A stretch of DNA of 64,000 nucleotides from Ancylobacter crimeensis (GTDB lineage Bacteria > Pseudomonadota > Alphaproteobacteria > Rhizobiales > Xanthobacteraceae), in the NCBI RefSeq assembly GCF_023016805.1, contig NZ_JALKCH010000005.1, forward strand, positions 1-64,000. The letters run 5' to 3'. Position numbers and translations under genes: made by a program. Below, piece after piece: positions 1 through 64,000 of this stretch. The notes under the pieces were generated by a model. That model searched no databases and was not told the origin of the DNA. It saw nothing but the letters and a program-made list of their open reading frames with translations. Numbering within the stretch: the first letter of the stretch is position 1; every line of letters starts with the position of its first letter.

Positions 1-62
1 TCGATCAGGTGACCCGCCATCGGCGCCCCCATGATCCCCAGACCGACAAATCCGACCTTCAT
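1..62 (-). CDS. NAD(P)-dependent beta-hydroxyacid dehydrogenase, N-terminus only (GarR/GlxR or 3-hydroxyisobutyrate dehydrogenase family)
   Basis: Only the first 20 codons lie in the window; the gene runs off the left edge. The peptide begins MKVGFVGLGIMGAPMAGHL, the GxGxMGxxM dinucleotide-binding start typical of tartronate-semialdehyde reductases and 3-hydroxyisobutyrate dehydrogenases. It starts 51 bases after the 2-hydroxyacid dehydrogenase stop on the same strand, so it is probably the last visible gene of the KdgT operon. That setting favours tartronate semialdehyde reductase, but the substrate cannot be decided from this fragment. Confidence 0.8.
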   Translation of the reverse strand, partial: MKVGFVGLGIMGAPMAGHLI

Positions 63-113
63 CTTCGTTCCTCGTTTCTGGTCGCGTTATTTTCGAATCC
101 GCATGCCCACGCT

Positions 114-1103
114 TCAGGCCGTCTTCCGCAGTACGTCCGGGTTGACGCAGGTTTCCGGAGCCCGGCCGTTCAATACCTTGATGATGTTGCCGGCGGCGAT
201 CCGGCCCATGGCGATGCGCGTGGCCGGCGTCGCCGAGGCGATGTGTGGAACGATGACAACATTGCGAAGCTCGGCCAAGCCCGGCGCCAGCTTCGGCTCG
301 TCCTCGAACACGTCGAGCCCGGCGCCCCAGATTTCGCCGCTGCGCAACGCCTCGACGAGAGCAACCTCGTCCACCACCGGTCCTCGGCTCGCATTGATGA
401 GCACGGCGGTCGTCTTCATTGCCCGGAGCTCGGCCGCGCCAATGTAGTGATGGGTCTCCGGCAGCAGCGGCACATGAAGGGTCAGGAAGTCGGCTTCGCG
501 CAGCAGGGTATCCTTGTCGACATGGCGTGCACCGAAGGCTGCCTCGAACGCCCGATCCGGCCTCACATCGCTGTAGATAATATTCATATCGAAGGCGTGC
601 GCCTTTTTAGCGACGTTCCGGCCGATGCGTCCGAGGCCGGCGATGCCGAGTGTCCGGCGATCGACATCGAGACCGACGAAGGTCATCGGCGCCCAGCCCT
701 GCCAGCAGCCCTGCCGAACGAAGGTATCCGCTTCCGCGATGCGCCTCGCCGTGGCGAGCAGCAGCGTCATGGTGTGCGTCGCAGTGGCATCGTCCAGCAC
801 GCCGGGCGTGTTGGTCAGGACCACGCCGCGGCGGGTGGCGGCGGCAACATCGAAATTGTTGAAGCCCACCGCGTAATTGGCAACGATCCGCAATTGCGGC
901 CCGGCGGCGTCGAGAACCTCGCCGTCGACCGTGTCGGTCAAAAGCGTGATCGCCGCGTCCCGTCCGCGCAGCCGCTCCTGCAACTCTGCGCGGCTCAGGG
1001 CACGGTCGTCGTTATTGACCTCGACATCGAAATGCGCGCGCAGTTCCTCGATCGTCTCGACTGGAATGGCGCGCGTCACATAAACGGATTTCCGGTTCGT
1101 CAT
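114..1103 (-). CDS. D-isomer-specific 2-hydroxyacid dehydrogenase (glyoxylate/2-ketogluconate reductase type)
   Basis: A 329-residue NAD(P)-dependent reductase of the D-2-hydroxyacid dehydrogenase family, a normal length for the family. The Rossmann motif GLGRIGRNVAKKA is present, followed by the family signature NASRGPVVDE with the substrate-binding Arg, a Glu in EDEP, and the catalytic His in PHIASAT. The start chosen is the ATG of MTNRKSVYVTRAI; an upstream in-frame ATG would add a basic tail unlike the family. It lies 14 bases after the GlcG-like gene in an operon led by the KdgT-like permease. It probably reduces glyoxylate, hydroxypyruvate or a 2-keto sugar acid; the substrate is inferred. 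Confidence 0.9.
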   Translation of the reverse strand: MTNRKSVYVTRAIPVETIEELRAHFDVEVNNDDRALSRAELQERLRGRDAAITLLTDTVDGEVLDAAGPQLRIVANYAVGFNNFDVAAATRRGVVLTNTPGVLDDATATHTMTLLLATARRIAEADTFVRQGCWQGWAPMTFVGLDVDRRTLGIAGLGRIGRNVAKKAHAFDMNIIYSDVRPDRAFEAAFGARHVDKDTLLREADFLTLHVPLLPETHHYIGAAELRAMKTTAVLINASRGPVVDEVALVEALRSGEIWGAGLDVFEDEPKLAPGLAELRNVVIVPHIASATPATRIAMGRIAAGNIIKVLNGRAPETCVNPDVLRKTA

Positions 1104-1117
1104 GATGCGGATCCTGA

Positions 1118-1525
1118 TCAGAAAGTGCCGTACGACTGCGCGAGGCCATCCGCGATGGCCTGATCCTCGCTCGGCGCGAGGCCGCTGATGCCTACCCCGC
1201 CGAGAACCGCGCCGGCGGCGTCTTTCAGCACCGCTCCGCCCGGCAATCCAGTGAGGCCGGGATCGCAAAAGGAGCTGGCCTGAATGTTTTCCCGCTGCAA
1301 ACGCTCAAGGAAGACGTCTGTGCCCACTCCCATGCGGGCGGCGGAGTAGGCCTTTCCCTGGGATATCGCGATGCTTCGGACGGGGGCGCCGTCGGCACGC
1401 GCGAAGGCGAGGAGAAAACCGTGCGCATCGCAGGTGGCGACGCAGATCGGGCGGCCGGCATAATTGGCAGATGCCCGCGCGAGCCCTTCCGCGACGAGGC
1501 GACGGGCCTGTTCATAGCTGATCAT
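1118..1525 (-). CDS. GlcG/HbpS family heme-binding-like protein
   Basis: A 135-residue protein of the GlcG/HbpS family, recognised from the early ARASANYAGRPICVATCDAHGF segment (quoted in parts: Arg-rich helix then a Pro-x-Cys-Val strand), the Gly-rich GLPGGAVLKDAAG and the closing GGVGISGLAPSEDQAIA. In other bacteria these small proteins sit in glycolate, glycerol or diol clusters, where their role is poorly defined. Here it lies between the KdgT-like permease and a hydroxyacid dehydrogenase, all in the same direction with gaps of 78 and 14 bases. The role in this operon is unknown. Confidence 0.8.
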   Translation of the reverse strand: MISYEQARRLVAEGLARASANYAGRPICVATCDAHGFLLAFARADGAPVRSIAISQGKAYSAARMGVGTDVFLERLQRENIQASSFCDPGLTGLPGGAVLKDAAGAVLGGVGISGLAPSEDQAIADGLAQSYGTF

Positions 1526-1603
1526 CGATGGAGGCCTGTACGGTTGAGGCGGGTGGTCCGGGACAAGTAACTCGGGCCACCGCGCCGTGAGGCTGGGAGA
1601 AGG

Positions 1604-2626
1604 TCAGGACTTGGCCTGCTCGTAGAGTGGACGGTCGGACACCAAGGACGGTGCCGCGGGACCGCTTGCCACCAATCCTTCGGCCAGCTTGGCGGCGTTC
1701 TGCTTCTGCACCTTGCGGTAGACCCAGGCCGTCAGAAGGGGTGTGAGCACCGCAGTGACGATGACGGAGGCCGCCACCTGCACCGTCGCGACCGGAGCGA
1801 TCGCGGCATAGGAGGGATCGGCCGCCGCGATGGCCTTCGGTACCGCCGCCGCATTGCCCGCGGTGCTGGACGCAGCCGCGCCGGCAACGCCCGAGCCGCC
1901 CAACAGCCTGTCGACGAAGACGCAGCAGAGGCCGGTCACGGTGAACACCAGGATGCCGAGCAGGATGCCGGAGAGACCGCCGGCAACGACATTGTTCAGG
2001 TTGATGTTCTGGCCGAGCGTGAAGGCCATGAAAGGCACAACGAGCCCTTCCTTCGAGCCGAAGAACTCACGAAGATCATCGTCGAGATTGCCCAGGATGG
2101 CGCCGGCGAAGATCGGAGCAATGACTGAAACCATCGACAGCCAAGGAATATTGGCGAGCCCCGCGCCGACCAGGATGACCATCGTCAGAAAGGGGCCGGT
2201 TTCGATGCTCTGTGCGACATAGGTTCCGGCATCCTCCTTGCTGCCCATGGCGCTGGTCAACGCCATGAACATGCCGCCATTCGTGTCGCTCATCGCCACG
2301 AGCAGCGCCAGCGTGGACAGGCCGAACAGCTCGCCGTCGAAAAATTTCGCGACCGACAGCGAGATGAGCATCGCCACGCCGACCTTCGCGAACAGGATGC
2401 CGAAGCCCCTCTTCAACATGGTGGGTGCGGCTTTGAAGGTCATTTTCGTGCCGACGGTGAAGAGATACATGCCGAGCACGGTCGGATACCCGGTACCGCT
2501 GAGCGCCTCGGTAAACCCTCCAATCTTGAGCAGGTTTGGAAAGAAGGTATTGATGATCATGCCGATAAACAGCGGCACAACCATCAGCCCTCCGGGAACC
2601 TTGTTGATCGTCTGGTAAATCTTCAT
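1604..2626 (-). CDS. kdgT: 2-keto-3-deoxygluconate permease family transporter
   Basis: A 340-residue inner-membrane transporter with about ten hydrophobic segments. The opening MKIYQTINKVPGGLMVVPL and the segment ALLVAMSDTNGGMFMALTSAMG are characteristic of KdgT, the proton symporter for 2-keto-3-deoxygluconate. The start taken is the ATG at 2626: upstream in-frame codons would translate a simple DNA repeat. It is the promoter-proximal gene of a minus-strand operon with a GlcG-like protein, a D-2-hydroxyacid dehydrogenase and a GarR-like reductase, and it is divergent from an IclR regulator. The exact substrate may be a related aldonate or hydroxyacid. Confidence 0.88.
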   Translation of the reverse strand: MKIYQTINKVPGGLMVVPLFIGMIINTFFPNLLKIGGFTEALSGTGYPTVLGMYLFTVGTKMTFKAAPTMLKRGFGILFAKVGVAMLISLSVAKFFDGELFGLSTLALLVAMSDTNGGMFMALTSAMGSKEDAGTYVAQSIETGPFLTMVILVGAGLANIPWLSMVSVIAPIFAGAILGNLDDDLREFFGSKEGLVVPFMAFTLGQNINLNNVVAGGLSGILLGILVFTVTGLCCVFVDRLLGGSGVAGAAASSTAGNAAAVPKAIAAADPSYAAIAPVATVQVAASVIVTAVLTPLLTAWVYRKVQKQNAAKLAEGLVASGPAAPSLVSDRPLYEQAKS

Positions 2627-2641
2627 GGAGCGGCATTTCCT

Positions 2642-2689
2642 CTGATGTTCTGATGTTCTGATGTTCTGATGTTCTGATGTTCTGATGTC
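2642..2689. repeat. Octamer tandem repeat in the kdgT leader
   Basis: Five perfect tandem copies of CTGATGTT and a sixth ending in C, read on the plus strand (AACATCAG on the gene strand). The array ends 15 bases upstream of the kdgT start, directly before its GAGGA Shine-Dalgarno-like sequence. It is AT-rich against a GC-rich background. An 8-bp unit is not a multiple of three, so a copy-number change would shift any reading frame passing through it. Confidence 0.95.
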
Positions 2690-2941
2690 CGACGGCCGGG
2701 CCGAACCATTCCACGGCATGTAGATCGAACGATCTGGTATTTATTTACCTTTATCATTGCGCGTCACATGCTTCTGCTTGGTAACGCGGAGATTCGGCGT
2801 CGAGCAGCGAAGGAGCCGGTCCGGCTCGACCGGTCACGACGTCTTCCCTCCTACCGGGTGTGCCGGCGTTTATCGCGCGTCAGGGACCGTCCATCTGCCG
2901 CGAAAGGTCGATACTCGGCACACGTGCTTCCTCTAATAAAT

Positions 2942-2955
2942 TTCCATATATGGAA
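2942..2955. promoter_or_regulatory. Candidate IclR-type operator palindrome
   Basis: TTCCATATATGGAA is a perfect 14-bp palindrome in the AT-rich divergent region between kdgT and the IclR gene. It resembles the short TTCC/GGAA dyads bound by IclR-family regulators. A second small dyad, AATTATAATT, overlaps its right end. The assignment to the neighbouring regulator rests on position and motif only. Confidence 0.5.
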
Positions 2956-3072
2956 TTATAATTCGTTATATGGTCATGCTAATTCCGCGACGAGCGAAGA
3001 TCAATGGGGTCAGGACGGTTGATGCCAGCAGGTATCGTTGATAGTGCGCTGTGCGACGTTTCGGGGCAGGCG

Positions 3073-3879
3073 ATGACCGACCAGGATCCGCATTCGACGA
3101 AGTCACCGGCTCCCGCCCTGACCAAGGGGTTCGCCATACTTGAGCTTTTGGCCGAGACGCCGGGCCTGCGTTTCGCGGAGATCCGCGCGCGGCTCAATCT
3201 GCCCAACAGCAGCTGCCACCACCTCGTCAACACGCTATGCCAGCTGGGCGCGCTGCAGATGAACGAGCAGCGCGGCTATGTCCTCGGCCTGCGCCTGCTG
3301 GAGCTTGGCGCGCGCGCGGTCGGCCAGCGGCAGATCGAGCATCAGGCGCTGCCCTTCCTGCGCCGCATGTCGCAAGAGTTGCAACTCACCTGCCATCTCG
3401 GCGTGCTGGAGGGGCACGCCGCGGTTTATCTTCTAAAGGTCGAAGGGCAGCGGGAGATCCGCGTCAACACCTGGGTCGGCAAACGCCTGTCGCTGCACAG
3501 CTCCTCGCTGGGCAAGGTGTTGCTTGCCTGGCTCCCGGCCGCTGATGTCGAGGACCGGCTTCGGCATGCGACCTGGGAACAGAAGGGACCGAAGACGATC
3601 ACCGATCCGGCGCAATATCGCGCGCACTTGGCCGAGGTGCGCGATCAAGGCTGGGCGCTCGACGACGAGGAGGACAATCCCAACATCCGCTGTATCGCTG
3701 CGCCGGTGCTGGACCTTCATGCGCGTGTCGTAGCAGCAATAAGTGTCGTCGGCACCGTTCTTGACGTCGTACCCAGTCATATCGACGCTTTGGCCTATGC
3801 GGTTCGCCGCACTGCGGATGAGATTTCGCGCGAACTTGGCCATCGCTCTCTGGACGAAACCCCGGAGTTTCGGCGCTGA
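3073..3879 (+). CDS. IclR family transcriptional regulator
   Basis: A 268-residue regulator with the two-domain IclR layout. Residues about 15-75 form the winged helix-turn-helix (ALTKGFAILELLAETPGLRF, then LPNSSCHHLVNTL), and the C-terminal effector domain ends in ISVVGTVLDVVPSHIDALA. The ATG at 3073 was chosen because it places the helix-turn-helix at the usual distance; two upstream in-frame ATGs (3004, 3022) would add unrelated residues. It is divergent from the KdgT operon and very probably controls it. The effector is unknown, a 2-keto sugar acid or glyoxylate-type compound being likely. Confidence 0.92.
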   Translation: MTDQDPHSTKSPAPALTKGFAILELLAETPGLRFAEIRARLNLPNSSCHHLVNTLCQLGALQMNEQRGYVLGLRLLELGARAVGQRQIEHQALPFLRRMSQELQLTCHLGVLEGHAAVYLLKVEGQREIRVNTWVGKRLSLHSSSLGKVLLAWLPAADVEDRLRHATWEQKGPKTITDPAQYRAHLAEVRDQGWALDDEEDNPNIRCIAAPVLDLHARVVAAISVVGTVLDVVPSHIDALAYAVRRTADEISRELGHRSLDETPEFRR

Positions 3880-4013
3880 GGCCCGGGCACCGATCTCGCC
3901 GGCGTGCCCAACAATCACCCTAAGGGCGCATCCCGGCATGAAAGGTGTGCCAAAGGCGAGTAATGCCGAGTCGGCGTGTGAGCCTTTGGTGCCGATACGG
4001 CTGGGACGGCGGC

Positions 4014-4262
4014 TATCGCCGTGACCATCTGCGCGCACTCGCACAGCGCATCGAAGTTGACGACGCCGAGGCTCGCATCATGGGATCGAAGTCGGAATTG
4101 CTGCGAACACTCGTCGCCGCTTCGGGAGGGAAATCGGCGGCGTTCGGCGCTCAGAGTTCTGTTCTGAAATGGCGCACCCGGCACGATTCGAACGTGCGAC
4201 CTTTGCCTTCGGAGGATTTCGGTCGGGTAATTTCGCGACATCGCCAGAGATTTCATCCTTAG
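4014..4262 (+). pseudogene. C-terminal remnant of a serine recombinase, read into tRNA-derived DNA
   Basis: The reading frame contains HLRALAQRIEVDDAEARIM followed by GSKSELLRTLVAASGGKSA. This is the conserved tail of a large serine-recombinase group common in alphaproteobacteria. No catalytic N-terminal domain precedes it. The frame continues through the attL repeat, giving [12 protein letters not shown], a peptide known to arise from antisense reading of tRNA genes. It is a relic of an earlier mobile element beside the same tRNA. Confidence 0.65.
4170..4215. repeat. attL: 46-bp copy of the tRNA-Arg 3' end
   Basis: Identical over 46 bases to 20359-20404. On the minus strand it covers the tRNA from the anticodon stem-loop to the CCA end, but it lacks the 5' half of the tRNA, so it is not a functional gene. 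It marks the left boundary of the element and is the displaced original 3' end of the tRNA gene. Confidence 0.95.
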
Positions 4263-4345
4263 GGTAAGCCTCTGAAAATAAGCGGTATTCCTGCTCTGTT
4301 CTGATCGTGCGAAATGGCGGGCATATTCCCGAGATGGGCATTTCG

Positions 4346-4364
4346 TGGTGAGTATTTGGTGAGT
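4346..4364. promoter_or_regulatory. Candidate left integrase arm-type site
   Basis: TGGTGAGTATTTGGTGAGT contains two direct copies of TGGTGAGT and is identical to 20292-20310 at the other end of the element. Its place between attL and the integrase start, and the matched copy near attR, fit accessory arm sites bound by the N-terminal domain of tyrosine integrases. No binding is shown. Confidence 0.65.
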
Positions 4365-4389
4365 TTTTCCGCAAGGCAAAGGTTGCCAC

Positions 4390-5637
4390 GTGCCCAGGCT
4401 CACCAAGTCCATGGTCGATGCCGCCGTACCAAGGGAGCGTCAGTTCACCCTCTGGTGCAGCGAGCTGCCTGGCTTCGGCGTCTATATCCATCCAACTGGC
4501 CGGCGGACCTATTTCGTCGATTACCGGAATGCTGATGGCGTCAGACGTCGAATGACGATCGGCCGGCACGGCAAGATCACGACGGAGGAGGCCCGCAGGC
4601 TCGCCATTGCCACCATGGGCGAGACGGTGCGAGGCGAAGATCCAGCGCTCGAACGGGCGACCCGCCGCAGCTCACTCACCGTCTCGGAGCTTTGCGACAA
4701 TTACATCGCTGCCGCCGAGAGGGGGCTGATCATGGGCAAGCGAGGGCGCGCAAAGAAAGCGACCACGCTCTATGTCGATCGCGGCAGGATTGCCGCTCAC
4801 GTCAAGCCGTTACTGGGCAAGAAGCTGGTCCGTGACGTGTCAAAGGCGGACATCGCCAAATTCATCCGCGACGTTGCGGCCGGAAAGACCGCCGCGGATC
4901 GGAAGACTGGAAAGGCACGTAGCAGGATCATCGTGGAGGGAGGTGCCGGTACGGCTGCCAGGACGGCCGGCCTGCTCGGCGGCATCCTCAGCTATGCCGT
5001 TTCGGATGGCGTGATCGACACCAATCCCGCAACGGGCGTGAAGCGCCCGGCCGACAAGCGAAGAGAGCGACGGCTGACGCCGGCGGAGTACGGCAAGCTG
5101 GGCGAGGCGCTGCGCCAAGCCGCCAGCGAGACGGAGATCGAGCAGGTCCTCGCGGGTGTGAATCTACTCGCGCTGACGGGCTGCCGCATTGGTGAGATTG
5201 CCAAGCTCAAATGGTCCGAGGTCGACGAGGCCGGACAATGCCTGCGGTTGGAGGATACGAAGGAAGGTGCCAGCGTGCGGCCTGCCGGTCGTGCTGTATT
5301 CGACCTGCTGGCGACCATCACAAGACGGCCGGGCTGCCCCTACGTGCTGCCGGCGGCGCGCGGCGGTTCGGAGTTCTATGGCGCCCTGCCGGCGGGCCTC
5401 GCCCGCATCGTCAAAAGAACGGGACTCTCTAGCGTCACGGCTCACACCCTCAGGCACAGCTATGCCTCCACCGCTGGCGACCTGGGGTTCTCGGAAAGTA
5501 CCATCGCCGCGCTGCTCGGCCATGCCGCCGGGACCGTTACCAGCCGATATGTCCACCATCTCGATAGTGTCCTGGTCGCCGCCGCCGACAGGGTGACTGA
5601 CGCCATTCTCGCGCACATGGCGCGCGCGGGAGAGTGA
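4390..5637 (+). CDS. int: Tyrosine-type site-specific integrase
   Basis: A 415-residue integrase with a GTG start. Residues 1-90 form the DUF4102-like arm-binding domain (MPRLTKSMVDAAVP, then YFVDYRNADGVRRRMTIGRH), about 100-200 the core-binding SAM-like domain, and 230-400 the catalytic domain. Catalytic residues are visible in order: Arg in TGCRIGEI, Lys in EDTKEG, His-x-x-Arg in HTLRHSYAS, His in LLGHAAGTVT and Tyr in SRYVHH. All are present, so the protein looks functional. It lies 174 bases inside attL and transcribes into the element. It should recombine the tRNA-Arg core repeats to insert and, with an AlpA-like helper, excise the element. Confidence 0.95.
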   Translation: MPRLTKSMVDAAVPRERQFTLWCSELPGFGVYIHPTGRRTYFVDYRNADGVRRRMTIGRHGKITTEEARRLAIATMGETVRGEDPALERATRRSSLTVSELCDNYIAAAERGLIMGKRGRAKKATTLYVDRGRIAAHVKPLLGKKLVRDVSKADIAKFIRDVAAGKTAADRKTGKARSRIIVEGGAGTAARTAGLLGGILSYAVSDGVIDTNPATGVKRPADKRRERRLTPAEYGKLGEALRQAASETEIEQVLAGVNLLALTGCRIGEIAKLKWSEVDEAGQCLRLEDTKEGASVRPAGRAVFDLLATITRRPGCPYVLPAARGGSEFYGALPAGLARIVKRTGLSSVTAHTLRHSYASTAGDLGFSESTIAALLGHAAGTVTSRYVHHLDSVLVAAADRVTDAILAHMARAGE

Positions 5638-5641
5638 TTTT

Positions 5642-5777
5642 CGTTCTCAGCTACATCGTTTTCGCGGGGAACACGGGGAACACGGGGAACAATGCTGGTA
5701 AGTCCTGTAATATCAATGTGTTAGCTTGTTCCCCAGCTTGTTCCCCGCGTGGGGAACAGTCGGGGAACAAGGGGAAC
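5642..5777. repeat. Left GGGGAAC/GTTCCCC iteron-like cluster
   Basis: Eight perfect copies of GGGGAAC in 136 bases just after the integrase. Plus-orientation copies start at 5666, 5675, 5684, 5751, 5762 and 5771, and inverted copies at 5728 and 5740. Spacings of 9 and 11-12 bases recur. Positions 5642-5690 match 15243-15291 in inverted orientation at 45 of 49 bases. No convincing gene occupies this stretch, so the repetition is a DNA-level feature. It may be a replication-protein binding site. Confidence 0.85.
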
Positions 5778-5860
5778 AGAGTGTGATTGGGGTTCGCCAA
5801 AAATGGCTGCTGTGCGAAAGTGGACGTGCAACGTCGGATATTCGACCGGAGGTGGTTTCT

Positions 5861-6124
5861 GTGCGCGATCAAGATTTCGATCCTGCGAGCTTTCTTGCAA
5901 GACATGCAGAGCACCAGACAACGATCTGGGATAATCCCCCGAGTGACGGCAAAGTCCATTGGGTTGGAAGCTGCCTCTACCCCTCTTTATCAGAAGCTAT
6001 TGAAGCTATGTGTAGGGCAGGCAATGGTGCGCCCATGCAAATGGTCGTTCATGCAAAACCTGATCGCTTTCTTGAGCGAGCCGAGATTAATGCCCTATGC
6101 GAGCATGTGATCAGCGGCACATAG
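5861..6124 (+). CDS. Hypothetical protein, 87 residues
   Basis: A small soluble protein I do not recognise. The GTG start at 5861 was chosen because GGAGGTGG lies six bases before it; the frame is also open upstream through the heptamer cluster, but that part looks like translated repeat DNA. Visible features are an acidic start (RDQDFDPASFLARH), an aromatic centre (WDNPPSDGKVHWVGSCLYPS) and a C-terminal helix with PDRFLERAEINALCEHV. It lies between the repeat cluster and the terminase scrap. Base composition is less GC-rich than the chromosome. It could be element-specific. Confidence 0.5.
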   Translation: MRDQDFDPASFLARHAEHQTTIWDNPPSDGKVHWVGSCLYPSLSEAIEAMCRAGNGAPMQMVVHAKPDRFLERAEINALCEHVISGT

Positions 6125-6129
6125 CCCGT

Positions 6130-6345
6130 AACATGCTGAACGACCTGCTCGAAGATGGGCTGCCGGCGGTCGAGATGCGGCAGGGCTGGGTAACGATGGC
6201 GCCGGCCATCAAGGAGCTGGAGCGCGCCATTATCGGGCGGCGATCCTGTGGGCGGCTGGACAGGTCAGAAAGCCCCGGCCGGGCGACACGGCGCGCGAGA
6301 TCGTCGAGGGCGCGGCGGCATAGTCAAAACAAATGCACGCCTTAG
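6130..6345 (+). pseudogene. Phage terminase large subunit, C-terminal scrap
   Basis: The segment LEDGLPAVEMRQGWVTMAPA followed by IKELERAIIGRR is typical of the nuclease half of phage large terminases. Only about 40 residues survive; at about 6243 the similarity stops and the frame continues as low-complexity Arg-rich sequence. In another frame 6238-6324 reads VRKPRPGDTAREIVEGAAA, possibly the end of a second lost phage gene that I cannot name. This shows that packaging genes once belonged to the element or to a neighbour and were deleted. Confidence 0.65.
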
Positions 6346-6399
6346 TGTAATGAAGTCGTAAATTGTTTTGAATCGAATATTATAGGCAAAAATATCGCG

Positions 6400-7068
6400 T
6401 CACGTGCCATTATTTTCTTCCGCGGGTATTGACGTCAGCTGCTCAATAAAAAGCCGTTTAATAAAATCATTCATAGGTCTTAAGTCTGCACTTCCAGTCT
6501 CGGAAAATGTTGAATCCGCCTCACGTAATGCAGCTTCGAATTCTGGTTTGTTACTCATTATAAGGTCTATAACAGTCGGCGTCCCCGGAATCATGACGCC
6601 AATTTTTAGACAAAGACAAGCATACGCAAACGCTCTAGCTGCGCGTCCATTGCCGTTCACAAACGGATGTATCCAATTTATTCGCCAAAGACACCAAGCA
6701 GCTATAGCAATGGCGTCCGCTTTTTCCCACATGACGGTCAAATCAGCCTCAAACGACGCCATATGACCTTCAACTTCGCTGCACGTGGGAGGCTGATGCA
6801 CTATGGTTCCATCTGGTCGACCGACTCGCACCTCAATTCCCCGGTACTCACCCGGATTTATCAGGAGAAAGAGGGTCCCAGCATGATGAAGCGCCTTAAG
6901 TGCCCGTGCATTCGGTGGAGCGCGACAGCCATTTTCGGGATGAGACCCAAAAAGGGCCGTCAGTAACCGAAAAAGCGCCTCGATGACATTTACCTGATTC
7001 GCGAAATTCAGGAACTCGATGTGGTGAGCCGCGGGACCGTTGACCAATTCCCAATTATCGTCGCGCAT
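6400..7068 (-). CDS. Fic domain protein (Fic/Doc family, likely AMP-transferase toxin)
   Basis: A 222-residue Fic protein. Residues 134-145, HPFVNGNGRAAR, match the catalytic HPFxxGNGRxxR exactly, with His134 as general base. A beta-hairpin flap (GTIVHQPP, about 87-94) precedes it as usual. Fic enzymes transfer AMP or other nucleotides to target proteins. I see no clear internal S/TxxxE(G/N) inhibitory helix, so inhibition may come from the small gene upstream. The start at 7068 has only a weak ribosome site and lies 13 bases after a terminator hairpin. The gene is AT-richer than its neighbours, a sign of transfer. Confidence 0.88.
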   Translation of the reverse strand: MRDDNWELVNGPAAHHIEFLNFANQVNVIEALFRLLTALFGSHPENGCRAPPNARALKALHHAGTLFLLINPGEYRGIEVRVGRPDGTIVHQPPTCSEVEGHMASFEADLTVMWEKADAIAIAAWCLWRINWIHPFVNGNGRAARAFAYACLCLKIGVMIPGTPTVIDLIMSNKPEFEAALREADSTFSETGSADLRPMNDFIKRLFIEQLTSIPAEENNGT

Positions 7069-7080
7069 GCTCGACTCACG

Positions 7081-7104
7081 AAAAAGAACCCGGAAAAACC
7101 GGGT
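7081..7104 (-). terminator. Intrinsic terminator between the small partner gene and fic
   Basis: On the minus strand ACCCGG, a TTTTT loop and CCGGGT form a six-pair hairpin followed by TTCTTTTT. It lies after the 66-residue gene and immediately before the fic start. It should greatly reduce transcription into fic and so favour the upstream product over the toxin. Confidence 0.75.
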
Positions 7105-7139
7105 CCTTACGTAACATCCGAACTACTTTAAATACAATC

Positions 7140-7340
7140 CTATCGCTTCCCGGTCACTGCCGTGGAATGGCCTTCGTGCTCGTCGAGAAGCTCCTCGACC
7201 TGCTCACGGGTAAGGGAGGAATTCTTATCCTTCAGCCCCATAATGAGGCTCACGCGCTGCATGCGGCGCTCATTGGGAGTCATCTTGTGAGCACGAGCTC
7301 GTGCAACAAGATCCTCCAAAGTTGGGGTGCGAGCCAACAT
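7140..7340 (-). CDS. Small protein upstream of fic, candidate Fic antitoxin
   Basis: A 66-residue, charged, mostly helical protein (MLARTPTLEDLVARARAHKM, then TPNERRMQRVSLIMGLKD and a closing acidic helix). Short proteins with a similar MTPxERRxQRVS pattern commonly precede fic genes in Hyphomicrobiales, as far as I recall. The two-gene order, small gene then fic, resembles VbhA/VbhT-like and FicA/Fic modules. The canonical inhibitory motif S/TxxxE(G/N) is not exact here: the nearest match is SLIMGL, with Gly in place of Glu. The antitoxin role is therefore inference from position and size. Confidence 0.6.
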   Translation of the reverse strand: MLARTPTLEDLVARARAHKMTPNERRMQRVSLIMGLKDKNSSLTREQVEELLDEHEGHSTAVTGKR

Positions 7341-7542
7341 TCATACCTCCTCCGAAAACAAGGAAACCCTTGATTAAGCCTCATCACAACGAACGACGAA
7401 GCTCTATGGTTTCGAAGGCGGCCGTGGGCAAAACAAACATAGGGCGATTTGGCAATCCGTTCAATCGGAATTGCATGTCCGCCTTTTTGCATAGCTGAGC
7501 ATTTCCGCTATGCGCGCTTGTCCCGTAAGCTCCGTCTGTTCC

Positions 7543-7749
7543 TTACAAATTATCCAACGTGTAGCGGCTTTCCGGTTCTTCCGCGCCTTCGGCGATCACG
7601 GCATCAATCGCTTCGATCGCGAGCTGGATATGGGCGACCGTCACGATGCCGTCATCATGGTGATCGCTTCCGATCCGATATGCCTCTTTCCGGCGGCGCT
7701 CCACGAGATTGGCGCGCAGGTTCTTCAAATCCTCAATCGTCTTCGTCAT
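7543..7749 (-). CDS. Conserved small hypothetical protein, 68 residues
   Basis: A helical, charged protein starting MTKTIEDLKNLRANLVERRR with a second helix AHIQLAIEAIDAVIAE. Similar short proteins occur on alphaproteobacterial genomic islands without known function. No signal or membrane segment is visible. The start codon overlaps the tail of a frameshifted XRE relic on the same strand, mirroring the layout at 11658-12145, where a small gene overlaps the stop of an intact XRE gene. It may have been the partner of that lost regulator. Confidence 0.6.
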   Translation of the reverse strand: MTKTIEDLKNLRANLVERRRKEAYRIGSDHHDDGIVTVAHIQLAIEAIDAVIAEGAEEPESRYTLDNL

Positions 7750-7850
7750 CAGCGTTCCTTCCTCAACCTCACCCCCGGCCCCTCGCCGTCTCTGACACGA
7801 ATATCACGCCGGCAGTCGCCAGCACGGGGCGTCGCATCGAAGGAGTGCCT
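7749..7850 (-). pseudogene. XRE regulator tail with a one-base deletion
   Basis: One frame reads VLATAGVIFVSE and the next reads GEGPGVRLRKER to the stop. Together they form the C-terminal signature of small XRE regulators, intact at 11909-12145. A missing A in the expected GAGAACGGC explains the shift. The helix-turn-helix part is absent. Thirty bases (7758-7787) are identical to 11919-11948, so this is a degraded paralogue or recombination remnant. Confidence 0.65.
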
Positions 7851-7941
7851 TGGCTGTGTGAACTGCCCGTCCAACGGATAGAGATCATTGAAGGATGCTT
7901 CCCGCCCGGTATGCTTTGCCCAGGGTGCCTTTGGGGGTGGG

Positions 7942-10503
7942 ATGTCGTATCGACAAATTATTGCTGCGGTCCTTGCCGCGGCTGTGTTGGGCAGTGGTCT
8001 GGCGCGCGCCCGAGCAGAAGACTTCACGCCTCCGCGTAACAAGCAATGGGTGATGCTCGCCAGCACTCAGGATCTCGACACAGCAATAGGGATTGCTCGA
8101 TCCTATCGAGGCCAAGCCCGCGTCGTTAAGGCCAGGAACGGCTGGTATGCGGTCGCGCTAGAGCCGCACGCCGGAACAATGGAAACCATCCGCAAGGCGG
8201 TCGACTGGCCGCCTCTGCCTGCCGACGCCATGCTCTCCCAGGGCACAGGCTATATTGAGACGGTCTGGCGCTATTCCGAAGTGCCGCAGGTGACCGCAAA
8301 GGTAGGGAAGGATAAGCCCGGCACCGCGCGGATGGCCGGCCTCGAAGTTACCCTCACCCGCGAGCCGGCGCAGGAAGGCTGGACCGCCCATCTCATCGGC
8401 AGAAACGCTTCTGGCGTGTTGTTCGACCTAAGGCAGCGATTCGAGACGGCGGCGGACTACGATTCGTCGCTCAGCATCCTCGAGCTGGACCGCTCCAACG
8501 GCACACCGGAAGTCGTCTTCGATTCCTTCTCGGGAGGCGCCCATTGCTGCACGACGATGGTCGCCGTCACGCGCATCCCCGGCGGCGAATGGAAGCTGGT
8601 TCCTCTCGGAACCATTGATGGCGAGGGAATGAGTTTCGAGGATGTCGACAACGACGGCACGGCCGAGATCGTGCGAGGCGATAACCGCTTTCTCTATACG
8701 TTCGATTCCTATGCCGGGTCGATGCAGCCCGTTCTCATCGAGAGGCTGAACGGCACCCGCGTCGAGGATGTGACGACGCAGCCTGCCTTCCGCAGCCGGA
8801 TCGTGCAGGACGTAAGGTGGATGGAATTCCTTGCCAAATCGGAGCCGAAGCTGTGGCGGTCAAACGGCTTCCTTGCTGCCTGGGTCGCAGCGAAGACCCG
8901 CATAGGCGAGGGTGTGGAAGCGTGGCAGCGCATGCTGCCACTCTATGATCGCTCTACTGATTTCGGCATCTCGGTCTGCACCACGGCCAAGCCGCTGACG
9001 GACTGTCCGTCAAGCGAGCAACGGCAACTGTCTTTTCCTGAAGGGCTTCGGCGTTTCATGGCGGAAGCCGGCTATGGCAACGGACCGATTGGCGATGATG
9101 CAGGCCGCGCGGCGCTGGCACCGACCTCGCTCAAGGATGCCCGTGCGGCCTTTCTGGCCCTCCCGGTCGAGCGCCGCCGCGATATCCAATTGCTCCTGGC
9201 GACGCTCGGACACTGGCCGGCGGTCGCCAATGACAGTTTCGGGCCGAAGCTGTTCGATGCGATCCGCGCTTTTCAGGCGTCGGTTGGAAGGGAGGCAACG
9301 GGCGTGATGACGTCCGATGATTATAATACGCTGCTGACAGCGGCGTCGCCCGTGCTTCGCATGTGGGGCTTGGAGCGCGTGCGCCATCCCGCCGGGAATG
9401 CAACGCTGTGGGTCCCACAGGGTCTCGGTCTCGAGCGGAGGGTTGAGGATGGGGATCTGATCCTCAAATCAGCGCACTACAATGTAACCGTATTGTTCTT
9501 CCAGATGGTCGGCGTCTCGCTTGCCGGCGGACACGCTTCGATGCTCGCCCGACTTGGCGCTGATGGGCATGTGATCGACTATTCCCTATTGAAACCGCAG
9601 TTCTTCGCCATCAGCAGCCATCGCGATGGCATGTCGGTCTACAGCCGATTCCAAGCGATCGCCGGTGGGATCGTGGGCTTCTCGCTCGTTTGGCCGTCCG
9701 ACTCGGATGCACATGGTGAGCGGCTATCGACGGTAATGTCCGATCTCTTCCGGGCGGAGAACGAACTGCAGCAGCGCCGCTCGCCGCCTGCACCTATCGT
9801 TGAGATAGTCCATGCGCCCGCCGCAGCGCCCGAACCCGGCACAGCCCCATCGTCCCGCCGTTCAGATCCTGCACCGACCGATGCCGCCGTGTCCGGTTCA
9901 GGATTTTTCATCGCTGCCGACAGCCTCCTCACGAATGCACATGTGGTGAAGGGTTGCACAGACGTCGCTGTCTCGGTCAGTGGACGCACGTCGCCCGGCC
10001 GCGTCGCAAAGCGGGATGCGGTGAATGACCTTGCACTTGTCGAGACATCGGCGCGCAGCGTCACCACCGCACGCCTTCGCCTGGGCGTACGCTTGGGCGA
10101 GGATGTCGCCGTGTTCGGTTATCCGCTCAGTGGCCTGCTCGCGAGCTCAGGCAACTTTACCAAGGGCACGGTAACGGCGACCGCGGGCATGGGTGACGAT
10201 ACCCGCCGTCTTCAGATTTCCGCGCCGGTTCAGCCCGGCAACAGCGGAGGGCCATTGCTCGACGAGTCCGGGAACGTGGTCGGAGTTGTCGTCGCGAAGA
10301 TCAACGCCGTAGCGGTGGCAGCCGCGACCGATGATATTCCACAGAACGTGAACTTCGCGATCAAGAGCGCAATCGCAGCCAGCTTCCTTGAGTCCAATGG
10401 CGTATCGTACCAATCGGGCTCCCTTGGCGAGGCGTTGAAGCCGGCCGACCTCGCGGAGAAGGCTCAATCCTTCTCAGCCTTCATTGAGTGCACGCCGAAT
10501 TGA
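7942..10503 (+). CDS. Secreted modular trypsin-like serine protease with peptidoglycan-binding domain
   Basis: An 853-residue exported protein. Residues 1-27 are a Sec signal peptide (QIIAAVLAAAVLGSGLARA). About 30-85 look SPOR-like, about 140-260 carry a beta-propeller-like part with DVDNDGTAEIV, and about 410-475 match peptidoglycan-binding type 1 (FGPKLFDAIRAFQASVGREA). Residues about 650-810 form a trypsin-like domain with His667 (NAHVV), Asp696 (NDLAL) and Ser768 (GNSGGP), so the triad is complete. The start at 7942 follows GGGGGTGGG and begins the signal peptide; an upstream ATG at 7888 would bury it. It is cargo in the mobile element, probably acting at the cell envelope. Its target is unknown. 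Confidence 0.85.
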   Translation: MSYRQIIAAVLAAAVLGSGLARARAEDFTPPRNKQWVMLASTQDLDTAIGIARSYRGQARVVKARNGWYAVALEPHAGTMETIRKAVDWPPLPADAMLSQGTGYIETVWRYSEVPQVTAKVGKDKPGTARMAGLEVTLTREPAQEGWTAHLIGRNASGVLFDLRQRFETAADYDSSLSILELDRSNGTPEVVFDSFSGGAHCCTTMVAVTRIPGGEWKLVPLGTIDGEGMSFEDVDNDGTAEIVRGDNRFLYTFDSYAGSMQPVLIERLNGTRVEDVTTQPAFRSRIVQDVRWMEFLAKSEPKLWRSNGFLAAWVAAKTRIGEGVEAWQRMLPLYDRSTDFGISVCTTAKPLTDCPSSEQRQLSFPEGLRRFMAEAGYGNGPIGDDAGRAALAPTSLKDARAAFLALPVERRRDIQLLLATLGHWPAVANDSFGPKLFDAIRAFQASVGREATGVMTSDDYNTLLTAASPVLRMWGLERVRHPAGNATLWVPQGLGLERRVEDGDLILKSAHYNVTVLFFQMVGVSLAGGHASMLARLGADGHVIDYSLLKPQFFAISSHRDGMSVYSRFQAIAGGIVGFSLVWPSDSDAHGERLSTVMSDLFRAENELQQRRSPPAPIVEIVHAPAAAPEPGTAPSSRRSDPAPTDAAVSGSGFFIAADSLLTNAHVVKGCTDVAVSVSGRTSPGRVAKRDAVNDLALVETSARSVTTARLRLGVRLGEDVAVFGYPLSGLLASSGNFTKGTVTATAGMGDDTRRLQISAPVQPGNSGGPLLDESGNVVGVVVAKINAVAVAAATDDIPQNVNFAIKSAIAASFLESNGVSYQSGSLGEALKPADLAEKAQSFSAFIECTPN

Positions 10504-10715
10504 TGCTTTGCGGCCAGCGCCTACCGTATCTGTCGGAAACCGACAGATGGATAAATCCTCCCGCCCCCGCCTCGTCGAGCGCAACGGCACGGTCTACGAG
10601 CAGAACACCGCCCGCATTGGCGGCGCGCCGCGTCTCTCCGCATCCGAACTCGCGGAGGCCCGCGCGCTTCGGAGTGTGGAGCGAGCCGACCCGCAAGGCA
10701 AGACAAGACGCAGGA

Positions 10716-11000
10716 TCAGATACCCAGCGCCTTGCGCAGCGCCTCATTCATCCGCACCTGCCATCCTGGCCCGCCGGAACGCAGCGCGGACAGCACGTCA
10801 GGATCGAGGCGCACCGACACCTGTTCCTTGGGCTTGTCGATCTTCGGCCGGCCCCTGCCTCGGGTGAGCGTACCCTGCGCCGGGCGCAGCACCTTGCCGC
10901 CTTCCGCCAGCTCGGCGCGGTCGAGCTGATCTTCCGTCCATTCCGGAGCGTCGTCGGGGTCAACCCAGACGGGGGAGGACTTTGCGGGCTTCCTTGTCAT
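10716..11000 (-). CDS. brnA: BrnA antitoxin
   Basis: A 94-residue antitoxin of the BrnT/BrnA type II module. The C-terminus KEQVSVRLDPDVLSALRS continuing to MNEALRKAL is the ribbon-helix-helix DNA-binding fold of BrnA; the N-terminal half is the acidic toxin-binding part (DPDDAPEWTEDQLDRAE). The gene overlaps the end of brnT by 41 bases, the usual toxin-first order. BrnA neutralises BrnT and represses the shared promoter, where matching inverted repeats are visible at 11235-11284. It probably stabilises the element. Confidence 0.92.
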   Translation of the reverse strand: MTRKPAKSSPVWVDPDDAPEWTEDQLDRAELAEGGKVLRPAQGTLTRGRGRPKIDKPKEQVSVRLDPDVLSALRSGGPGWQVRMNEALRKALGI

Positions 11001-11235
11001 GGCAATGCCTCATGCTGATGACGTGGCGACCTTCGCCGCGTGGGGTCCAAACGATCATCACCAGCCGGTCGCGCACGATGCCGTAGGACTGGAAGCGATC
11101 CTCGCCATAGTCGAAACGGTCGTCGCGCTGCGTCAGGGTGCGGCCCGCGAAGGCAATGGCGCTATCGGCCTCAAGATCGAGCCCGCGTTCCCGCAGGGTC
11201 GTCTCGCGCTTCGTGGGGTCGCTGGTGATCTTCAT
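10960..11235 (-). CDS. brnT: BrnT toxin
   Basis: A 91-residue RelE-like ribonuclease of the BrnT family, length typical. Visible family marks are the start-proximal KRETTLRERGLDLEADSA, FDYGEDRFQSYG and the closing RHVISMRHCHDKEARKV, which holds the conserved Arg and basic catalytic residues. It is translated first and brnA overlaps its 3' end. BrnT inhibits translation by RNA cleavage until bound by BrnA. The promoter region contains the direct and inverted GTATCACA elements described separately. Confidence 0.92.
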   Translation of the reverse strand: MKITSDPTKRETTLRERGLDLEADSAIAFAGRTLTQRDDRFDYGEDRFQSYGIVRDRLVMIVWTPRGEGRHVISMRHCHDKEARKVLPRLG

Positions 11236-11284
11236 GTGATTATGTGTATCACAGAAAATCAGGGACGCAATAACCGTATCACAA
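11235..11284. promoter_or_regulatory. brnT promoter region with BrnA-like operators
   Basis: TGTGAT (11235-11240) and ATCACA (11248-11253) form an inverted repeat with a seven-base spacer, and GTATCACA recurs at 11277-11284. They lie immediately upstream of brnT, where BrnA-type ribbon-helix-helix repressors bind. The spacing of about three helical turns between right half-sites would allow cooperative binding. Confidence 0.55.
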
Positions 11285-11394
11285 AAATAATGTACGCGCG
11301 TTCGCTTCCCCGCTGCCGCCTGCAGTAAAGTCTGCCGGCTGACGGGTACGGATGAGTGGACGGCAGCGCATTAGGAAGAAGGGTTCAAGGTTGG

Positions 11395-11580
11395 TTAAGT
11401 TGTTTTGGCTCCGACATCTTCCCGCGCTCTAGGGCGGGGTGAATAGGGGAGGCCTAACCGCTCCGCTATTCCCTTGACTTGCTCAAAGGTTTTGTCAGAG
11501 CAAACCTGTTTCAATCCCTTATTGTTATGGTGGCGTCGCTTTTTGGCGCCGTTCGGATGCCGGGCAGGATCAAATCTCAT
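11395..11580 (-). CDS. Small basic hypothetical protein
   Basis: A 61-residue basic reading frame (MRFDPARHPNGAKKRRHHNN, then a helix FEQVKGIAERLGL). I do not recognise a family. The frame opens further upstream, but that part is translated from the XRE remnant, so the ATG at 11580 is taken. It could be a nucleic-acid-binding protein by composition, or a chance frame. It lies between brnT and the XRE operon, same direction as both. Confidence 0.35.
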   Translation of the reverse strand: MRFDPARHPNGAKKRRHHNNKGLKQVCSDKTFEQVKGIAERLGLPYSPRPRAREDVGAKTT

Positions 11581-11662
11581 GAAGGCGACCATTCCCTCTT
11601 GGGAGCCGCACCCCGGCACCGCAGCCATTCTCCGCGATGAATTCGACGCCTGCAACTTCAGG
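11570..11662 (-). pseudogene. Second XRE regulator C-terminal fragment
   Basis: The minus strand reads EVAGVEFIAENGCGAGVRLP to a stop at 11570. This is again the LEAAGVxFxxENGxGxGVRL tail of small XRE regulators, without the helix-turn-helix. It directly follows the 84-residue gene. The sequence differs clearly from the other two tails, so it derives from another family member rather than a recent copy. Confidence 0.55.
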
Positions 11663-11912
11663 CTTCGACGATACGCAGACTTCCGGGTGAGATGAGCGAC
11701 CCGCGCTTGCCTCTCGCATGCATCCAGAGAGAGTGACCCCGGCGGATCAACGCTGCGGCTTCTTCCAACGTCTTCACATAGACGGCGAATTCTGCGTGGT
11801 GCTTGCGCCGGCCGTAGAGTGGATCGCCCAGTTTATATCCGCGCGGCGTCAGCAACGGCTCTTCGACCACGCCCGGGCGTGGCTGGGTTCTTTCAATCCG
11901 GAGGATGCTCAT
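11658..11912 (-). CDS. Hypothetical protein, 84 residues, coupled to the XRE gene
   Basis: A small basic protein beginning MSILRIERTQPRPGVVEEPL, with KHHAEFAVYVKTLEEAAALIR in the middle and SLWMHARGKRGSLISP near the end. I recall similar island-borne proteins next to XRE regulators in Hyphomicrobiales but no function. Its ATG overlaps the XRE stop by four bases, so it is translationally coupled and probably autoregulated with it. No membrane or export signal is seen. Confidence 0.65.
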   Translation of the reverse strand: MSILRIERTQPRPGVVEEPLLTPRGYKLGDPLYGRRKHHAEFAVYVKTLEEAAALIRRGHSLWMHARGKRGSLISPGSLRIVEA

Positions 11913-12145
11913 ACTCTCTTCCTCAACCTCACCCCCGGCCCCTCGCCATTCTCCGAGACGAAGATGATGCCGGCAGATTCAAGGGCGCGGCCGATTGCTT
12001 CCATCGCCTCCGCCGAAGCGGCTGGCTTGCCGGAGCCCTCAGCGCGCTTGAGCGTCATGGTGGAGATGCCGGCGGCCGTCGCCACCTCCTGTTGAGAGAG
12101 CCCTAGCAATGCCCGCGCTGCTCTCAATTGTTCCGAAGAGAACAT
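11909..12145 (-). CDS. XRE family helix-turn-helix repressor
   Basis: A 78-residue Cro/CI-type regulator. The helix-turn-helix covers residues about 5-40 (EQLRAARALLGLSQQEVATA, then ISTMTLKRAEG), followed by the characteristic tail SAGIIFVSENGEGPGVRLRK. The ATG at 12145 was chosen over 12172 because MFSSEQLRAARALLG matches the usual start and the upstream codon falls within the inverted repeat. The gene is divergent from the acidic-protein/TOPRIM operon, with a dyad between them. It is the best candidate for the element's repressor. Confidence 0.85.
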   Translation of the reverse strand: MFSSEQLRAARALLGLSQQEVATAAGISTMTLKRAEGSGKPAASAEAMEAIGRALESAGIIFVSENGEGPGVRLRKRV

Positions 12146-12160
12146 ATCTATTGATCCATT

Positions 12161-12182
12161 TAGAACAGTCATCTATGTTCTA
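12161..12182. promoter_or_regulatory. Divergent operator dyad
   Basis: TAGAACA, eight bases, then TGTTCTA form a perfect 7-bp inverted repeat between the divergent XRE gene and the acidic-protein gene. Its size and position match operators of phage-type XRE repressors. Repression in both directions is inferred. Confidence 0.6.
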
Positions 12183-12213
12183 ATTGTATCATCTCTATCA
12201 CAGGAGCACGCCC

Positions 12214-12720
12214 ATGGGCACCCATGCCGGCGAACGGGAAAACTATGTCCGCAGCTTCACCATGGTGGAGCAGGCGGCCTTGAGGAGACAGGCGGAGGCG
12301 ACAATTGAGGCGCTGCTGGACCTGCTGAATGAACTGGACGGTCCTGACAATGACGACGAGCCCGGCACATGGCCGGAGGCCGAATGGGTCCGCGCCAGCG
12401 ACGCCCTGCCGGACGAGAACTGCGAGGCCAATGGCGATGAACTGGATGCCTCGGCACCGGAGGGGTGGCGGGCCGTTCGGCTTGCCTGCCTGCACGAGGA
12501 CGCAGAGGAAGACGATGCGCCGGAGGATGACGACCCGCGCGAGAACACGTCGCTCGAGACTTACGGAATGGGCTTCGTTCGGTCCGGCCCTGATGACGCC
12601 GAGGACACTCATGACGCGGAGTGGGACACCTCGGACTATGAGCCCAGTCTCGGCTGGTGCGCCCATGAGCGCGGCATCTCCTACAACGGCACCGACGACC
12701 TCGAAGCGGGGTGGCTGTGA
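12214..12720 (+). CDS. Acidic hypothetical protein, first gene of the replication operon
   Basis: A 168-residue, strongly acidic protein. An N-terminal helix (ERENYVRSFTMVEQAALRRQ, then ATIEALLDLLNELDG) leads into long Asp/Glu-rich tracts and the motif YEPSLGWCAHERGISYNGT. Similar acidic proteins with EPSLG...RGIS stretches are common on Hyphomicrobiales phage islands, with no function known to me. The start follows CAGGAG by eight bases. It is the first gene rightward of the XRE operator, and the next ORF overlaps its stop. The acidity suggests a DNA-mimic or protein-binding role, which is speculation. Confidence 0.7.
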   Translation: MGTHAGERENYVRSFTMVEQAALRRQAEATIEALLDLLNELDGPDNDDEPGTWPEAEWVRASDALPDENCEANGDELDASAPEGWRAVRLACLHEDAEEDDAPEDDDPRENTSLETYGMGFVRSGPDDAEDTHDAEWDTSDYEPSLGWCAHERGISYNGTDDLEAGWL

Positions 12721-12896
12721 TGGCGAGCGCCAGCGATTCCTTCCGCCACGCGGTCGCGGAGTTCGAGCCGCGCATCGCCGATATGGTGTTGATGGCGAGT
12801 ATCGCCTCCACGCTGATCGGTGACGCATTGGAGTTCGCGGATCCTGTCGCGCCCCGAGGACATGGTGCTGATCACGGAGGGCGAGAAATCGCGTGA
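12720..12896 (+). pseudogene. Short coupled frame ending in a deletion junction
   Basis: A 58-codon frame whose ATG overlaps the previous stop (TGATG). The first 38 residues (SDSFRHAVAEFEPRIADMVL, then MASIASTLIGDALE) look like real helical protein. The rest is the wrong-frame reading of the TOPRIM gene below. I read this as a small gene or lost N-terminus joined by a deletion to the interior of the TOPRIM-DUF927 gene. It could alternatively be a genuine short protein. Confidence 0.4.
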
Positions 12897-13740
12897 CGCT
12901 GCGGCGGTGCTGTTCCCCGACATGGTGGTGACGACGCCGGCACATGGCGCCAAGAGCCCGCATTTGACCGATTTCGCCCCGCTCGCCGGCCGTGTCGTGG
13001 TGATCGCCATCGACAATGACGGGGCCGGGCAGCAATTCGGCGACAAGGTGTGCGATCTGGTGCGCACGGCCGGCGCGGATGCCGTCCTGCACCTCCCTCC
13101 CGATCGGCTGGGAGCATGGCGTTGGCAGGACGGCGAGAAGCTGTTGCGTGACGAGCCGCTGCCGGAGGGCTGGGACCTTGCCGACGCGCTGGAAGAAGGC
13201 TGGACCGCCGAGGCGGTGGCGGCGCTCTACAGCGATCCGGCGTTCCTGCCGCCCTATCGCGATGCCGAGGAGCGCGAGACGCTGCGCCGTCGCGAGGCCG
13301 GCGAACCGGAGGAAACCACCCGCTGGCCCTTCCGGCTGGCAGCGAACGGTGTCGAGAAGCGCATCGAGCGGGCGGACAAGGAAACCGGCATGATCACCGT
13401 CGAATGGCGGTGGTTCTGCTCCCTGCTCGATGTGGCAGCGGAAACCCGCAGCTCGGACGGCGAAGAATGGGGGCGGTTGCTCGTCGTCACCGATCGCGAC
13501 AGGCGCACCAAGGAATGGGCGATGCCCATGGCGATGCTTGCCGGTGACGGCACCGCCTATCGCGAGCGCCTCCTCTCCCTTGGCCTCGTCATGGCGCCGG
13601 GCAAGTTCGCCCGCGATGCCCTGCACGAATACATCTCGACCGCCCGCCCCGAGGTGAAGGCCCGCTGCGTGGGCCGGGTCGGCTGGCACGTCCGCTCCTT
13701 CACCCTGAGCACCCTCACAGTGGAGCCGGCCCATGGCTGA
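12820..13740 (+). CDS. TOPRIM and partial DUF927 protein (N-terminal part of a split primase/helicase-type gene)
   Basis: A 306-residue product, GTG start at 12820 or ATG at 12862. Residues about 14-110 are a TOPRIM fold with the acidic motif VLITEGEKS and the metal site AIDNDGAGQQ, as in phage primases. Residues about 165-300 match the beginning of DUF927 (RWPFRLAANGVEKRI to VGRVGWH). TOPRIM starts almost at the N-terminus, whereas relatives carry a zinc finger and more sequence before it, so the 5' part appears deleted. The frame stops at 13740, in the middle of DUF927, and resumes in the next gene. Function is probably lost or reduced. Confidence 0.75.
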   Translation: MTHWSSRILSRPEDMVLITEGEKSRDAAAVLFPDMVVTTPAHGAKSPHLTDFAPLAGRVVVIAIDNDGAGQQFGDKVCDLVRTAGADAVLHLPPDRLGAWRWQDGEKLLRDEPLPEGWDLADALEEGWTAEAVAALYSDPAFLPPYRDAEERETLRRREAGEPEETTRWPFRLAANGVEKRIERADKETGMITVEWRWFCSLLDVAAETRSSDGEEWGRLLVVTDRDRRTKEWAMPMAMLAGDGTAYRERLLSLGLVMAPGKFARDALHEYISTARPEVKARCVGRVGWHVRSFTLSTLTVEPAHG

Positions 13741-15097
13741 ACGCATCATCCTGCAGACCAATGGCGCGGTCGACCACGCCATGCGCAATGCCGGCACCCT
13801 TGAGGGATGGAAAGAGCATGTCGCCCGCTATGCTGTCGGCAATTCCCGGCTGGTGCTGGCGCTCTCGACCGCCTTTGCCGCCCCGCTGCTCTATCCGACA
13901 GGAGCCGAGAGCGGTGGCTTCCATTTCCGCGGCGCGTCCTCGACCGGCAAGAGCACGGCACTTGTAGTCGCCGGCTCGGCTTGGGGCGGTGGCGGCATCC
14001 GGGGCTATGTGCGCACCTGGCGCGCCACCTCGAACGGGATCGAGGGCATCGCCAGCATGCATTGCGACTGCCTGCTCTGCCTCGACGAGATGGGGCAGGT
14101 GGACGGGCGCGAGGCCGGGCAGATCGCCTATATGCTGGCGAATGGGGTCGGTAAGGCGCGCGCCAGCCGCACGGGTGAGGCCCGGCCGGCGGCGGAGTGG
14201 CGGCTGCTGTTCCTGTCGAGCGGCGAACTGAGCCTTGCCGACAAGATCGCGGAGGATGGCCGGGGCCGGAAGGCGGCGGCAGGCCAGCAGGTGCGCATCG
14301 TGGACATTCCCGCCGATGCCGGGGCCGGGATGGGCCTGTTCGAGAACCTGCACGGCTTTCCTTCGGCCGATGCCTTTGCCCGGCACCTCAAGATGGCGGC
14401 CGGCGAGCATTACGGGCACGCCAGCATCGCCTTCCTGCGCACGCTGGTCGACAATTTCGATGCCATCGCACCGAACGTCAAAGCCTATGTAGATGAGTTC
14501 CTCGAAGAGAATTGCCCGACCGATGCCGACGGGCAGGTGAGCCGCGTGGCGGCCCGCTTCGGCCTTGTCGCCGCCGCAGGGGAGATGGCGACGCTCGCCG
14601 ATGTTCTGCCCTGGGAGCCGGGCGAGGCGACACGGGCGGCGGCGCGCTGCTTCCGGGACTGGCTTGCCATGCGCGGTGGCGTGGAGCCTGCGGAGGAAAG
14701 CGAGGGGATCGCCACGGTGCGCCGGTTCATCGAACTGCACGGCACCTCGCGTTTCGAGGCCATGGGCGATCTGGCACCGAAAGACGGTTTCGGCGGCCCG
14801 GTCGAGCAGCGCATCAGCAATCGCGTCGGCTTCCGCCGCCGTGCCGATGGTGGGGGCATCGAATATCTCGTGTTGCCGGAGGCATGGCGCACTGAGGTGT
14901 GTGCCGGCCTCGATGCGGCGGCGGTGGCGCGCACGCTGGCCCGGCGCGGCTATCTCGCCACCGACAGCGAGGGCAAGCCCCAGGTGAAGACCCGCCTGCC
15001 GGGCTTCGCCAATGCGGTGCGCTGCTACGTCATCCCGGCGGACATCCTGGGCGAGGCGGAGCCCGCGCCTGTAGCGGCCGGCGGGCCCTTGTTCTGA
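13733..15097 (+). CDS. DUF927 ATPase/helicase-like protein (C-terminal part of the split gene)
   Basis: A 454-residue protein holding the ATPase core of DUF927. Residues about 60-75 carry a Walker A-like FRGASSTGKSTALV, about 115-125 the Walker B-like CLLCLDEMGQV, and LLFLSSGELSLADKI follows. The first residues (AERIILQTNGAVDHAMRNAG) are normally internal to the family, directly after the VGRVGWHxRSF stretch that ends the previous gene. Removing one T at about 13736 would fuse the two frames. Either a frameshift split one gene or the eight-base overlap ATGGCTGA now couples two polypeptides. The role is replication of the element in both cases. Confidence 0.8.
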   Translation: MAERIILQTNGAVDHAMRNAGTLEGWKEHVARYAVGNSRLVLALSTAFAAPLLYPTGAESGGFHFRGASSTGKSTALVVAGSAWGGGGIRGYVRTWRATSNGIEGIASMHCDCLLCLDEMGQVDGREAGQIAYMLANGVGKARASRTGEARPAAEWRLLFLSSGELSLADKIAEDGRGRKAAAGQQVRIVDIPADAGAGMGLFENLHGFPSADAFARHLKMAAGEHYGHASIAFLRTLVDNFDAIAPNVKAYVDEFLEENCPTDADGQVSRVAARFGLVAAAGEMATLADVLPWEPGEATRAAARCFRDWLAMRGGVEPAEESEGIATVRRFIELHGTSRFEAMGDLAPKDGFGGPVEQRISNRVGFRRRADGGGIEYLVLPEAWRTEVCAGLDAAAVARTLARRGYLATDSEGKPQVKTRLPGFANAVRCYVIPADILGEAEPAPVAAGGPLF

Positions 15098-15107
15098 GGA
15101 GATGCCC

Positions 15108-15581
15108 ATGCCGGACCTCAGCCGCTTCGCCATCTTCGCCAGCAAGAGCCGGCCTGTTCCCCTTGTTCCCCAGCCCGTGGAACGCCGGGGAACAAAAGGT
15201 GAAACAGGAAAAGCCATTGTAAATCATACACTTGGATATTCCGTTCCCCGTGTTCCCCACGTTCCCCGGCAAAACGATGTAGCTGAGAACGCATCGCGGT
15301 CGGCTGGTGTTGTTCCCCGTGTTCCCCACGCCCCGGAAGGCTGGGGAACAAGTCGGGGAACAGCACAAAGCGTTGAGGATAAAGGGTTTGTGGGCATTGT
15401 TCCCTCTGTTCCCCTTGTTCCCCGCGAAAACGATGATGGCGGAAACGAAAATGAGTGGCGGTACGCCTACGACGAGCGTGCCGGCATCCTCGAATATGAC
15501 GAAGGCCTGCCACGGGCGGAGGCCGAGCGGCTGGCTGCCGAACAGATCGCCCATTCCCGATTCCTCGCGCGTGAAAGGTGA
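15108..15581 (+). CDS. VPxVP-repeat protein encoded across the right heptamer cluster
   Basis: A 157-residue protein with repeated VPLVP, VPRVPHVP, VPRVPHAP and VPSVPLVP blocks. They are encoded by GTTCCCC units at 9-base steps and separated by linkers rich in Asn, Gly and Glu. The C-terminus (EWRYAYDERAGILEYDEGLP, then RAEAERLAAEQIAHSRFL) is a normal helical segment. The start at 15108 follows GAGGAG; the stop is four bases before the next gene. Similar Val-Pro-rich proteins occur beside DUF927 genes on other islands, as far as I recall. Whether the repeats serve the protein, the DNA or both is open. Confidence 0.6.
   Translation: MPDLSRFAIFASKSRPVPLVPQPVERRGTKGETGKAIVNHTLGYSVPRVPHVPRQNDVAENASRSAGVVPRVPHAPEGWGTSRGTAQSVEDKGFVGIVPSVPLVPRENDDGGNENEWRYAYDERAGILEYDEGLPRAEAERLAAEQIAHSRFLARER
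15156..15423. repeat. Right GTTCCCC/GGGGAAC iteron-like cluster
   Basis: Twelve perfect heptamers. GTTCCCC starts at 15156, 15165, 15243, 15252, 15261, 15312, 15321, 15408 and 15417; GGGGAAC at 15187, 15343 and 15355; a variant GTTCCCT is at 15399. Steps of 9 and 12 bases recur. The module at 15243-15291 is a 45/49 inverted match to 5642-5690, and GTTCCCCGCGAAAACGATG is exact at 15417-15435 and in the left cluster. The cluster lies inside a reading frame but shares its non-coding flanks with the left copy. Confidence 0.85.
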
Positions 15582-15584
15582 GCC

Positions 15585-15776
15585 ATGTCCGACCGCGTCC
15601 TTCGCACCATGAAAGTCATCGCCAAGCGCCTCGGCGTCTCGTCCGCCACTGTGTGGCGCTACGCTGCCTATGAAGGCCTGCCTGTCTTCAAGATGGCGTC
15701 GGGTCCGACGTCGCCGCTCTGTATTCGGGAGAGTGATCTCGACGCTTGGCTGAAAAGCAGGTCGGAATGTAAATGA
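15585..15776 (+). CDS. AlpA/excisionase-like helix-turn-helix protein 1
   Basis: A 63-residue DNA-binding protein of the MerR/AlpA-like winged-helix type (VIAKRLGVSSATVWRYAAYE, then SDLDAWLKS). Proteins of this size act as excisionases or transcription activators of integrases on satellites and islands. It starts four bases after the VPxVP gene and probably belongs to the same operon as the DUF927 genes. It may direct the integrase toward excision. No key residue appears to be missing. Confidence 0.75.
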   Translation: MSDRVLRTMKVIAKRLGVSSATVWRYAAYEGLPVFKMASGPTSPLCIRESDLDAWLKSRSECK

Positions 15777-15865
15777 CCTGAAATGCAAGAAGTATTCGAT
15801 TTCTGATCTGATCCTATATTAAACGAACTGAGCTATAACTGTCTGAGCTATTCAACTGACCGTCC

Positions 15866-16126
15866 ATGAACAAGGACACAGGGCTCACGATGGTCAAGAT
15901 CGTTTCTGACGGTGATGTACTCTATGGGGCATCTGCCATTGCCGAGTTTCTCGGCCTCCCTCCCAAGCACATCTACTACCGGGTGAGCGTCGGCGACCTG
16001 CCGACGTTCCGCCTTGGCGCCATCATCTGCGCCCGCCGCTCCACCCTGCACGCATGGATGGCTCAGCAAGAGGGGACCGTCGGCACCGACCATTCGCGGG
16101 CCGGGATGATGGAGCCGAGAGGATGA
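15866..16126 (+). CDS. AlpA/excisionase-like helix-turn-helix protein 2
   Basis: An 86-residue protein with VLYGASAIAEFLGLPPKHIY, then YRVSVGDLPTFRLGAIICAR and STLHAWM, the DNA-binding fold shared with AlpA and terminase-small-subunit-like proteins. Position before a ClpP-like gene leaves both roles possible: regulator or DNA-recognition subunit of packaging. It follows an AT-rich 89-base gap that may hold a promoter. Its stop overlaps the next ATG by four bases. Confidence 0.7.
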   Translation: MNKDTGLTMVKIVSDGDVLYGASAIAEFLGLPPKHIYYRVSVGDLPTFRLGAIICARRSTLHAWMAQQEGTVGTDHSRAGMMEPRG

Positions 16127-16362
16127 CGGACAAGCAGGATAGCCGTAGGCACGGCTGCAAAAGACCGTCGCAAGGCGATCGGCTTTCTCTATCGATTTCA
16201 AAAGAAAATTGCTCCAAAGATAATTCAGAAGAAAGTTCCTTTCGTTCGGGTCCTTCCCGGCTACCCCCGGCCATGGGTGTTTCGGAGGCTCGGGACATCC
16301 CTAGCGATAAAATTTTCCTATGGGGTAATGATAATATTCGGCGGACCGGCCCATGCAGGTAG
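16123..16362 (+). CDS. Hypothetical protein, 79 residues, overlapped at both ends
   Basis: A basic, Ser-rich reading frame (MTDKQDSRRHGCKRPSQGDR, then SISKENCSKDNSEESSFRSG) of unknown family. Its ATG overlaps the previous stop as ATGA and its end overlaps the ClpP-like start by ten bases, an arrangement typical of packed phage operons. The stretch is less GC-rich than its neighbours. I see no domain, so it could also be a chance frame bridging two genes. Confidence 0.35.
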   Translation: MTDKQDSRRHGCKRPSQGDRLSLSISKENCSKDNSEESSFRSGPSRLPPAMGVSEARDIPSDKIFLWGNDNIRRTGPCR

Positions 16363-16976
16363 CCGCCCAAAAACTCGTTGCCGACGGGGCCTTGTGGCTC
16401 TGGGGGGCGATCGGGACGACCGATCCCTATTGGCCGATGATCCGCGCCGCAGATGTAGAGGCGGCGCTCGCCGAGATGGCCGGGCCGGTGGTGGTTCGAC
16501 TGAACAGCGGCGGCGGATCCCTCGGCGAGGGTCTGAAGATCTGGGCCTTGCTCGCGCAACATCCGGCGACGGTGACCATCATCATCGACCGGCTTGCTGC
16601 ATCGGCCGCTTCCATCATCGCCATGGCCGGTGATCACGTCGTGATGCGGGCCGGGGCGGAGATGATGATCCACCGGCCCCGGCAGGTCTCCATGACGTCC
16701 GACAAGGCGCTTCAGCTCATTGCGGCCGGTGTCGCCTATCGCGCCGATGCCTGCGCCAGCATGGCCCTGGACATCGTGGCGATCTACGCCGCGCGGACTG
16801 GCCTGCACTCGGAGACGATCGAGCAACTCCTCGATGCGGCTGCGGTCATGTCCGGTCGTGAGGCCGTTCGTCTCGGCTTCGCGGACGAGGCTGACGTCCT
16901 CGCGTGGCAGCCATCCAGCCTCCTGCCTCATCAAGCCCTCTGTGCCGGTACGGCGCTTCATGGAGAGATCTCATGA
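16353..16976 (+). CDS. ClpP-like phage head maturation protease
   Basis: A 207-residue serine protease of the S14 (ClpP-like) group used by phages to mature capsids. VVVRLNSGGGSLGEGLKIW forms the oxyanion region, Ser84 lies in LAASAAS and His107 in MMIHRPR, as expected for the catalytic pair. In intact phages this gene precedes or is fused to the scaffold and major capsid genes. Here a tail-assembly chaperone follows with a four-base overlap, so portal and capsid genes are missing on both sides. Its substrate may no longer be encoded in the element. Confidence 0.85.
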   Translation: MQVAAQKLVADGALWLWGAIGTTDPYWPMIRAADVEAALAEMAGPVVVRLNSGGGSLGEGLKIWALLAQHPATVTIIIDRLAASAASIIAMAGDHVVMRAGAEMMIHRPRQVSMTSDKALQLIAAGVAYRADACASMALDIVAIYAARTGLHSETIEQLLDAAAVMSGREAVRLGFADEADVLAWQPSSLLPHQALCAGTALHGEIS

Positions 16977-17266
16977 CCACGATTACGTTTTCCCGTTCGA
17001 CCACCGCCTTTGGAGAAGAAGTTCAGGAGGTCGAACTGAGGGAGCCGACGGGCGCTGAAATCCGCCGGATCGGCCTTCCCTTCATGTCCCTGCCGTCGGG
17101 GGCGATCGACTTCGATATGGACCGCGTGGCGCAATACGCGGTGCTGCTCGCGAAACCTGCACTCACGCCCATGGCGGTCGACAAGCTCGGCGGTGGGGAC
17201 CTCATCCGCCTAGCCGTCGGTCTCGCACCTTTTTTCGGGGATTCGACCATCCCTCCGACGTCGTGA
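16973..17266 (+). CDS. Phage tail assembly protein (gp41/E-like), zero-frame chaperone product
   Basis: A 97-residue protein of the phage tail-assembly group found in Mu- and P2-like myophages (ITFSRSTTAFGEEVQEVELR, then EPTGAEIRRIG). It chaperones the tape measure protein while the tail is built. Near its 3' end TTTTTTC at 17230-17236 lies in the right phase for a -1 shift, which would extend the protein into the next small frame. The start overlaps the ClpP-like stop, and the downstream frame overlaps its own stop. It appears intact. Confidence 0.8.
   Translation: MTTITFSRSTTAFGEEVQEVELREPTGAEIRRIGLPFMSLPSGAIDFDMDRVAQYAVLLAKPALTPMAVDKLGGGDLIRLAVGLAPFFGDSTIPPTS
17230..17236 (+). promoter_or_regulatory. 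Slippery heptamer for -1 ribosomal frameshifting
   Basis: T TTT TTC, read as xxT TTT TTC in the zero frame, fits the X XXY YYZ rule. After slipping, the frame continues R-G-F-D-H-P-S-D-V through the GTG at 17263 and ends at 17406. Phage P2 uses a comparable T-run to make its E+E' chaperone. A stimulatory RNA structure was not worked out. Confidence 0.65.
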
Positions 17267-17406
17267 GGCTGGCTTTCGATCTGGCGTGGTTTTGGCGGGC
17301 CACGCCGGATCACTACCTCGCCAAGCCGCTCTTGGAACTTGTTCAGGACCATGAGGACACGGTCGCCTTCATGGAGCGCAACAGAAAGGCAGAGGATCGA
17401 GCATGA
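17263..17406 (+). CDS. GpE-like tail assembly extension (frameshift partner)
   Basis: A 47-residue frame starting GTG (VRLAFDLAWFWRATPDHYLA, then LELVQDHEDTVAFMERN). It matches the small GpE/E'-type tail proteins that follow the gp41-like gene in tailed phages. It is most probably made as a -1 fusion with the upstream gene rather than alone, since the two frames are joined by the slippery site and the GTG has no clear ribosome site. The stop overlaps the tape measure start (ATGA). Confidence 0.7.
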   Translation: MRLAFDLAWFWRATPDHYLAKPLLELVQDHEDTVAFMERNRKAEDRA

Positions 17407-19232
17407 GCCAGCCTCTCGACATCCGCGGCGTTGCCGAAATCAGCGATCGCGTCTCCCCGACACTGGCACGCATCAGTGCGACCATGGCGGGGGTCGCACG
17501 TAATCCCGCTCTGAAGCGCGTGGCCTCAGACATGAGCGGGCTGCGTTCGGCATCGGTCCTGACGGGCCGAGCTCTGGCTGGGGTCGGCGGCGCACTGAAG
17601 ACGGTGGCGTGGAATTTCGCTGCCGTGGGGTCTGTCGCGGCGCTCGGAGTGGCCACCTATTTCGGCGCGGTTGCGACGGCGGCCTATTCCGCCGCGAAGT
17701 CGTTCGCCGCCGCTGGAGCCGAGGTGTCCGACGTGGCCGGGCGGCTCGGGGTGTCCGGGGAGAAGCTTCAGGAGTGGCGCTACGCCGCACAGGCGAGCGG
17801 CGCTTCGGCTGGCGCCCTCGATGCTGGCCTCAGCAGGCTTCAGAAGACGATGGTCGATGCGAGCCGTGGCAAGAACAAGGATGCCGCCGCGCTTCTGCAT
17901 AAACTCGGCATTTCGGCCAAGGACGCGAAGGGGCACATCAAGCCTCTTGCGACGATCATGCCGCAGCTTGCCAAGGCGTTCGAGAAGAACACCGACCCGG
18001 CGCTGCGCGCCCGCATGGCTATGGCACTTTTCGGGGAGAGCGGCGCCGCGCTGGTGCCGATGTTGGCGGACGGGAAGCGGGGGCTCGAAGAGTTGGCGGC
18101 GGAAGCCCGGAAGATGGGCATCATCCTGTCGGAAGAGGACATCAAGCGCGCCAAGCGGCTGAGCGATGAAATCGACAAGACCGGGACCTCCCTCCACGGT
18201 CTCGGCCTCACCATCGGCTCGGAACTGGAGCCGGTCATGACGCCGATGCTCGGGCAGTTCCGGGAATGGATTGCCGTCAACCGCCAATGGATTGCCCTTA
18301 AAATTCGGCAGGTCGTGGAGAGCCTGCGTGACGCCTTCAAGGACTTCGACATCAAGGGCTTTGTCGAGCAGACCGAGCGAGGTTTCAGGCGCATCGACTG
18401 GGCGATTGGTAAAATCGGTGGATGGAGGAACGCATTCATCGGCTTTGCTGCCATTCTCTCCTCACCTGTGTGGCTGCCGCTCCTGAAGACGGCGTGGGCG
18501 ATCGGCACCGTTGCCGGCCGCATCGTGCGCACTGGCGCCTCCCTTCTCGCCCTCGGCGGCTGGCCTGTAATCCTCGGCGTCGCGGCCATCGCCGGAGCGC
18601 TGAACAACTGGCAGGAATTTTCCGCAGGCGTCTCGGGCATCTGGAACGGCTTCAAGACGATGTTCTCGGGCGACGTGTTCGGAGGCATCGTCGGGATATG
18701 GACGGGGGTGTTCGAGACCCTCAAGTCGATCATCCGGGGCCTGCTCGCGGTGGTGGACGAGACATTCGGCACGGACCTGCGGGGCGCGCTGGAAAATGCG
18801 CTATCGTGGCTTGGCGGGTTCCTTGAGGAAAATCTGTTCGGCCCCTTCAAGCGGATCATCGATCGCATCAAGGGTCTGTGGGAAAGCCTATCGTTCACGG
18901 TGCCGTCGATTAACACGCCGGCCACCAACGGCCCGCATGGGGAGACGGTCCAGCCGACCAATCGCCCACGCGGCGCTCCGGCACTCAATTCGGCGCCGGC
19001 TACGCCGTCCCAACCGTCGCGCGGGCGGTACGGCGCCCTGTCCGATCGTCCGAGCCTCTACGCCATGGAGCGGGGTGTGCGGCAGGCCGATGCAGGCTCC
19101 GCCGTTCGCGGCGGGGCCACCCTGAACGTCCGATTCGCCAACGCACCGCCCGGCACCAAGGCCAACGTCACGCCGCAAGGATCAATCTTTGGCGACTGGA
19201 GCCTCGATATGGGCCTTCAGGGCACCGGCTGA
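17403..19232 (+). CDS. Phage tail tape measure protein
   Basis: A 609-residue protein. The N-terminal region (LDIRGVAEISDRVSPTLARI) is followed by a long helical part with the tape-measure signature EVSDVAGRLGVSGEKLQEW and ASGASAGALDAGLSRL at about 105-145. Hydrophobic stretches occur at about 60-100 and 345-400 (GGWPVILGVAAIAGALNNW). A Pro/Thr-rich C-terminal tail ends in DWSLDMGLQG. This length would measure a short tail. It directly follows the chaperone genes, but no baseplate or tail tube genes follow. Confidence 0.85.
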   Translation: MSQPLDIRGVAEISDRVSPTLARISATMAGVARNPALKRVASDMSGLRSASVLTGRALAGVGGALKTVAWNFAAVGSVAALGVATYFGAVATAAYSAAKSFAAAGAEVSDVAGRLGVSGEKLQEWRYAAQASGASAGALDAGLSRLQKTMVDASRGKNKDAAALLHKLGISAKDAKGHIKPLATIMPQLAKAFEKNTDPALRARMAMALFGESGAALVPMLADGKRGLEELAAEARKMGIILSEEDIKRAKRLSDEIDKTGTSLHGLGLTIGSELEPVMTPMLGQFREWIAVNRQWIALKIRQVVESLRDAFKDFDIKGFVEQTERGFRRIDWAIGKIGGWRNAFIGFAAILSSPVWLPLLKTAWAIGTVAGRIVRTGASLLALGGWPVILGVAAIAGALNNWQEFSAGVSGIWNGFKTMFSGDVFGGIVGIWTGVFETLKSIIRGLLAVVDETFGTDLRGALENALSWLGGFLEENLFGPFKRIIDRIKGLWESLSFTVPSINTPATNGPHGETVQPTNRPRGAPALNSAPATPSQPSRGRYGALSDRPSLYAMERGVRQADAGSAVRGGATLNVRFANAPPGTKANVTPQGSIFGDWSLDMGLQGTG

Positions 19233-19290
19233 CGACAAGCGCAGGCACCACGCAATCTGCCAACTCCTGCACCCTCCAATGGAGACGACG

Positions 19291-20238
19291 ATGAAGATCT
19301 TCGACGCATTGAAGAACATCCTGAAAGACCCGCAGCGATCGCCGGCCGATCTCGCCACTGCCGTGGAAGACGCCCGTGCAGTCGTGGCCGAAGCCGGCGC
19401 CGAGGTCGAGCGCCTTCAGGGTGAGCGCAGGGCTATGCTGACGGCGAGCGAGCCCGACCGCGCGCGTCACAAGCAGGCCCTTGCCGCGGCCTCCGACCGC
19501 CTGGCGGATGCACGGCTCTATGTCGAGGCTCTCGAGGAGCGTCGTGCCGAAGCCCAGAAGCAGGCGCAGGAAGTCATGCGGGTTGAGCGCTACGAGCACG
19601 CGCTGGCCGCGCGCGATGCCGCCGCCAAACGGCTTGCGAAGGAGTATCCGCACCTCGTGGGCATCTTCGTTGATCTGATGGAGGCGGTCGCTGGTGCCGA
19701 CCTGATTGTCGACGCGGCGAACGCCGATCTTCCCACCAGCAAGCCACCGATTGCGCGCACGGAGGCACACGCACGGTTCCCCCGCCGGCAGCGGGAAGTG
19801 CTGAGCGACCGGGTTGAATTCCTCTGGGTTGCGGAGGGCATGTCGCAGCCGCTGGACAATCAGAGCCTAGTGCAGCCGACCGGGGCAGATGTGGGCGTAG
19901 CCAGGGTAAGCGACCCTCGACATAACCCGCTATGGGCTGTGCGCTCGCATGTACCCGTTCACCGCTGTGCGTTCCGCCGGATTGAATATCGCCCGGCCGA
20001 CCCCGTGGTGGCGCCCCCGAACGTGCTCTCCGGTTCCGTGCGGCTGCCGGCCATGCGGGAAGGGAGCCTGTCGTGGGGCTACAGCCAGGGTCGGATCGTT
20101 GATCCGCCGGAGGTGTTGGAAGAGGTGCACGCGGTCCGCTCTGCAAAGGCGGCATGGAAGGCTGAAGCGGTTGATCCAGCCCCGGTGACGGTCGAATTCG
20201 AGAGGATAGACGATCCCGTTGAACAGACCGCCGCCTGA
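19291..20238 (+). CDS. Hypothetical protein with N-terminal coiled coil
   Basis: A 315-residue protein. Residues about 15-130 form a heptad-rich coiled coil (LATAVEDARAVVAEAGAEVE, then RLQGERRAMLTASEPDR). The second half is Pro/Arg-rich without a recognisable domain. The ATG at 19291 was preferred over 19279 because GGAGACGACG precedes it. It is the last gene of the tail block, followed by a strong terminator. Island-encoded proteins of this type exist without known function; a structural or scaffold role is possible. Confidence 0.65.
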   Translation: MKIFDALKNILKDPQRSPADLATAVEDARAVVAEAGAEVERLQGERRAMLTASEPDRARHKQALAAASDRLADARLYVEALEERRAEAQKQAQEVMRVERYEHALAARDAAAKRLAKEYPHLVGIFVDLMEAVAGADLIVDAANADLPTSKPPIARTEAHARFPRRQREVLSDRVEFLWVAEGMSQPLDNQSLVQPTGADVGVARVSDPRHNPLWAVRSHVPVHRCAFRRIEYRPADPVVAPPNVLSGSVRLPAMREGSLSWGYSQGRIVDPPEVLEEVHAVRSAKAAWKAEAVDPAPVTVEFERIDDPVEQTAA

Positions 20239-20264
20239 CCATCCTGCCGGACCGACAGCTTCAG

Positions 20265-20292
20265 AACGGCCGCGCCTAGGTGCGGCCGTTTT
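20265..20292 (+). terminator. Intrinsic terminator at the end of the element
   Basis: AACGGCCGC, an eight-base loop and GCGGCCGTT form a perfect nine-pair stem ending in TTTT. It closes the tail-block operon 27 bases after the coiled-coil gene and before the integrase arm site. Confidence 0.85.
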
Positions 20293-20310
20293 GGTGAGTA
20301 TTTGGTGAGT
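20292..20310. promoter_or_regulatory. Candidate right integrase arm-type site
   Basis: Identical to the 19-bp sequence at 4346-4364, with two TGGTGAGT direct repeats, 49 bases from the attR core. The same orientation at both ends fits arm sites of a tyrosine recombinase. Confidence 0.65.
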
Positions 20311-20358
20311 AGCTTCACTCGGGCAGAGGTGTCTGAGCAGCTAAGTATTTGAAATAAT

Positions 20359-20404
20359 TGGCGCACCCGGCACGATTCGAACGTGCGACCTTTGCCTTCG
20401 GAGG
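20359..20404. repeat. attR: 46-bp core repeat inside tRNA-Arg
   Basis: Identical to 4170-4215. The repeat runs from the encoded CCA end into the anticodon loop, so integration restores a complete tRNA at this end. Confidence 0.95.
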
Positions 20405-20435
20405 GCAACGCTCTATCCAGCTGAGCTACGGGTGC
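20359..20435 (-). tRNA. tRNA-Arg (anticodon CCG)
   Basis: A 77-nt cloverleaf on the minus strand. The acceptor stem GCACCCG pairs with CGGGTGC, the anticodon loop is CTCCGAA giving CCG, the T arm contains GTTCGAAT, the discriminator is G and CCA is encoded. It is the insertion site of the mobile element, which supplies its 3' half. It should read CGG codons. Confidence 0.95.
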
Positions 20436-20810
20436 CCGGGGCGAATGTAAATGCCCTGAGAACGCGCCTTTCATAGCCGAGGGTTTCGATGCGGGCAACT
20501 GTTCGCAGCGTTCCCCACAACAGGCAGGCATCAGGCTCTTCGCCGAACCTGTCCGATGCCCGGCCTCGGCCGACCAGGCGCCGACGGTACATTGCGTCCG
20601 CCCCGTCCGCACGGCCAGCATTCACATCCACTCCGCGCCCCCATCCGTAACGCGAACGAGGTGGACGCCGAGGCTCAGGGCAATCATTTGGCGCGACTCC
20701 TGCGAGGCGTTCGCCGCATTGCGCTGGAGCGGCGGGTACGGTGCGCGGGATGGGTCTTGAGCCCCTTGCTGTCCAGAGGGTGTCCGTGCGCGGGTTGCCG
20801 TTGTGTCTGG
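20436..20810. other. Intergenic stretch without recognisable gene
   Basis: Between the tRNA and the SDR gene's stop I see only unconvincing frames and no clear RNA or repeat. It is probably the upstream region of the tRNA-Arg gene. Confidence 0.6.
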
Positions 20811-21662
20811 TTATCGCCGGTTCGTTTGGTGGAGGGCGGCGAGGCCCGCGCGATAGTCCGGGTAGCGCAGCGTGACGCCGAGCCGGCACTTGAGGCGCTC
20901 ATTGCGGACGCGGCGGTTGTCCTGCCAGAACGACAGCGCCATGGGCGACATGGCAGATGCGGCTTCGGCAAAGGGAACCGGTGCCGGTGGCGCGATGCCG
21001 AGCAATTCCGCGGCGTAGCGCACGGGCGCGCAGGAAGGGGAGGGCTCGTCGTCGACGACGTTCACCGCTCCGTCGAAGCCGGTCTTGATGGCTGCGGCGA
21101 GGGCATTGGCGATGTCGTCGACATGGATCCGGTTGAACACCTGCTCCTCGCGCTCGATGCAGCGCGCCTTGCCGCTGCGCAGGTCCTCCAGCGCATTGCG
21201 GCCGGGCCCGTAGATGCCGCCGAGCCGCAGCAGGGCGACCGGACGCTGCCGCCGCTCGCCGAGCGCGCGCCATTCGGCTTCCGCCTCCAGCCGGCGGCGG
21301 CCGCGCGGATTGGTGGCGGGCGGGGCGTTGTCTTCGTCGATCCAGCCCCCGCCGGAATCGCCGTAGACCCCGATGGTGGAGAGATAGGCGATCACGCCGC
21401 TCCCGGCGCGATCGAGGGCTTGCGCGAGCTTTGCGGCGAACGGATCGCCGGTTTCGCCCGGCGGGGCGGAAACGAGCAGGACGTCCGCCCGACCGGCGGC
21501 GTCGATCAGTGCGGGGGAAGCGGCGGGAATGAGCTCGACCCGTCCGGCAGGGCTCGGCATGGCCTCACGCGTCGAGCCGAGGATGCGCGTGAAGCCGTCG
21601 CCGTGAAGGGCGACGAAGCGCTGCGCGCAATAGCCGTAGCCGAGGCAGAGAAGCGTCGTCAT
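20811..21662 (-). CDS. NAD(P)-dependent SDR-like epimerase/reductase
   Basis: A 283-residue atypical extended SDR related to YeeZ-type proteins. The N-terminus MTTLLCLGYGYCAQRF carries a GxGxxA-like cofactor loop, YLSTIGVYGD the serine/tyrosine region, and LRLGGIYGPGRNALEDLRSG plus NRIHVDDIA the family's C-terminal marks. The classical YxxxK is not obvious, as is common in this branch. The ATG at 21662 overlaps the queG stop by four bases, so it is co-translated with queG and the GST. The substrate is unknown. Confidence 0.8.
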   Translation of the reverse strand: MTTLLCLGYGYCAQRFVALHGDGFTRILGSTREAMPSPAGRVELIPAASPALIDAAGRADVLLVSAPPGETGDPFAAKLAQALDRAGSGVIAYLSTIGVYGDSGGGWIDEDNAPPATNPRGRRRLEAEAEWRALGERRQRPVALLRLGGIYGPGRNALEDLRSGKARCIEREEQVFNRIHVDDIANALAAAIKTGFDGAVNVVDDEPSPSCAPVRYAAELLGIAPPAPVPFAEAASAMSPMALSFWQDNRRVRNERLKCRLGVTLRYPDYRAGLAALHQTNRR

Positions 21663-22951
21663 GACGTGTTCGCGCTCTGGTGGGCGGGGGGGTCTCCTAA
21701 CATGGAACCGGCAGCGAGCCATTCCGCCCGCACCTGCGGATCGTCTTCGCTCGCCAGATGGGCTGTGCGCAGTTCTTCCAACGCGCCTGGTGCCAAAAGT
21801 TCGCCCAGCGCCCACGCCGCGGCACCGCGTACCAGTGCGGCAGGGTCGGCGAGCAGCGAGATGGCATCCGGCACGAGCGCGGCGTCTCCGGAATTGCCGA
21901 TCGCGACAAGCACGTTGCGCAGGAAGCGGGTGCGGCCCGTGCGCTTGATCGGGCTTTTCGAGAAGCGCAGGCGGAACGCTGCATCGTCAAGCCGGGCGAG
22001 TTCCGCCAGCGCGGGTGCCCGGTTCTCGGTCCGGGCGGCAAGGCGGGCTTCACGGCCAAGGGCGGCGAACTTGTTCCACGGACAGGCGGCGAGGCAGTCG
22101 TCACAGCCATAGATCCGGTTGCCGATCGCCTTGCGCAGGCCATGCGGGATCGGGCCGCGATGCTCGATGGTGAGGTAGGAGACGCAGCGCCGGGCGTCGA
22201 TGCGGTAGGGGGCGGGAAACGCCGCCGTTGGGCAGGCGTCGAGACAGGCACGGCAGGAGCCGCAATGGTCGTGCTCGGGCGCATCAGGCGGAAGTGCCAG
22301 GGTGGTGGCGATGGCGCCGAGGAAGAGCCAGGAGCCCCGCTCACGGGAGACGAGGTTGGTGTGCTTGCCCTGCCAGCCGATCCCGGCGGCCGCGGCGAGG
22401 GGCTTTTCCATGAGGGGCGCGGTATCGACGAAGACCTTCACGTCGCCGCCGGCACGCGGCACGAAGCGCGAAGCGATGCGCTTGAGCTTGCCCTTGATGA
22501 GCTCATGATAGTCGTCGCCGCGCGCATAGACCGAAATGGCGCCGGCGCTGCGCTCGGCGAGGACGTGGCGGGGGTCCTGGTCCGGTCCGTAATTGAGGCC
22601 AAGCATCAGCACTGCCCCGATCTCGGACCACAGCGCCCGCGGGCTGGCGCGGCGTTCGGCAGTCTCCGGCATCCAGTCCATGTCGCCATGGGCGCCGGTC
22701 GCGATCCACTCCTTCAGGCGCGGTCCGGCCTGCGGGATGGCATCCGGGGCAGCGATGCCGGCGGCGTCGAACCCCTCGCTCCGGGCGAGGTCGAACAGAA
22801 GGACCTTCGCCGCTTCCGGCGTCAGAAGTCGAGATCCGCGTAGGTCGCGGAGGGGGGAATGCCGGCCATCGTCACCGCCAGCAGCGGGCGGAAGGAGGGG
22901 CGCGACTTGATCCGCGCATACCAGGTCCTGGCGGTCTCGTCCTCGTCCCAC
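21659..22951 (-). CDS. queG: Epoxyqueuosine reductase
   Basis: An iron-sulfur, cobalamin-dependent enzyme for the last step of queuosine synthesis on tRNA. CGSCRACLDACPTAAF and CDDCLAACPWN bind two 4Fe-4S clusters; DTAPLMEKPLAAAAG is the QueG core signature, and a HEAT-like tail (LVRGAAAWALGELL) follows. The ATG at 22951 is the only standard start in frame but overlaps the GST by 130 bases and adds about 41 unrelated residues. Homology begins near LLTPEAAKVLLFDL, so real initiation may be at the CTG near 22826, overlapping the GST stop. Confidence 0.9.
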   Translation of the reverse strand: MGRGRDRQDLVCADQVAPLLPPAAGGDDGRHSPLRDLRGSRLLTPEAAKVLLFDLARSEGFDAAGIAAPDAIPQAGPRLKEWIATGAHGDMDWMPETAERRASPRALWSEIGAVLMLGLNYGPDQDPRHVLAERSAGAISVYARGDDYHELIKGKLKRIASRFVPRAGGDVKVFVDTAPLMEKPLAAAAGIGWQGKHTNLVSRERGSWLFLGAIATTLALPPDAPEHDHCGSCRACLDACPTAAFPAPYRIDARRCVSYLTIEHRGPIPHGLRKAIGNRIYGCDDCLAACPWNKFAALGREARLAARTENRAPALAELARLDDAAFRLRFSKSPIKRTGRTRFLRNVLVAIGNSGDAALVPDAISLLADPAALVRGAAAWALGELLAPGALEELRTAHLASEDDPQVRAEWLAAGSMLGDPPAHQSANTS

Positions 22952-23511
22952 GGCACGTCGCCCAGATAGTCGACACAGGAGATGTGGGCGGCTGCGGCAA
23001 GGTCGGCATAGGAGAGGCGGTCACCCGCGAGCCAGTTCCGCGCCTTCAGCAGCCAGCCGATATATTGCAGATGATAGCGGACATTGGCGCGGGCCGCGCG
23101 GATCGCCTGCATGTCCGGCGGGCCGCCGCCGAATTCGCGGGGCATGAAGCGCTTGAAGATCTTTTCGCGCACCAGCGGCTCGGACACTTCCAGGAAGAAC
23201 TTGTCGTTGAACCAGGCGGCGAGCCGCCGCACCTCGACCCGCGCACCGATGTCGACGGGCAGCATGCGGCGGTCGCCATAGCTCGCGCCGCGCGTCTCGT
23301 CGATATATTCACCGATGATCGTGGCGCCCGGCACGGCAAAGCCGTTCGGCTCGACCAGCACCGGCGTGGCGCCGGCGGGATCGAGCATGAGGAAGTCCGG
23401 CCGTCGCTCCCAGACGCGCTCCTCGACGAGGGTCGGCTCAAGCCCGTACTCGCTCAGGAGGAGACGGACGAAGCGGGAGTGGGGGCAGAATGGATGATGA
23501 TGGAGATGCAT
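22822..23511 (-). CDS. Glutathione S-transferase family protein
   Basis: A 229-residue GST-like protein. The thioredoxin-fold N-terminus reads MHLHHHPFCPHSRFVRLLLS, with the catalytic-type Cys/Ser near residue 9-12, and PVLVEPNGFAVPGATIIGEYID holds the cis-Pro equivalent and glutathione contacts. The helical C-terminal domain follows (GDRLSYADLAAAAHISCVDY). Length fits bacterial FzlA-like GSTs, and the PFCPHSRFVRLLL start recalls that cell-division group in alphaproteobacteria. Whether it binds glutathione or acts in division cannot be told here. It heads the queG/SDR operon. Confidence 0.85.
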   Translation of the reverse strand: MHLHHHPFCPHSRFVRLLLSEYGLEPTLVEERVWERRPDFLMLDPAGATPVLVEPNGFAVPGATIIGEYIDETRGASYGDRRMLPVDIGARVEVRRLAAWFNDKFFLEVSEPLVREKIFKRFMPREFGGGPPDMQAIRAARANVRYHLQYIGWLLKARNWLAGDRLSYADLAAAAHISCVDYLGDVPWDEDETARTWYARIKSRPSFRPLLAVTMAGIPPSATYADLDF

Positions 23512-23734
23512 CGCTCGGGGAGAGTTTCGCCGCCTCGGCAGGGTGCGACGTCCCCCGATCTAGAGACGTTCGTGTCACACTGCAAGTGATAGCCCGGTCA
23601 ATCCCCCCGGCACGGCATGCCGGAGAAACTCGCCAGTGGACCCCCGGGGCCGGTCGATGCAACATCTCCGTCGTGTAACGTCGCTACCCTGTCACCATCA
23701 CGCCGAACGCGCAGCCGCGCTGGGAGCAACCGCC

Positions 23735-24175
23735 ATGTCCGACGATCTGACCTTGCCCGAACACGGAACCTTCGTGTGGAACGAATTGCGGACGTGGGAC
23801 GTCGCGAGCGCGAAGGCCTTCTACGGCACGACCCTCGGCTGGACCTTCGAGGAAATGCCGATGGAAGAAGGAGCGGCCCCCTACTGGGTGTGCCTCGCCG
23901 ACGAGGAGATGGTGGCGGGCATCCTGCCCATGACCAGCGCGGATTTCGAAGGCACCCCTTCGCACTGGTTCGCCTATGTCGAGGTCGATGATGTCGATGT
24001 GCGGGTCGCGCTGGTCGAGGAAGCCGGCGGCACCGTCGTGCGCCCGCCCTTCGACGTGCCCGGCGTCGGTCGCATGGCGATCGTGAAGGCGCCGGACGGC
24101 GCTTCGATCGGCTGGATCACCTCCGCGTGGGAAGAGGAGGAGGACGAAGAAGACGACGAGGACGACGAGGATTGA
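23735..24175 (+). CDS. VOC (glyoxalase/bleomycin resistance-like) family protein
   Basis: A 146-residue vicinal-oxygen-chelate protein with two beta-alpha-beta-beta-beta modules (VWNELRTWDVASAKAFYGTT, then WFAYVEVDDVDVRVALVEEA). The Glu of WNEL and later acidic residues could bind metal. An unusual Glu/Asp-only tail of about 14 residues ends the protein. It has its own transcription direction, divergent from the GST. The substrate is unknown. Confidence 0.85.
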   Translation: MSDDLTLPEHGTFVWNELRTWDVASAKAFYGTTLGWTFEEMPMEEGAAPYWVCLADEEMVAGILPMTSADFEGTPSHWFAYVEVDDVDVRVALVEEAGGTVVRPPFDVPGVGRMAIVKAPDGASIGWITSAWEEEEDEEDDEDDED

Positions 24176-24346
24176 GGGCGGCCCTCCGGGCAGCCCCGAT
24201 CGCGCCCGCTTTCGACGCCGGCGCCCTGCCGTGCCATAAAGCGCGCCCGGACCTGCATCAGGGATGCCGCAGGTTCGGGTGCCCGACACTCCGCGAGGAG
24301 GTGTCGATCCGACGACGTCGATCCAACGACAAGGAACAACCAAACG

Positions 24347-25267
24347 ATGCAGATGCAGATGACCGTTTCCCCCATCATCGCCACAGGTTTTTCGCTTCGT
24401 GAAGGCAGCCCCGAATTCGACGACCTCGCCGCGGGCCTCGACGAGGCGGAGGCGCTCGGCGTCGATGTGGTGGAACTGCCGGTCTATGCCTGGCATCTGA
24501 TGGTCAATGGCCGGCTGCTGGACAGCCGCGTTAAGGATCTGGCCCGGATCCTTGCTGGCCGTTCGTTGAAGGCGAGCGTCCATGGCCCGCTTTCCGTCAA
24601 CCTCATGGACAATGTCGAGCGTCTGCCGCGCCACGAGCGGGTGCTGGCGGCCAGCATCGAGCTGACCGCCGCAATCGGGGCGAAGCATCTCGTGGTCCAT
24701 ACCGGCTCGGTCCGCGGCCAGGACGATGTCGAGGTCGCCTATTCCCGGCAGCGCGAGGCGCTCGCTACGGCGGGCGACATCGCTCAGGCGGCGGGCGTAC
24801 TGCTGTGCGTGGAGAACATTTTCCGCTTCGGCGATGTGCGCGAGACCGCGACCCCTTCGAAGCTCGCCGGTGAACTGGCGGCAATCGACCATCCGGCCGT
24901 CGCGGCGACGCTGGATGTGAGCCACGCCTATATCCGTGCGGCGCAGGACCGGCTGGATCCGCTGCCGGAGATAGCCGCACTGGCGCCCTATGCCCGGCAC
25001 CTGCATCTGCACGATTCCTTCGGCCGCCCGTCCCAGCTCTGGACCTATGATCCCGCAGAGGCGGTGGCGTTCGGGGAGGGCGACCTGCACCTGCCGATCG
25101 GGTGGGGGGCGATCGAGTGGGACGCGGTAACCGAAAACCCGCTCCCGGCTGAGACCGTCGCGATCATGGAGCTCGACCCGCGCCATTGGAGGGAACTTGC
25201 CGGCCAGGTCCCGACGCTCAAGGCTTTGGCCGGGCGCTTCAGGCTCGCCGCTCAGGCCGCGGCCTGA
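24347..25267 (+). CDS. Sugar phosphate isomerase/epimerase-like TIM-barrel protein
   Basis: A 306-residue protein of the xylose-isomerase-like TIM-barrel superfamily. Barrel strands with metal-type ligands are seen: SVHGPLSVNL, HLVVHTGSV, CVENIF (Glu), ATLDVSHAY (Asp, His), HLHLHDSFG (His, Asp) and IMELDP (Glu). The pattern fits a divalent-metal isomerase, epimerase or endonuclease-IV-like fold. ATG codons at 24347, 24353 and 24359 are all possible starts; the differences are trivial. It lies alone before the dnaK operon. Confidence 0.8.
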   Translation: MQMQMTVSPIIATGFSLREGSPEFDDLAAGLDEAEALGVDVVELPVYAWHLMVNGRLLDSRVKDLARILAGRSLKASVHGPLSVNLMDNVERLPRHERVLAASIELTAAIGAKHLVVHTGSVRGQDDVEVAYSRQREALATAGDIAQAAGVLLCVENIFRFGDVRETATPSKLAGELAAIDHPAVAATLDVSHAYIRAAQDRLDPLPEIAALAPYARHLHLHDSFGRPSQLWTYDPAEAVAFGEGDLHLPIGWGAIEWDAVTENPLPAETVAIMELDPRHWRELAGQVPTLKALAGRFRLAAQAAA

Positions 25268-25340
25268 GCGTTCCGCCGGCGGGTATCGGATGTGGGACGG
25301 CGGCGGGTGCGTCGCCGTCATTTTTCCGTGTTGGAAGCTT

Positions 25341-25369
25341 CTTGCGGGGCCAGCGGGGTGCCCCTATAT
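25341..25369 (+). promoter_or_regulatory. RpoH-type heat-shock promoter of dnaK
   Basis: CTTG, 17 bases, then CCCTATAT matches the alphaproteobacterial sigma-32 pattern closely. It lies about 140 bases upstream of the dnaK start, in a gene-free interval. Confidence 0.7.
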
Positions 25370-25509
25370 CCGCCCGGAACGGTGTGGGATACACGCCGTA
25401 CCCTGTTTGATTGGGGGCCGGTCCGAGGGCGCGGCGTCGGCGACAGCCACAACCGTTCTGCTCCGGGTGCTTAACGAGGCCCGGCCGGCCTGCCGGAAGG
25501 AGAGAGTAT

Positions 25510-27411
<1,902 letters not shown>

Positions 27412-27478
27412 CGCCCCCGTTCCGGGCTTCGCCTGCCCACGACATGGTGCCCGGGCCAGCCCCGGGCACTCCAGTTTA

Positions 27479-27507
27479 GAGGGCGATCTTCCGATCGGAT
27501 CGCCCTC
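27479..27507. terminator. Hairpin between dnaK and dnaJ
   Basis: GAGGGCGATC and GATCGCCCTC form a perfect ten-pair stem with a nine-base loop, 68 bases after the dnaK stop. There is no T-run, so it may act as an attenuator or 3'-end stabiliser that lowers dnaJ relative to dnaK rather than as a full terminator. Confidence 0.55.
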
Positions 27508-27641
27508 CAGCGTTCCGGTCCAGCGGCCGCCATCCCCATGGGAGCGGTCGGATGGCACCCGCGAGGGGTGCCGCGGGCCGTCCGATCCCCCTTCCGCCAC
27601 TGGGTCTGCCACTGGCGCACCACCGGAGCCCGCGCGCACCC

Positions 27642-28775
27642 ATGTCGAAGCGCGACTATTACGAGGTGCTCGAAGTCTCCCGCGCCGTCACCGACGGGGA
27701 ACTGAAGAGCACCTACCGCAAGCTCGCCATGAAGTGGCATCCCGACCGCAATCCGGGCGACGCCGAGGCCGAGATTCGATTCCGCGAGGTCAGCGAGGCC
27801 TATGAGTGCCTGAAGGACCCGCAGAAGCGAGCGGCCTATGACCGTTTCGGCCATGCCGCCTTCGAGAATGGCGGCGCCGGGGGCCCTGGCTTCGGGGCGG
27901 ACTTCGCCTCCACCTTCTCCGACATCTTCGACGACCTGTTCGGCATGGCCGGCGGCCGGCGGGGCGGGCGCGGTTCGGGCGGGCGCGAGCGCGGCGCGGA
28001 CCTGCGCTACAACATGGAGATCACGCTCGAGGAGGCGTATGGCGGCAAGGACGCCACCATAAAGATCCCGACCTCGATCACCTGCGAGGCCTGCTCGGGG
28101 ACCGGCGCCAAGCCGGGCACGCAGCCCAAGCCCTGCCGCGCCTGCGGCGGGTCGGGCCGGATCCGTCACGCCCAGGGCTTCTTCACGCTGGAACGCACCT
28201 GCCCGACCTGCCAGGGCCGCGGCCAGGTGATCGAGGACCCCTGCGCGGCCTGCGCCGGCGCCGGGCGCGTGACCAAGGAGCGCACCCTAAAGGTCGCGAT
28301 TCCGGCGGGCGTCGAGGACGGCACCCGCATCCGGCTCGGCAATGAGGGCGAAGCCGGCGCGCGCGGCGGGCCGCCCGGCGACCTCTACATCTTCCTCTCC
28401 ATCCTGCCGCACGAGTTCTTCCAGCGCGACGGTGCCGACCTGTTCTGCCGGGTGCCGATCTCCATGGTGCAGGCCGCGGTCGGCGGCGGCGTCGAGGTGC
28501 CGACCATCGACGGCGACAAGACCAAGGTGAAGATCCCCGAAGGCACCCAGACCGGCAAGCGCTTCCGCCTGACCGGCAAGGGCATGCCGGTGCTGCGCAC
28601 GCGCAATTTCGGCGACATGTATGTGCAGGTCGTCGTCGAGACCCCGCAGAAGCTCACCAAGCGCCAGCGCGAATTGCTGATGGAATTCGAGAAAGAATGC
28701 TCCGGCGAGACACACCCGGAAGCCACTGGATTCTTCGGCAAGGTGAAGGACTTCTTCGCCGGCGAGGCCGAATAG
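27642..28775 (+). CDS. dnaJ: Co-chaperone DnaJ (Hsp40)
   Basis: A 377-residue type I DnaJ. The J domain ([20 protein letters not shown]) contains HPD in [10 protein letters not shown] Gly-rich linker with [11 protein letters not shown] follows, then four CxxCxGxG-type zinc motifs ([36 protein letters not shown]) and the C-terminal peptide-binding domain. The ATG at 27642 gives the conserved [10 protein letters not shown] start. It stimulates DnaK ATPase and delivers substrates. It is downstream of dnaK and separated by a 230-base gap with a hairpin. Confidence 0.97.
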
Positions 28776-29093
28776 GCTGGTGGCTGCGCGGAGCCGGCAA
28801 CCCGGCGCTGCTGCTTCCGGAGCGATCATTGCCTCAGACCGCCCGCGGCGTCGCGACGCGGAGCGGCCCGTGCGCCGGCGTCGTAATGCAATCGTAATCG
28901 CGATGGCCTAGGACGACGAGGCCGGCACGGCCGGATGCGGTCCGGCCGGAACCCGGACGGCCCTGCACCCCCATGCGGGGCCGGCTCAGCCGGGCGCCAC
29001 AGTGCGGCGACCCCGGTGGCGGGGTGTGCCGCCGGGCTTCCGTCCGGCGGGGCGAGGTGCCATTATCGCGGCTGCAGGCCTTCAGGAGTGCGC
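28776..29093. other. Intergenic region before pmtA
   Basis: A 318-base GC-rich stretch without a convincing gene. It should hold the pmtA promoter; the only AT-rich part is around 28885-28905. No repeat or terminator with a T-run was recognised. Confidence 0.5.
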
Positions 29094-29720
29094 ATGTTGG
29101 ATCGTTCCGTCTCCGACGCTTCCCTTTCCGGCGAGCACATTGCCGGTAAGCATCCCGATGAAATCCGCTTTCTGCAGTCCTGGTTCCAGAATCCGTTGCG
29201 CACCGGCGCCGTCTCGCCCTCCGGACGGGCGCTCGCACGAAAGATGGCGTCCTATGTCGATCCCGGGCAGGCCGGTCCGGTCATCGAACTCGGCCCCGGC
29301 ACCGGCCCGGTGACGAGCGCGCTGATCGAGCGCGGCATCGCCGAGGAACGCCTCGTGCTGATCGAATACAACCCGCAATTCTGCACCTTGCTGAAGCAGC
29401 GCTACCCGCTCGCGACGGTGATACGCGGCGACGCCTACAACATGGCGCGCACGCTGGACGGCCAGCTCGACGCCAAGGCGGTCGCGGTGGTTTCCAGCCT
29501 GCCGCTCTTCACCCGTCCGGTGCCGGAGCGCCGTTCGCTCTGCGAACAGGCCTTCGGCCTGTGCGTGAAGGATGCTCCGCTGATCCAGTTCACCTATGCG
29601 GTGGTTTCCCCGCTGCCGCTGGATGAGATTCCGCTGCGCGCCAATCGCAGCCGGCGCATCTGGCGCAACATTCCCCCGGCCTGCGTCTGGGTCTACCGTT
29701 CCGCTCCGCTGAACGGCTGA
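29094..29720 (+). CDS. pmtA: Phospholipid N-methyltransferase (PmtA-like)
   Basis: A 208-residue SAM-dependent methyltransferase. VIELGPGTGPVTSALI is motif I, LVLIEYNPQFC motif II and VIRGDAYNM motif III. FFQ-like start sequence (FLQSWFQNPLRTGAVSPSGR) and the FTYAVVSPLP segment match the Rhodobacter/Sinorhizobium-type PmtA that methylates phosphatidylethanolamine to phosphatidylcholine at the inner membrane. The ATG at 29094 follows AGGAG. rRNA dimethylases share motif I, but the C-terminal part here is of the phospholipid type. Confidence 0.85.
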   Translation: MLDRSVSDASLSGEHIAGKHPDEIRFLQSWFQNPLRTGAVSPSGRALARKMASYVDPGQAGPVIELGPGTGPVTSALIERGIAEERLVLIEYNPQFCTLLKQRYPLATVIRGDAYNMARTLDGQLDAKAVAVVSSLPLFTRPVPERRSLCEQAFGLCVKDAPLIQFTYAVVSPLPLDEIPLRANRSRRIWRNIPPACVWVYRSAPLNG

Positions 29721-29731
29721 GGAGGTATTTC

Positions 29732-30304
29732 ATGGCCACGCGCATCGTCGTTTTCGCCGGCTCCATCCGCACCGGCGCTTTTTCCGGCAAGCTCGCCGCG
29801 CTGGCCGCGAAGGAGCTGGCCGCAGCGGGAGCGGAGGCAGAGCTTCTCTCGCTCGCCGACTATCCCCTGCCGATCTACAATGGCGACGAGGAAGCTGCCG
29901 ACGGCGTGCCGGCTCCCGCAAAGGCGCTGCGCGACCGGCTGGCGGGCGCCCATGGCGTCTTCGTGGTGACGCCGGAATACAATGCGGGCATTCCCCCGCT
30001 CCTGAAGAACGCAATCGACTGGGTAAGCCGCGTCAAAGGCGGCGAGGGCGATCCCTTCAAGGGGCCGGTCTGGGCCATCGGCTGCAGCTCGCCGGGCGCG
30101 ATGGGTGGCTATCGCGCCTCGATCATGCTGCGCCAGACACTGGCGCTCGGCCTCGGCGCGCTGGTGCTGGGCGATCAGGCCTCCGTCGGCGGCGCCGGGC
30201 AGGCTTTCGACGACACGGGTGCGCTGAAGGACGAGCGCACCGCCGGATTCCTGCGCGGCGTGCTGGGCAAGCTGGTCGCGGAGGCCGGGCGCAGGGCTGG
30301 CTGA
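29732..30304 (+). CDS. NADPH-dependent FMN reductase
   Basis: A 190-residue flavodoxin-fold reductase. VFAGSIRTGAFSGKLAALAA binds FMN phosphate, and TPEYNAGIPPLLKNAIDWVS is the family's central signature. Members reduce quinones, chromate or azo compounds; chromate reductase ChrR is close in pattern. It lies 12 bases after pmtA and is probably co-transcribed. The physiological substrate is not evident. Confidence 0.9.
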   Translation: MATRIVVFAGSIRTGAFSGKLAALAAKELAAAGAEAELLSLADYPLPIYNGDEEAADGVPAPAKALRDRLAGAHGVFVVTPEYNAGIPPLLKNAIDWVSRVKGGEGDPFKGPVWAIGCSSPGAMGGYRASIMLRQTLALGLGALVLGDQASVGGAGQAFDDTGALKDERTAGFLRGVLGKLVAEAGRRAG

Positions 30305-30843
30305 ACCAGGGCGCTGGCTCTGCTTGTTCGTGCTGCCGGCTGATGCTCCCGCTCCCCGCCTGCGCTGTCGCCTCCCGCGCTCCGGACGCCATGTTTTCGC
30401 TCCCACCCGTCATTTCAGGCGGTGAAACCTTCTCATTCCTCACCCGGCTGAAGGCGAAGCCGCAGAAGCCGGGACCATGCTTCGGTGACCGCGACGCTGC
30501 CATTGCGGGGTGACGAGGAGCGCGTTCCGCCGTGCCGGGATGGCGAGGGGCCGACATTCCATCATTCCGCTGCGCCTCTCCTCCCCACGCCGTCATCCCG
30601 GCCGCAGGCGGAGCCGGTAAGTCGGGATCGGGCGCCGCTGAAGGAGGTCATCCCGGCGGGGGCGCGATCCCGGATCGCCTTTGGCCGTCCGGTGACAAGG
30701 GGCGTGCCGCGGTCCGGGGCGGCGAAAAGCGCGCGGCCTTTCCGGACGACGGGGGAGGTCCGTCGTGCAACCCCGGCGGTTGCGCCGGGACGCGGGGACC
30801 GCTACCACGCGGGGAGCCCGTTCCTGCTGCCGGAGTGCTCCAC
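30305..30843. other. Intergenic region with dispersed GTCATCCCGGC-type elements
   Basis: A 539-base gap before pyrF without a convincing gene. It contains several short GC-rich inverted elements around CATCCCGGC, TCCCGG and CGGGAT (30590-30680), like the dispersed intergenic palindromes of Hyphomicrobiales. Similar pieces occur at about 36600-36745. The pyrF promoter should lie near its right end. Confidence 0.5.
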
Positions 30844-31557
30844 ATGCCCGCGCTTCAACCCGTTGCCGATCCGCGCGATCGCCTGATCGTGGCGCTGGAC
30901 CTGCCCTCGGTGCGGCAGGCGGAGGCCATTGTCGGCCGGCTGGGCGAGACGGTGAGTTTCTACAAGATCGGCTACGAGCTCGGCTATGCCGGGGGCCTCA
31001 GCTTCGCGCGCGAACTCATCGCCGAGGGCAAGAAGGTCTTTATCGACTTCAAGCTGCACGACATCGGCAACACGGTCGCCCATGGAGTCGCGAGCATCGC
31101 TGCGCTGGGCGCGACCTTCCTGACCGTTCATGCCTATCCGCAGACCATGCGCGCGGCGATGGAGGGCAAGGGCGCCAGCCCGCTGCGCATCCTCGCCGTG
31201 ACGGTGCTCACCTCCTATGACGAAGCCGACCTCGCGGAGGCCGGCTATGCCGCGGGTGTCGAGCAGACGGTGGATCGCCGGGTGGCGCAGGCCCGCGAGA
31301 TCGGGATCGACGGCATCGTCTGTGCGCCCACCGATGCGGCGCGGGTGCGCGGCATTCTCGGCGCGCGCGGTGCCATCGTGACCCCGGGCGTGCGCCCGGC
31401 CGGCAGCGACAGCGGCGACCAGAAGAGGGTGGCGATGCCGGGCGATGCGATCCGCGCCGGGGCCGATCATCTGGTGGTGGGCCGCCCGATCGTCGCCGCG
31501 CCGGATCCGGCCGCAGCCGCCCGCGCGGTACAGGCGGAGATCGCCGCCGCCCTCTGA
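30844..31557 (+). CDS. pyrF: Orotidine 5'-phosphate decarboxylase
   Basis: A 237-residue decarboxylase completing UMP synthesis. [11 protein letters not shown] is the first barrel strand, and [13 protein letters not shown] holds the catalytic DxKxxD array (Asp, Lys, Asp). [17 protein letters not shown] and [14 protein letters not shown] bind the phosphate. The ATG at 30844 begins [14 protein letters not shown]; the frame is open much further upstream but only as repeat-rich intergenic sequence. It is followed 131 bases on by the DUF1330 gene. Confidence 0.97.
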
Positions 31558-31688
31558 AGCCATGGCTGCCCGCGATTCGGGCGGAAGGGCCAAAAAACCT
31601 CGCTTCCCCTGCGTCGGGCGAACGAACCCTCAACCTTTGTCGCGACACCATGCCCGCAAGGGTTCGGCCGCGCGTTGAGGAGGCGCCT

Positions 31689-32333
31689 TTGGCCAGGGGG
31701 TACTGGGTGATGCGGCTCGACACCATCGGCGAGGTCGCGCATGCGCAGGCCGCGGTGCGGGCCTGCTTTGCGCGGGCGCTCGCGGCGGTAGCGCGCTACA
31801 GCGGCCGGTTCCTGGTTCTGGGCGGAGCCTATGAGGCGCCGGAGCCGCCGGCTCGCGCGGTGAATGCGGTGGTCGAGTTCGCGGACTACGCCACGGCGCA
31901 GGCCTGCGTCGGCTCGACGATATGCCGCGAGATCCTCGCCGACCTCGGGAAGGTGTCGGTCGGCGAGCATATCGTGATCGAGGGCTATGCCGGCGCGCAG
32001 CCGGCGCTCGGCCGGACCGACGGGCCGGCGCCGCCGCAGCAGGCGGCCTACTGGATCCTGCGCGACGATGTCGAGGATGTGGAGACCTACAAGGCCTTCA
32101 TCAGTGCGGACGCCATTGCCATCGAGGCGCATCGCGGCTGGTTCCTCGTCCGCGGCGGCCGCTACGAGGTGATGGCGGGCACGGCGCGGACCCGCAATGT
32201 GGTGCTGGCGTTTCACGATTTCGCCGCCGCGCTCGCCTGCTATGAGGCGCCGGCCAATCGCGAGGCCCTTGCGCTCAGGAAGGCGGCGAGTCGGGGCGAG
32301 GTGGTAATCGTCCGCGGCTATGCCGGGCGCTGA
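31689..32333 (+). CDS. DUF1330 tandem-domain protein
   Basis: A 214-residue protein made of two DUF1330 (dimeric ferredoxin-like) halves. The first reads [20 protein letters not shown] to [16 protein letters not shown], the second [20 protein letters not shown] to [17 protein letters not shown]. The TTG at 31689 was chosen because TTGAGGAGG lies six bases upstream and the domain begins at once; an ATG at 31650 would add 13 residues. Single-domain relatives are about 100 residues, so this is an internal duplication. The function of the family is unknown. Confidence 0.8.
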
Positions 32334-32571
32334 GCCGCCGGGAAGCTCTCCCGACGCGCGGCTCCGCACCGGCTGGTACGAAAGCCGTGTTTCCTGGCGC
32401 CTGCCATGTGGACAAGGCGCATGGGTTCTGCTATCTGCCCACACCTTGATCGGCGCGCCGCTCGTCCTGCCTTCGGCGGGATGCCCGCTCCGGTCTCCCG
32501 AATGCTTACAAACGAAGGTCGCGTGCGCGAGGCAAGGATCGCGGAACGCGAAGGCGCGAAGAGGAACACAC

Positions 32572-32808
32572 GTGCAGGTTCTCGTCCGTGACAACAATGT
32601 CGACCAGGCCCTGAAGGCTCTCAAGAAGAAGATGCAGCGCGAGGGCATCTTCCGCGAGATGAAGCTTCGTGGTCACTACGAGAAGCCGTCCGAGAAGCGC
32701 GCCCGCGAGGAGGCCGAGGCCGTCCGTCGCGCGCGCAAGCTGGCCCGCAAGCGCGCCCAGCGCGAAGGCCTGCTGCCCGCCAAGCCGAAGGTCGTCCCCG
32801 GCCGCTGA
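32572..32808 (+). CDS. rpsU: 30S ribosomal protein S21
   Basis: A 78-residue S21 with the expected sequence ([20 protein letters not shown], then [19 protein letters not shown]) and a basic helix [17 protein letters not shown] start at 32572 with AAGAGGAA upstream gives the usual start. S21 assists initiation complex formation near the 16S 3' end. It stands alone between the DUF1330 gene and a gene-poor gap. Confidence 0.97.
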
Positions 32809-33287
32809 GGCCAGGCCAGCCCTTCGATGCCCCGGTCCTCAGGGCCGGGCGGCATTCGGACGACGAGATTTTCGGGAGCGCGGTGGCATCGGTCGCCGCG
32901 CTTTTCGTCGTTGATGCGGCTTTGCGTGACGATGGGCATGTCGAACCGGACTGCTCTTCACCTCGCCATCTGTCCCGACATCGCCATGGGTTCCGAAGTC
33001 GTACTCCCACGTTGCGCGCTGGATCGCCGACCGTAGCTGGCGGGGATGTCCGCTGCTGCGGCGGGTTTTGCCCCCGCTCGATCCGGGCGTGGGCCGACCG
33101 TGTACAGCTTCCATCGCGACCCGGACTGGGACGGCATCAAGACCAGACGTGGACGGGCTCGATACCCATGAGCAGATGACGCTGGACTGACAAAGAGGCG
33201 GTGGCCGCTGCGTGCCACAGGAAGGCCGCGGGCTGTTGCGCGGGGACGTGAGGCATCCTGCGGGTCGCTGGCCGGCAGGTACTGTCG
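32809..33287. other. Gene-poor stretch after rpsU
   Basis: A 479-base stretch in which overlapping frames exist on both strands, none with a recognisable domain or ribosome site. No tRNA, array or strong terminator was seen. A small RNA cannot be excluded. Confidence 0.5.
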
Positions 33288-33566
33288 CTACTGGCGGTTT
33301 TCGGGGACCGTATATTCGCCTGCGCGGATGCGATCGGCGAGGCGGGTGGCGAAGCCCGCGGCGGCTTCCTCGCCATAGGTCGAAACCAGCGAGCGGATGG
33401 CGGCAAAGAGCGCGGCCTGGGCGAGGCAGTCCTCGTCGAGGCCATCATAGATCGCCTCGTTCCACGCCTCGTCGAGATAGGCAAGCGCAGCGTGGCGCTC
33501 GTCTTCCGCCTGCTGGTCGGTCTCGCCGTCGGCGAACTGGGAGTCGAGTACGATGGACAAATGCAA
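33288..33566 (-). CDS. Conserved hypothetical protein of Hyphomicrobiales
   Basis: A 92-residue acidic helical protein (DERHAALAYLDEAWNEAIYD, then AALFAAIRSLVSTYGEEAAA). I recall similar short proteins in related genomes without a function. TTG at 33566 was preferred because GGAGA lies directly before it; a second TTG at 33560 and an ATG at 33671 are alternatives, the latter adding residues unlike the rest. No signal or membrane segment is seen. Confidence 0.6.
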   Translation of the reverse strand: MHLSIVLDSQFADGETDQQAEDERHAALAYLDEAWNEAIYDGLDEDCLAQAALFAAIRSLVSTYGEEAAAGFATRLADRIRAGEYTVPENRQ

Positions 33567-33699
33567 ATCTCCGGGCCGGCTTCTGCCTGCGCCCCGACCA
33601 TAACACGCTGCGGCAGGTCGCCCGGCCCAAGCTTGCGTAAAGGTTAACACCGGAGAGGGGCGGTTGCGCAACCCTTATGCTGCGTTGCGGCAAAAATTC

Positions 33700-34089
33700 T
33701 CAGTTGCTGCCATAGCGGGTGGCGATTTCGCGCGACAGCTTCATGCCCTCCTGCAGATAGCGGGAAGCCGCCAGCCGTGCCGAGGGCGTGCAACTGCGGT
33801 AGACCTGCGAATAGCTGTCATAGCCGCGGTTGAAGCTGGCGACGAACTGGCCGCGCCGCGGTTCCGCGGGGGTCTCCGCCTCGATCAGAGCCCGCATCTC
33901 GTCGCGCCAGCGGGTCTGCTCCTTCGCCCCGCAGAGCGGGCGCAGATAGTGCAGTGCGCCCAGCACCTCGGCGAGATGCTGCATGTCGGCATCGTAGGGC
34001 GGGGCCGCACCCTCGACCTGCTGCTGGGCGCCGAGCGGCGTGCCGACGAGCAGCAAGGGAAGAATGAGGAGCAGGGCATGCGCGCGCAT
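33700..34089 (-). CDS. TIGR02301 family exported protein
   Basis: A 129-residue protein with an N-terminal signal peptide (HALLLILPLLLVGTPLGAQ). The mature part has LAEVLGALHYLRPLCGAKEQ, then TRWRDEMRALIEAE, FNRGYDSYSQVYRSCTPSAR and a terminal helix ATRYGSN. These are marks of the TIGR02301 family, restricted mainly to Hyphomicrobiales and of unknown function. Two cysteines (in PLCG and SCTP) could pair in the periplasm. It follows a NUDIX gene, a common neighbour in this order. Confidence 0.85.
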   Translation of the reverse strand: MRAHALLLILPLLLVGTPLGAQQQVEGAAPPYDADMQHLAEVLGALHYLRPLCGAKEQTRWRDEMRALIEAETPAEPRRGQFVASFNRGYDSYSQVYRSCTPSARLAASRYLQEGMKLSREIATRYGSN

Positions 34090-34178
34090 GGCTCCCTTCC
34101 TGCCCGGCGCAGGTGGCAGGGTCAAGGCGGCAGCCGGCACGGGGCCGCGGGCCGGGGCGGCCGGTCGTAGGGCGGCAC

Positions 34179-34643
34179 TCACGGCGCGGCATCCGCCGGT
34201 GCGGCGGCGCGCGCGGCGAGGGCGGCGGCAAGGTCCACCATCTCCCCCAGCCGATCGGTGATCGGTACGGGGAGGGCGTCGGGCGCGAACCAGCCGATCT
34301 CGGTCGCCTCCGGCCCCGTCTGCGGCTCGCCGGCCCGCCACAGCGCGGTATGGACCACCACGACGAAATGGGCCGCCAGAGCGCCGGCGGGGTCCTGATG
34401 GATGATGTCCAGCGCGCCGCAGACGCCGAGGATCCGCGCATCGACCGCGACCTCCTCCATCAGCTCGCGGGCAGCGGCGTCGGCCAGCGTCTCGCCGGGT
34501 TCGACCCGCCCGCCCGGCAGGGTCCAGACACCCTTCATCGGTGCCGTGCCGCGCCGTGCCAGCAGCACGCGCCCGTCGCGGAACACCGCGGTGCTGGCGG
34601 CGAGGACCGGGCGGATGTCTGTCGCGGGGATAGGCTGGGTCAA
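34179..34643 (-). CDS. NUDIX hydrolase
   Basis: A 154-residue pyrophosphohydrolase. The Nudix box reads [20 protein letters not shown] then EV, matching Gx5Ex7REUxEE apart from an Ala at the last Gly position. [18 protein letters not shown] before it is typical of MutT/ADP-ribose pyrophosphatase-like enzymes. It could hydrolyse an oxidised nucleotide or NDP-sugar; the substrate is not predictable. It is transcribed toward the TIGR02301 gene. Confidence 0.9.
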
Positions 34644-34672
34644 GGCGGGAACTCCGATTCCGGGGGCATGCT

Positions 34673-34737
34673 AGAGCGTTTTACGTGCCGGTTGATAGGC
34701 TTTCGCGGTTGGGAAACGCTCTGATCGCTTCAACCGG
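34673..34737. repeat. Interleaved inverted repeats
   Basis: AGAGCGTTT (34673-34681) pairs with AAACGCTCT (34714-34722), and CCGGTTGA (34688-34695) with TCAACCGG (34730-34737). Both pairs are perfect and are interleaved. It resembles a dispersed intergenic element with AGAGCGTTT ends known from Hyphomicrobiales. Confidence 0.7.
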
Positions 34738-34952
34738 GAGCCCATTGAATCGAGAGCCGGATGGCGGCCGGCGGCGCAGCGGGAACGCCGCAGGATCGAA
34801 GCCCGGCACCGCCGCGGCGCGGTCCGCCGCCGGGTCGGACAGTCCGAGGCGCCCTGCCGTCCTATTCGGGCCGCAATTGCGCCAGAACTTGCTGTGGTGG
34901 CTCGGCTTGCTGTGGGGGCTTGGCTTGTCACGGGGCATGGGAGAACGGCGCC

Positions 34953-35285
34953 ATGAACGCTCGGAAAAGCAAGGAATCGCGGGCGGCGGGCCGTGCGGGC
35001 GTCAATCGTGCCGGCGCGGGTGTCCTGCTGCTTGCCGCGATGCTGCTGGCGACACCGTCGCAGGCCGGCAGCCAGCCTTTTGCGGGGCGTAATAACGCGC
35101 CGGCCAATGCGACCGCCGCCGCGAAGGATCCGCTCTGCGCCTCCTATGGCCCCGGTTTCGTCCGTGTGGCCGGGGGCAGCACCTGCGTGCGGGTGAGCGG
35201 CTCGGTGCAGTCCGATGCCTATGTCGGCTCCGGGAACACCAGCGTGAGCGGCAGCGCCACGGCGCCCGCCCTCACCACGAAATAG
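34953..35285 (+). CDS. Small exported protein with porin-like N-terminal motif
   Basis: A 110-residue protein with a hydrophobic signal segment (AGAGVLLLAAMLLATPSQAG). The mature part reads DPLCASYGPGFVRVAGGSTC, then VRVSGSVQSDAYVGSGNTSV. The CxxYGxGFxxxxGxxTCxxxxGxVxxD pattern is the start of the porin family of Hyphomicrobiales, but here the protein ends before any barrel. It is therefore a truncated porin or a stand-alone small outer-membrane-associated protein. The ATG at 34953 precedes the signal; upstream frame is unrelated. Confidence 0.6.
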   Translation: MNARKSKESRAAGRAGVNRAGAGVLLLAAMLLATPSQAGSQPFAGRNNAPANATAAAKDPLCASYGPGFVRVAGGSTCVRVSGSVQSDAYVGSGNTSVSGSATAPALTTK

Positions 35286-35295
35286 CGGGCACGGC

Positions 35296-36510
35296 CTATC
35301 GCCCGAAGGCCTCGAAATAGCGGGCGATGATGCCGGCATAGGCCGCTTTCAGCGCAACGAGTTCCGTCACCGGGGTGGATTCGTTCGCGGCATGCATGCT
35401 GGTGCCCACCGCGCCGAATTCCAGCACCGGGCAAAAATCCTTGATGAAGCGGGCGTCCGAGGTGCCACCGGTGGTGGAAAGCTCGGGTTTGCATCCGGTG
35501 GCTTCCTCGACCGCCGCCGTCACCAGCTCGACGAAGGGGCCGGGCGCGGTGAGGAAGCTGTCGCTGGAGCGGGGCTCGAACGCCACGGAAAAGTGCACCT
35601 CGTTGCCGGCGGCGCGGGTGAGGCGGCGCTCGATCTCGGCGGCCAGCGTGTCGGGCATCCACAGTTCGTTGAAACGCACATTGAAGCGCGCCTTCGCCTC
35701 GGCCGGGATGACGTTGTAGGCCGGATTGCCGACATCCACCGACACCACCTCCAGATTGGAGGCCTGGAAATGCGTCGTGCCGCCGTCGAGCCGTTCGCCC
35801 GTCAGCGCCGCGAGCAGCCGGACCATGCCGGGAATCGGGTTTTCGGCGAGGTGGGGGTAGCCGACATGGCCCTGCCGGCCATGCACCGTGAGCGTGCCCG
35901 ACAGCGAGCCGCGCCGGCCGATCTTCACCATGTCGCCCAGCGCCGCCCGGCTGGTGGGCTCGCCCAGCACGCAATGATCGATGCGCTCGTCGCGGTCGGC
36001 CATCCAGCGCAGCACCTTCTCGGTGCCGTTGACGGCCGGGCCTTCCTCGTCGCCGGTGATGAGGAAGGAGATGGAGCCGGGCAGCGCCTCGCCTGTCGCC
36101 TTCACATGGTCGATCGCCGCCGCCGCCATGGCCGCGACGCCGCCCTTCATGTCGACCGCGCCGCGGCCATGCAGCACGCCCTCCGCGATCGCACCCTCGA
36201 AGGGGGGAAAGCGCCAGTGCTCGGGATCGCCCGGAGGCACCACGTCGGTGTGGCCGGCGAAGCAGAGATTGGGCGAACGGGTGCCGAAGCGGGCATAGAG
36301 GTTCTCGACATCCGGCGTGCCGGGAGCGGAGAGCGTCATGCGGTGCACGATGAACCCCGCCGCCGCAAGGACCCCGCCCAGCAGGGTCAGCGCGCCGCCT
36401 TCGGCCGGGGTCACCGAGGCGCAGCGCACGAGGTCGCGGGCAAGGATGACGGGATCGGCGGGAGAGGGGCCGCTCGAGGGAGCGGACGGGTCGGCGGATG
36501 ATGCGGCCAT
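35296..36510 (-). CDS. dapE: Succinyl-diaminopimelate desuccinylase
   Basis: A 404-residue M20 metallopeptidase-type enzyme releasing LL-diaminopimelate for lysine and cell-wall synthesis. Metal ligands are visible in [12 protein letters not shown] (His), [10 protein letters not shown] (Asp) and [12 protein letters not shown] (catalytic and metal Glu), with a terminal [13 protein letters not shown] (His). It is about 25 residues longer than many DapE at the N-terminus because of an Ala/Ser/Pro-rich lead. Convergent with the small porin-like gene and in line with dapD, 246 bases apart. Confidence 0.97.
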
Positions 36511-36755
36511 CGGGGGCGTCTCTCTCCAGCGCGGCGTTCGGTCGGTGCGGCGGCGCCGCATGCGCGGCGCCTGAGTTGTAACGGGGCTTGCCGCCGGGCG
36601 GAACCGCGCCGGGCGGCACGATGTCGTCATACCGGATGGCTCCGGCCGACCCGGCGTGCGCCCGGCCGGGGGGCCTCATCCACCGGGCGTGCGATCCCGG
36701 CCGGGGCTGCGCCTGGGCCGGGATGACGCCACCGGGATGACGCCACGTGAAAGGC

Positions 36756-37598
36756 TCAGTCGCGCAGCAGGTCGTTGATCGCGGTCTTGGCGCGGGTCTG
36801 GGCGTCGACCCGCTTCACGATCACCGCGCAGGCGAGCGAGGGGCCCGGCGTGCCGTCCGGCAAAGGCTTGCCCGGCAGCGCGCCCGGCACCACCACCGAA
36901 TAGGCCGGCACCTCGCCGACGAAGACCTCGCCGGTCGCCCGGTCGACGATCTTGGTGGTGGAGGACAGGAACACGCCCATGGCGAGCACCGCGCCGGTCC
37001 GCACGATCACGCCCTCGACCACCTCGGAGCGGGCGCCGATGAAGCAGTCGTCCTCGATGATGACAGGGCCGGCCTGCAGCGGCTCCAGCACGCCGCCGAT
37101 GCCGACGCCGCCGGACAGGTGCACGTTCTTCCCGATCTGCGCGCAGGAACCGACGGTGGCCCAGGTGTCGACCATGGTGCTTTCGCCGACATGGGCGCCG
37201 AGATTCACGAAGGACGGCATCAGCACCACATTCGGCGCGATATAGGCCGAGCGGCGCACGATGGAGCCGGGCACGGCGCGGAAGCCGGCCGCGCGGAACT
37301 CGGCCGCCCCCCAGCCGTCGAACTTCGAGGGAACCTTGTCCCACCAGTGCGCGCCGCCGGGGCCGCCCGGGATCGGGGCCATGTCGTTGAGACGGAAGGA
37401 CAGCAGCACCGCCTTCTTGAGCCACTGATTGACGGTCCAGTTGCCGTCGGCGCCCTGTTCGGCGACCCGGGCCTTGCCGGCATCGAGCAGGGTCAGCGCT
37501 TCGTTCACGGCGTGGCGGATGTCGCCGCCGGTCTCGAAATTGACCTCGGCGCGCTTCTCGAACGCGTCCTCGATGATGGTCTGCAACTGGCTGGACAT
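36756..37598 (-). CDS. dapD: Tetrahydrodipicolinate N-succinyltransferase
   Basis: A 280-residue left-handed beta-helix acyltransferase that succinylates tetrahydrodipicolinate. Hexapeptide-repeat sequence is clear from [20 protein letters not shown] through [20 protein letters not shown]. The N-terminal helical domain and the tail with [18 protein letters not shown] match DapD. It supplies the substrate of DapE, the next gene on the same strand. No missing parts. Confidence 0.98.
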
Positions 37599-37706
37599 GG
37601 CTCACTCTCTCAAAACGGCAGGCGGTACGCAGGGCGCGCCGCACTTGGGACAGCGGGAACATCGCTGTCAACGGGGTTGTGGGGCGCGGCCGGGATCCGC
37701 GCCGGT

Positions 37707-38489
37707 TCAGCGCTTCAGCCCGGCGAGGAAGAACGCGAGGTCGTCGGTGACGAAATCGACATGGGTGGCGTCGAAGCCCTCATTCTCCCACGCCTCGCGG
37801 GTGGGAGCGGCCGGCGCGGCGGCGTGCGGCACCACCAGCACGGTCTTCATGCCGAGCATGGCGGGCACTTCGAGATTGCGCGAGAGGTCCTCGAACATCG
37901 CGGCCCGGGTCGGCTCCACCGCGAAGGCGTCGAGGAAGCGGCGATAGGCCGGTTCCTGGGGCTTCGGGTGGAATTCGGCGGCGACGATGTCGTGCACGTC
38001 GGCGAAATGCGCGGTGATGCCGAGCTTGTCGAGCACCTGCCGGGCATGGTGGCGCGAGCCGTTGGTGTAGATGAGCTTGCGCCCCGGCAGGCCCGCCAGC
38101 GCCTCGCCCAGCGCCGGGGCGGGGTCGAGCGAGGCGAGGTCGATGGAGTGGACATGGGCGAGGAACGCCGCCGGGTCCATGCCGTGCTCGATCATCAGCC
38201 CGCGCAGCGAGGTGCCGTATTGCCGGTAATAGCTCTTCTGCAGCGCGAAGGCTTCCTCCAGCGTGAGCCCGAGGAAATTCGCGATGTAGCTCTTCATCCG
38301 CTCGTCGATCTGCCGCCACAGGTCGATGCCGGGCGGATAGAGCGTGTTGTCGAGATCGAACACCCAGGTATCGACGTGGGAGAAGGCGTCGATGGGGGAA
38401 AACGCGTCGGCGGAGGCGGGCGCATCCATGGTCGCGGCGGCGTCGGAGTGAGCGGGGCGGGCGTCGTCAGGCGGGGAAGCGTGGGTCAT
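37707..38489 (-). CDS. Pyrimidine 5'-nucleotidase-like HAD hydrolase
   Basis: A 260-residue HAD phosphatase. WVFDLDNTLYPP is motif I with the nucleophile Asp, LIYTNGSRHHA motif II, and HPKPQEPAYR with FEDLSRNLEVPAM motifs III and IV. YPPGIDLWRQIDERMKSYI is typical of the SDT1-like pyrimidine nucleotidase branch. The Ala/Asp-rich lead of about 40 residues before the domain is unusual; the ATG at 38489 is used. It lies between dapD and argB, a conserved order in the group. Confidence 0.88.
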   Translation of the reverse strand: MTHASPPDDARPAHSDAAATMDAPASADAFSPIDAFSHVDTWVFDLDNTLYPPGIDLWRQIDERMKSYIANFLGLTLEEAFALQKSYYRQYGTSLRGLMIEHGMDPAAFLAHVHSIDLASLDPAPALGEALAGLPGRKLIYTNGSRHHARQVLDKLGITAHFADVHDIVAAEFHPKPQEPAYRRFLDAFAVEPTRAAMFEDLSRNLEVPAMLGMKTVLVVPHAAAPAAPTREAWENEGFDATHVDFVTDDLAFFLAGLKR

Positions 38490-38567
38490 GATGTCCTTCG
38501 TGTCGCGGCGCAGTCTAGCCGGGCGCACCGCCGGCCGCCATCCCGCCCATGCGTGCCCCCGGCGTTC

Positions 38568-39050
38568 CTAGCGGCCCAGCGCCTCGCGCAGGCGGGCGAA
38601 GGCGGCGTCGGCGCGGGCGCGGTCGGCGTGGTGGCCGAGCGGCACCGCCGAGCCGTCCGGCAGGCGCACGAAGACGCGGTAGACGGTGCCGCCATCGGCA
38701 TCCGGCGCCCGGTTCAGCCAAGGCTGCAGCGCCTCGCGGCTGAAGCGGCGGCGGCGGATGCCGAACAGGCCGATCTGAACCAGCTCCGCCTCGTCGCCGA
38801 CAAGGGCGAGCGAGGCATAGGGCCGGCGCAGCGCGTCGCGCGTCATCCATATGCCCATGATGAGGAGCAGGCCGAGCGCGAGGCCTACCAGCAGGTCGGG
38901 CACCAGCCCGGCCGGGCCGTGGCCGGTGACCAGGGCGACCATAAGCCCGCCGAGCACGAGGAGCCAGAGAAGGCTCACCGCCCAGCTGCGCGGGCCTTCC
39001 AGATTGCGCACCACGACGCGGCGCTTCGGCCTCGTCTCTTTCTTCGCCAC
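38568..39050 (-). CDS. Two-TM membrane protein with cytoplasmic PH-like tail
   Basis: A 160-residue protein. A basic N-terminus (KKETRPKRRVVVRN) precedes two membrane helices (SWAVSLLWLLVLGGLMVALV and LLVGLALGLLLIMGIWM). The C-terminal soluble half (LALVGDEAELVQIGLFGIRR to GTVYRVFVRLPDGSAVPLGH) could be a PH-like beta domain. Conserved unknown family as far as I can tell. It lies between argB and the HAD gene in the same direction. Confidence 0.7.
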   Translation of the reverse strand: MAKKETRPKRRVVVRNLEGPRSWAVSLLWLLVLGGLMVALVTGHGPAGLVPDLLVGLALGLLLIMGIWMTRDALRRPYASLALVGDEAELVQIGLFGIRRRRFSREALQPWLNRAPDADGGTVYRVFVRLPDGSAVPLGHHADRARADAAFARLREALGR

Positions 39051-39274
39051 GCTCTGCCGTCCATCCGCCTGCCGGCCCTACCTTCGACCGCCGGGGCAGG
39101 ATTCGGCAAGTGGGATGTGCACAGCCTGCGATGTGCGCGGAGCCGGCAAGCGGGGGGCAGGACGGGAAGGGCCGCGGGCCGCGACCCATGGCGGCGGCGG
39201 CGATGCCCGGCTTGCGCCGGGCACGACACGGGTTCGGACGGGACGGGGCGGTTTCCGCGCCCGTCCCCTGGCTC

Positions 39275-40186
39275 TCAGCGGCGGATCAGCGTGCCGGCAC
39301 CGAGGTCGGTCAAGAGCTCCAGCAGCACCGCATGGGGCACCTTGCCGTCGAGGATCACCACGCCCTCCACGCCTTGCTCCAGCGCGTAGATGCAGGTTTC
39401 CACCTTCGGGATCATGCCGCCCGAAATGGTGCCATCGGCGATCAGCGCGCGCGCCTCCGCGATGGTGAGCTCCTTGATGAGCTCCTTGTTGCGATCGAGC
39501 ACGCCCGGAACGTCGGTGAGCAGCAGCAGGCGCTTGGCCCCGAGCGCACCGGCGATGGCGCCGGCGAAGGTGTCGGCGTTCACGTTGAAGGTGCCGCCCT
39601 CCATGCCCGTCGCCACCGGCGCCAGCACCGGGATGAGCTCGCGGCCGAGGATCTGGTCGAGCACGGTGGTGTCCACCGTCTCCGGCTCGCCGACGAAGCC
39701 GAGGTCGATCTCGTGCTCCTCCTTCGAGGTCGGGTCGACGACGGAGCGCGTCACCTTGGCGGCGCGCACCATGTTGCCGTCCTTGCCGGACAGCCCCAGC
39801 GCCTTGCCGCCGGCCTCGTTGATGAAGCCGACGATCTGCTTGTTGATGGAGCCGGCCAGCACCATCTCGACGATCTCGACGGTCGCCTTATCGGTGATGC
39901 GCAGGCCCGCGGCGAATTCCGACTTGATGCCGAGCTTGTTCAGCATGGCGCCGATCTGCGGGCCGCCGCCGTGAACCACCACCGGGTTCACGCCGGACTG
40001 CTCGAGCAGGACGATGTCCTGCGCGAAATCCCGCGCCACCTGTTCGTCGCCCATGGCGTGGCCGCCATATTTCACCACGACGATGGCGTCGTCGTAACGC
40101 TGCATGTGCGGCAGCGCCTGCACCAGCACGCGGGCCTTGGCGTGCTCGTCGATGGTGTCGGCGATCTTGTCGGTTTCGGTGCTCAT
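39275..40186 (-). CDS. argB: Acetylglutamate kinase
   Basis: A 303-residue amino-acid kinase for the second step of arginine synthesis. [20 protein letters not shown] carries the Lys-Gly-Gly-type phosphate loop, [20 protein letters not shown] the acetylglutamate site, and [12 protein letters not shown] and [14 protein letters not shown] the nucleotide site. An N-terminal helix of the arginine-sensitive type ([20 protein letters not shown]) suggests feedback inhibition. It is divergent from the MATE gene. Confidence 0.98.
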
Positions 40187-40445
40187 CGGCGGATCGGTCC
40201 TCGCCCGGAGGGCTCAAGCGGATCACGGCGTCGGGTGACGCGGTCGAAAAGGCGTGTGCGGCGGCGTATCGTTCCCGCACCCGGCCTGTTGCAGCAGGCG
40301 GATGGGGCAGGTTTCGGGCGCGCTGCCTATAACCGATTTGTGTGACGCTTCTCAATTGCCGCGTTCACGGCTTGCGGGTCTGCACGCGATGCTTCGCATC
40401 CCGACGCCTTGTCGCGGTGGCGTGGCCGGTGCCATATCGCTGCCC

Positions 40446-41927
40446 ATGACCGATCACGGCACGCCCTCCCGTTCCTCCGCCCGTTCTCCCGCCGCGACGT
40501 CGCTCGCCGCGGCCGATGCGCGGGGACGCTTCCTCACCGGCTCGACCCTGCGCCATGTCGCGGTGATGGCGGCCACAGGGTCGGTCGGCCTCGTCGCGGT
40601 GTTCATCGTCGACCTGCTGAACCTCTTCTACATCTCGCTGCTCGGCGAGCAGGAGCTGGCGGCGGCGATCGGCTATTCCGGCACGCTGATGTTCTTCACC
40701 ACCTCGATGGCGGTCGGCATCATGATCGCGGCCTCGGCCGTGGTCTCGCGCGCCATCGGCGCCGGGCGGCCGGAGGAGGCGCGCCGGCTTGCCGCCTCCT
40801 CGCTGGTCTACATGGTGCTCGGCACGCTGCTGGTCACCGCGCTCGCGATGCCGGGGCAGGATGCGCTGCTCGGGGTGCTGGGGGCGAGCGGGCGCACGCG
40901 GGACGTGGCGAACGGCTTCCTCCACATCGTACTGCCCTCCACCGCGATCCTCGGCATCGGCATGGCGACCTCCGGCATCCTGCGCGCGGTGGGCGACGCG
41001 CGGCGCGCCATGTGGGTGACGCTGGCCGGCGGTCTCGCCACCGCGGTGCTCGACCCCATCTTCATCCTCGCGCTCGGCTGGGGCGTTGAGGGGGCGGCCT
41101 TCGTCTCGGTGGTGTCGCGCCTCATGATGGCGGGCTACGGCCTCTATGCCACCGTGAAGGTGCACGATCTCGTGGCGCGCCCGAGCGTGGCCGGCTTCCT
41201 CGCCGATGCACGGCCGATCTCGGCGATCGCGGTGCCGGCGGTGCTCACCAATGTCGCGACCCCCGTCGGCAATGGCTACATGACGTTCGCGCTCGCCGCC
41301 CATGGCGATGCGGCGGTGGCAGCCTGGGCGGTGATCGGGCGCATTATCCCGGTCGCCTTCGGGCCGATCTTCGCGCTCACCGGCGCCATCGGGCCGATCA
41401 TCGGGCAGAATGTGGGGGCGGGGCAGTACCCCCGCGTGCGGCAGGCGCTAATGGACTGCCTGAAGCTGACCATCGCCTATGTGGTGGCGGTATGGGGGCT
41501 GATGGCTCTGGACTGGCATCCGATCGCGACCTCCTTCGGCCTGTCGGCGGAAGGGGCGGATCTGGTGGGCTTCTTCTGCGTCTATGCGGCGGGCAGCTTC
41601 ATCTTCATCGGCGCGCTGTTCGTGGCGAATGCTTCGTTCAACAATCTCGGCGCGCCGCTGCTGTCCACCGTCTTCAACTGGGGGCGGGCGACGCTCGGCA
41701 CCATTCCCTTCGTGATGCTCGGCGGCCGGTTGTGGGGCGCGGAAGGCGTCATCGCCGGGCAGGCGGTGGGCTCGCTCGCCTTCGGTGCGGTGGCGCTGGT
41801 CTTCGCCTTCCGGCAGGTCGGCCGTCTCGCCGCGCGCGCCGCGCCTCCGCCGAAGTCCGATCCGGTGGGCACGGCCGCGGTGCCGCCCTTCGCCCGGCCG
41901 GAAGATGCCGCCGCGATCGAGCCGTAG
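40446..41927 (+). CDS. MATE family efflux transporter
   Basis: A 493-residue inner-membrane antiporter with twelve predicted helices in two repeats. The GTLMFFTTSMAVGIMIAASA region and the second-half ALTGAIGPIIGQNVGAGQYP motif are MATE signatures. It should export cationic or toxic compounds using sodium or proton gradient; the substrate is unknown. The ATG at 40446 was chosen because it directly precedes the soluble Ser/Ala-rich tail of normal size; the open frame upstream overlaps the argB promoter. Confidence 0.9.
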   Translation: MTDHGTPSRSSARSPAATSLAAADARGRFLTGSTLRHVAVMAATGSVGLVAVFIVDLLNLFYISLLGEQELAAAIGYSGTLMFFTTSMAVGIMIAASAVVSRAIGAGRPEEARRLAASSLVYMVLGTLLVTALAMPGQDALLGVLGASGRTRDVANGFLHIVLPSTAILGIGMATSGILRAVGDARRAMWVTLAGGLATAVLDPIFILALGWGVEGAAFVSVVSRLMMAGYGLYATVKVHDLVARPSVAGFLADARPISAIAVPAVLTNVATPVGNGYMTFALAAHGDAAVAAWAVIGRIIPVAFGPIFALTGAIGPIIGQNVGAGQYPRVRQALMDCLKLTIAYVVAVWGLMALDWHPIATSFGLSAEGADLVGFFCVYAAGSFIFIGALFVANASFNNLGAPLLSTVFNWGRATLGTIPFVMLGGRLWGAEGVIAGQAVGSLAFGAVALVFAFRQVGRLAARAAPPPKSDPVGTAAVPPFARPEDAAAIEP

Positions 41928-41933
41928 CGCCCC

Positions 41934-42458
41934 TCAGATCAGATGGAGCGCCCCGGCCGCGGCGCCGAGCGCGAGCATCCAGATCGGGCTCAGCCGGGTG
42001 AAGAACAACACCAGCGCCGAGACGAGGGTGAGCGCCACCGCGCCGTAGCTGCGCGCCGCCCCTTCCGCCAGCAGCGTGCCGCTCGCCGCGATCAGCCCGA
42101 TGGTCATCGGCACCAGCCCGGCCTGCAGCGCCCGGCGCCAGCGCGCGGCGCGGAACCGGTGCCACGCCCCGCCCACCGCATAGGCCAGCAGGCAGGTCGG
42201 CCCGCACATGGCGAGGGTCGTCGCCAGCGCTCCGGCCAGCCCGGCGACATGCCAGCCGATCAGCGTCACCACCAGCACGTTCGGCCCCGGCGAGGCCTGC
42301 GCGATGGCGAAGGCCTGCGCGAACTGGGCATCGCTCATCCAGCCCGCGCCCACCACCTGCCGGTGCATCTCCGGCAGCACCGCATTGGCGCCGCCCACCG
42401 CGAACAGCGAGATCATGAGGAAATGCGCGACCAGCGCGGGAATCGGATCGACCTTCAT
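41934..42458 (-). CDS. Chromate transporter half (ChrA family), second gene
   Basis: A 174-residue membrane protein of the short-chain ChrA group. MISLFAVGGANAVLPEMHRQ and AQAFAIAQASPGPNVLVVTL are the conserved signature with GPN. It forms a functional unit with the partner half encoded just upstream: its ATG overlaps the partner's stop by four bases. The pair would export chromate or a similar oxyanion across the inner membrane; no chrB-like regulator is seen nearby. Confidence 0.88.
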   Translation of the reverse strand: MKVDPIPALVAHFLMISLFAVGGANAVLPEMHRQVVGAGWMSDAQFAQAFAIAQASPGPNVLVVTLIGWHVAGLAGALATTLAMCGPTCLLAYAVGGAWHRFRAARWRRALQAGLVPMTIGLIAASGTLLAEGAARSYGAVALTLVSALVLFFTRLSPIWMLALGAAAGALHLI

Positions 42459-43075
42459 GGCGCACCGCTCTTCCGTGCCGCTCGCGCGATCTGCCACCAG
42501 GCGAGCGCGACCGAGACCGGGGCGATGGTCAGCATCACCGGCACCAGCGGCAGGCCGAGCCCGGCGACCGCGCCATAGGCGGCGAACGCGACCGCCGCCG
42601 CATGGACGGTCGGCCGGCGCCAGATCGTTTCCGCCATGCGCCCGGCCATCGCTAGCACCAGCCCCGCGGCGGCGGCGGCAAGGCCGGCCAGCACGTCGCG
42701 CAGGATGGCGACATCGGCATAGCGGGTGAAGAGGGCGCCCAGCGTGATGACGATGGCCATGGGCACCAGCGTCAGCCCCAGCACCGCCACCAGCGCCCCG
42801 ACCGGCCCGCGGAAGCGTCCGCCGATGACCACGGCGAGATTGACGATGTTCGGGCCGGGGAGGAACTGGGCGAGGCCGACCAGCTCGACGAACTCCTCCG
42901 GGCTCACCCATTGGTAGCGCTCCACCACGGCGCGGCGGGCGATGGGCAGCACCCCGCCAAAGGCTACCACCGCCACCGAAAGGAAGCCGACGAACAGATC
43001 GCGCAGGCTCGGCGCGGGGCGTGCGTCGGGGGACAGGGGAGCGGTCGGTTCGGCTGTGGCGTCGGGCAGGGACAT
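42455..43075 (-). CDS. Chromate transporter half (ChrA family), first gene
   Basis: A 206-residue membrane protein paralogous to the next gene. FVGFLSVAVVAFGGVLPIAR and GLAQFLPGPNIVNLAVVIGG are the ChrA marks, and GPVGALVAVLGLTLVP follows. Two short genes replace the single two-domain ChrA of other bacteria. ATG at 43075 gives a short Pro/Ala-rich cytoplasmic lead. Convergent upstream to nothing; divergent from mmcB. Confidence 0.88.
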   Translation of the reverse strand: MSLPDATAEPTAPLSPDARPAPSLRDLFVGFLSVAVVAFGGVLPIARRAVVERYQWVSPEEFVELVGLAQFLPGPNIVNLAVVIGGRFRGPVGALVAVLGLTLVPMAIVITLGALFTRYADVAILRDVLAGLAAAAAGLVLAMAGRMAETIWRRPTVHAAAVAFAAYGAVAGLGLPLVPVMLTIAPVSVALAWWQIARAARKSGAP

Positions 43076-43229
43076 CGGCAGGCTCGGGCGGGGCACGCCA
43101 CCTGCTTAGAGCACGCCGATCCGCTTGCACAGATCGACGAAGGACGTTCCGCTGCGGCGCCCCGCCCGCGTCGTGCAAGCGGCCGCCATGGAGGTTTCGC
43201 TGCCGCGGAGGCAGGGGTATAAGGGGAAC

Positions 43230-43745
43230 ATGACCGATGCCCTGCTTCCACCGACCGGCCCTCTCGGTCCCCTTGCCGATCCCGTCGCACCCGTTGATGG
43301 CCGCCAGTCGCCGATGGCGCTCGCGATCCGGCGCGGGGCGATGCGGCTTCTCGCCAGCGCCGGGCTCACCGGCGTGCCCGAATTGCCGCTCGCCTCCGGG
43401 CGGCGGGCCGACATCGTCGCGCTGGACGGGCGGGGCGAGGTCTGGATCGTGGAGATCAAATCCTCGCTGGCCGATTTCCGCGCCGATCGCAAATGGCCGG
43501 ACTACCGGCTGCATTGCGACCGGTTGTTCTTCGCGGTGGCGCCCGATTTTCCGCTCGCGGTGCTGCCGGAGGAGGTCGGCATCATCCTCGCCGACGGCTT
43601 CGGGGCGGCGATCGAGCGGCAGGCTCCACACCATCCGATGCCGGGCGCCACCCGCCGCGCCCTCACTTTGCGCTACGCCCGCGCCGCCGCCGCCCGCATG
43701 ATGGCGCTGGCCGACCCGGACGGGTTCCGGGAGATGATGCTGTAG
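43230..43745 (+). CDS. mmcB: MmcB family DNA repair protein
   Basis: A 171-residue protein of the alphaproteobacterial MmcB family, a PD-(D/E)xK nuclease-like fold. RRADIVALDGRGEVWIVEIK contains the D...ExK active site, and DYRLHCDRLFFAVAPDFPL follows. In Caulobacter MmcB contributes to mitomycin C resistance. ATG at 43230 follows AAGGGG; the earlier in-frame ATG would add residues before the Pro-rich start. It is a single gene, divergent from the chromate transporter pair. Confidence 0.85.
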   Translation: MTDALLPPTGPLGPLADPVAPVDGRQSPMALAIRRGAMRLLASAGLTGVPELPLASGRRADIVALDGRGEVWIVEIKSSLADFRADRKWPDYRLHCDRLFFAVAPDFPLAVLPEEVGIILADGFGAAIERQAPHHPMPGATRRALTLRYARAAAARMMALADPDGFREMML

Positions 43746-44110
43746 AGGGCGGAGAGCGCGCTGCACACAAGGTGCGGTTCCCTTGGGCGCGACGATCTCC
43801 GTCATATCGCGCCATATCGCGCTGTTTGGGCGAGGCCGTCCCCAAGCACCTTCTTAACCCGTCCCCGGCAGGGAGAGGTCGGCGCGCAGCGCCGGGTGAG
43901 CGGGAGGGCGGGCTCGTCTTCGCCGCGCGCGAGGCTCCTTACCCCAGCCCTCTCCCCGACCGGGAGAGGGGGCAAGGCGCGCCAGCCACGGCCCTTGATC
44001 GTCGCGGCGGGGGCTCCCGCATGGCACCTGCGCCCGCGTGCCGGTTTCCCCGCGGCGCAACATGGGTTAATGGGCGCGCATCCTCATTCCTGCCAGAGCG
44101 CGCCGTTCCC
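43746..44110. other. Intergenic region with palindromic CTCTCCCC-type repeats
   Basis: A 365-base gap before the ABC-F gene. It contains CCTCTCCCC...GGGAGAGGGG near 43950-43972 and related pieces, like the dispersed GC-rich palindromes found between alphaproteobacterial genes; a similar TTCTCCCC...GGGGAGAAGG lies at 45857-45873. No gene recognised. Confidence 0.6.
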
Positions 44111-45733
44111 ATGATCCGTCTCGATTCCATCAGCAAGCAGAACGGCCGCCAGATCGTCTTCATCGAGGCCTCGATGGCGCTCAACAAGGGCGAGAAAGCC
44201 GGCCTCGTCGGGCCGAACGGGGCCGGCAAGACCACGCTGTTCCGCATGATCGCCGGGCAGGAGCCGCCCGATGAGGGGCAGGTCTCGGTCGATCGCGGGG
44301 TCACCATCGGCTATTTCAGCCAGGATGTCGGCGAGATGTCCGGCCGCAGCGCGGCCGCCGAGGTCATGGAGGGCGCCGGCCCGGTGAGCGTCGTGGCCGC
44401 CGAGCTGCGCGAGCTGGAAACCGCCATGGCCGATCCCGACCGCATGGACGAGATGGACGCCATCATCGAGCGCTATGGCGAGGTGCAGGCCCGCTTCGAG
44501 GAGCTGGACGGCTATGCGCTGGACGGGCGCGCCCGCGAGGTGCTGGCCGGCCTCGGCTTCTCGCAGGAGATGATGGACGGCGACGTCGGCAAGCTGTCCG
44601 GCGGCTGGAAGATGCGCGTGGCGCTGGGCCGCATCCTGCTGATGCGCCCGGACGTGATGCTGCTCGACGAGCCGTCCAACCATCTCGACCTTGAAAGCCT
44701 GATCTGGCTGGAGGGCTTCCTGAAGGGGTATGACGGCGCGCTGCTGATGACCTCGCACGACCGCGAGTTCATGAACCGCATCGTCAACCGCATCGTCGAG
44801 ATCGACGGCGGCAGCCTGACCTCCTATGCCGGCGATTACGGCTTCTACGAGCAGCAGCGCGCGCTCGCCGAGAAGCAGCAGCAGGCGCAGTTCGAGCGCC
44901 AGCAGGCCATGCTCGCCAAGGAGATCGCCTTCATCGAACGCTTCAAGGCCCGCGCCTCCCATGCCGCGCAGGTGCAGAGCCGGGTGAAGAAGCTGGAGAA
45001 GATCGACCGGGTCGAGCCGCCGCGCCGGCGCGAGAGCGTGTCCTTCGAGTTCCGCCCGGCGCCGCGTTCGGGCGAGGATGTCGTGACGCTGGCCCGCGTC
45101 AACAAGAGCTACGGCACCCGCACCATCTATGAAGGGCTGGACCTCAAGCTGCGCCGGCGCGAGCGCTGGGCGGTGATGGGTGTGAACGGGGCCGGCAAGT
45201 CCACCCTGCTCAAGCTGATCGCCGGGGCTGCCGAGCCGGATTCCGGCACGGTCGCGGTCGGCGCCAGCGTGAAGATGGGCTATTTCGCCCAGCACGCCAT
45301 GGAGGTGCTGGACGGCGACCAGACCATCTTCGAATGGCTGGAGGGCCGTTTCCCGCAAGCGGCGCAGGGCAGCCTGCGCGCGCTCGCCGGCTGCTTCGGC
45401 TTTTCCGGCGACGACGTGGAAAAGCGTTGCCGGGTGCTTTCGGGCGGCGAGAAGGCGCGGCTCGTCATGGCCGGCATGCTGTTCGACCCGCCCAATTTTC
45501 TGGTGCTGGACGAGCCGACCAACCATCTCGACATGGCCACCAAGCAGATGCTGATCGAGGCGCTGGCGGCCTATGAGGGCACGATGCTGTTCGTCTCGCA
45601 CGACCGGCACTTCCTCGCCGCGCTGTCGAACCGGGTGCTGGAACTGACGCCGGACGGCATCCACGCCTATGGCGGCGGCTACACCGAATATGTCGCCCGC
45701 ACCGGCCAGGAAGCGCCGGGGCTGAGGAGCTGA
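44111..45733 (+). CDS. ABC-F family ATP-binding protein
   Basis: A 540-residue protein with two ABC ATPase domains and no membrane part. Walker A motifs GPNGAGKTTLF and GVNGAGKSTLL, signature LSGGWKMRVALGR and LSGGEKARLVMAG, and Walker B VMLLDEPSNHLD and FLVLDEPTNHLD are intact. The interdomain P-site tRNA-interaction motif lies at about 240-310, rich in Gln, Arg and Lys. ABC-F proteins act on ribosomes, as EttA, Uup or YbiT do. YbiT/Uup-like rather than antibiotic-resistance type is likely. Single-gene unit. Confidence 0.93.
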   Translation: MIRLDSISKQNGRQIVFIEASMALNKGEKAGLVGPNGAGKTTLFRMIAGQEPPDEGQVSVDRGVTIGYFSQDVGEMSGRSAAAEVMEGAGPVSVVAAELRELETAMADPDRMDEMDAIIERYGEVQARFEELDGYALDGRAREVLAGLGFSQEMMDGDVGKLSGGWKMRVALGRILLMRPDVMLLDEPSNHLDLESLIWLEGFLKGYDGALLMTSHDREFMNRIVNRIVEIDGGSLTSYAGDYGFYEQQRALAEKQQQAQFERQQAMLAKEIAFIERFKARASHAAQVQSRVKKLEKIDRVEPPRRRESVSFEFRPAPRSGEDVVTLARVNKSYGTRTIYEGLDLKLRRRERWAVMGVNGAGKSTLLKLIAGAAEPDSGTVAVGASVKMGYFAQHAMEVLDGDQTIFEWLEGRFPQAAQGSLRALAGCFGFSGDDVEKRCRVLSGGEKARLVMAGMLFDPPNFLVLDEPTNHLDMATKQMLIEALAAYEGTMLFVSHDRHFLAALSNRVLELTPDGIHAYGGGYTEYVARTGQEAPGLRS

Positions 45734-45972
45734 GGCCGCGTTTCGCCGCTATCGGGATAGCCGCGATCCGATCCGCGATCGGTCCGGCGGCCGCCCCGGC
45801 GGTCGCCCCTCTTGGTCGGCACGCGATCCCGGCTTTCCGCAGCAGCGACCGGCGCCTTCTCCCCATGGGGAGAAGGCTGGGGTGAAGGGCGAATCCTCCT
45901 CGTTTCTATGTGAAATAGGCCTGGACGGGAACGCCGGAATGATGACGGGGGGTGGAGCTCTGGCAGCCTTGC

Positions 45973-46863
45973 TCACCCCTCCACGATGAACCGCTCCCGG
46001 TTCTCCCGGAACGTCGCGATCAGGAAGTCGTGGCACGCCGCCACCCGCGCGAGGTCGCGCGTGTCGGGATGGGCGAAGAGGTGGTAGGCGCGGCGAAAGC
46101 GGATGGCGGGCAATATCCGCACCAGCTCCGGCACGTCGCGCACCGCGAAATCGTGCAGCACGCCGATGCCGATGCCGGCGCGCACCGCTTCCATCTGTCC
46201 CACCACGCCGGCGCAGCGGAACAGGCGCTGCGCCCGGCCGGCCAGCACATGGGCGTAGTCCAGCGAGGAGGCGTAGGCATAGTCCTCCACGCCGCTGACC
46301 ACGCGGTGGCGGGCGACCTCCTCCAGCGTTGCCGGCGCGCCATGGGCCTCGACATAGGCCCGTGCGGCATAGACCCCCAGCGTGTAGTCGCCGAGCCAGG
46401 TGACGGTGAGCCGCCCCTCCGCCGGCACGTCGAGCCCGATGGCGAGATCGGCCTCGCGCTTGGAGATCGAGAAGGCCCGCGGCAGCGGCACCAGCTCGAT
46501 GACGAGGTCGGGATGGGCCTGCGCGAGCGTGCCGAGGGCGGGCGCGAGGAACAGGTTGCCGAGCCCGTCCGGCGCGCCGATCCTGACCGTGCCGGAGACC
46601 GAGGCGCCGGCCCCGCGCATGGCGTCCGAGATGCCAAGCAGCTCGGTCTCGATGCGCTCCGCCGCCGGCAGCAGCCGCTCGCCGGCCTCGGTGAGCAGGG
46701 AGCCGGGCGGGCGGCGGTCGAACAGAGGGCTGCCGAGCGCGGCCTCGAGCGCGTCGAGCCGGCGGGCGACCGTCGCGTGGTTGAGGCCGAGCTTGCGCGC
46801 GGCGGCGAGGATCTGACCCTCGCGCGCCACGGCGAGGAAGACGCGGATCAGGTCCCAATCCAT
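45973..46863 (-). CDS. LysR family transcriptional regulator
   Basis: A 296-residue regulator. The helix-turn-helix is [20 protein letters not shown] at about 17-36, followed by the effector-binding domain from [20 protein letters not shown] onward. It is divergent from mmsA across 154 bases that contain a palindrome at 46879-46913. Control of mmsA in response to a methylmalonate-semialdehyde, beta-alanine or inositol-type metabolite is a reasonable inference. ATG at 46863 gives the standard [15 protein letters not shown] start. Confidence 0.92.
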
Positions 46864-46878
46864 CGCATGCCGTTTTCT

Positions 46879-46913
46879 GCACAATGATTGCGCCGATATG
46901 GCGCTTGATGTGC
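46879..46913. promoter_or_regulatory. Candidate LysR operator between lysR and mmsA
   Basis: An imperfect dyad with GCGCC-GATAT-GGCGC at its centre (46890-46904) and outer arms GCACA (46879-46883) and TGTGC (46909-46913). The size and location in the divergent promoter fit a LysR-type recognition site. Confidence 0.5.
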
Positions 46914-47017
46914 ATAAAACGATAGATAAGGTGGGGCCGGTCCGCAATCGGCGGGGAGCGTCCGGCGCTTTCCTCCGCCACAAAGGGCGCCCGGGCGCCC
47001 CATGCAGAGGTCACGCC

Positions 47018-48514
<1,497 letters not shown>

Positions 48515-48568
48515 GGCCGACCCTGACGTGAGGCGGGCGGCGTCCGCGCCGTCCCGATGATACGCGAT

Positions 48569-48595
48569 GGCCGCCGGGACCCGCACCCGGCGGCC
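48569..48595. terminator. Hairpin between convergent mmsA and YeeE-like genes
   Basis: GGCCGCCGGG and CCCGGCGGCC form a perfect ten-pair stem with a seven-base loop. It lies between two convergent genes, where it may stop both transcripts; no long T-run is present. Confidence 0.5.
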
Positions 48596-48605
48596 GTTCG
48601 CATGT

Positions 48606-49019
48606 TCAGCGGTTGCGGGTCAGCGCCCGCGCCGCCCACATTCCGGCGAGCATGGCCGGCACGAAGGCGAGCGTGCCCGGCGCGCTCAAGCCCAGCGAGA
48701 CGAGCGCCGGGCCGGGGCAGAAGCCCGACAGCCCCCAGCCGATTCCGAACAGCGCCGCCCCGCCGACCAGCCGGGCGTCGATGTCGCGCCGGGTCGGCAG
48801 CTCGAAGCGCGGGGCGAGCATCGGCCGGGCGCGGCGGAAGGCCAGCCGGTAGCCGATGAAGGTCACCGCCAGCGCCGCGGCCATGACCAGCGCCAGCGAA
48901 GGGTCGAAGCTGCCGGCGAGATCGAGGAAGTTCAGCACCTTGGCCGGGTCGCTCATGCCGGCGACGATAAGGCCGATGCCGAACAGCAGGCCGAGCGCGA
49001 GGTTCACCGCGAGTGCCAT
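48606..49019 (-). CDS. YeeE/YedE family protein (second of a pair; DUF6691-like)
   Basis: A 137-residue membrane protein with about four helices. GIGLIVAGMSDPAKVLNFLD and the GWGLSGFCPGPALVSLG motif with its conserved Cys are typical of the second half of YeeE/YedE-type transporters. The family moves thiosulfate or other sulfur species, with cysteines as sulfur carriers. It starts three bases after its partner and should form one transporter with it. Confidence 0.88.
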   Translation of the reverse strand: MALAVNLALGLLFGIGLIVAGMSDPAKVLNFLDLAGSFDPSLALVMAAALAVTFIGYRLAFRRARPMLAPRFELPTRRDIDARLVGGAALFGIGWGLSGFCPGPALVSLGLSAPGTLAFVPAMLAGMWAARALTRNR

Positions 49020-49022
49020 CGC

Positions 49023-49448
49023 TCAGCCCCCGATGACGTGGCGGGTGATGAAGACGGTGAGGAAGCCGGCGGCCATGAAGGTCAGCGTCGCCACCAGGGA
49101 GCGCGGCGAGAGCCGGGCAAGGCCGCACACCCCATGCCCGGAGGTGCAGCCGCTGCCGAGCGCGGTCCCGAGGCCGACCAGCAGCCCGGCGCCGGCCATG
49201 AGGGGCAGGTTGCCGGAAACGGTTTGCAGCACGCGAGCGCCCGTGACGGCCTCGACCGTGAAGGGCGCGGCAATGAGGCCGAGCACGAAGGCGAGGCGCT
49301 GTCCCGCTCCCGCCTGCCATGGCGGCAGCAGGCGCCCGGCGATGCCGCTGATGCCGGCGATGCGACCTTCCAGCAGCATCAGCAGAACGGCGGAAAGCCC
49401 GATCAGTGCGCCGCCGGCGAGCGCGGAAAGGGGTGTAAAGGTCGTCAT
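49023..49448 (-). CDS. YeeE/YedE family protein (first of a pair)
   Basis: A 141-residue membrane protein. GLGTALGSGCTSGHGVCGLA is the classical YeeE/YedE motif with two cysteines, and EGRIAGISGIAGRLL precedes it. It pairs with the next gene and is likely to import a sulfur compound. No sulfur-metabolism gene or regulator lies beside the pair in this window. Confidence 0.88.
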   Translation of the reverse strand: MTTFTPLSALAGGALIGLSAVLLMLLEGRIAGISGIAGRLLPPWQAGAGQRLAFVLGLIAAPFTVEAVTGARVLQTVSGNLPLMAGAGLLVGLGTALGSGCTSGHGVCGLARLSPRSLVATLTFMAAGFLTVFITRHVIGG

Positions 49449-49628
49449 GGGGTCAGCTCATGCGCTGGTAGGACGAAAACCGGGCCGAACGGCCGGCATG
49501 GCGCCACTCTGCGTCACTCTCCGCGCGCGGAACATGGCCTTTTTCGTGGATGGTGACATCCGGAGGCGCCAGTCTCGCCATTTTGCTGTAGGACACCGCG
49601 CTCCCTTTCGTCTTCCGGGAGCAGACCC

Positions 49629-50897
49629 ATGATCGCCGCCTGCGGCCTCGATTTCGGCACCTCCAACACCACGCTCGGCCTTGCGGGGGCGAACGGCCCG
49701 CATTTGGCGGCGCTGGAGGGCGAGGCCGTGGCGGTGCCGAGCGCGCTGTTCTATGACCGGTCCGGCACCCCCACCATCGGCCGCGCCGCCATCGCCCGCT
49801 ATGTCGGCGGCGAGGACGGGCGGCTGCTGCGCTCGATCAAATCGGTGCTCGGCAGTGCGCTGATCGAGGAAAAGACGCAGGTCGGCCGTTCCGCCATCGG
49901 CTTTCGCGAGGTGATCGCGGATTTCCTGAGGATGGTGAAGGCCCGCGCCGAGCAGGCCGAGGACCGTGCGCTGGATGCGGTGGTGTTGGGGCGGCCGGTG
50001 TTCTTCGTGGACAATGATGCCGCGGGCAATGCCCGCGCCGAGGCGGTGCTGCGCGAGATCGCGGCGAAGATCGGCTTTTCCGAGATTTCCACCCAGTACG
50101 AGCCGATCGCCGCCGCCTTCGACTATGAGCAGCAGGTCCGGGCCGAGGAGATCGCGCTGATCGCCGATATCGGCGGCGGCACCTCGGATTTCTCGGTGGT
50201 GCGCCTGTCCCCGGAGCGGCACCGCGCGGTGGACCGGGCGGCCGACATCCTCGCCAATGACGGCGTGAGGATCGGCGGTACCGATTTCGACCGCCATCTC
50301 AGTCTCGGCGAGCTGATGCCGCTGCTCGGCTATCGCAGCCCGATGAAGCGGGCGGGCCGCGACGTGCCGAGCGGCTATTTCCACGAGCTGGCCACCTGGT
50401 CGCGCATCAACCGGCTCTACAACGCCCGCACCCTGCGCGAACTCGCCGAGGTGCGGCGCGAGGCGGCGCGGCCCGAACTGGTCGACCGGCTGATCCATGT
50501 GCTCGCGGAAGAGCGGGGCCACACGCTGGCCATGGAGGCGGAGGCCGCCAAGATCACCCTGTCCGACGCGCCCGAGGCGCGGGTGGAACTCGGCTGGCTG
50601 GAGCCGGGCCTGCACAGCGACATCGCCGCGCCCGCGCTCGTGTCCCACACCGCCGAGCTGGCCCGGCGCATCGCGGCGCGGGTCGAGACCTGCGTGAAGG
50701 CGGCGGGACTCGGGGTGGGCGACATCGACGCGCTGTTCCTCACCGGCGGCTCGACCCGGTTGCCGCATGTGCGCGCCGCCATCGTCGCGGCGGCGCCCGA
50801 GGCCCGCGTGGTGGAGGGCGACACCTTCGGCTCGGTCGGCACCGGCCTCGCCATCGAGGCAACCCGGCGCTACGGCTCCCGGCGCAAGGCGGCCTAA
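49629..50897 (+). CDS. Hsp70 family protein (YegD-like)
   Basis: A 422-residue Hsp70-type ATPase without the substrate-binding domain. CGLDFGTSNTTLGLAG is phosphate-1, ALIADIGGGTSDFSVVRLSP phosphate-2 and LFLTGGSTRLPHVRAAI the adenosine motif. Size and FGTSNTT fit YegD, a stand-alone Hsp70-like protein of unclear role. It is a separate unit from the DnaK system at 25510. ATG at 49629 follows GGGAGCAG. Confidence 0.88.
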   Translation: MIAACGLDFGTSNTTLGLAGANGPHLAALEGEAVAVPSALFYDRSGTPTIGRAAIARYVGGEDGRLLRSIKSVLGSALIEEKTQVGRSAIGFREVIADFLRMVKARAEQAEDRALDAVVLGRPVFFVDNDAAGNARAEAVLREIAAKIGFSEISTQYEPIAAAFDYEQQVRAEEIALIADIGGGTSDFSVVRLSPERHRAVDRAADILANDGVRIGGTDFDRHLSLGELMPLLGYRSPMKRAGRDVPSGYFHELATWSRINRLYNARTLRELAEVRREAARPELVDRLIHVLAEERGHTLAMEAEAAKITLSDAPEARVELGWLEPGLHSDIAAPALVSHTAELARRIAARVETCVKAAGLGVGDIDALFLTGGSTRLPHVRAAIVAAAPEARVVEGDTFGSVGTGLAIEATRRYGSRRKAA

Positions 50898-50921
50898 ATC
50901 GACCATCCGTCGCTTTGGCGG

Positions 50922-50947
50922 GGAACCCCAGCCCGCCACCGGCCGTT
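50922..50947 (+). promoter_or_regulatory. EcfG-type general stress promoter
   Basis: GGAAC, 17 bases, CGTT matches the alphaproteobacterial EcfG/SigT pattern exactly. It lies 38 bases upstream of the YqjD-like gene. Confidence 0.65.
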
Positions 50948-50984
50948 CTGCTCACCGAGGCAAACGGTGCCAGCGGAGGACATC

Positions 50985-51365
50985 ATGTCGTATTTCAACA
51001 CGAACAATGGCAAGGAAGAAGAGCTGAAGAAGGAGGCCGGCCGGACAGTGGAGACCGCGAAAGAGGTTGCCCGCGACAAGGCCGACGAGCTGTCCGCAAA
51101 GGCCGGCGCGGCCTTCGACAACACCAAGGACAACGTCTCCGAGGCGGCCACGCGCACCATCGACCAGGCTTCGCGCAAGATCGACGAGATGAGCGAGGCG
51201 GCTCGCGACACGCTCGACACTGCCCGCGAGAAGGCCGGCCGCATGTATAATCGGGGCAATCTCGCCCTGGTGCGCAACACCGACCCGATTCCGAGCCTCG
51301 CCATCGCGGCCGCGCTGGGCTTCCTCGCCGGCTATGCGCTGAATGCGGGCTCGCGTCGTTCCTGA
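50985..51365 (+). CDS. DUF883/YqjD-like membrane-anchored stress protein
   Basis: A 126-residue protein. The first 90 residues are a charged amphipathic helix region (EAGRTVETAKEVARDKADEL), and the C-terminus DPIPSLAIAAALGFLAGYAL is a single membrane anchor. This is the ElaB/YqjD-type layout, proteins that in E. coli tie stationary-phase ribosomes to the membrane. The EcfG-like promoter just upstream suggests general stress control. ATG at 50985 follows CGGAGGA. Confidence 0.82.
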   Translation: MSYFNTNNGKEEELKKEAGRTVETAKEVARDKADELSAKAGAAFDNTKDNVSEAATRTIDQASRKIDEMSEAARDTLDTAREKAGRMYNRGNLALVRNTDPIPSLAIAAALGFLAGYALNAGSRRS

Positions 51366-51390
51366 CCCGGGCGCGCTTTCGAAAAAGGAA

Positions 51391-51420
51391 GGGGCCGGCC
51401 GCCGCAGGGTGGCCGGCCTC
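51391..51420. terminator. Bidirectional terminator
   Basis: GGCCGGCC at 51393-51400 and 51411-51418 form a perfect self-complementary stem around a ten-base loop, with A-rich sequence left and TCTT right. It lies between convergent genes. Confidence 0.7.
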
Positions 51421-51428
51421 TTCGCGTT

Positions 51429-51851
51429 TCAGTCCTGCTTCGCGGAGCGGGACGTGCGGGCGGCTTCCTTGCCGGCCTTCGCCGGCTTCTTGACCGCCTT
51501 GTCGCCGCTCTTCGCCGTCTTCGCCGCAGCACGCGGTTTTCCCACCGGTTCGGCCGGCGCGGGGGCGGCATCCGCCGGGGCGGCATCGGCGCCAGGCAGG
51601 TGGGGAACCTGCATCTCGCCCTGATCGGTCGTCGTGGGGAACTCCCCGGCATTCTCCAGCGCCTCGATGGGCTCGACCGGCGTACCGGCCGGCGCCTCGT
51701 CGAGGGGGATCAGCGTCGCCGCCTGATTCTCCTCGATGGCGATGAGTTCGCCGGCAAGGACCCAATGGTCGGCATGGCGGCCATGCGGCCGGCCTTCCTC
51801 CATCCACAGATGATAGGCTCTCTCGCGGATACGCTGTTCACGGTCGTCCAT
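51429..51851 (-). CDS. DUF2934 family protein with basic C-terminal tail
   Basis: A 140-residue protein. The N-terminus DREQRIRERAYHLWMEEGRP is the DUF2934 motif. The central part is acidic and Pro-rich, and the C-terminus is Ala/Lys-rich (AAAKTAKSGDKAVKKPAKAG), histone H1-like, so DNA binding is possible. DUF2934 has no known function. The ATG at 51851 starts exactly at the motif. It is convergent with the YqjD-like gene and divergent from the alkaline phosphatase operon. Confidence 0.8.
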   Translation of the reverse strand: MDDREQRIRERAYHLWMEEGRPHGRHADHWVLAGELIAIEENQAATLIPLDEAPAGTPVEPIEALENAGEFPTTTDQGEMQVPHLPGADAAPADAAPAPAEPVGKPRAAAKTAKSGDKAVKKPAKAGKEAARTSRSAKQD

Positions 51852-52030
51852 AACGGCCTCCAGATGGCGATGACGGTCAACGGAAAGAACAGGCTTGGGT
51901 TTCAGGGCTCCCGCGTCCTTGATCCCGGACAAGTCCGGTCCCTCATCGGCACGAAACGTGACGGAAAGCCCGTGCCCGACCTTTCGCGTGCCGCCGCGAA
52001 TCACGTGGCGAACAGCGTAACCCGAACCGG

Positions 52031-52048
52031 CTGTCATCGGGGTGACAT
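52031..52048 (+). promoter_or_regulatory. Candidate Pho box upstream of the phosphatase operon
   Basis: CTGTCATCGGGGTGACAT fits CTGTCAT-N4-CTGTCAT fully in the first half-site and at four of seven bases in the second, with the right spacing. It ends 45 bases before the phosphatase start. PhoB control would agree with the gene product. Confidence 0.55.
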
Positions 52049-52093
52049 CCGCGAAATCTAACGCAGGGACAGATTTCAGGCAGGAGATACGGC

Positions 52094-53887
52094 ATGTCCA
52101 CCGTCCGCCGCGCCATTCTGGCGTCCCTCGCGCTTTCCACGAGCCTCGCAGCCGCCGGCCCCGCCGGGGCGGCTACCATCTTTCCGCTCGACCGGGCGAC
52201 GATCCTGGTGCGCTCGCCCTTCGACCTGAAGGTCGAGTTCTCCAAGGTGGTGGCGAAGGATGATGTCCGCGTCACCATCAATGGCGAGCCGGCGGAAGCC
52301 GTGCTGGGCCGCGGGCTCGACTTCATCGAGCAGGAGCCGGGTCTCGCACCGGGCGTCGAGGCCTCCGCGGTGCGCCTGTCCGCCGCCAGCCTCGCCAATC
52401 CGGGCCGCTACACGGTGGAAGCCCGCGCCGGCGACGAGGTGAAGACGGTGACCTGGGACGTCTACGTCACGGCCGAGCAGCCCAGGGCGAAGAACGTCAT
52501 CTTCTTCCTCGGCGACGGCCTGTCCGTCGCGCACCGCACGGCGGCGCGGATCATGTCCAGGGGCATGACCGAGGGCAAGGCCAACGGCCATCTCAACCTC
52601 GACACGCTGGACCGCGCCGCCTTCATCGGCACCTCGGCCACCGATGCGGTGTCCACCGACAGCGCCAACACCATGTCGGCCTACATGACCGGCCACAAGA
52701 CCGCGGTGAACGCGCTCGGCGTCTATGCCGACCGCACCAAGGACGCCTTCGACGACCCGAAGGTGGAGAACATCGCCGAGGCGGTGCGCCGCACCACCAA
52801 GAAGTCGCTTGGGGTGGTCAGCCTCGCCGAGCTGGAGGACGCCACGCCTGCCGCCGTGGTCGCCCACACCCGCCGCCGCGCCGAGAAGGCGGAGATCGCG
52901 CTCGCCTTCGAGCGGCTGAAGCCCGAGGTCATCCTCGGCGGCGGCTCGGCCTATTTCCTGCCCAAGAGCGTGCCCGGTTCCAAGCGCAAGGACGACATCG
53001 ACCTCGTCGCCAAGCTGAAGGAGGAGGGCTACACACTCGCTACTTCCGCGACCGAGCTGACGGCGGCGCAGGCGGAGGCGCCCGACCGGCTGCTCGGCCT
53101 GTTCCACACCGGCAACATGGATGTCGCGCTGGATCGCCGGCAACTCAAGAAGGGAACCGTCTCCAAGTTCCCGGACCAGCCCGGCCTCGTGCAGATGACG
53201 GAAGCGGCTCTCGCCACGCTGGCTAAGAATCCGGACGGCTTCTTCCTCATGGTCGAGGGCGCTTCCATCGACAAGATGTCCCACCCGATGGACTGGGACC
53301 GCGCGGTCTACGACACCATCGAGTTCGACCAGGCGGTCGGCGCCGGCCTCGCCTTCGCCAAGGCGCATCCCGATACGCTGGTCGTCGTCACCGGCGACCA
53401 CACCCATGGCGTCTCGGTGATCGGCACCATCGACGACGACAAGCCCGGCACCGAGATGCGCGAGAAGGTCGGCACCTACGCCGCGGCGGGCTTCCCGAAC
53501 TATGAGGACAAGGACGGCGACGGCTATCCCGACCGGGTCGACGTCTCCCGCCGCCTCGCCATCTTCTCCAGCAACTACCCCGATTATTACGAGACCTTCC
53601 GTCCCAAGCTCGACGGCCCCTTCGTGCCGGCGATCAAGAACGAGAAGGGCGAATACGTCGCCAACGAAGCCTACAAGGACATCCCCGGCGCGGTGCTGCG
53701 GACCGGCAACATCCCGCGCGACGAGGACACCGCGGTCCATGCGGTGGACGACGTGATCCTGCAGGCGACCGGGCCGGGCTCGGATGGCTTCAAGGGCTAT
53801 CTGGAGGAGAGCGACGTCTATCGGGTGCTGGTGGATGCCATGGCCCTCGCCCCTGTGCAGAAGGCCGCCAGCGCGGCGGCCCAGTGA
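52094..53887 (+). CDS. phoA: Alkaline phosphatase
   Basis: A 597-residue exported phosphomonoesterase. Signal peptide at 1-27 (ILASLALSTSLAAAGPAGAA). FFLGDGLS provides the first metal ligand Asp, STDSANTMSAYMTG the nucleophile Ser, EGASIDKMSH and VVTGDHTHGV the later metal ligands. An EF-hand-like loop DKDGDGYPDRVD at about 471-482 may bind calcium and is not typical of E. coli PhoA. It heads a four-gene operon with overlaps or gaps of at most 3 bases, behind a Pho-box-like site. The gene symbol is by function, not close orthology. Confidence 0.9.
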   Translation: MSTVRRAILASLALSTSLAAAGPAGAATIFPLDRATILVRSPFDLKVEFSKVVAKDDVRVTINGEPAEAVLGRGLDFIEQEPGLAPGVEASAVRLSAASLANPGRYTVEARAGDEVKTVTWDVYVTAEQPRAKNVIFFLGDGLSVAHRTAARIMSRGMTEGKANGHLNLDTLDRAAFIGTSATDAVSTDSANTMSAYMTGHKTAVNALGVYADRTKDAFDDPKVENIAEAVRRTTKKSLGVVSLAELEDATPAAVVAHTRRRAEKAEIALAFERLKPEVILGGGSAYFLPKSVPGSKRKDDIDLVAKLKEEGYTLATSATELTAAQAEAPDRLLGLFHTGNMDVALDRRQLKKGTVSKFPDQPGLVQMTEAALATLAKNPDGFFLMVEGASIDKMSHPMDWDRAVYDTIEFDQAVGAGLAFAKAHPDTLVVVTGDHTHGVSVIGTIDDDKPGTEMREKVGTYAAAGFPNYEDKDGDGYPDRVDVSRRLAIFSSNYPDYYETFRPKLDGPFVPAIKNEKGEYVANEAYKDIPGAVLRTGNIPRDEDTAVHAVDDVILQATGPGSDGFKGYLEESDVYRVLVDAMALAPVQKAASAAAQ

Positions 53888-54387
53888 AGGTCTACCGTGA
53901 GGACAAGAGCGTGAGCGGCAGCGCCCGTCATCCTTCCCGCCGCATCGTGCTCCGGCATGGCGCGGTGGGTCTGGCGGCGGCGCTGGCGCTCTCCTTCCGG
54001 CCTGCGCCGGCCCGCGCGGCGACGCCGCTCGGCTTCGGCGATCTCTACGGCTCGGTCGGCGTGCTGGGGCTCACCTTCTCCGACAAGGTGAAGGCGCTCG
54101 ACGGCCAGGAGGTCGTGATGCGCGGCTTCATGGCGCCTCCGCTCAAGGCGGAGGCCGATTTCTTCGTGCTGACCGAGATCCCGATGTCGATCTGCCCGTT
54201 CTGCTCTTCCGATGCCGACTGGCCCGACAACATCGTGGTCGTCTATCTGGAGCGGGCCCAGACCTTCGAGCAGGTCAACCGCATGATCGAGGCGACGGGG
54301 CGGCTTCAGGTCGGCTCTTGGACCGACCCGAAGACGGGTTTTCTCAGCCGGCTGCGCATCGTCGATGCCGGCTTCGCGCGGGCCTGA
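53884..54387 (+). CDS. Tat-exported protein with CPFC motif (DUF3299-like)
   Basis: A 167-residue protein, GTG start overlapping the phosphatase stop. SRRIVLRHGAVGLAAALALS is a Tat-type signal. The mature part has LDGQEVVMRGFMAPPLKAEA, then SICPFCSSDADWPDNIVVVY with a CxxC motif able to bind metal or act in redox. The pattern fits DUF3299-type proteins such as ZrgE beside zinc-linked ABC genes in Vibrio, as far as I recall. Gaps of 3 bases to the ABC genes support joint function. Confidence 0.7.
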   Translation: MKVYREDKSVSGSARHPSRRIVLRHGAVGLAAALALSFRPAPARAATPLGFGDLYGSVGVLGLTFSDKVKALDGQEVVMRGFMAPPLKAEADFFVLTEIPMSICPFCSSDADWPDNIVVVYLERAQTFEQVNRMIEATGRLQVGSWTDPKTGFLSRLRIVDAGFARA

Positions 54388-54390
54388 GCG

Positions 54391-55071
54391 ATGCCGGTGC
54401 TCGATCTGCGCGACGTGGAGATCTGCTTCCCGGGCCTCGACCGTCCGGCGCTGGCTGTTCCCGGACTCGCTCTCGCCGAAGGCGAGCATGCGGTGCTGAC
54501 CGGGCCCTCGGGGGCCGGCAAGACGACCTTCCTCAACCTTCTCTCCGGGCTTGAGCGCACGGCACGGGGCCGGGTGGCGTGGGATGGCGTCGATCTCGGC
54601 GCACTGTCCGAAAGCGGGCGCGATCGCTGGCGGGCGGCCCATGTCGGGCTGGTGATGCAGGACTTCCACCTCTTTCCCGGCCTGTCCGCGCTGGAGAACG
54701 TGCTGCTGCCGCAGAGATTGCGGCGCTTCCGGCTGCCCGTCGCTCTCGAGAGCGAGGCGGCGCGGCTGCTGGGCCGCGTCGGCATCCTCCGCACGGAGCA
54801 GGATGTCGCGACGCTCTCGCGCGGGCAGATGCAGCGCGTCGCGGTGGCGCGCGCGCTTCTTGCCCGGCCCGGCATCATCGTCGCCGACGAGCCGACCGCC
54901 TCGCTCGACGAGGCCTCCGGCGCCGCCGTGGCGGAGCTGCTGACCGGGCTGGCGCGGGAGGCCGGCGCGACCCTCATCGTGGCGAGCCACGACCCGCTCT
55001 TCACCCGGCCGGCGTCGCGCGGCTTTGCCCGCCTGCTGCGGCTGGAAGCCGGCAGCCTCGCGGAGGACTAG
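54391..55071 (+). CDS. ABC transporter ATP-binding protein (MacB/LolD type)
   Basis: A 226-residue ATPase. Walker A GPSGAGKTTFLN, Q-loop VMQDFHLF, signature LSRGQMQRVAVARAL, Walker B IIVADEPTAS and switch His in VASHDP are all present. LSRGQ replaces LSGGQ, a tolerated change. It pairs with the FtsX-like permease that follows after three bases. Such pairs act as mechanotransmission or zinc-linked systems rather than classical importers. Confidence 0.9.
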   Translation: MPVLDLRDVEICFPGLDRPALAVPGLALAEGEHAVLTGPSGAGKTTFLNLLSGLERTARGRVAWDGVDLGALSESGRDRWRAAHVGLVMQDFHLFPGLSALENVLLPQRLRRFRLPVALESEAARLLGRVGILRTEQDVATLSRGQMQRVAVARALLARPGIIVADEPTASLDEASGAAVAELLTGLAREAGATLIVASHDPLFTRPASRGFARLLRLEAGSLAED

Positions 55072-55074
55072 ACC

Positions 55075-56355
55075 ATGCTCCGCTTCATTGCCGCCGATCT
55101 GCGCCGGCACCTCGCCGGCGTTCTCGCCATTCTTGCCATCGTGGCGCTGGCCACGGCACTCGGGGTCGCAGTGACCCTTCAGGAGCGGACGCTCCGGCTC
55201 GGCAGCGCGCGGGCAGCGGATGCGTTCGACCTCGTGATCGGGGCGCCCGGTGCGGAGACGCAGCTCGTGCTCTCCTCCGTTTTCCTGCAGGCCGCGCCCC
55301 TCCCGCTGATGCGGGGCTCTGTGCTGGCCGGGCTGCTGGCCGATCCGCGCGTCGCCTGGGCGGCGCCGATCGGTTTCGGCGACGAGGTGGAGGGCCTGCC
55401 CATCGTCGGCACCTCGCCGGCCCTGATCGCGGGCCTTGGCGGGGTGACCGAGGGCAGCGTCTTCGCCCGGCTCGACGAGGCGGTGATCGGGGCGGCGGTT
55501 CCGTTCCGCATCGGCGATCGCTTCCGCCCCATGCACGGCCACGCTTCCGAGGGCGGCGAGGTGCATGCCGGGGTCAGCTGTGAAGTCGTCGGCCGGCTGA
55601 AGCCCACCGGCACGCCGTGGGACCGGGCGGTGCTGGTGCCGATCGAGGCGGTGTGGCGCCTCCACGCACATGCGGCGACGGAGCACGCGCAGAAGGACGG
55701 CCCGCAGGCAGCTCACGATCCGGCGGGTCATGATGAGGCGCGTCCCGATGAGGTGGCTCACGGCGCGGGCGACCCCGCCTTCCACGTACCCCTCGATCCC
55801 GCGGCGCTCGCCGATCCCGGCGCGCCGGGCCTGCCGGCGATCCTTGTGAAGCCGCGCAGCGTGGCCGATGCCTACCGGCTGCGGCAATCCTATCGCGGCG
55901 AGACGACGCTCGCGGTCTTTCCCGCCGAGGTGCTGACCCGGCTCTATGGCGTTCTCGGCGACGCCCGGCTGGTGCTCGGCGCGGTGGCCTATGGCGCGCA
56001 GGCGCTGGTGGGCGCGGCGATCCTCATCGCCATCCTCGTTCACGTGCTGCAGCGGCGGCGGCAGATCGGCGCCCTCCGGGCATTCGGGGCACCGCGGCTT
56101 GCCGTGCTGGCCATCGTCTGGGGCGAGGTGTTCCTCGTGCTCGGCCTCGGCCTTCTCGCCGGGATCGGGCTCGGCTACGTCGCCGCGCAGGTGCTGTCCT
56201 CGCACGTCGCTGGCGCCACCGGGGTGCCGATGCCGGTCGGCTTCGTGCGGGAGGACGTGCTGCCGCTCGCCGGCCTGCTGCTCGCCGGTGCGCTGATCGC
56301 GCTCGTCCCCGCCGTGCTGGCCTATCGCCAGTCGCCGGCGGCGGCATTGCGCTGA
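55075..56355 (+). CDS. ABC transporter permease, FtsX/MacB type, with His-rich loop
   Basis: A 426-residue inner-membrane protein. One N-terminal helix (LAGVLAILAIVALATALGVA), a large periplasmic domain and three C-terminal helices with VLQRRRQIGALRAFGAPRLA form the FtsX/MacB layout. The periplasmic part holds RPMHGHASEGGEVHAG at about 153-168 and a longer His/Asp/Glu-rich segment at about 195-240, likely to bind zinc or another metal. ZrgC-like permeases in zinc-regulated operons are the nearest match I can name. Its partner ATPase and Tat protein precede it. Confidence 0.85.
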   Translation: MLRFIAADLRRHLAGVLAILAIVALATALGVAVTLQERTLRLGSARAADAFDLVIGAPGAETQLVLSSVFLQAAPLPLMRGSVLAGLLADPRVAWAAPIGFGDEVEGLPIVGTSPALIAGLGGVTEGSVFARLDEAVIGAAVPFRIGDRFRPMHGHASEGGEVHAGVSCEVVGRLKPTGTPWDRAVLVPIEAVWRLHAHAATEHAQKDGPQAAHDPAGHDEARPDEVAHGAGDPAFHVPLDPAALADPGAPGLPAILVKPRSVADAYRLRQSYRGETTLAVFPAEVLTRLYGVLGDARLVLGAVAYGAQALVGAAILIAILVHVLQRRRQIGALRAFGAPRLAVLAIVWGEVFLVLGLGLLAGIGLGYVAAQVLSSHVAGATGVPMPVGFVREDVLPLAGLLLAGALIALVPAVLAYRQSPAAALR

Positions 56356-56471
56356 GCCGGACGACTGCCAGCCGCGACGCTGCGTCTCCCGTCGGGGGCA
56401 TGGCGTCCGGGAAGCCGCGAGGCTAGTGTCGCCTCCGTTTCGTGGCGAGGACGGGCAGGGTTCGGGACGGT

Positions 56472-57695
56472 ATGAGCGACTTCGATCTGATCGTGGTCGG
56501 CGGCGGCATTGTCGGCCTTGCCAGCGCGCGTGAATTCATGCGGGCCTATCCCGGGCTCTCGGTGGCGGTGCTGGAGAAGGAGCCGGCGATCGCCGGGCAC
56601 CAGACCGGGCGCAACAGCGGCGTCATCCATGCCGGCGTCTATTACGCGCCGGGCAGCCTGAAGGCGCGCTTCTGCCGCGAGGGCTCCGCCGACACCATGG
56701 CGTTCTGCCGTGAGCACGGCATCCCCTTCGACCAGTGCGGCAAGCTGATCGTCGCCACCGAGGAGGCCGAGCTGCCGCGCCTGAAGGCGCTGACCGAGCG
56801 GGCGCGGGCCAACGGGCTCGACATCGAGGAGATGGACGGGCCGGAGCTTGCCCGCCGCGAGCCGCACATCCGCGGCATCGCCGGCTTCCTCGTCAAGGCG
56901 AGCGGCATCGTTGACTACCGCGCCGTCGCCGAGGCGATGGCGGGCGAAATCACCGCGGGCGGCGGCACAATCCTCACCGGGGCCGAGGTGACCGGCATCG
57001 AAGAGAGTCCCGCCGGGGTGAGCGTGGAGACGAGGCGCGGGCGCTTCACCGCCCCCCATCTGGTCGCGTGCGCCGGCCTGATGGCGGACCGCATCGCGCG
57101 CATGTGCGGGGTGGCGGCGGATTTCCGCATCGTGCCCTTCCGCGGCGAATATTACCGCCTCGCCCACCGGCACGACCACATCGTGCAGCACCTCATCTAT
57201 CCGGTGCCCGACCCGGACCTGCCCTTCCTCGGCGTGCACCTCACCCGCATGATCGGCGGTTATGTGACGGTGGGGCCGAATGCGGTGCTGGCCTTTGCGC
57301 GCGAGGGCTATCGTTTCGGCGACGTCAATCTGCGCGATCTCGCGGAGATGATCGCCTATCCCGGCTTCCGCCGCGCCATCCGCAACAATCTGCGCTCGGG
57401 CATCGACGAGATGCGCAATTCGCTCAGCAAGGCGCATTACCTCGAACTGTGCCGGCGCTACTGCCCCGAACTGACGCTGGAAGACCTGATGCCCTATCGG
57501 GCCGGCGTGCGGGCCCAGGCGGTGCTGCGCGACGGCACGCTGCTGCACGACTTCCTCATCGAGGGCACGGCGGCGACGGTGCATGTGTGCAACGCCCCCT
57601 CGCCGGCAGCGACCTCCGCCATGCCCATCGCCCGGCACATCGTCGCCCACGCCGCGACGCAGTGGAAGCTGAAGGGCGCGCCGGTCGCCCCGTGA
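56472..57695 (+). CDS. lhgO: L-2-hydroxyglutarate oxidase
   Basis: A 407-residue FAD-dependent DAO-family enzyme. FDLIVVGGGIVGLASAREFM binds FAD, and HQTGRNSGVIHAGVYYAPGS and the closing CNAPSPAATSAMPIARHI are family marks of LhgO. It oxidises L-2-hydroxyglutarate to 2-oxoglutarate, usually passing electrons to the membrane quinone pool. ATG at 56472 is 30 bases within a longer open frame and gives the natural start. It is a single gene between the ABC operon and the histidine kinase. Confidence 0.92.
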   Translation: MSDFDLIVVGGGIVGLASAREFMRAYPGLSVAVLEKEPAIAGHQTGRNSGVIHAGVYYAPGSLKARFCREGSADTMAFCREHGIPFDQCGKLIVATEEAELPRLKALTERARANGLDIEEMDGPELARREPHIRGIAGFLVKASGIVDYRAVAEAMAGEITAGGGTILTGAEVTGIEESPAGVSVETRRGRFTAPHLVACAGLMADRIARMCGVAADFRIVPFRGEYYRLAHRHDHIVQHLIYPVPDPDLPFLGVHLTRMIGGYVTVGPNAVLAFAREGYRFGDVNLRDLAEMIAYPGFRRAIRNNLRSGIDEMRNSLSKAHYLELCRRYCPELTLEDLMPYRAGVRAQAVLRDGTLLHDFLIEGTAATVHVCNAPSPAATSAMPIARHIVAHAATQWKLKGAPVAP

Positions 57696-57846
57696 CGCCA
57701 TGCGTCGTAGGGCCTACGGTATGTCGATCCGGCGCCCTCCTTTCCCCGCCCGCGCGGAAAAAACCGTGAAGAGCCGCGAAACTCTGGCGATGCTCGGCTG
57801 TTAGCGCTCAGCATCACCTCCATCTGCATCCGCCAGGTTCGTCCGC

Positions 57847-60800
57847 ATGCACAACCCGTCCACCACCACCGCCGGTGCCAGGCCCACGGACGGCACGGTT
57901 CCCGGCTGGCGGGTCGCGCGCAGCGCGCAGAGCGAGATGGGCCGGCTGATCGAGAGCCACGACTGGACCCGCTCCCCGCTCGGCCTCCAGGCGGGCTGGA
58001 GCGCGGCGCTGGGCCATGCGGTGCGGATGCTGCTGCCGGCGCGGGCGCAGATCGTGCTGTTCTGGGGACCCGATTTCTGCGCGCTCTACAATGACGCCTA
58101 CAGCCCCACCATCGGCGCCAAGCATCCCCATGCGCTGGGCCGGCCGGCGCACGAATATTGGTCCGAGCTGTGGAGCGATCTCCACCCCCTGCTCGCCCAT
58201 GTTCGGGACACCGGCGAGACGCTGCACGCCAATGACCGGCCCTTCTATATCGAGCGCCACGGCTTCGGGGAGAGCGTCTATTTCGACATCTCCTATTCCC
58301 CGGTCGCCGACGATGACGGCTCGGTCGGCGGGGTGCTGTGCATCGTCAACGAGACGACGCCCCGCATCCGCGCGCAGGCGGCGCTCAAGGAATCCTCGGA
58401 GCGGCTGACGCTGGCGACCCGGGCCGCCGATATCGGCATCTGGGATTACGACCCGGTCAGCGGCACGCTGCTGTGGGACGAACGCTGCCGGCGGCTGTTC
58501 GGGCTCTCTCCCGACGCGCCGGTGACCTATGAGGGCTCCTTCCTCGCCGGCCTCCATCCGGACGACCGCGCGCGCACCGTCGCGGCGGTGGCGGGCGCGC
58601 TGGAGGAAGGCGGGACGGGGCAATATGATGTCGAGTACCGCACCATCGGCATTGAGGATGGCATCGAGCGCTGGATCGAGGCGACCGGCCGCACGATCTT
58701 CGAGGCCGGAACCGCCCGCCGCTTCGTCGGCACGGTGCGCGACATCACCGCCGACAAGGCCGCCGAAGCCGCCCTCGCCGCCGCCAGCCGGGCGCTGCGC
58801 GAGGAAACCTATGCGCTGGAGACGCTCAACGGCACCGCGATGCAGGTGGCGGCGGAGCTCGATCTCGACCGGCTGGTGGAGAGCGTGGTGGGAGCCGGCG
58901 CGGCACTGAGCGGGGCGGCCTTCGGCGGCTTCCTGAACCGGGTTGAGGATGGGTCCCGCGTCGCCGATCCCTGCACCGCGCAGGGCCGGGTGCCCGGCTT
59001 TCCCATGCCGATCCCGCCCGCTTTGCTCACCGCCACCTTCGAGGGCGGCCCGCTGCGCTGCGACGACCTTACCACCGATGCCGCCCGCATCGCCGCCGGG
59101 CTCTACGGGCCGGAGGGGGAGGGCGGCAGCGCGGTGCGCTCCTATCTCGCCGTGCCCGTGGTCTCGCGTTCCGGCGCCGTGCTGGGCGGGCTGTTCTACG
59201 GCCACGGCCAGCCGGGCATCTTCACCGAACGCGCCGAACGGCTGATCCGGGGCCTCGCCGCCCAAGCCGCCATCGGGATCGACAATGCGCGGCTGTTCCA
59301 GGCCCAGCAATATCTCAACCGCAGTCTCGAGGAGCAGGTCGCCGCCCGCACCCAGGAGCGCGACCGGATCTGGACGCTCGCCCGCGATCCCTTCCTCGTC
59401 ATCGACCGCGACGGCACCTGGATCAGCGCCAGCCCGGCCTGGACCGAGATCCTCGGCTGGACGAACGACGAGCTGATCGGGCGCGACGCCCGCTGGATGG
59501 CGCATCCCGACGAGCAGAGCGAGGTACCCGGCGGGCTGGCGCGGCTGGCGGCTGGCGCCGCCGGCGAGCGGTTGCAGGCGCGGCTGCGGGCCCGCGACGG
59601 CAGCTATCGCTGGTTCTCCTGGACAGCGGCGCCGCAGGGCGAGCTGATCTATTGCGTCGCCCGCGACATCACCGCCGAGAAGCAGGCCGCCGAAGCGCTC
59701 CGGCAGGCCGAGGAAAACCTGCGCCACGCGCAGAAGATGGAAACCGTCGGCCAGCTCACCGGGGGAATCGCGCACGACTTCAACAACCTTTTGCAGATCG
59801 TCACCGGCAATCTCGAAATCATCGGCCGCAACCTGCCTGCCGAGCCGGCGCGGCTGCACCGCTCGCTGGACCACGCCATGACCGGGGCGCGGCGTGCCGC
59901 GACGCTGACCCAGCGCCTGCTCGCCTTCGCCCGGCAGCAGCCGCTCGCTCCGCGCCGGCTGGAGCCGAACCGGCTGGTCGCGGGCATGTCGGAGCTGCTG
60001 CACCGCACGCTGGGCGAGACCATCGAGATCGAGACGGTGGAAGCGGCGCGGCTCTGGCCGGTGGAGGCCGATCCCAACCAGCTCGAAAACGCCATCCTCA
60101 ACCTCGCTATCAACGCCCGCGACGCCATGCCCGAGGGCGGCAAGCTCACCATCGAGACCTCGAACGCCTGGATGGACGAGGCCGCCGCACGCCACGCCGA
60201 GCTGCCGGCCGGCCAGTATGTGGTGCTGAGCGTTTCGGACACCGGCAGCGGCATGGACGAGGCGACGATCGGCCGGGCCTTCGAGCCGTTCTTCACCACC
60301 AAGGAGGTGGGGCGCGGCACCGGGCTGGGGCTCAGCATGGTCTACGGCTTCGTGCGCCAGTCCGGCGGCCATGTGAAGATCTATTCCGAACCCGGCCACG
60401 GCACCTCGGTGAAGATCTTCCTGCCGCGGTTCGTCGGTCCGGCGGAAGCGGAGGACGAGGCGGACAGCGCGCCGGCGCCGGAGGCGGGGCGCAACGAGAC
60501 GGTTCTGGTCTGCGAGGACGATGCCGGGGTGCGCACCTATTCGCTGGAGGTGCTGCGCGAGCTCGGCTACCGCGTGCTCGAGGCGGAGGATGCGGAGGCG
60601 GCGCTCGCCATCATCGAGCGCGGCGACCGGGTGGACCTGCTCTTCACCGACGTGGTGCTGCCCGGCGGGCGGACCGGAGCCGATCTCGCCCGGCTGGCCC
60701 GCGAGCGGCGGCCGGAACTCAAGGTGCTGTTCACCACCGGCTATGCCCGCAACGCCATCGTGCATCACGGGCGGCTCGATGCCGGGGTCGAGTTGATCAC

Positions 60801-60879
60801 CAAGCCCTTCACCTATGCCGATCTTGCCGCGCGGGTGCGCGACCTGCTGGACGGCGCGCCCGTCCTCGGTCAGGGCTGA
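57847..60879 (+). CDS. Hybrid sensor histidine kinase/response regulator
   Basis: A 1010-residue cytoplasmic kinase without membrane segments. In order: a PAS-like region (about 40-170), a second PAS (180-310), GAF (330-490), a third PAS (510-600), HisKA with phosphoacceptor His643 in GGIAHDFNNLL, HATPase with NAILNLAINARDAMPEGG and GRGTGLGLSM, and a receiver with Asp935 in LLFTDVVLPGG. The HDFNN box is the HWE/NtrB-like type. Multiple input domains suggest redox or small-molecule sensing. The downstream target is unknown; stress-regulated genes follow. Confidence 0.93.
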   Translation: MHNPSTTTAGARPTDGTVPGWRVARSAQSEMGRLIESHDWTRSPLGLQAGWSAALGHAVRMLLPARAQIVLFWGPDFCALYNDAYSPTIGAKHPHALGRPAHEYWSELWSDLHPLLAHVRDTGETLHANDRPFYIERHGFGESVYFDISYSPVADDDGSVGGVLCIVNETTPRIRAQAALKESSERLTLATRAADIGIWDYDPVSGTLLWDERCRRLFGLSPDAPVTYEGSFLAGLHPDDRARTVAAVAGALEEGGTGQYDVEYRTIGIEDGIERWIEATGRTIFEAGTARRFVGTVRDITADKAAEAALAAASRALREETYALETLNGTAMQVAAELDLDRLVESVVGAGAALSGAAFGGFLNRVEDGSRVADPCTAQGRVPGFPMPIPPALLTATFEGGPLRCDDLTTDAARIAAGLYGPEGEGGSAVRSYLAVPVVSRSGAVLGGLFYGHGQPGIFTERAERLIRGLAAQAAIGIDNARLFQAQQYLNRSLEEQVAARTQERDRIWTLARDPFLVIDRDGTWISASPAWTEILGWTNDELIGRDARWMAHPDEQSEVPGGLARLAAGAAGERLQARLRARDGSYRWFSWTAAPQGELIYCVARDITAEKQAAEALRQAEENLRHAQKMETVGQLTGGIAHDFNNLLQIVTGNLEIIGRNLPAEPARLHRSLDHAMTGARRAATLTQRLLAFARQQPLAPRRLEPNRLVAGMSELLHRTLGETIEIETVEAARLWPVEADPNQLENAILNLAINARDAMPEGGKLTIETSNAWMDEAAARHAELPAGQYVVLSVSDTGSGMDEATIGRAFEPFFTTKEVGRGTGLGLSMVYGFVRQSGGHVKIYSEPGHGTSVKIFLPRFVGPAEAEDEADSAPAPEAGRNETVLVCEDDAGVRTYSLEVLRELGYRVLEAEDAEAALAIIERGDRVDLLFTDVVLPGGRTGADLARLARERRPELKVLFTTGYARNAIVHHGRLDAGVELITKPFTYADLAARVRDLLDGAPVLGQG

Positions 60880-60912
60880 GTCGCAGGAACGGGTTCGGCT
60901 GGGGGGCCGGGC

Positions 60913-61134
60913 TCACGGGTTTTTGGGCGCCCCGGGGCCCTCCATGATGGGGGCGACGCCCGGCCCTACCACCACCTCGTCGCTGATGAAGCCGGCGATC
61001 GCGAGGATGATGAAGGCCACCACCAGCGCCATCACGAGGCCGCCGATGAGCCCGCGCCGCGATCCGGTGCGATGGCCGAAAAAGCCGCCGCCGAGCAGCA
61101 CCAGAAGGATGATGAGGATCAGGATGGTGACCAT
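60913..61134 (-). CDS. Small two-helix membrane protein
   Basis: A 73-residue protein with two hydrophobic helices (TILILIILLVLLGGGFF and LIGGLVMALVVAFIILAIAG) joined by a basic loop. It resembles the many stress-type small membrane proteins of alphaproteobacteria in general style only; no family can be named with certainty. An exact EcfG-type promoter precedes it on the minus strand. ATG at 61134. Confidence 0.7.
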   Translation of the reverse strand: MVTILILIILLVLLGGGFFGHRTGSRRGLIGGLVMALVVAFIILAIAGFISDEVVVGPGVAPIMEGPGAPKNP

Positions 61135-61192
61135 GGAACGCCCCTCCGCGGCCGGGCCCGCGAGTGCGTCCCGCGATACCGCCGCTCTTCGC

Positions 61193-61217
61193 AACGCGCA
61201 GGGCGCCCGCGCGTTCC
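61193..61217 (-). promoter_or_regulatory. EcfG-type promoter for the small membrane protein
   Basis: On the minus strand GGAAC (61217-61213), 16 bases, CGTT (61196-61193), exact to the EcfG pattern, 58 bases before the ATG. Confidence 0.6.
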
Positions 61218-61260
61218 GGCCGGCCGGGGCGCCGATGGGGCGCGCGGGCGCCGTGCACGC

Positions 61261-61285
61261 GGAACCTTGCCACCCGCTTCCGGTT
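61261..61285 (+). promoter_or_regulatory. EcfG-like promoter for the SHOCT gene
   Basis: GGAAC, 16 bases, GGTT: one base from the EcfG pattern, 40 bases before the SHOCT gene start. Confidence 0.45.
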
Positions 61286-61325
61286 ATCGGGGCACATCAC
61301 GCCTTGCGCGCAGTGGAACCGCATC

Positions 61326-62042
61326 ATGGGCCAAAACATCGACAGCCGCCTTCAAGATATCGCCTCGGGCCTCGGCTTCAGCGCCGATGCGGCGCGGGAG
61401 GTCTTCGCGGCCTTGCAGCGCGGCGGCGGCCACATGGCGCAGTTCAATCATTCCGATCTCGGCGGCATGGGGCAGTGGTCGCGCGGCGGCATGATCATGG
61501 TCGGCGACATGTTCAACCACGACCTCGCCCACCGGGTCGCCCGGCTGTGCGAGGAGGTGTCGGCGTTGGAAGGGGGTAGCTCCGCTTCGGCGGCTGCGTC
61601 CGGCTCCATGGGCGGGCCGCGCAACTGGTGGCCGGACGAACTCGGCTCGCCCTCGTCGAGCGGCGGGCAGAACGACATGGCCTACGCCGTCTTCCCGACC
61701 TCCCGCCGCCTCGCGGTCCGTCAGGGGGGCACGGTGACGCTTTACGACACCGGCGCCCATATCCTGTCCGGCGTCTCCCAGCAGCAGTCGTCCGGGCAGG
61801 ATCTTGCCTTCGCCAGCCAGCAGGGCACCGTGCGGCTGAGCGATTTCCAGGTGGTGGACGGCGCCAGCGAAGGAGCGCCGGAGGCCGGCGCCACGCCCGC
61901 CGCGTCCCCCGCACCGGACACCGCCTCCGCGGAGGGCGACATCGGCGCCCGGCTGGAGCGGCTCACCGATCTCTATCGCCGCGGCATCGTCAGCGAGCGG
62001 GAATATGCCGCCAAGAAGGCGGAGCTTCTGGCGAAGCTGTGA
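61326..62042 (+). CDS. SHOCT domain protein
   Basis: A 238-residue protein. The last 30 residues, ARLERLTDLYRRGIVSEREY then AAKKAELLAKL, are a SHOCT domain. The N-terminal 110 residues contain MGQWSRGGMIMVGDMFNHDL and the middle VFPTSRRLAVRQGGTVTLYD, a beta-rich part. SHOCT proteins are usually peripheral membrane or oligomerisation proteins without fixed function. The EcfG-like upstream sequence suggests stress expression; it is divergent from a small membrane-protein gene with a similar promoter. Confidence 0.8.
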   Translation: MGQNIDSRLQDIASGLGFSADAAREVFAALQRGGGHMAQFNHSDLGGMGQWSRGGMIMVGDMFNHDLAHRVARLCEEVSALEGGSSASAAASGSMGGPRNWWPDELGSPSSSGGQNDMAYAVFPTSRRLAVRQGGTVTLYDTGAHILSGVSQQQSSGQDLAFASQQGTVRLSDFQVVDGASEGAPEAGATPAASPAPDTASAEGDIGARLERLTDLYRRGIVSEREYAAKKAELLAKL

Positions 62043-62046
62043 ACCT

Positions 62047-62508
62047 TCATGCTGGCGGCCGTGTCGCCAGCAGGGCGAGGGTGCGTGGGCACTCCTCGCC
62101 CCGACAATGCACCGCCAGCGCCCGCCGCCACAGTGCGGCCCCCTCCGGGCGGGCCGGCTCTTGTCGAGCCAGCGCGAACAGCGTCATCGAGGACCGGTAT
62201 TTCAGATCGTCCGGCGTGCCAAACAGGGCTCGCAGCGGCGTGTCGGCGTGGTCGATCACGGCCTCGGTGATGATGGCAAGGCGTGGGCCGAGCACCGGAT
62301 GATCGAGATAGGCCCGTGCCTCGGCCAGCGAGCCGATGGCGTAGCGTTGCGCCATCGGCGACGAGCCGAGCCCGCGCAGTTGCGGGAAGACGAACCACAT
62401 CCAGTGGCTCGCCTTGCGTCCGGCCCGGATCTCGGCGAGGGCTGCGTCGAAGCTGCCGTCCTGCGCGCGCAGGAAGCGGCCGAGGTCGAAGGGGTCGGGC
62501 TCGTTCAT
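62047..62508 (-). CDS. DUF1810 domain protein
   Basis: A 153-residue protein of the DUF1810 family, recognised by DPFDLGRFLRAQDGSFDAAL, the core SHWMWFVFPQLRGLGSSPMA and LGPRLAIITEAV with FGTPDDLKYRSSMTLFA. The fold is related to NADAR-type ADP-ribose-linked enzymes, but activity of the family is not established. Convergent with the SHOCT gene and divergent from the DUF2188-like gene. Confidence 0.88.
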   Translation of the reverse strand: MNEPDPFDLGRFLRAQDGSFDAALAEIRAGRKASHWMWFVFPQLRGLGSSPMAQRYAIGSLAEARAYLDHPVLGPRLAIITEAVIDHADTPLRALFGTPDDLKYRSSMTLFALARQEPARPEGAALWRRALAVHCRGEECPRTLALLATRPPA

Positions 62509-62526
62509 GCGGGTCGCTCCGGGAAT

Positions 62527-62551
62527 GGAACGCGGCGGTGACGTGCCGGTT
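62527..62551 (+). promoter_or_regulatory. EcfG-like promoter for the DUF2188-like gene
   Basis: GGAAC, 16 bases, GGTT, the same variant as at 61261, 30 bases before the downstream start. Confidence 0.45.
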
Positions 62552-62581
62552 GATGCACGAGGGGTGTGCAGGGAGACGCCA

Positions 62582-62812
62582 ATGCGCAGCGAAATCTACG
62601 AAGTGGTCGGCGGCAACGGACCCGCGAGCGGCGCGTGGCAGGTCGCGCACAATGGCAAGGCCGGTATGGATTATTCGACGAAGGAAGCGGCGTTCGAGGC
62701 CGCCGTCGCCGCGGCGTCCCTCGCCATCCGCGACGGCGCCGAGGTCTCCATCGTCGTGCAGGGGTCGGCCGAGGCAGGCCGGCCGACGCGCGATCTTGCC
62801 GATCTCACCTGA
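62582..62812 (+). CDS. Small DUF2188-like protein
   Basis: A 76-residue protein. IYEVVGGNGPASGAWQVAHN, then GKAGMDYSTKEAAFEAAVAA and SIVVQGSAEAGRP fit the pattern of DUF2188-like proteins (WxVxxxG...F.TKxEA...A), small stress-associated proteins of unknown function. ATG at 62582 follows AGGGAG. The EcfG-like promoter agrees with this. Confidence 0.75.
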   Translation: MRSEIYEVVGGNGPASGAWQVAHNGKAGMDYSTKEAAFEAAVAAASLAIRDGAEVSIVVQGSAEAGRPTRDLADLT

Positions 62813-62819
62813 TGACCGT

Positions 62820-64000
62820 TCAATCGCCCTCCTGCGTGGCCGCCAGGCTCCAGGCCGAGCCGAAACCGGAGGACGGGCCGGAACGCGCCGTGGTCGCCTG
62901 CCGGCTCAGCACCCGCCAGACCGTGTTGCCGACATCGTCGGCCACCAGCAGCCCGCCGCGCCGGTCCAGCAGCACCCCGACCGGGCGGCCCTGTGCCTCG
63001 CCCGCCTTGTTGAGAAAGCCGGTGAGGATCGGCTCCGGCATCCCGACCGGCCTGCCATTTTCGAAGCGCACGAAGACCACCTTGTAGCCCGCCTGCGGCC
63101 TGCGGTTCCATGAGCCGTGCTGGCCGATGATGGCTCCCCCCTCGAAGCGGGCGCCGAAGGCCGGGGTCTTCACGAAGGTGAAGCCGAGGGAGGCGGTGTG
63201 GGCGCCGAGCGCATAATCGGGCTTGATGGCCCTCGCCACCATGGCGGGCTCGGGCGGGGTCACCCGGGCATCGACATTGCCGCCGTAATAGGACCACGGC
63301 CAGCCATAAAAGCCGCCGTCCTGCACCGCGGTCATGTAGTCCGGCACGATGTGGTTGCCGATCTCGTCGCGCTCGTTCACCGAGACCCAGAGCCGGCCGT
63401 CCGCGGGATTGAAATCCATGCCGACCGGATTGCGCAGACCGCTCGCATAGATGCCGGCCTTGCCGGTGGCGAGGTCGATCCGCCAGATCGCGGCGCGCCC
63501 CTGCTCCTCGGCCATGCCGTTTTCGGCGACATTGGAATTCGAGCCGACACCGACATAGAGCGTCGTCCCGTCCGGGCTGGCAACGAGGCTCTTGGTCCAG
63601 TGATGGTTGCGCCCCGCCGGCAGGTCCGCGACCTTCACGCCCGGCTCGGTGATCGTCGTCGCGCCCTCCTTGTAGGGAAAGCGCAGCACCGCGTCGGCAT
63701 TGGCGACATAGAGCTGGTCGCCGATCAGGGCCATGCCGAAGGGCGAGTTGAGGCCGGTAAGGAAGTCGGTCTTGGTCTCGGCGACGCCGTCACCATTCTC
63801 GTCGCGCAGCAGCAGGATGCGGTTCGGGCTGGGGGTCTGGGCGCCGGCCTTCTTCATGAACAATGACTGGATCCAGCCGCGCAGCCCCTCGGTCCTGCCC
63901 GGGGGCTTGGGCGGAGCGCTGGTCTCGGCGACGAGGATGTCGCCGTTCGGCAGTTCATAGAGCCAGCGCGGATGGTCGAGGCCGGTGGCGAAGGCCGCGA
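62820..64000 (-). CDS. PQQ-dependent sugar (sorbosone) dehydrogenase-like beta-propeller, 5' end outside window
   Basis: The frame is open to the right edge, so the N-terminus is missing; at least 393 residues are visible. WLYELPNGDILVAETSAPP, TGLNSPFGMALIGDQLYVAN and HHWTKSLVASPDGTTLYVGV are blades of the sGdh/YliI-type propeller, with GMDFNPADGRLWVSVNERDE and WPWSYYGGNVDARV further on. Members are periplasmic PQQ-dependent sugar or sorbosone dehydrogenases, but many relatives have no proven activity. An ATG at 63863 is internal and not a start. Confidence 0.88.
   Translation of the reverse strand, partial: AAFATGLDHPRWLYELPNGDILVAETSAPPKPPGRTEGLRGWIQSLFMKKAGAQTPSPNRILLLRDENGDGVAETKTDFLTGLNSPFGMALIGDQLYVANADAVLRFPYKEGATTITEPGVKVADLPAGRNHHWTKSLVASPDGTTLYVGVGSNSNVAENGMAEEQGRAAIWRIDLATGKAGIYASGLRNPVGMDFNPADGRLWVSVNERDEIGNHIVPDYMTAVQDGGFYGWPWSYYGGNVDARVTPPEPAMVARAIKPDYALGAHTASLGFTFVKTPAFGARFEGGAIIGQHGSWNRRPQAGYKVVFVRFENGRPVGMPEPILTGFLNKAGEAQGRPVGVLLDRRGGLLVADDVGNTVWRVLSRQATTARSGPSSGFGSAWSLAATQEGD

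What the first reader, a model, noticed from the sequence alone, without database searches (positions are those of the whole stretch)
5642..15423. Two inverted GGGGAAC clusters: a possible bipartite, P4-like replication origin
Twenty perfect copies of GGGGAAC/GTTCCCC fall in two short clusters of the element (8 at 5666-5777, 12 at 15156-15423), with recurrent 9- and 11-12-base steps and facing orientations. The 49 bases at 5642-5690 match 15243-15291 inverted at 45 positions, including AAAACGATGTAGCTGAGAACG-type flanks (kept under 20 per arm) that need not be coding. Satellite phage P4 uses TGTTCACC iterons in two separated sites, ori and crr, bound by its alpha primase-helicase; TGTTCCCC differs by one base. 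The DUF927/TOPRIM gene next to the right cluster could be the matching replication protein. The P4 comparison is from memory and the function is inference.
Basis: partly seen in the sequence, partly recalled or inferred. Interest (0 to 1): 0.85.

Follow-up and report, generated by a model that had tools for sequence, protein, structure and literature searches.

The report
Likely split origin of mobile island
A 16-kilobase mobile DNA island in a bacterium seems to carry its replication start site as separate facing pieces, probably recognised by its own helicase, and in related islands the repeated DNA word and the helicase's DNA-reading loop tend to change together.

Summary
In detail: 20 exact GGGGAAC copies, 8 at 5666-5777 and 12 at 15156-15423. 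They form three copies of one ~110-bp unit, a half-origin: iterons around an AT-rich gap. One lies just after the integrase gene; two lie in tandem, inverted, just after the DUF927 helicase gene. The island spans ~4167-20404 (49-bp att repeats). The helicase is of the SaPI Rep/SCCmec Cch kind, not P4 alpha. Many relatives have this layout with other words; in 22 of 22 non-redundant loci with two distant clusters the strongest pair shares one word. The word largely tracks the wing of the helicase's C-terminal winged helix: two related elements of one strain differ, over the last 142 alignment columns, only inside that wing, and their iterons differ. Aeromonas, Bradyrhizobium and a SaPI record show a compact array after the gene. 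Best reading: a PICI/SaPI-type origin split into facing half-origins, P4-like in layout with another initiator family. Binding and replication are not shown. The paper searches run listed no report of such a split.

The parts
4167..4215 (.). left attachment repeat (49 bp)
   Evidence: 98% direct repeat of 20356-20404, which overlaps tRNA-Arg
4355..4364 (+). candidate integrase arm-type repeat TTTGGTGAGT; two more at 20290-20299 and 20301-20310
   Evidence: 3 exact copies in the window, all near the two ends of the element, plus one with a mismatch at 7074-7083; role inferred
4390..5637 (+). tyrosine integrase (Arm-DNA-bind_3 + Phage_integrase)
   Evidence: Pfam; PHROG phrog_1
5642..5777 (+). 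left half-origin: outer flank 5642-5665, iterons +++ (5666, 5675, 5684), AT-rich gap, -- (5728, 5740), +++ (5751, 5762, 5771)
   Evidence: first iteron 29 bases after the last base of int
12820..13740 (+). N-terminal piece of the split primase/helicase: partial TOPRIM + DUF927 positions 1-122; nothing matching L024 residues 1-183 was found in the element
   Evidence: Pfam; tblastn
13733..15097 (+). C-terminal piece: AAA+ (MCM-like) helicase + C-terminal winged helix, 454 aa; 8-nt ATGGCTGA overlap with the N piece
   Evidence: Pfam; model pLDDT 92.5; Foldseek; overlap in relatives
15102..15581 (+). small ORF (159 aa) whose linker is encoded by the right half-origins; ends alike in relatives (MPDLSRFA..., ...EERAAILEYDGG.SR.EAE...)
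15156..15291 (-). right half-origin R1 (iterons 15156, 15165, 15187, 15243, 15252, 15261) with outer flank 15268-15291
15312..15446 (-). right half-origin R2 (iterons 15312, 15321, 15343, 15355, 15408, 15417, plus a one-mismatch copy) with outer flank
15585..15776 (+). AlpA/excisionase-like HTH protein
   Evidence: PHROG phrog_66 E 2.4e-7
15866..16126 (+). second small HTH protein
   Evidence: HTH_17 below its cut-off; phrog_18541 6.4e-15
16353..19232 (+). head maturation protease (16353-16976), tail protein (16904-17266), tape measure protein (17403-19232)
   Evidence: PHROGs, NCBIfam
20356..20435 (-). right attachment repeat 20356-20404 overlapping tRNA-Arg(ccg) 20359-20435

Best explanation
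The two clusters are the replication origin of a ~16.2-kb integrative, satellite-like element, split into facing half-origins. Each half-origin is a ~110-bp array of GGGGAACA iterons around an AT-rich gap. The iterons are bound by the C-terminal winged helix of the element's own DUF927 helicase (SaPI Rep/Cch type), with the wing hairpin (residues ~416-420 of 13733-15097) helping to set which word is read. After excision as a circle, hexamers probably load on the half-origins, melt the AT-rich DNA and start theta replication, with the two sites acting together as P4 ori and crr do (P4 function recalled, not from a call). Shown: arrays, geometry, association with the gene, same word at both sites, word-wing tracking, homology to SaPI Rep/Cch. 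Inferred: binding by this protein, melting, replication, and any need for both sites. The confidence is for the arrays being the helicase's origin sites; that both sites must act together is less sure (about 0.55), and the first rival is a variant of this reading, so the figures do not add to one.
For: (1) Homology: profile matches to 5dgk (SCCmec Cch helicase, E 2.7e-17) and 8tch (SaPIbov1 Rep, E 1.3e-16), the only two at E <= 1; the same two lead by fold, TMq 0.67 and 0.58-0.59. In SaPIs, Rep reads iterons directly downstream of its own gene with its C-terminal domain (PMC7581432, passages); a PICI rep-ori clone was maintained as a plasmid in E. coli and lost without rep (PMC6092414, passages and Replication section). 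(2) Association: words xGNNAC reach >=6 copies in ~480 bp after the gene in 73 of 121 loci (near-copies included), against 3 of 121 for the same words mirrored. (3) Genus: 7 of 7 genomes with a strong DUF927 match have the 9-bp-step pair 0.90-0.98 kb beyond the domain end, where the gene ends. (4) Both sites share the word in 22 of 22 two-cluster loci (permutation mean 4.2, max 11 of 5000). (5) Ten wing-helix columns predict the word by nearest neighbour in 26 of 35 loci, the 275-column helicase core in 14 of 35; the best of 399 slid windows falls at these columns. (6) L022 and L024, same strain: from residue 313 on they differ at 413, 416, 418-420, 424 and 427 only, and their words are GGTGTTACA and GGGGAACA. 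(7) Repeated geometry in two lengths ~22 bp apart; largest gap AT-richer than its locus in 56 of 57 arrays. (8) The SaPI record PT1028 has CGGGAACT repeats after its rep.
Against: No binding or replication experiment. The window's TOPRIM piece lacks its N-terminus, so this copy may be impaired. 28 of 123 loci had no cluster of five or more, some of them on truncated contigs. L022 carries a third array with the other word. The wing rule has exceptions: PQ[VI] occurs in 8 of 11 GGGGAAC loci (0 of 64 others), L034 and L110 share LQDR with different words, and over all clades the wing columns get only 43 of 71. The wing columns were first picked on these same data, four word readings were set by hand, and independent tree pairs are too few for significance. 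In a blind word search 5 of 20 upstream clusters did not agree with the downstream one. Many relatives show only a compact array in the stretches fetched, so the split is not essential to the family.
Confidence: 0.85

Rival explanations
1. Only the right array, just after the helicase gene, is the origin (still read by the helicase). The left array behind int is a secondary binding site for copy control, handcuffing/incompatibility or int regulation.
For: In many relatives a compact array after the gene is the only one in the fetched stretch. In the window the right side has two half-origins, the left one. Upstream arrays start within 400 bp of an int stop in 26 of 37 loci.
Against: Left and right half-origins have the same geometry, AT-rich gap and word. 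In L101/L026 and L114 no array lies at the helicase gene, yet a convergent pair exists around it. A compact array looks like both halves side by side, so one alone is half of it.
Confidence: 0.3
2. The arrays are arm-type binding sites of the integrase, used for excision and integration.
For: The left array is next to int in 26 of 37 loci with an upstream cluster. The integrase has an arm-binding domain.
Against: Different repeats (TTTGGTGAGT) sit near both ends of the element, where arm sites are expected. The word follows the helicase wing. Arrays also occur after DUF927 genes on plasmids L136 and L137, whose (incomplete) gene tables list recombinases of another kind and no integrase. The right array is 4.9 kb from attR.
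Confidence: 0.04
3. The right cluster is coding repeat DNA for a VPxVP protein and the left cluster is a decayed copy of it.
For: In the window all 12 right copies keep one phase per orientation in ORF 15102-15581, whose ends are alike in relatives.
Against: The left copies fall in several phases. Relatives encode VTP, VPP or CST/VAP at the same places, L118 even in two phases, while the DNA array layout is kept.
Confidence: 0.03
4. The arrays are partition (centromere-like) or operator sites for another DNA-binding protein of the element.
For: Iteron-like arrays in both orientations can serve partition or regulation (general knowledge). No binding data exist.
Against: The association with DUF927 genes and the word-wing tracking point to the helicase. 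No partition family showed among the ten window ORFs scanned with Pfam; not every ORF was scanned.
Confidence: 0.07

Closest known systems
SaPI / PICI pri-rep-ori module (PMC6092414, passages and one section; PMC7581432, passages)
   Same: DUF927-type MCM-like initiator helicase in SaPIbov1; iterons directly 3' of rep; iteron sets around AT-rich DNA; int, AlpA-like gene, captured late genes. The SaPI record PT1028 has core GGGAAC in its repeats.
   Different: Published PICI origins are one site: two iteron sets flanking one AT-rich region. Here facing half-origins lie 9.4 kb apart, the left one behind int; the right one is doubled and inside a reading frame; the primase/helicase is cut inside the DUF927 region.
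Phage P4 ori + crr + alpha (NC_001609 annotation)
   Same: Two separated iteron regions; crr (two 120-bp direct repeats) directly downstream of the initiator gene, as the doubled right site here; ori reads +++-++ in GGTGAACA orientation, the pattern of many half-origins here; word one base away.
   Different: Alpha is Zn_Ribbon_Prim + Toprim_3 + D5_N + DUF5906 + Pox_D5, without a DUF927 match. P4 ori and crr differ from each other in layout, and the P4 ori points the other way relative to the initiator gene.
SCCmec Cch (5dgk) and SaPIbov1 Rep (8tch)
   Same: Best sequence and fold matches of the C-terminal piece.
   Different: 19% and 15% identity in the structural alignments; staphylococcal elements.
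PLE RepA/origin of Vibrio satellites (PMC8263062, passages)
   Same: Initiator C-terminal end and origin vary together across PLEs; an origin-cutting phage nuclease is a proposed selective force.
   Different: RepA_N initiator with three ~30-bp semi-palindromic iterons in one origin.

Membership tests
SaPI/PICI-type rep-ori replicon | DUF927-type MCM-like initiator helicase | tested here: met
   Pfam DUF927 8.2e-56; 5dgk and 8tch by sequence and fold
SaPI/PICI-type rep-ori replicon | iterons immediately 3' of rep | tested here: met
   right cluster starts 59 bp after the gene end
SaPI/PICI-type rep-ori replicon | two iteron sets flanking one AT-rich region at a single site | tested here: not met
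   half-origins at 5642-5777 and 15156-15446, 9.4 kb apart; each has its own AT-rich gap. Compact form seen in relatives
SaPI/PICI element | integrase with att sites; AlpA/excisionase-like gene | tested here: met
SaPI/PICI element | induction and packaging by a helper phage | not testable with these tools
   needs induction experiments
P4-type satellite | alpha protein: zinc ribbon, TOPRIM, D5_N/DUF5906 helicase, Pox_D5 C-terminus | tested here: not met
   (P4 alpha) against (window pieces and L024)
P4-type satellite | type 1 repeat GGTGAACA | tested here: not met
   GGGGAACA here; P4 word located
P4-type satellite | second cis region next to the initiator gene, in tandem repeats, kilobases from the other site | tested here: met
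   layout resemblance, not descent
P4-type satellite | morphogenesis genes sid, delta, psu | not tested
   no search made for them
Functional bipartite origin | both sites needed in cis for replication | not testable with these tools
   needs deletion tests

The most novel reading that the evidence does not exclude
A split origin: two half-origins facing each other across the initiator gene, each loading one helicase ring, that must be brought together (or must fire as a pair) before the element replicates. Initiation would then report on the intact or circular state of the whole element. Half-origin and DNA-reading wing would form an exchangeable specificity code (for example PQVK with GGGGAACA, LQDQ with GGTGGTACA, LQNxQ with GGTGCTACA), keeping co-resident elements from firing each other's origins, while one half-origin is written inside a protein gene whose amino acids follow the DNA.
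Probability: 0.3. Interest if true: 0.85.

Novelty: new variant of a known kind. Interest (0 to 1): 0.7.

Why it matters
SaPI/PICI Rep proteins resemble MCM helicases and are thought to load themselves, so how they select and melt an origin bears on helicase loading in general. A natural set of origins that come compact, adjacent or split by kilobases, with the same half-origin module, makes it testable whether two rings must meet. The paired variation of iteron word and wing over some ten words gives a ready-made natural set for working out the recognition rule, and suggests how co-resident satellites keep separate replication identities.

Tried and rejected
Decay of the DUF927 gene: first suspected because of the frame change at ~13735; rejected because 25 of 123 loci (window and near-copies included) have the same ATGNNTGA overlap, 21 of 25 with GGAG 5-18 nt upstream against 92 of 2375 (3.9%) background stretches.

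Integrase arm sites: set aside (and the word-wing tracking). VPxVP coding alone: set aside. P4 alpha family: rejected.

A tree-based pair test of word against wing: 5 usable pairs on starred branches, too few to reach 0.05. On average the wing trait went the same way in 3.9 (PQ) or 2.9 (PQ[VI]), the other way in 0.1 or 0.0, and did not differ in the rest. Architecture on the tree: 26 bipartite, 27 compact, 22 other, 25 without cluster, of 100 rows (<95% identity). The rule mislabels some rows (L021 and L102 are called compact but hold only right-side arrays), so it is not used for a claim.

Plasmid records: four fetched; two (L136, L137) have arrays of this family, two (L135, L138) none that I recognised; L135 has other repeats and its own repM. 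In one search five of 20 upstream top words did not agree with the downstream word (L111, L124, L128, L046, L047). The P4 alpha paper was not held. The VIA-align library was not available. NCBIfam gave no name for four small minus-strand ORFs at 10716-11912. Paper searches: (listings seen); passages of papers; one section.
Full report
OBSERVATION. The two clusters are real. GGGGAAC occurs 28 times in the window against a shuffle mean of 9.33 (largest 17), 8 times at 5666-5777 and 12 times at 15156-15423. It has the densest cluster of the 6,912 canonical 7-mers found there. The 49-bp inverted match is 92%, 45 of 49. Laid side by side, the clusters are three copies of one unit: left (5642-5777), R1 (15156-15291, inverted) and R2 (15312-15446, inverted). 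Each unit has an outer flank holding CATCGTTTT, three iterons in 9-bp steps (one of them with a mismatch in R2), an AT-rich gap, one or two inverted iterons, then two or three direct ones. I call the unit a half-origin.

THE ELEMENT. A 49-bp direct repeat (4167-4215 and 20356-20404, 98%) has its right copy over tRNA-Arg(ccg), so the element is about 16.2 kb. The integrase is at 4390-5637. The order is integrase, left half-origin, cargo (Fic, trypsin-like, small ORFs), HTH regulator, N piece, C piece, small ORF with R1 and R2, two small HTH genes, head maturation protease, tail protein, tape measure, attR. Late genes carried by PICIs are described in PMC10111431 (passages). TTTGGTGAGT repeats near both ends are better candidates for integrase arm sites than the iterons.

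THE INITIATOR. PF06048 (DUF927) is found at one place in this genome, in two pieces. The C piece (454 aa) folds confidently (pLDDT 92.5). Its best relatives by sequence and by fold are SCCmec Cch (5dgk) and SaPIbov1 Rep (8tch). Literature passages read: DUF927 Cch is related to SaPIbov1 Rep, and SaPI Rep reads iterons directly downstream of its gene with its C-terminal domain (PMC7581432); [quoted passage not shown]

RELATIVES. Scans with the C piece and with its 10-row alignment gave 43 viral-contig loci (9 already in the first scan; all) and 79 genome loci, the best 80 of 88 matches being kept by the tool: with the window, 123 loci. In the ~480 bp after the gene, words of form xGNNAC reach six or more copies in 73 of 121 loci with enough sequence, against 3 of 121 for the mirrored words (four or more: 88 against 23; near-copies included). 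Clusters of five or more of one [GT]GNNAC word within the loci occur in 95 of 123. Words differ between elements: GGGGAACA, GGTGGTACA, GGTGCTACA, GGTGTAACA, GGTGTTACA, GGGGTAACA, GGTGGAACA, GGTGGCACA, and TGGGAACA, TGGCTACA or TGGGGACA in other clades. The staphylococcal satellite record PT1028 has CGGGAACT repeats after its rep gene and Pseudomonas phage phiAH14b has GGGGAACA.

TWO ARCHITECTURES. In Aeromonas, Bradyrhizobium and others the array is compact, for example ++-+++---+---, about 240 bp, right after the gene, with no second array of the same word in the stretch fetched. In many alphaproteobacterial and viral-contig elements the two halves are separated: +++-++ upstream and --+--- just after the gene. 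With a strict oriented word (four or more copies), 46 of 100 loci (<95% identity) have a cluster and 22 have two clusters more than 2 kb apart; the strongest pair shares its word in 22 of 22 (shuffled mean 4.2, maximum 11 of 5000), 18 of 22 are convergent, and the median span is 6.1 kb. Three of the 22 (L022, L034, L119) also hold pairs of different words; in L034 these are overlapping readings of one site, and in L022 a true third array. A blind test, finding the top 8-mer independently on each side, gave agreement in 15 of 20 loci (shuffled mean 3.3, maximum 8 of 2000). The own downstream word is dense elsewhere in the locus (four or more in 300 bp), with no permuted word as dense, in 25 of 121 loci, near-copies included. 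The upstream array starts within 400 bp of an integrase stop in 26 of 37 loci with an upstream cluster, 15 of these 26 at 25-36 bp. Half-origin offsets come mainly in two lengths, about 0,9,18,73,96,105 and 0,9,18,51,74,83; the difference is about two helical turns. The largest gap is AT-richer than its locus in 56 of 57 arrays from 28 chosen loci. On the 20.3-kb plasmid pMNOD05 the halves lie 1.9 kb apart across the record start; on the Skermanella plasmid they are about 100 bp apart.

GENUS CHECK. Among 30 genomes of the window's genus (own included), GGGGAACNNGGGGAAC occurs in 13 (mirrored control: one hit in one genome) and DUF927 in 9. All 7 genomes with a strong match (E < 1e-50; 8 genes) have a site 0.90-0.98 kb beyond the domain end, which in the window is where the gene ends. 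The two with weak matches (E ~1e-14) have none linked. G014, G026 and G028 have a second site 12-36 kb upstream in convergent orientation. Single pairs also occur in genomes without DUF927 (G008, G010, G012, G018, G024), so a single pair is not diagnostic.

WORD AND WING. Among the 25 columns that differ most between different-word and same-word pairs are 386-387, 417-420, 422, 429 and 431 of the C piece, together with its tail (440-454) and a few core columns such as 123 and 16. In the model 382-389 is a helix and 417-434 a strand pair of the C-terminal winged helix (the domain name is my reading of the model). Nearest neighbour on ten columns (386-388, 416-422) gives the right word for 26 of 35 loci with core identity of 0.62 or more to the window, the helicase core 14 of 35, the C-terminus without them 18 of 35; the best of 399 slid windows of the same shape is at these columns (27 of 35). 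Over all clades: 43, 28 and 34 of 71. The columns were first picked on these data, so the scan is the fairer statement; four word readings were set by hand. PQ[VI] at 416-418 occurs in 8 of 11 GGGGAAC loci and 0 of 64 others. L022 and L024 come from one strain (Xanthobacter sp. NM-59). Of their 47 differences in the C piece, those after residue 312 are 413, 416, 418, 419, 420, 424 and 427, all in the wing stretch 412-434, and their words are GGTGTTACA and GGGGAACA at both main half-origins. Against the rule, L022 also has a GGGGAACA array at +3.4 kb, and L034 and L110 share LQDR with different words.

CODING. The right half-origins lie in ORF 15102-15581. In the window the nine inverted copies share one phase (reading VP) and the three direct ones another (reading GT). 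Relatives keep the ends of the protein but read VTP, VPP, or CST and VAP in two phases in L118. The DNA array is what is kept. The left copies fall in several phases.

P4. The P4 record annotates crr (two 120-bp direct repeats, five type 1 repeats each) directly after alpha, and six type 1 repeats in ori 4.7 kb away; in GGTGAACA orientation the ori reads +++-++. The layout, including a doubled site after the initiator gene, is strikingly alike, but alpha belongs to another helicase family, and the ori points the other way relative to the initiator gene. Whether this is convergence or common descent of the DNA module I cannot say.

MECHANISM. Most likely: excision, loading of the helicase on half-origins through its winged helix, melting at the AT-rich gaps, theta replication; the two sites probably cooperate. 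Steps shown: arrays, association, shared word, word-wing tracking. Inferred: binding, melting, replication, need for both. In PLEs, initiator end and origin vary together and a phage nuclease that cuts origin iterons is a proposed cause (PMC8263062, passages); the same pressure, or incompatibility between co-resident elements, could drive the word changes here.

NOVELTY. Ten searches of the held paper library, of which I saw the listings and the passages named above, showed no report of a split DUF927/PICI-type origin or of this word-wing relation; most subscription papers are not held, so this is weak evidence of absence.

Noticed in passing
13733-13740: The primase/helicase gene is cut inside the DUF927 region by an 8-nt overlap ATGNNTGA in 25 of 123 loci (near-copies included), 21 of 25 with GGAG shortly upstream (background 3.9%); one open frame in L019, L024 and most distant relatives. 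Looks like a conserved split into two chains.
   Followed up: partly
12184-12820; L011, L014, L103, L109: The window element shows no match to the first 183 residues of the L024 protein, and four relatives match only the DUF927 N part, not the TOPRIM part.
   Followed up: partly
16353-19232: Head maturation protease, tail protein and tape measure genes sit between the origin and attR, like late genes carried by PICIs.
   Followed up: no
4355-4364, 20290-20310: TTTGGTGAGT repeats near both ends of the element, candidate integrase arm sites.
   Followed up: no
7758-7787 and 11918-11947: A perfect 30-nt direct repeat CTTCCTCAACCTCACCCCCGGCCCCTCGCC inside the element.
   Followed up: no
G000:C23:201572-201587; G008, G010, G018, G023, G024, G028: Single GGGGAAC pairs without a linked DUF927 gene; the GGGGAACGTGGGGAAC form recurs in six genomes of the genus, perhaps a chromosomal site.
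   Followed up: no
L022 +3418, L024 +3368 and +6263: Extra arrays downstream of the helicase gene; in L022 the extra one has the other element's word.
   Followed up: partly
15102-15581: Small protein with ends alike in relatives and a linker that follows the iterons; only a weak PHROG match of unknown function.
   Followed up: partly
L136 (pMNOD05): A 20.3-kb circular plasmid with DUF927 and two half-origins 1.9 kb apart across the record start.
   Followed up: no
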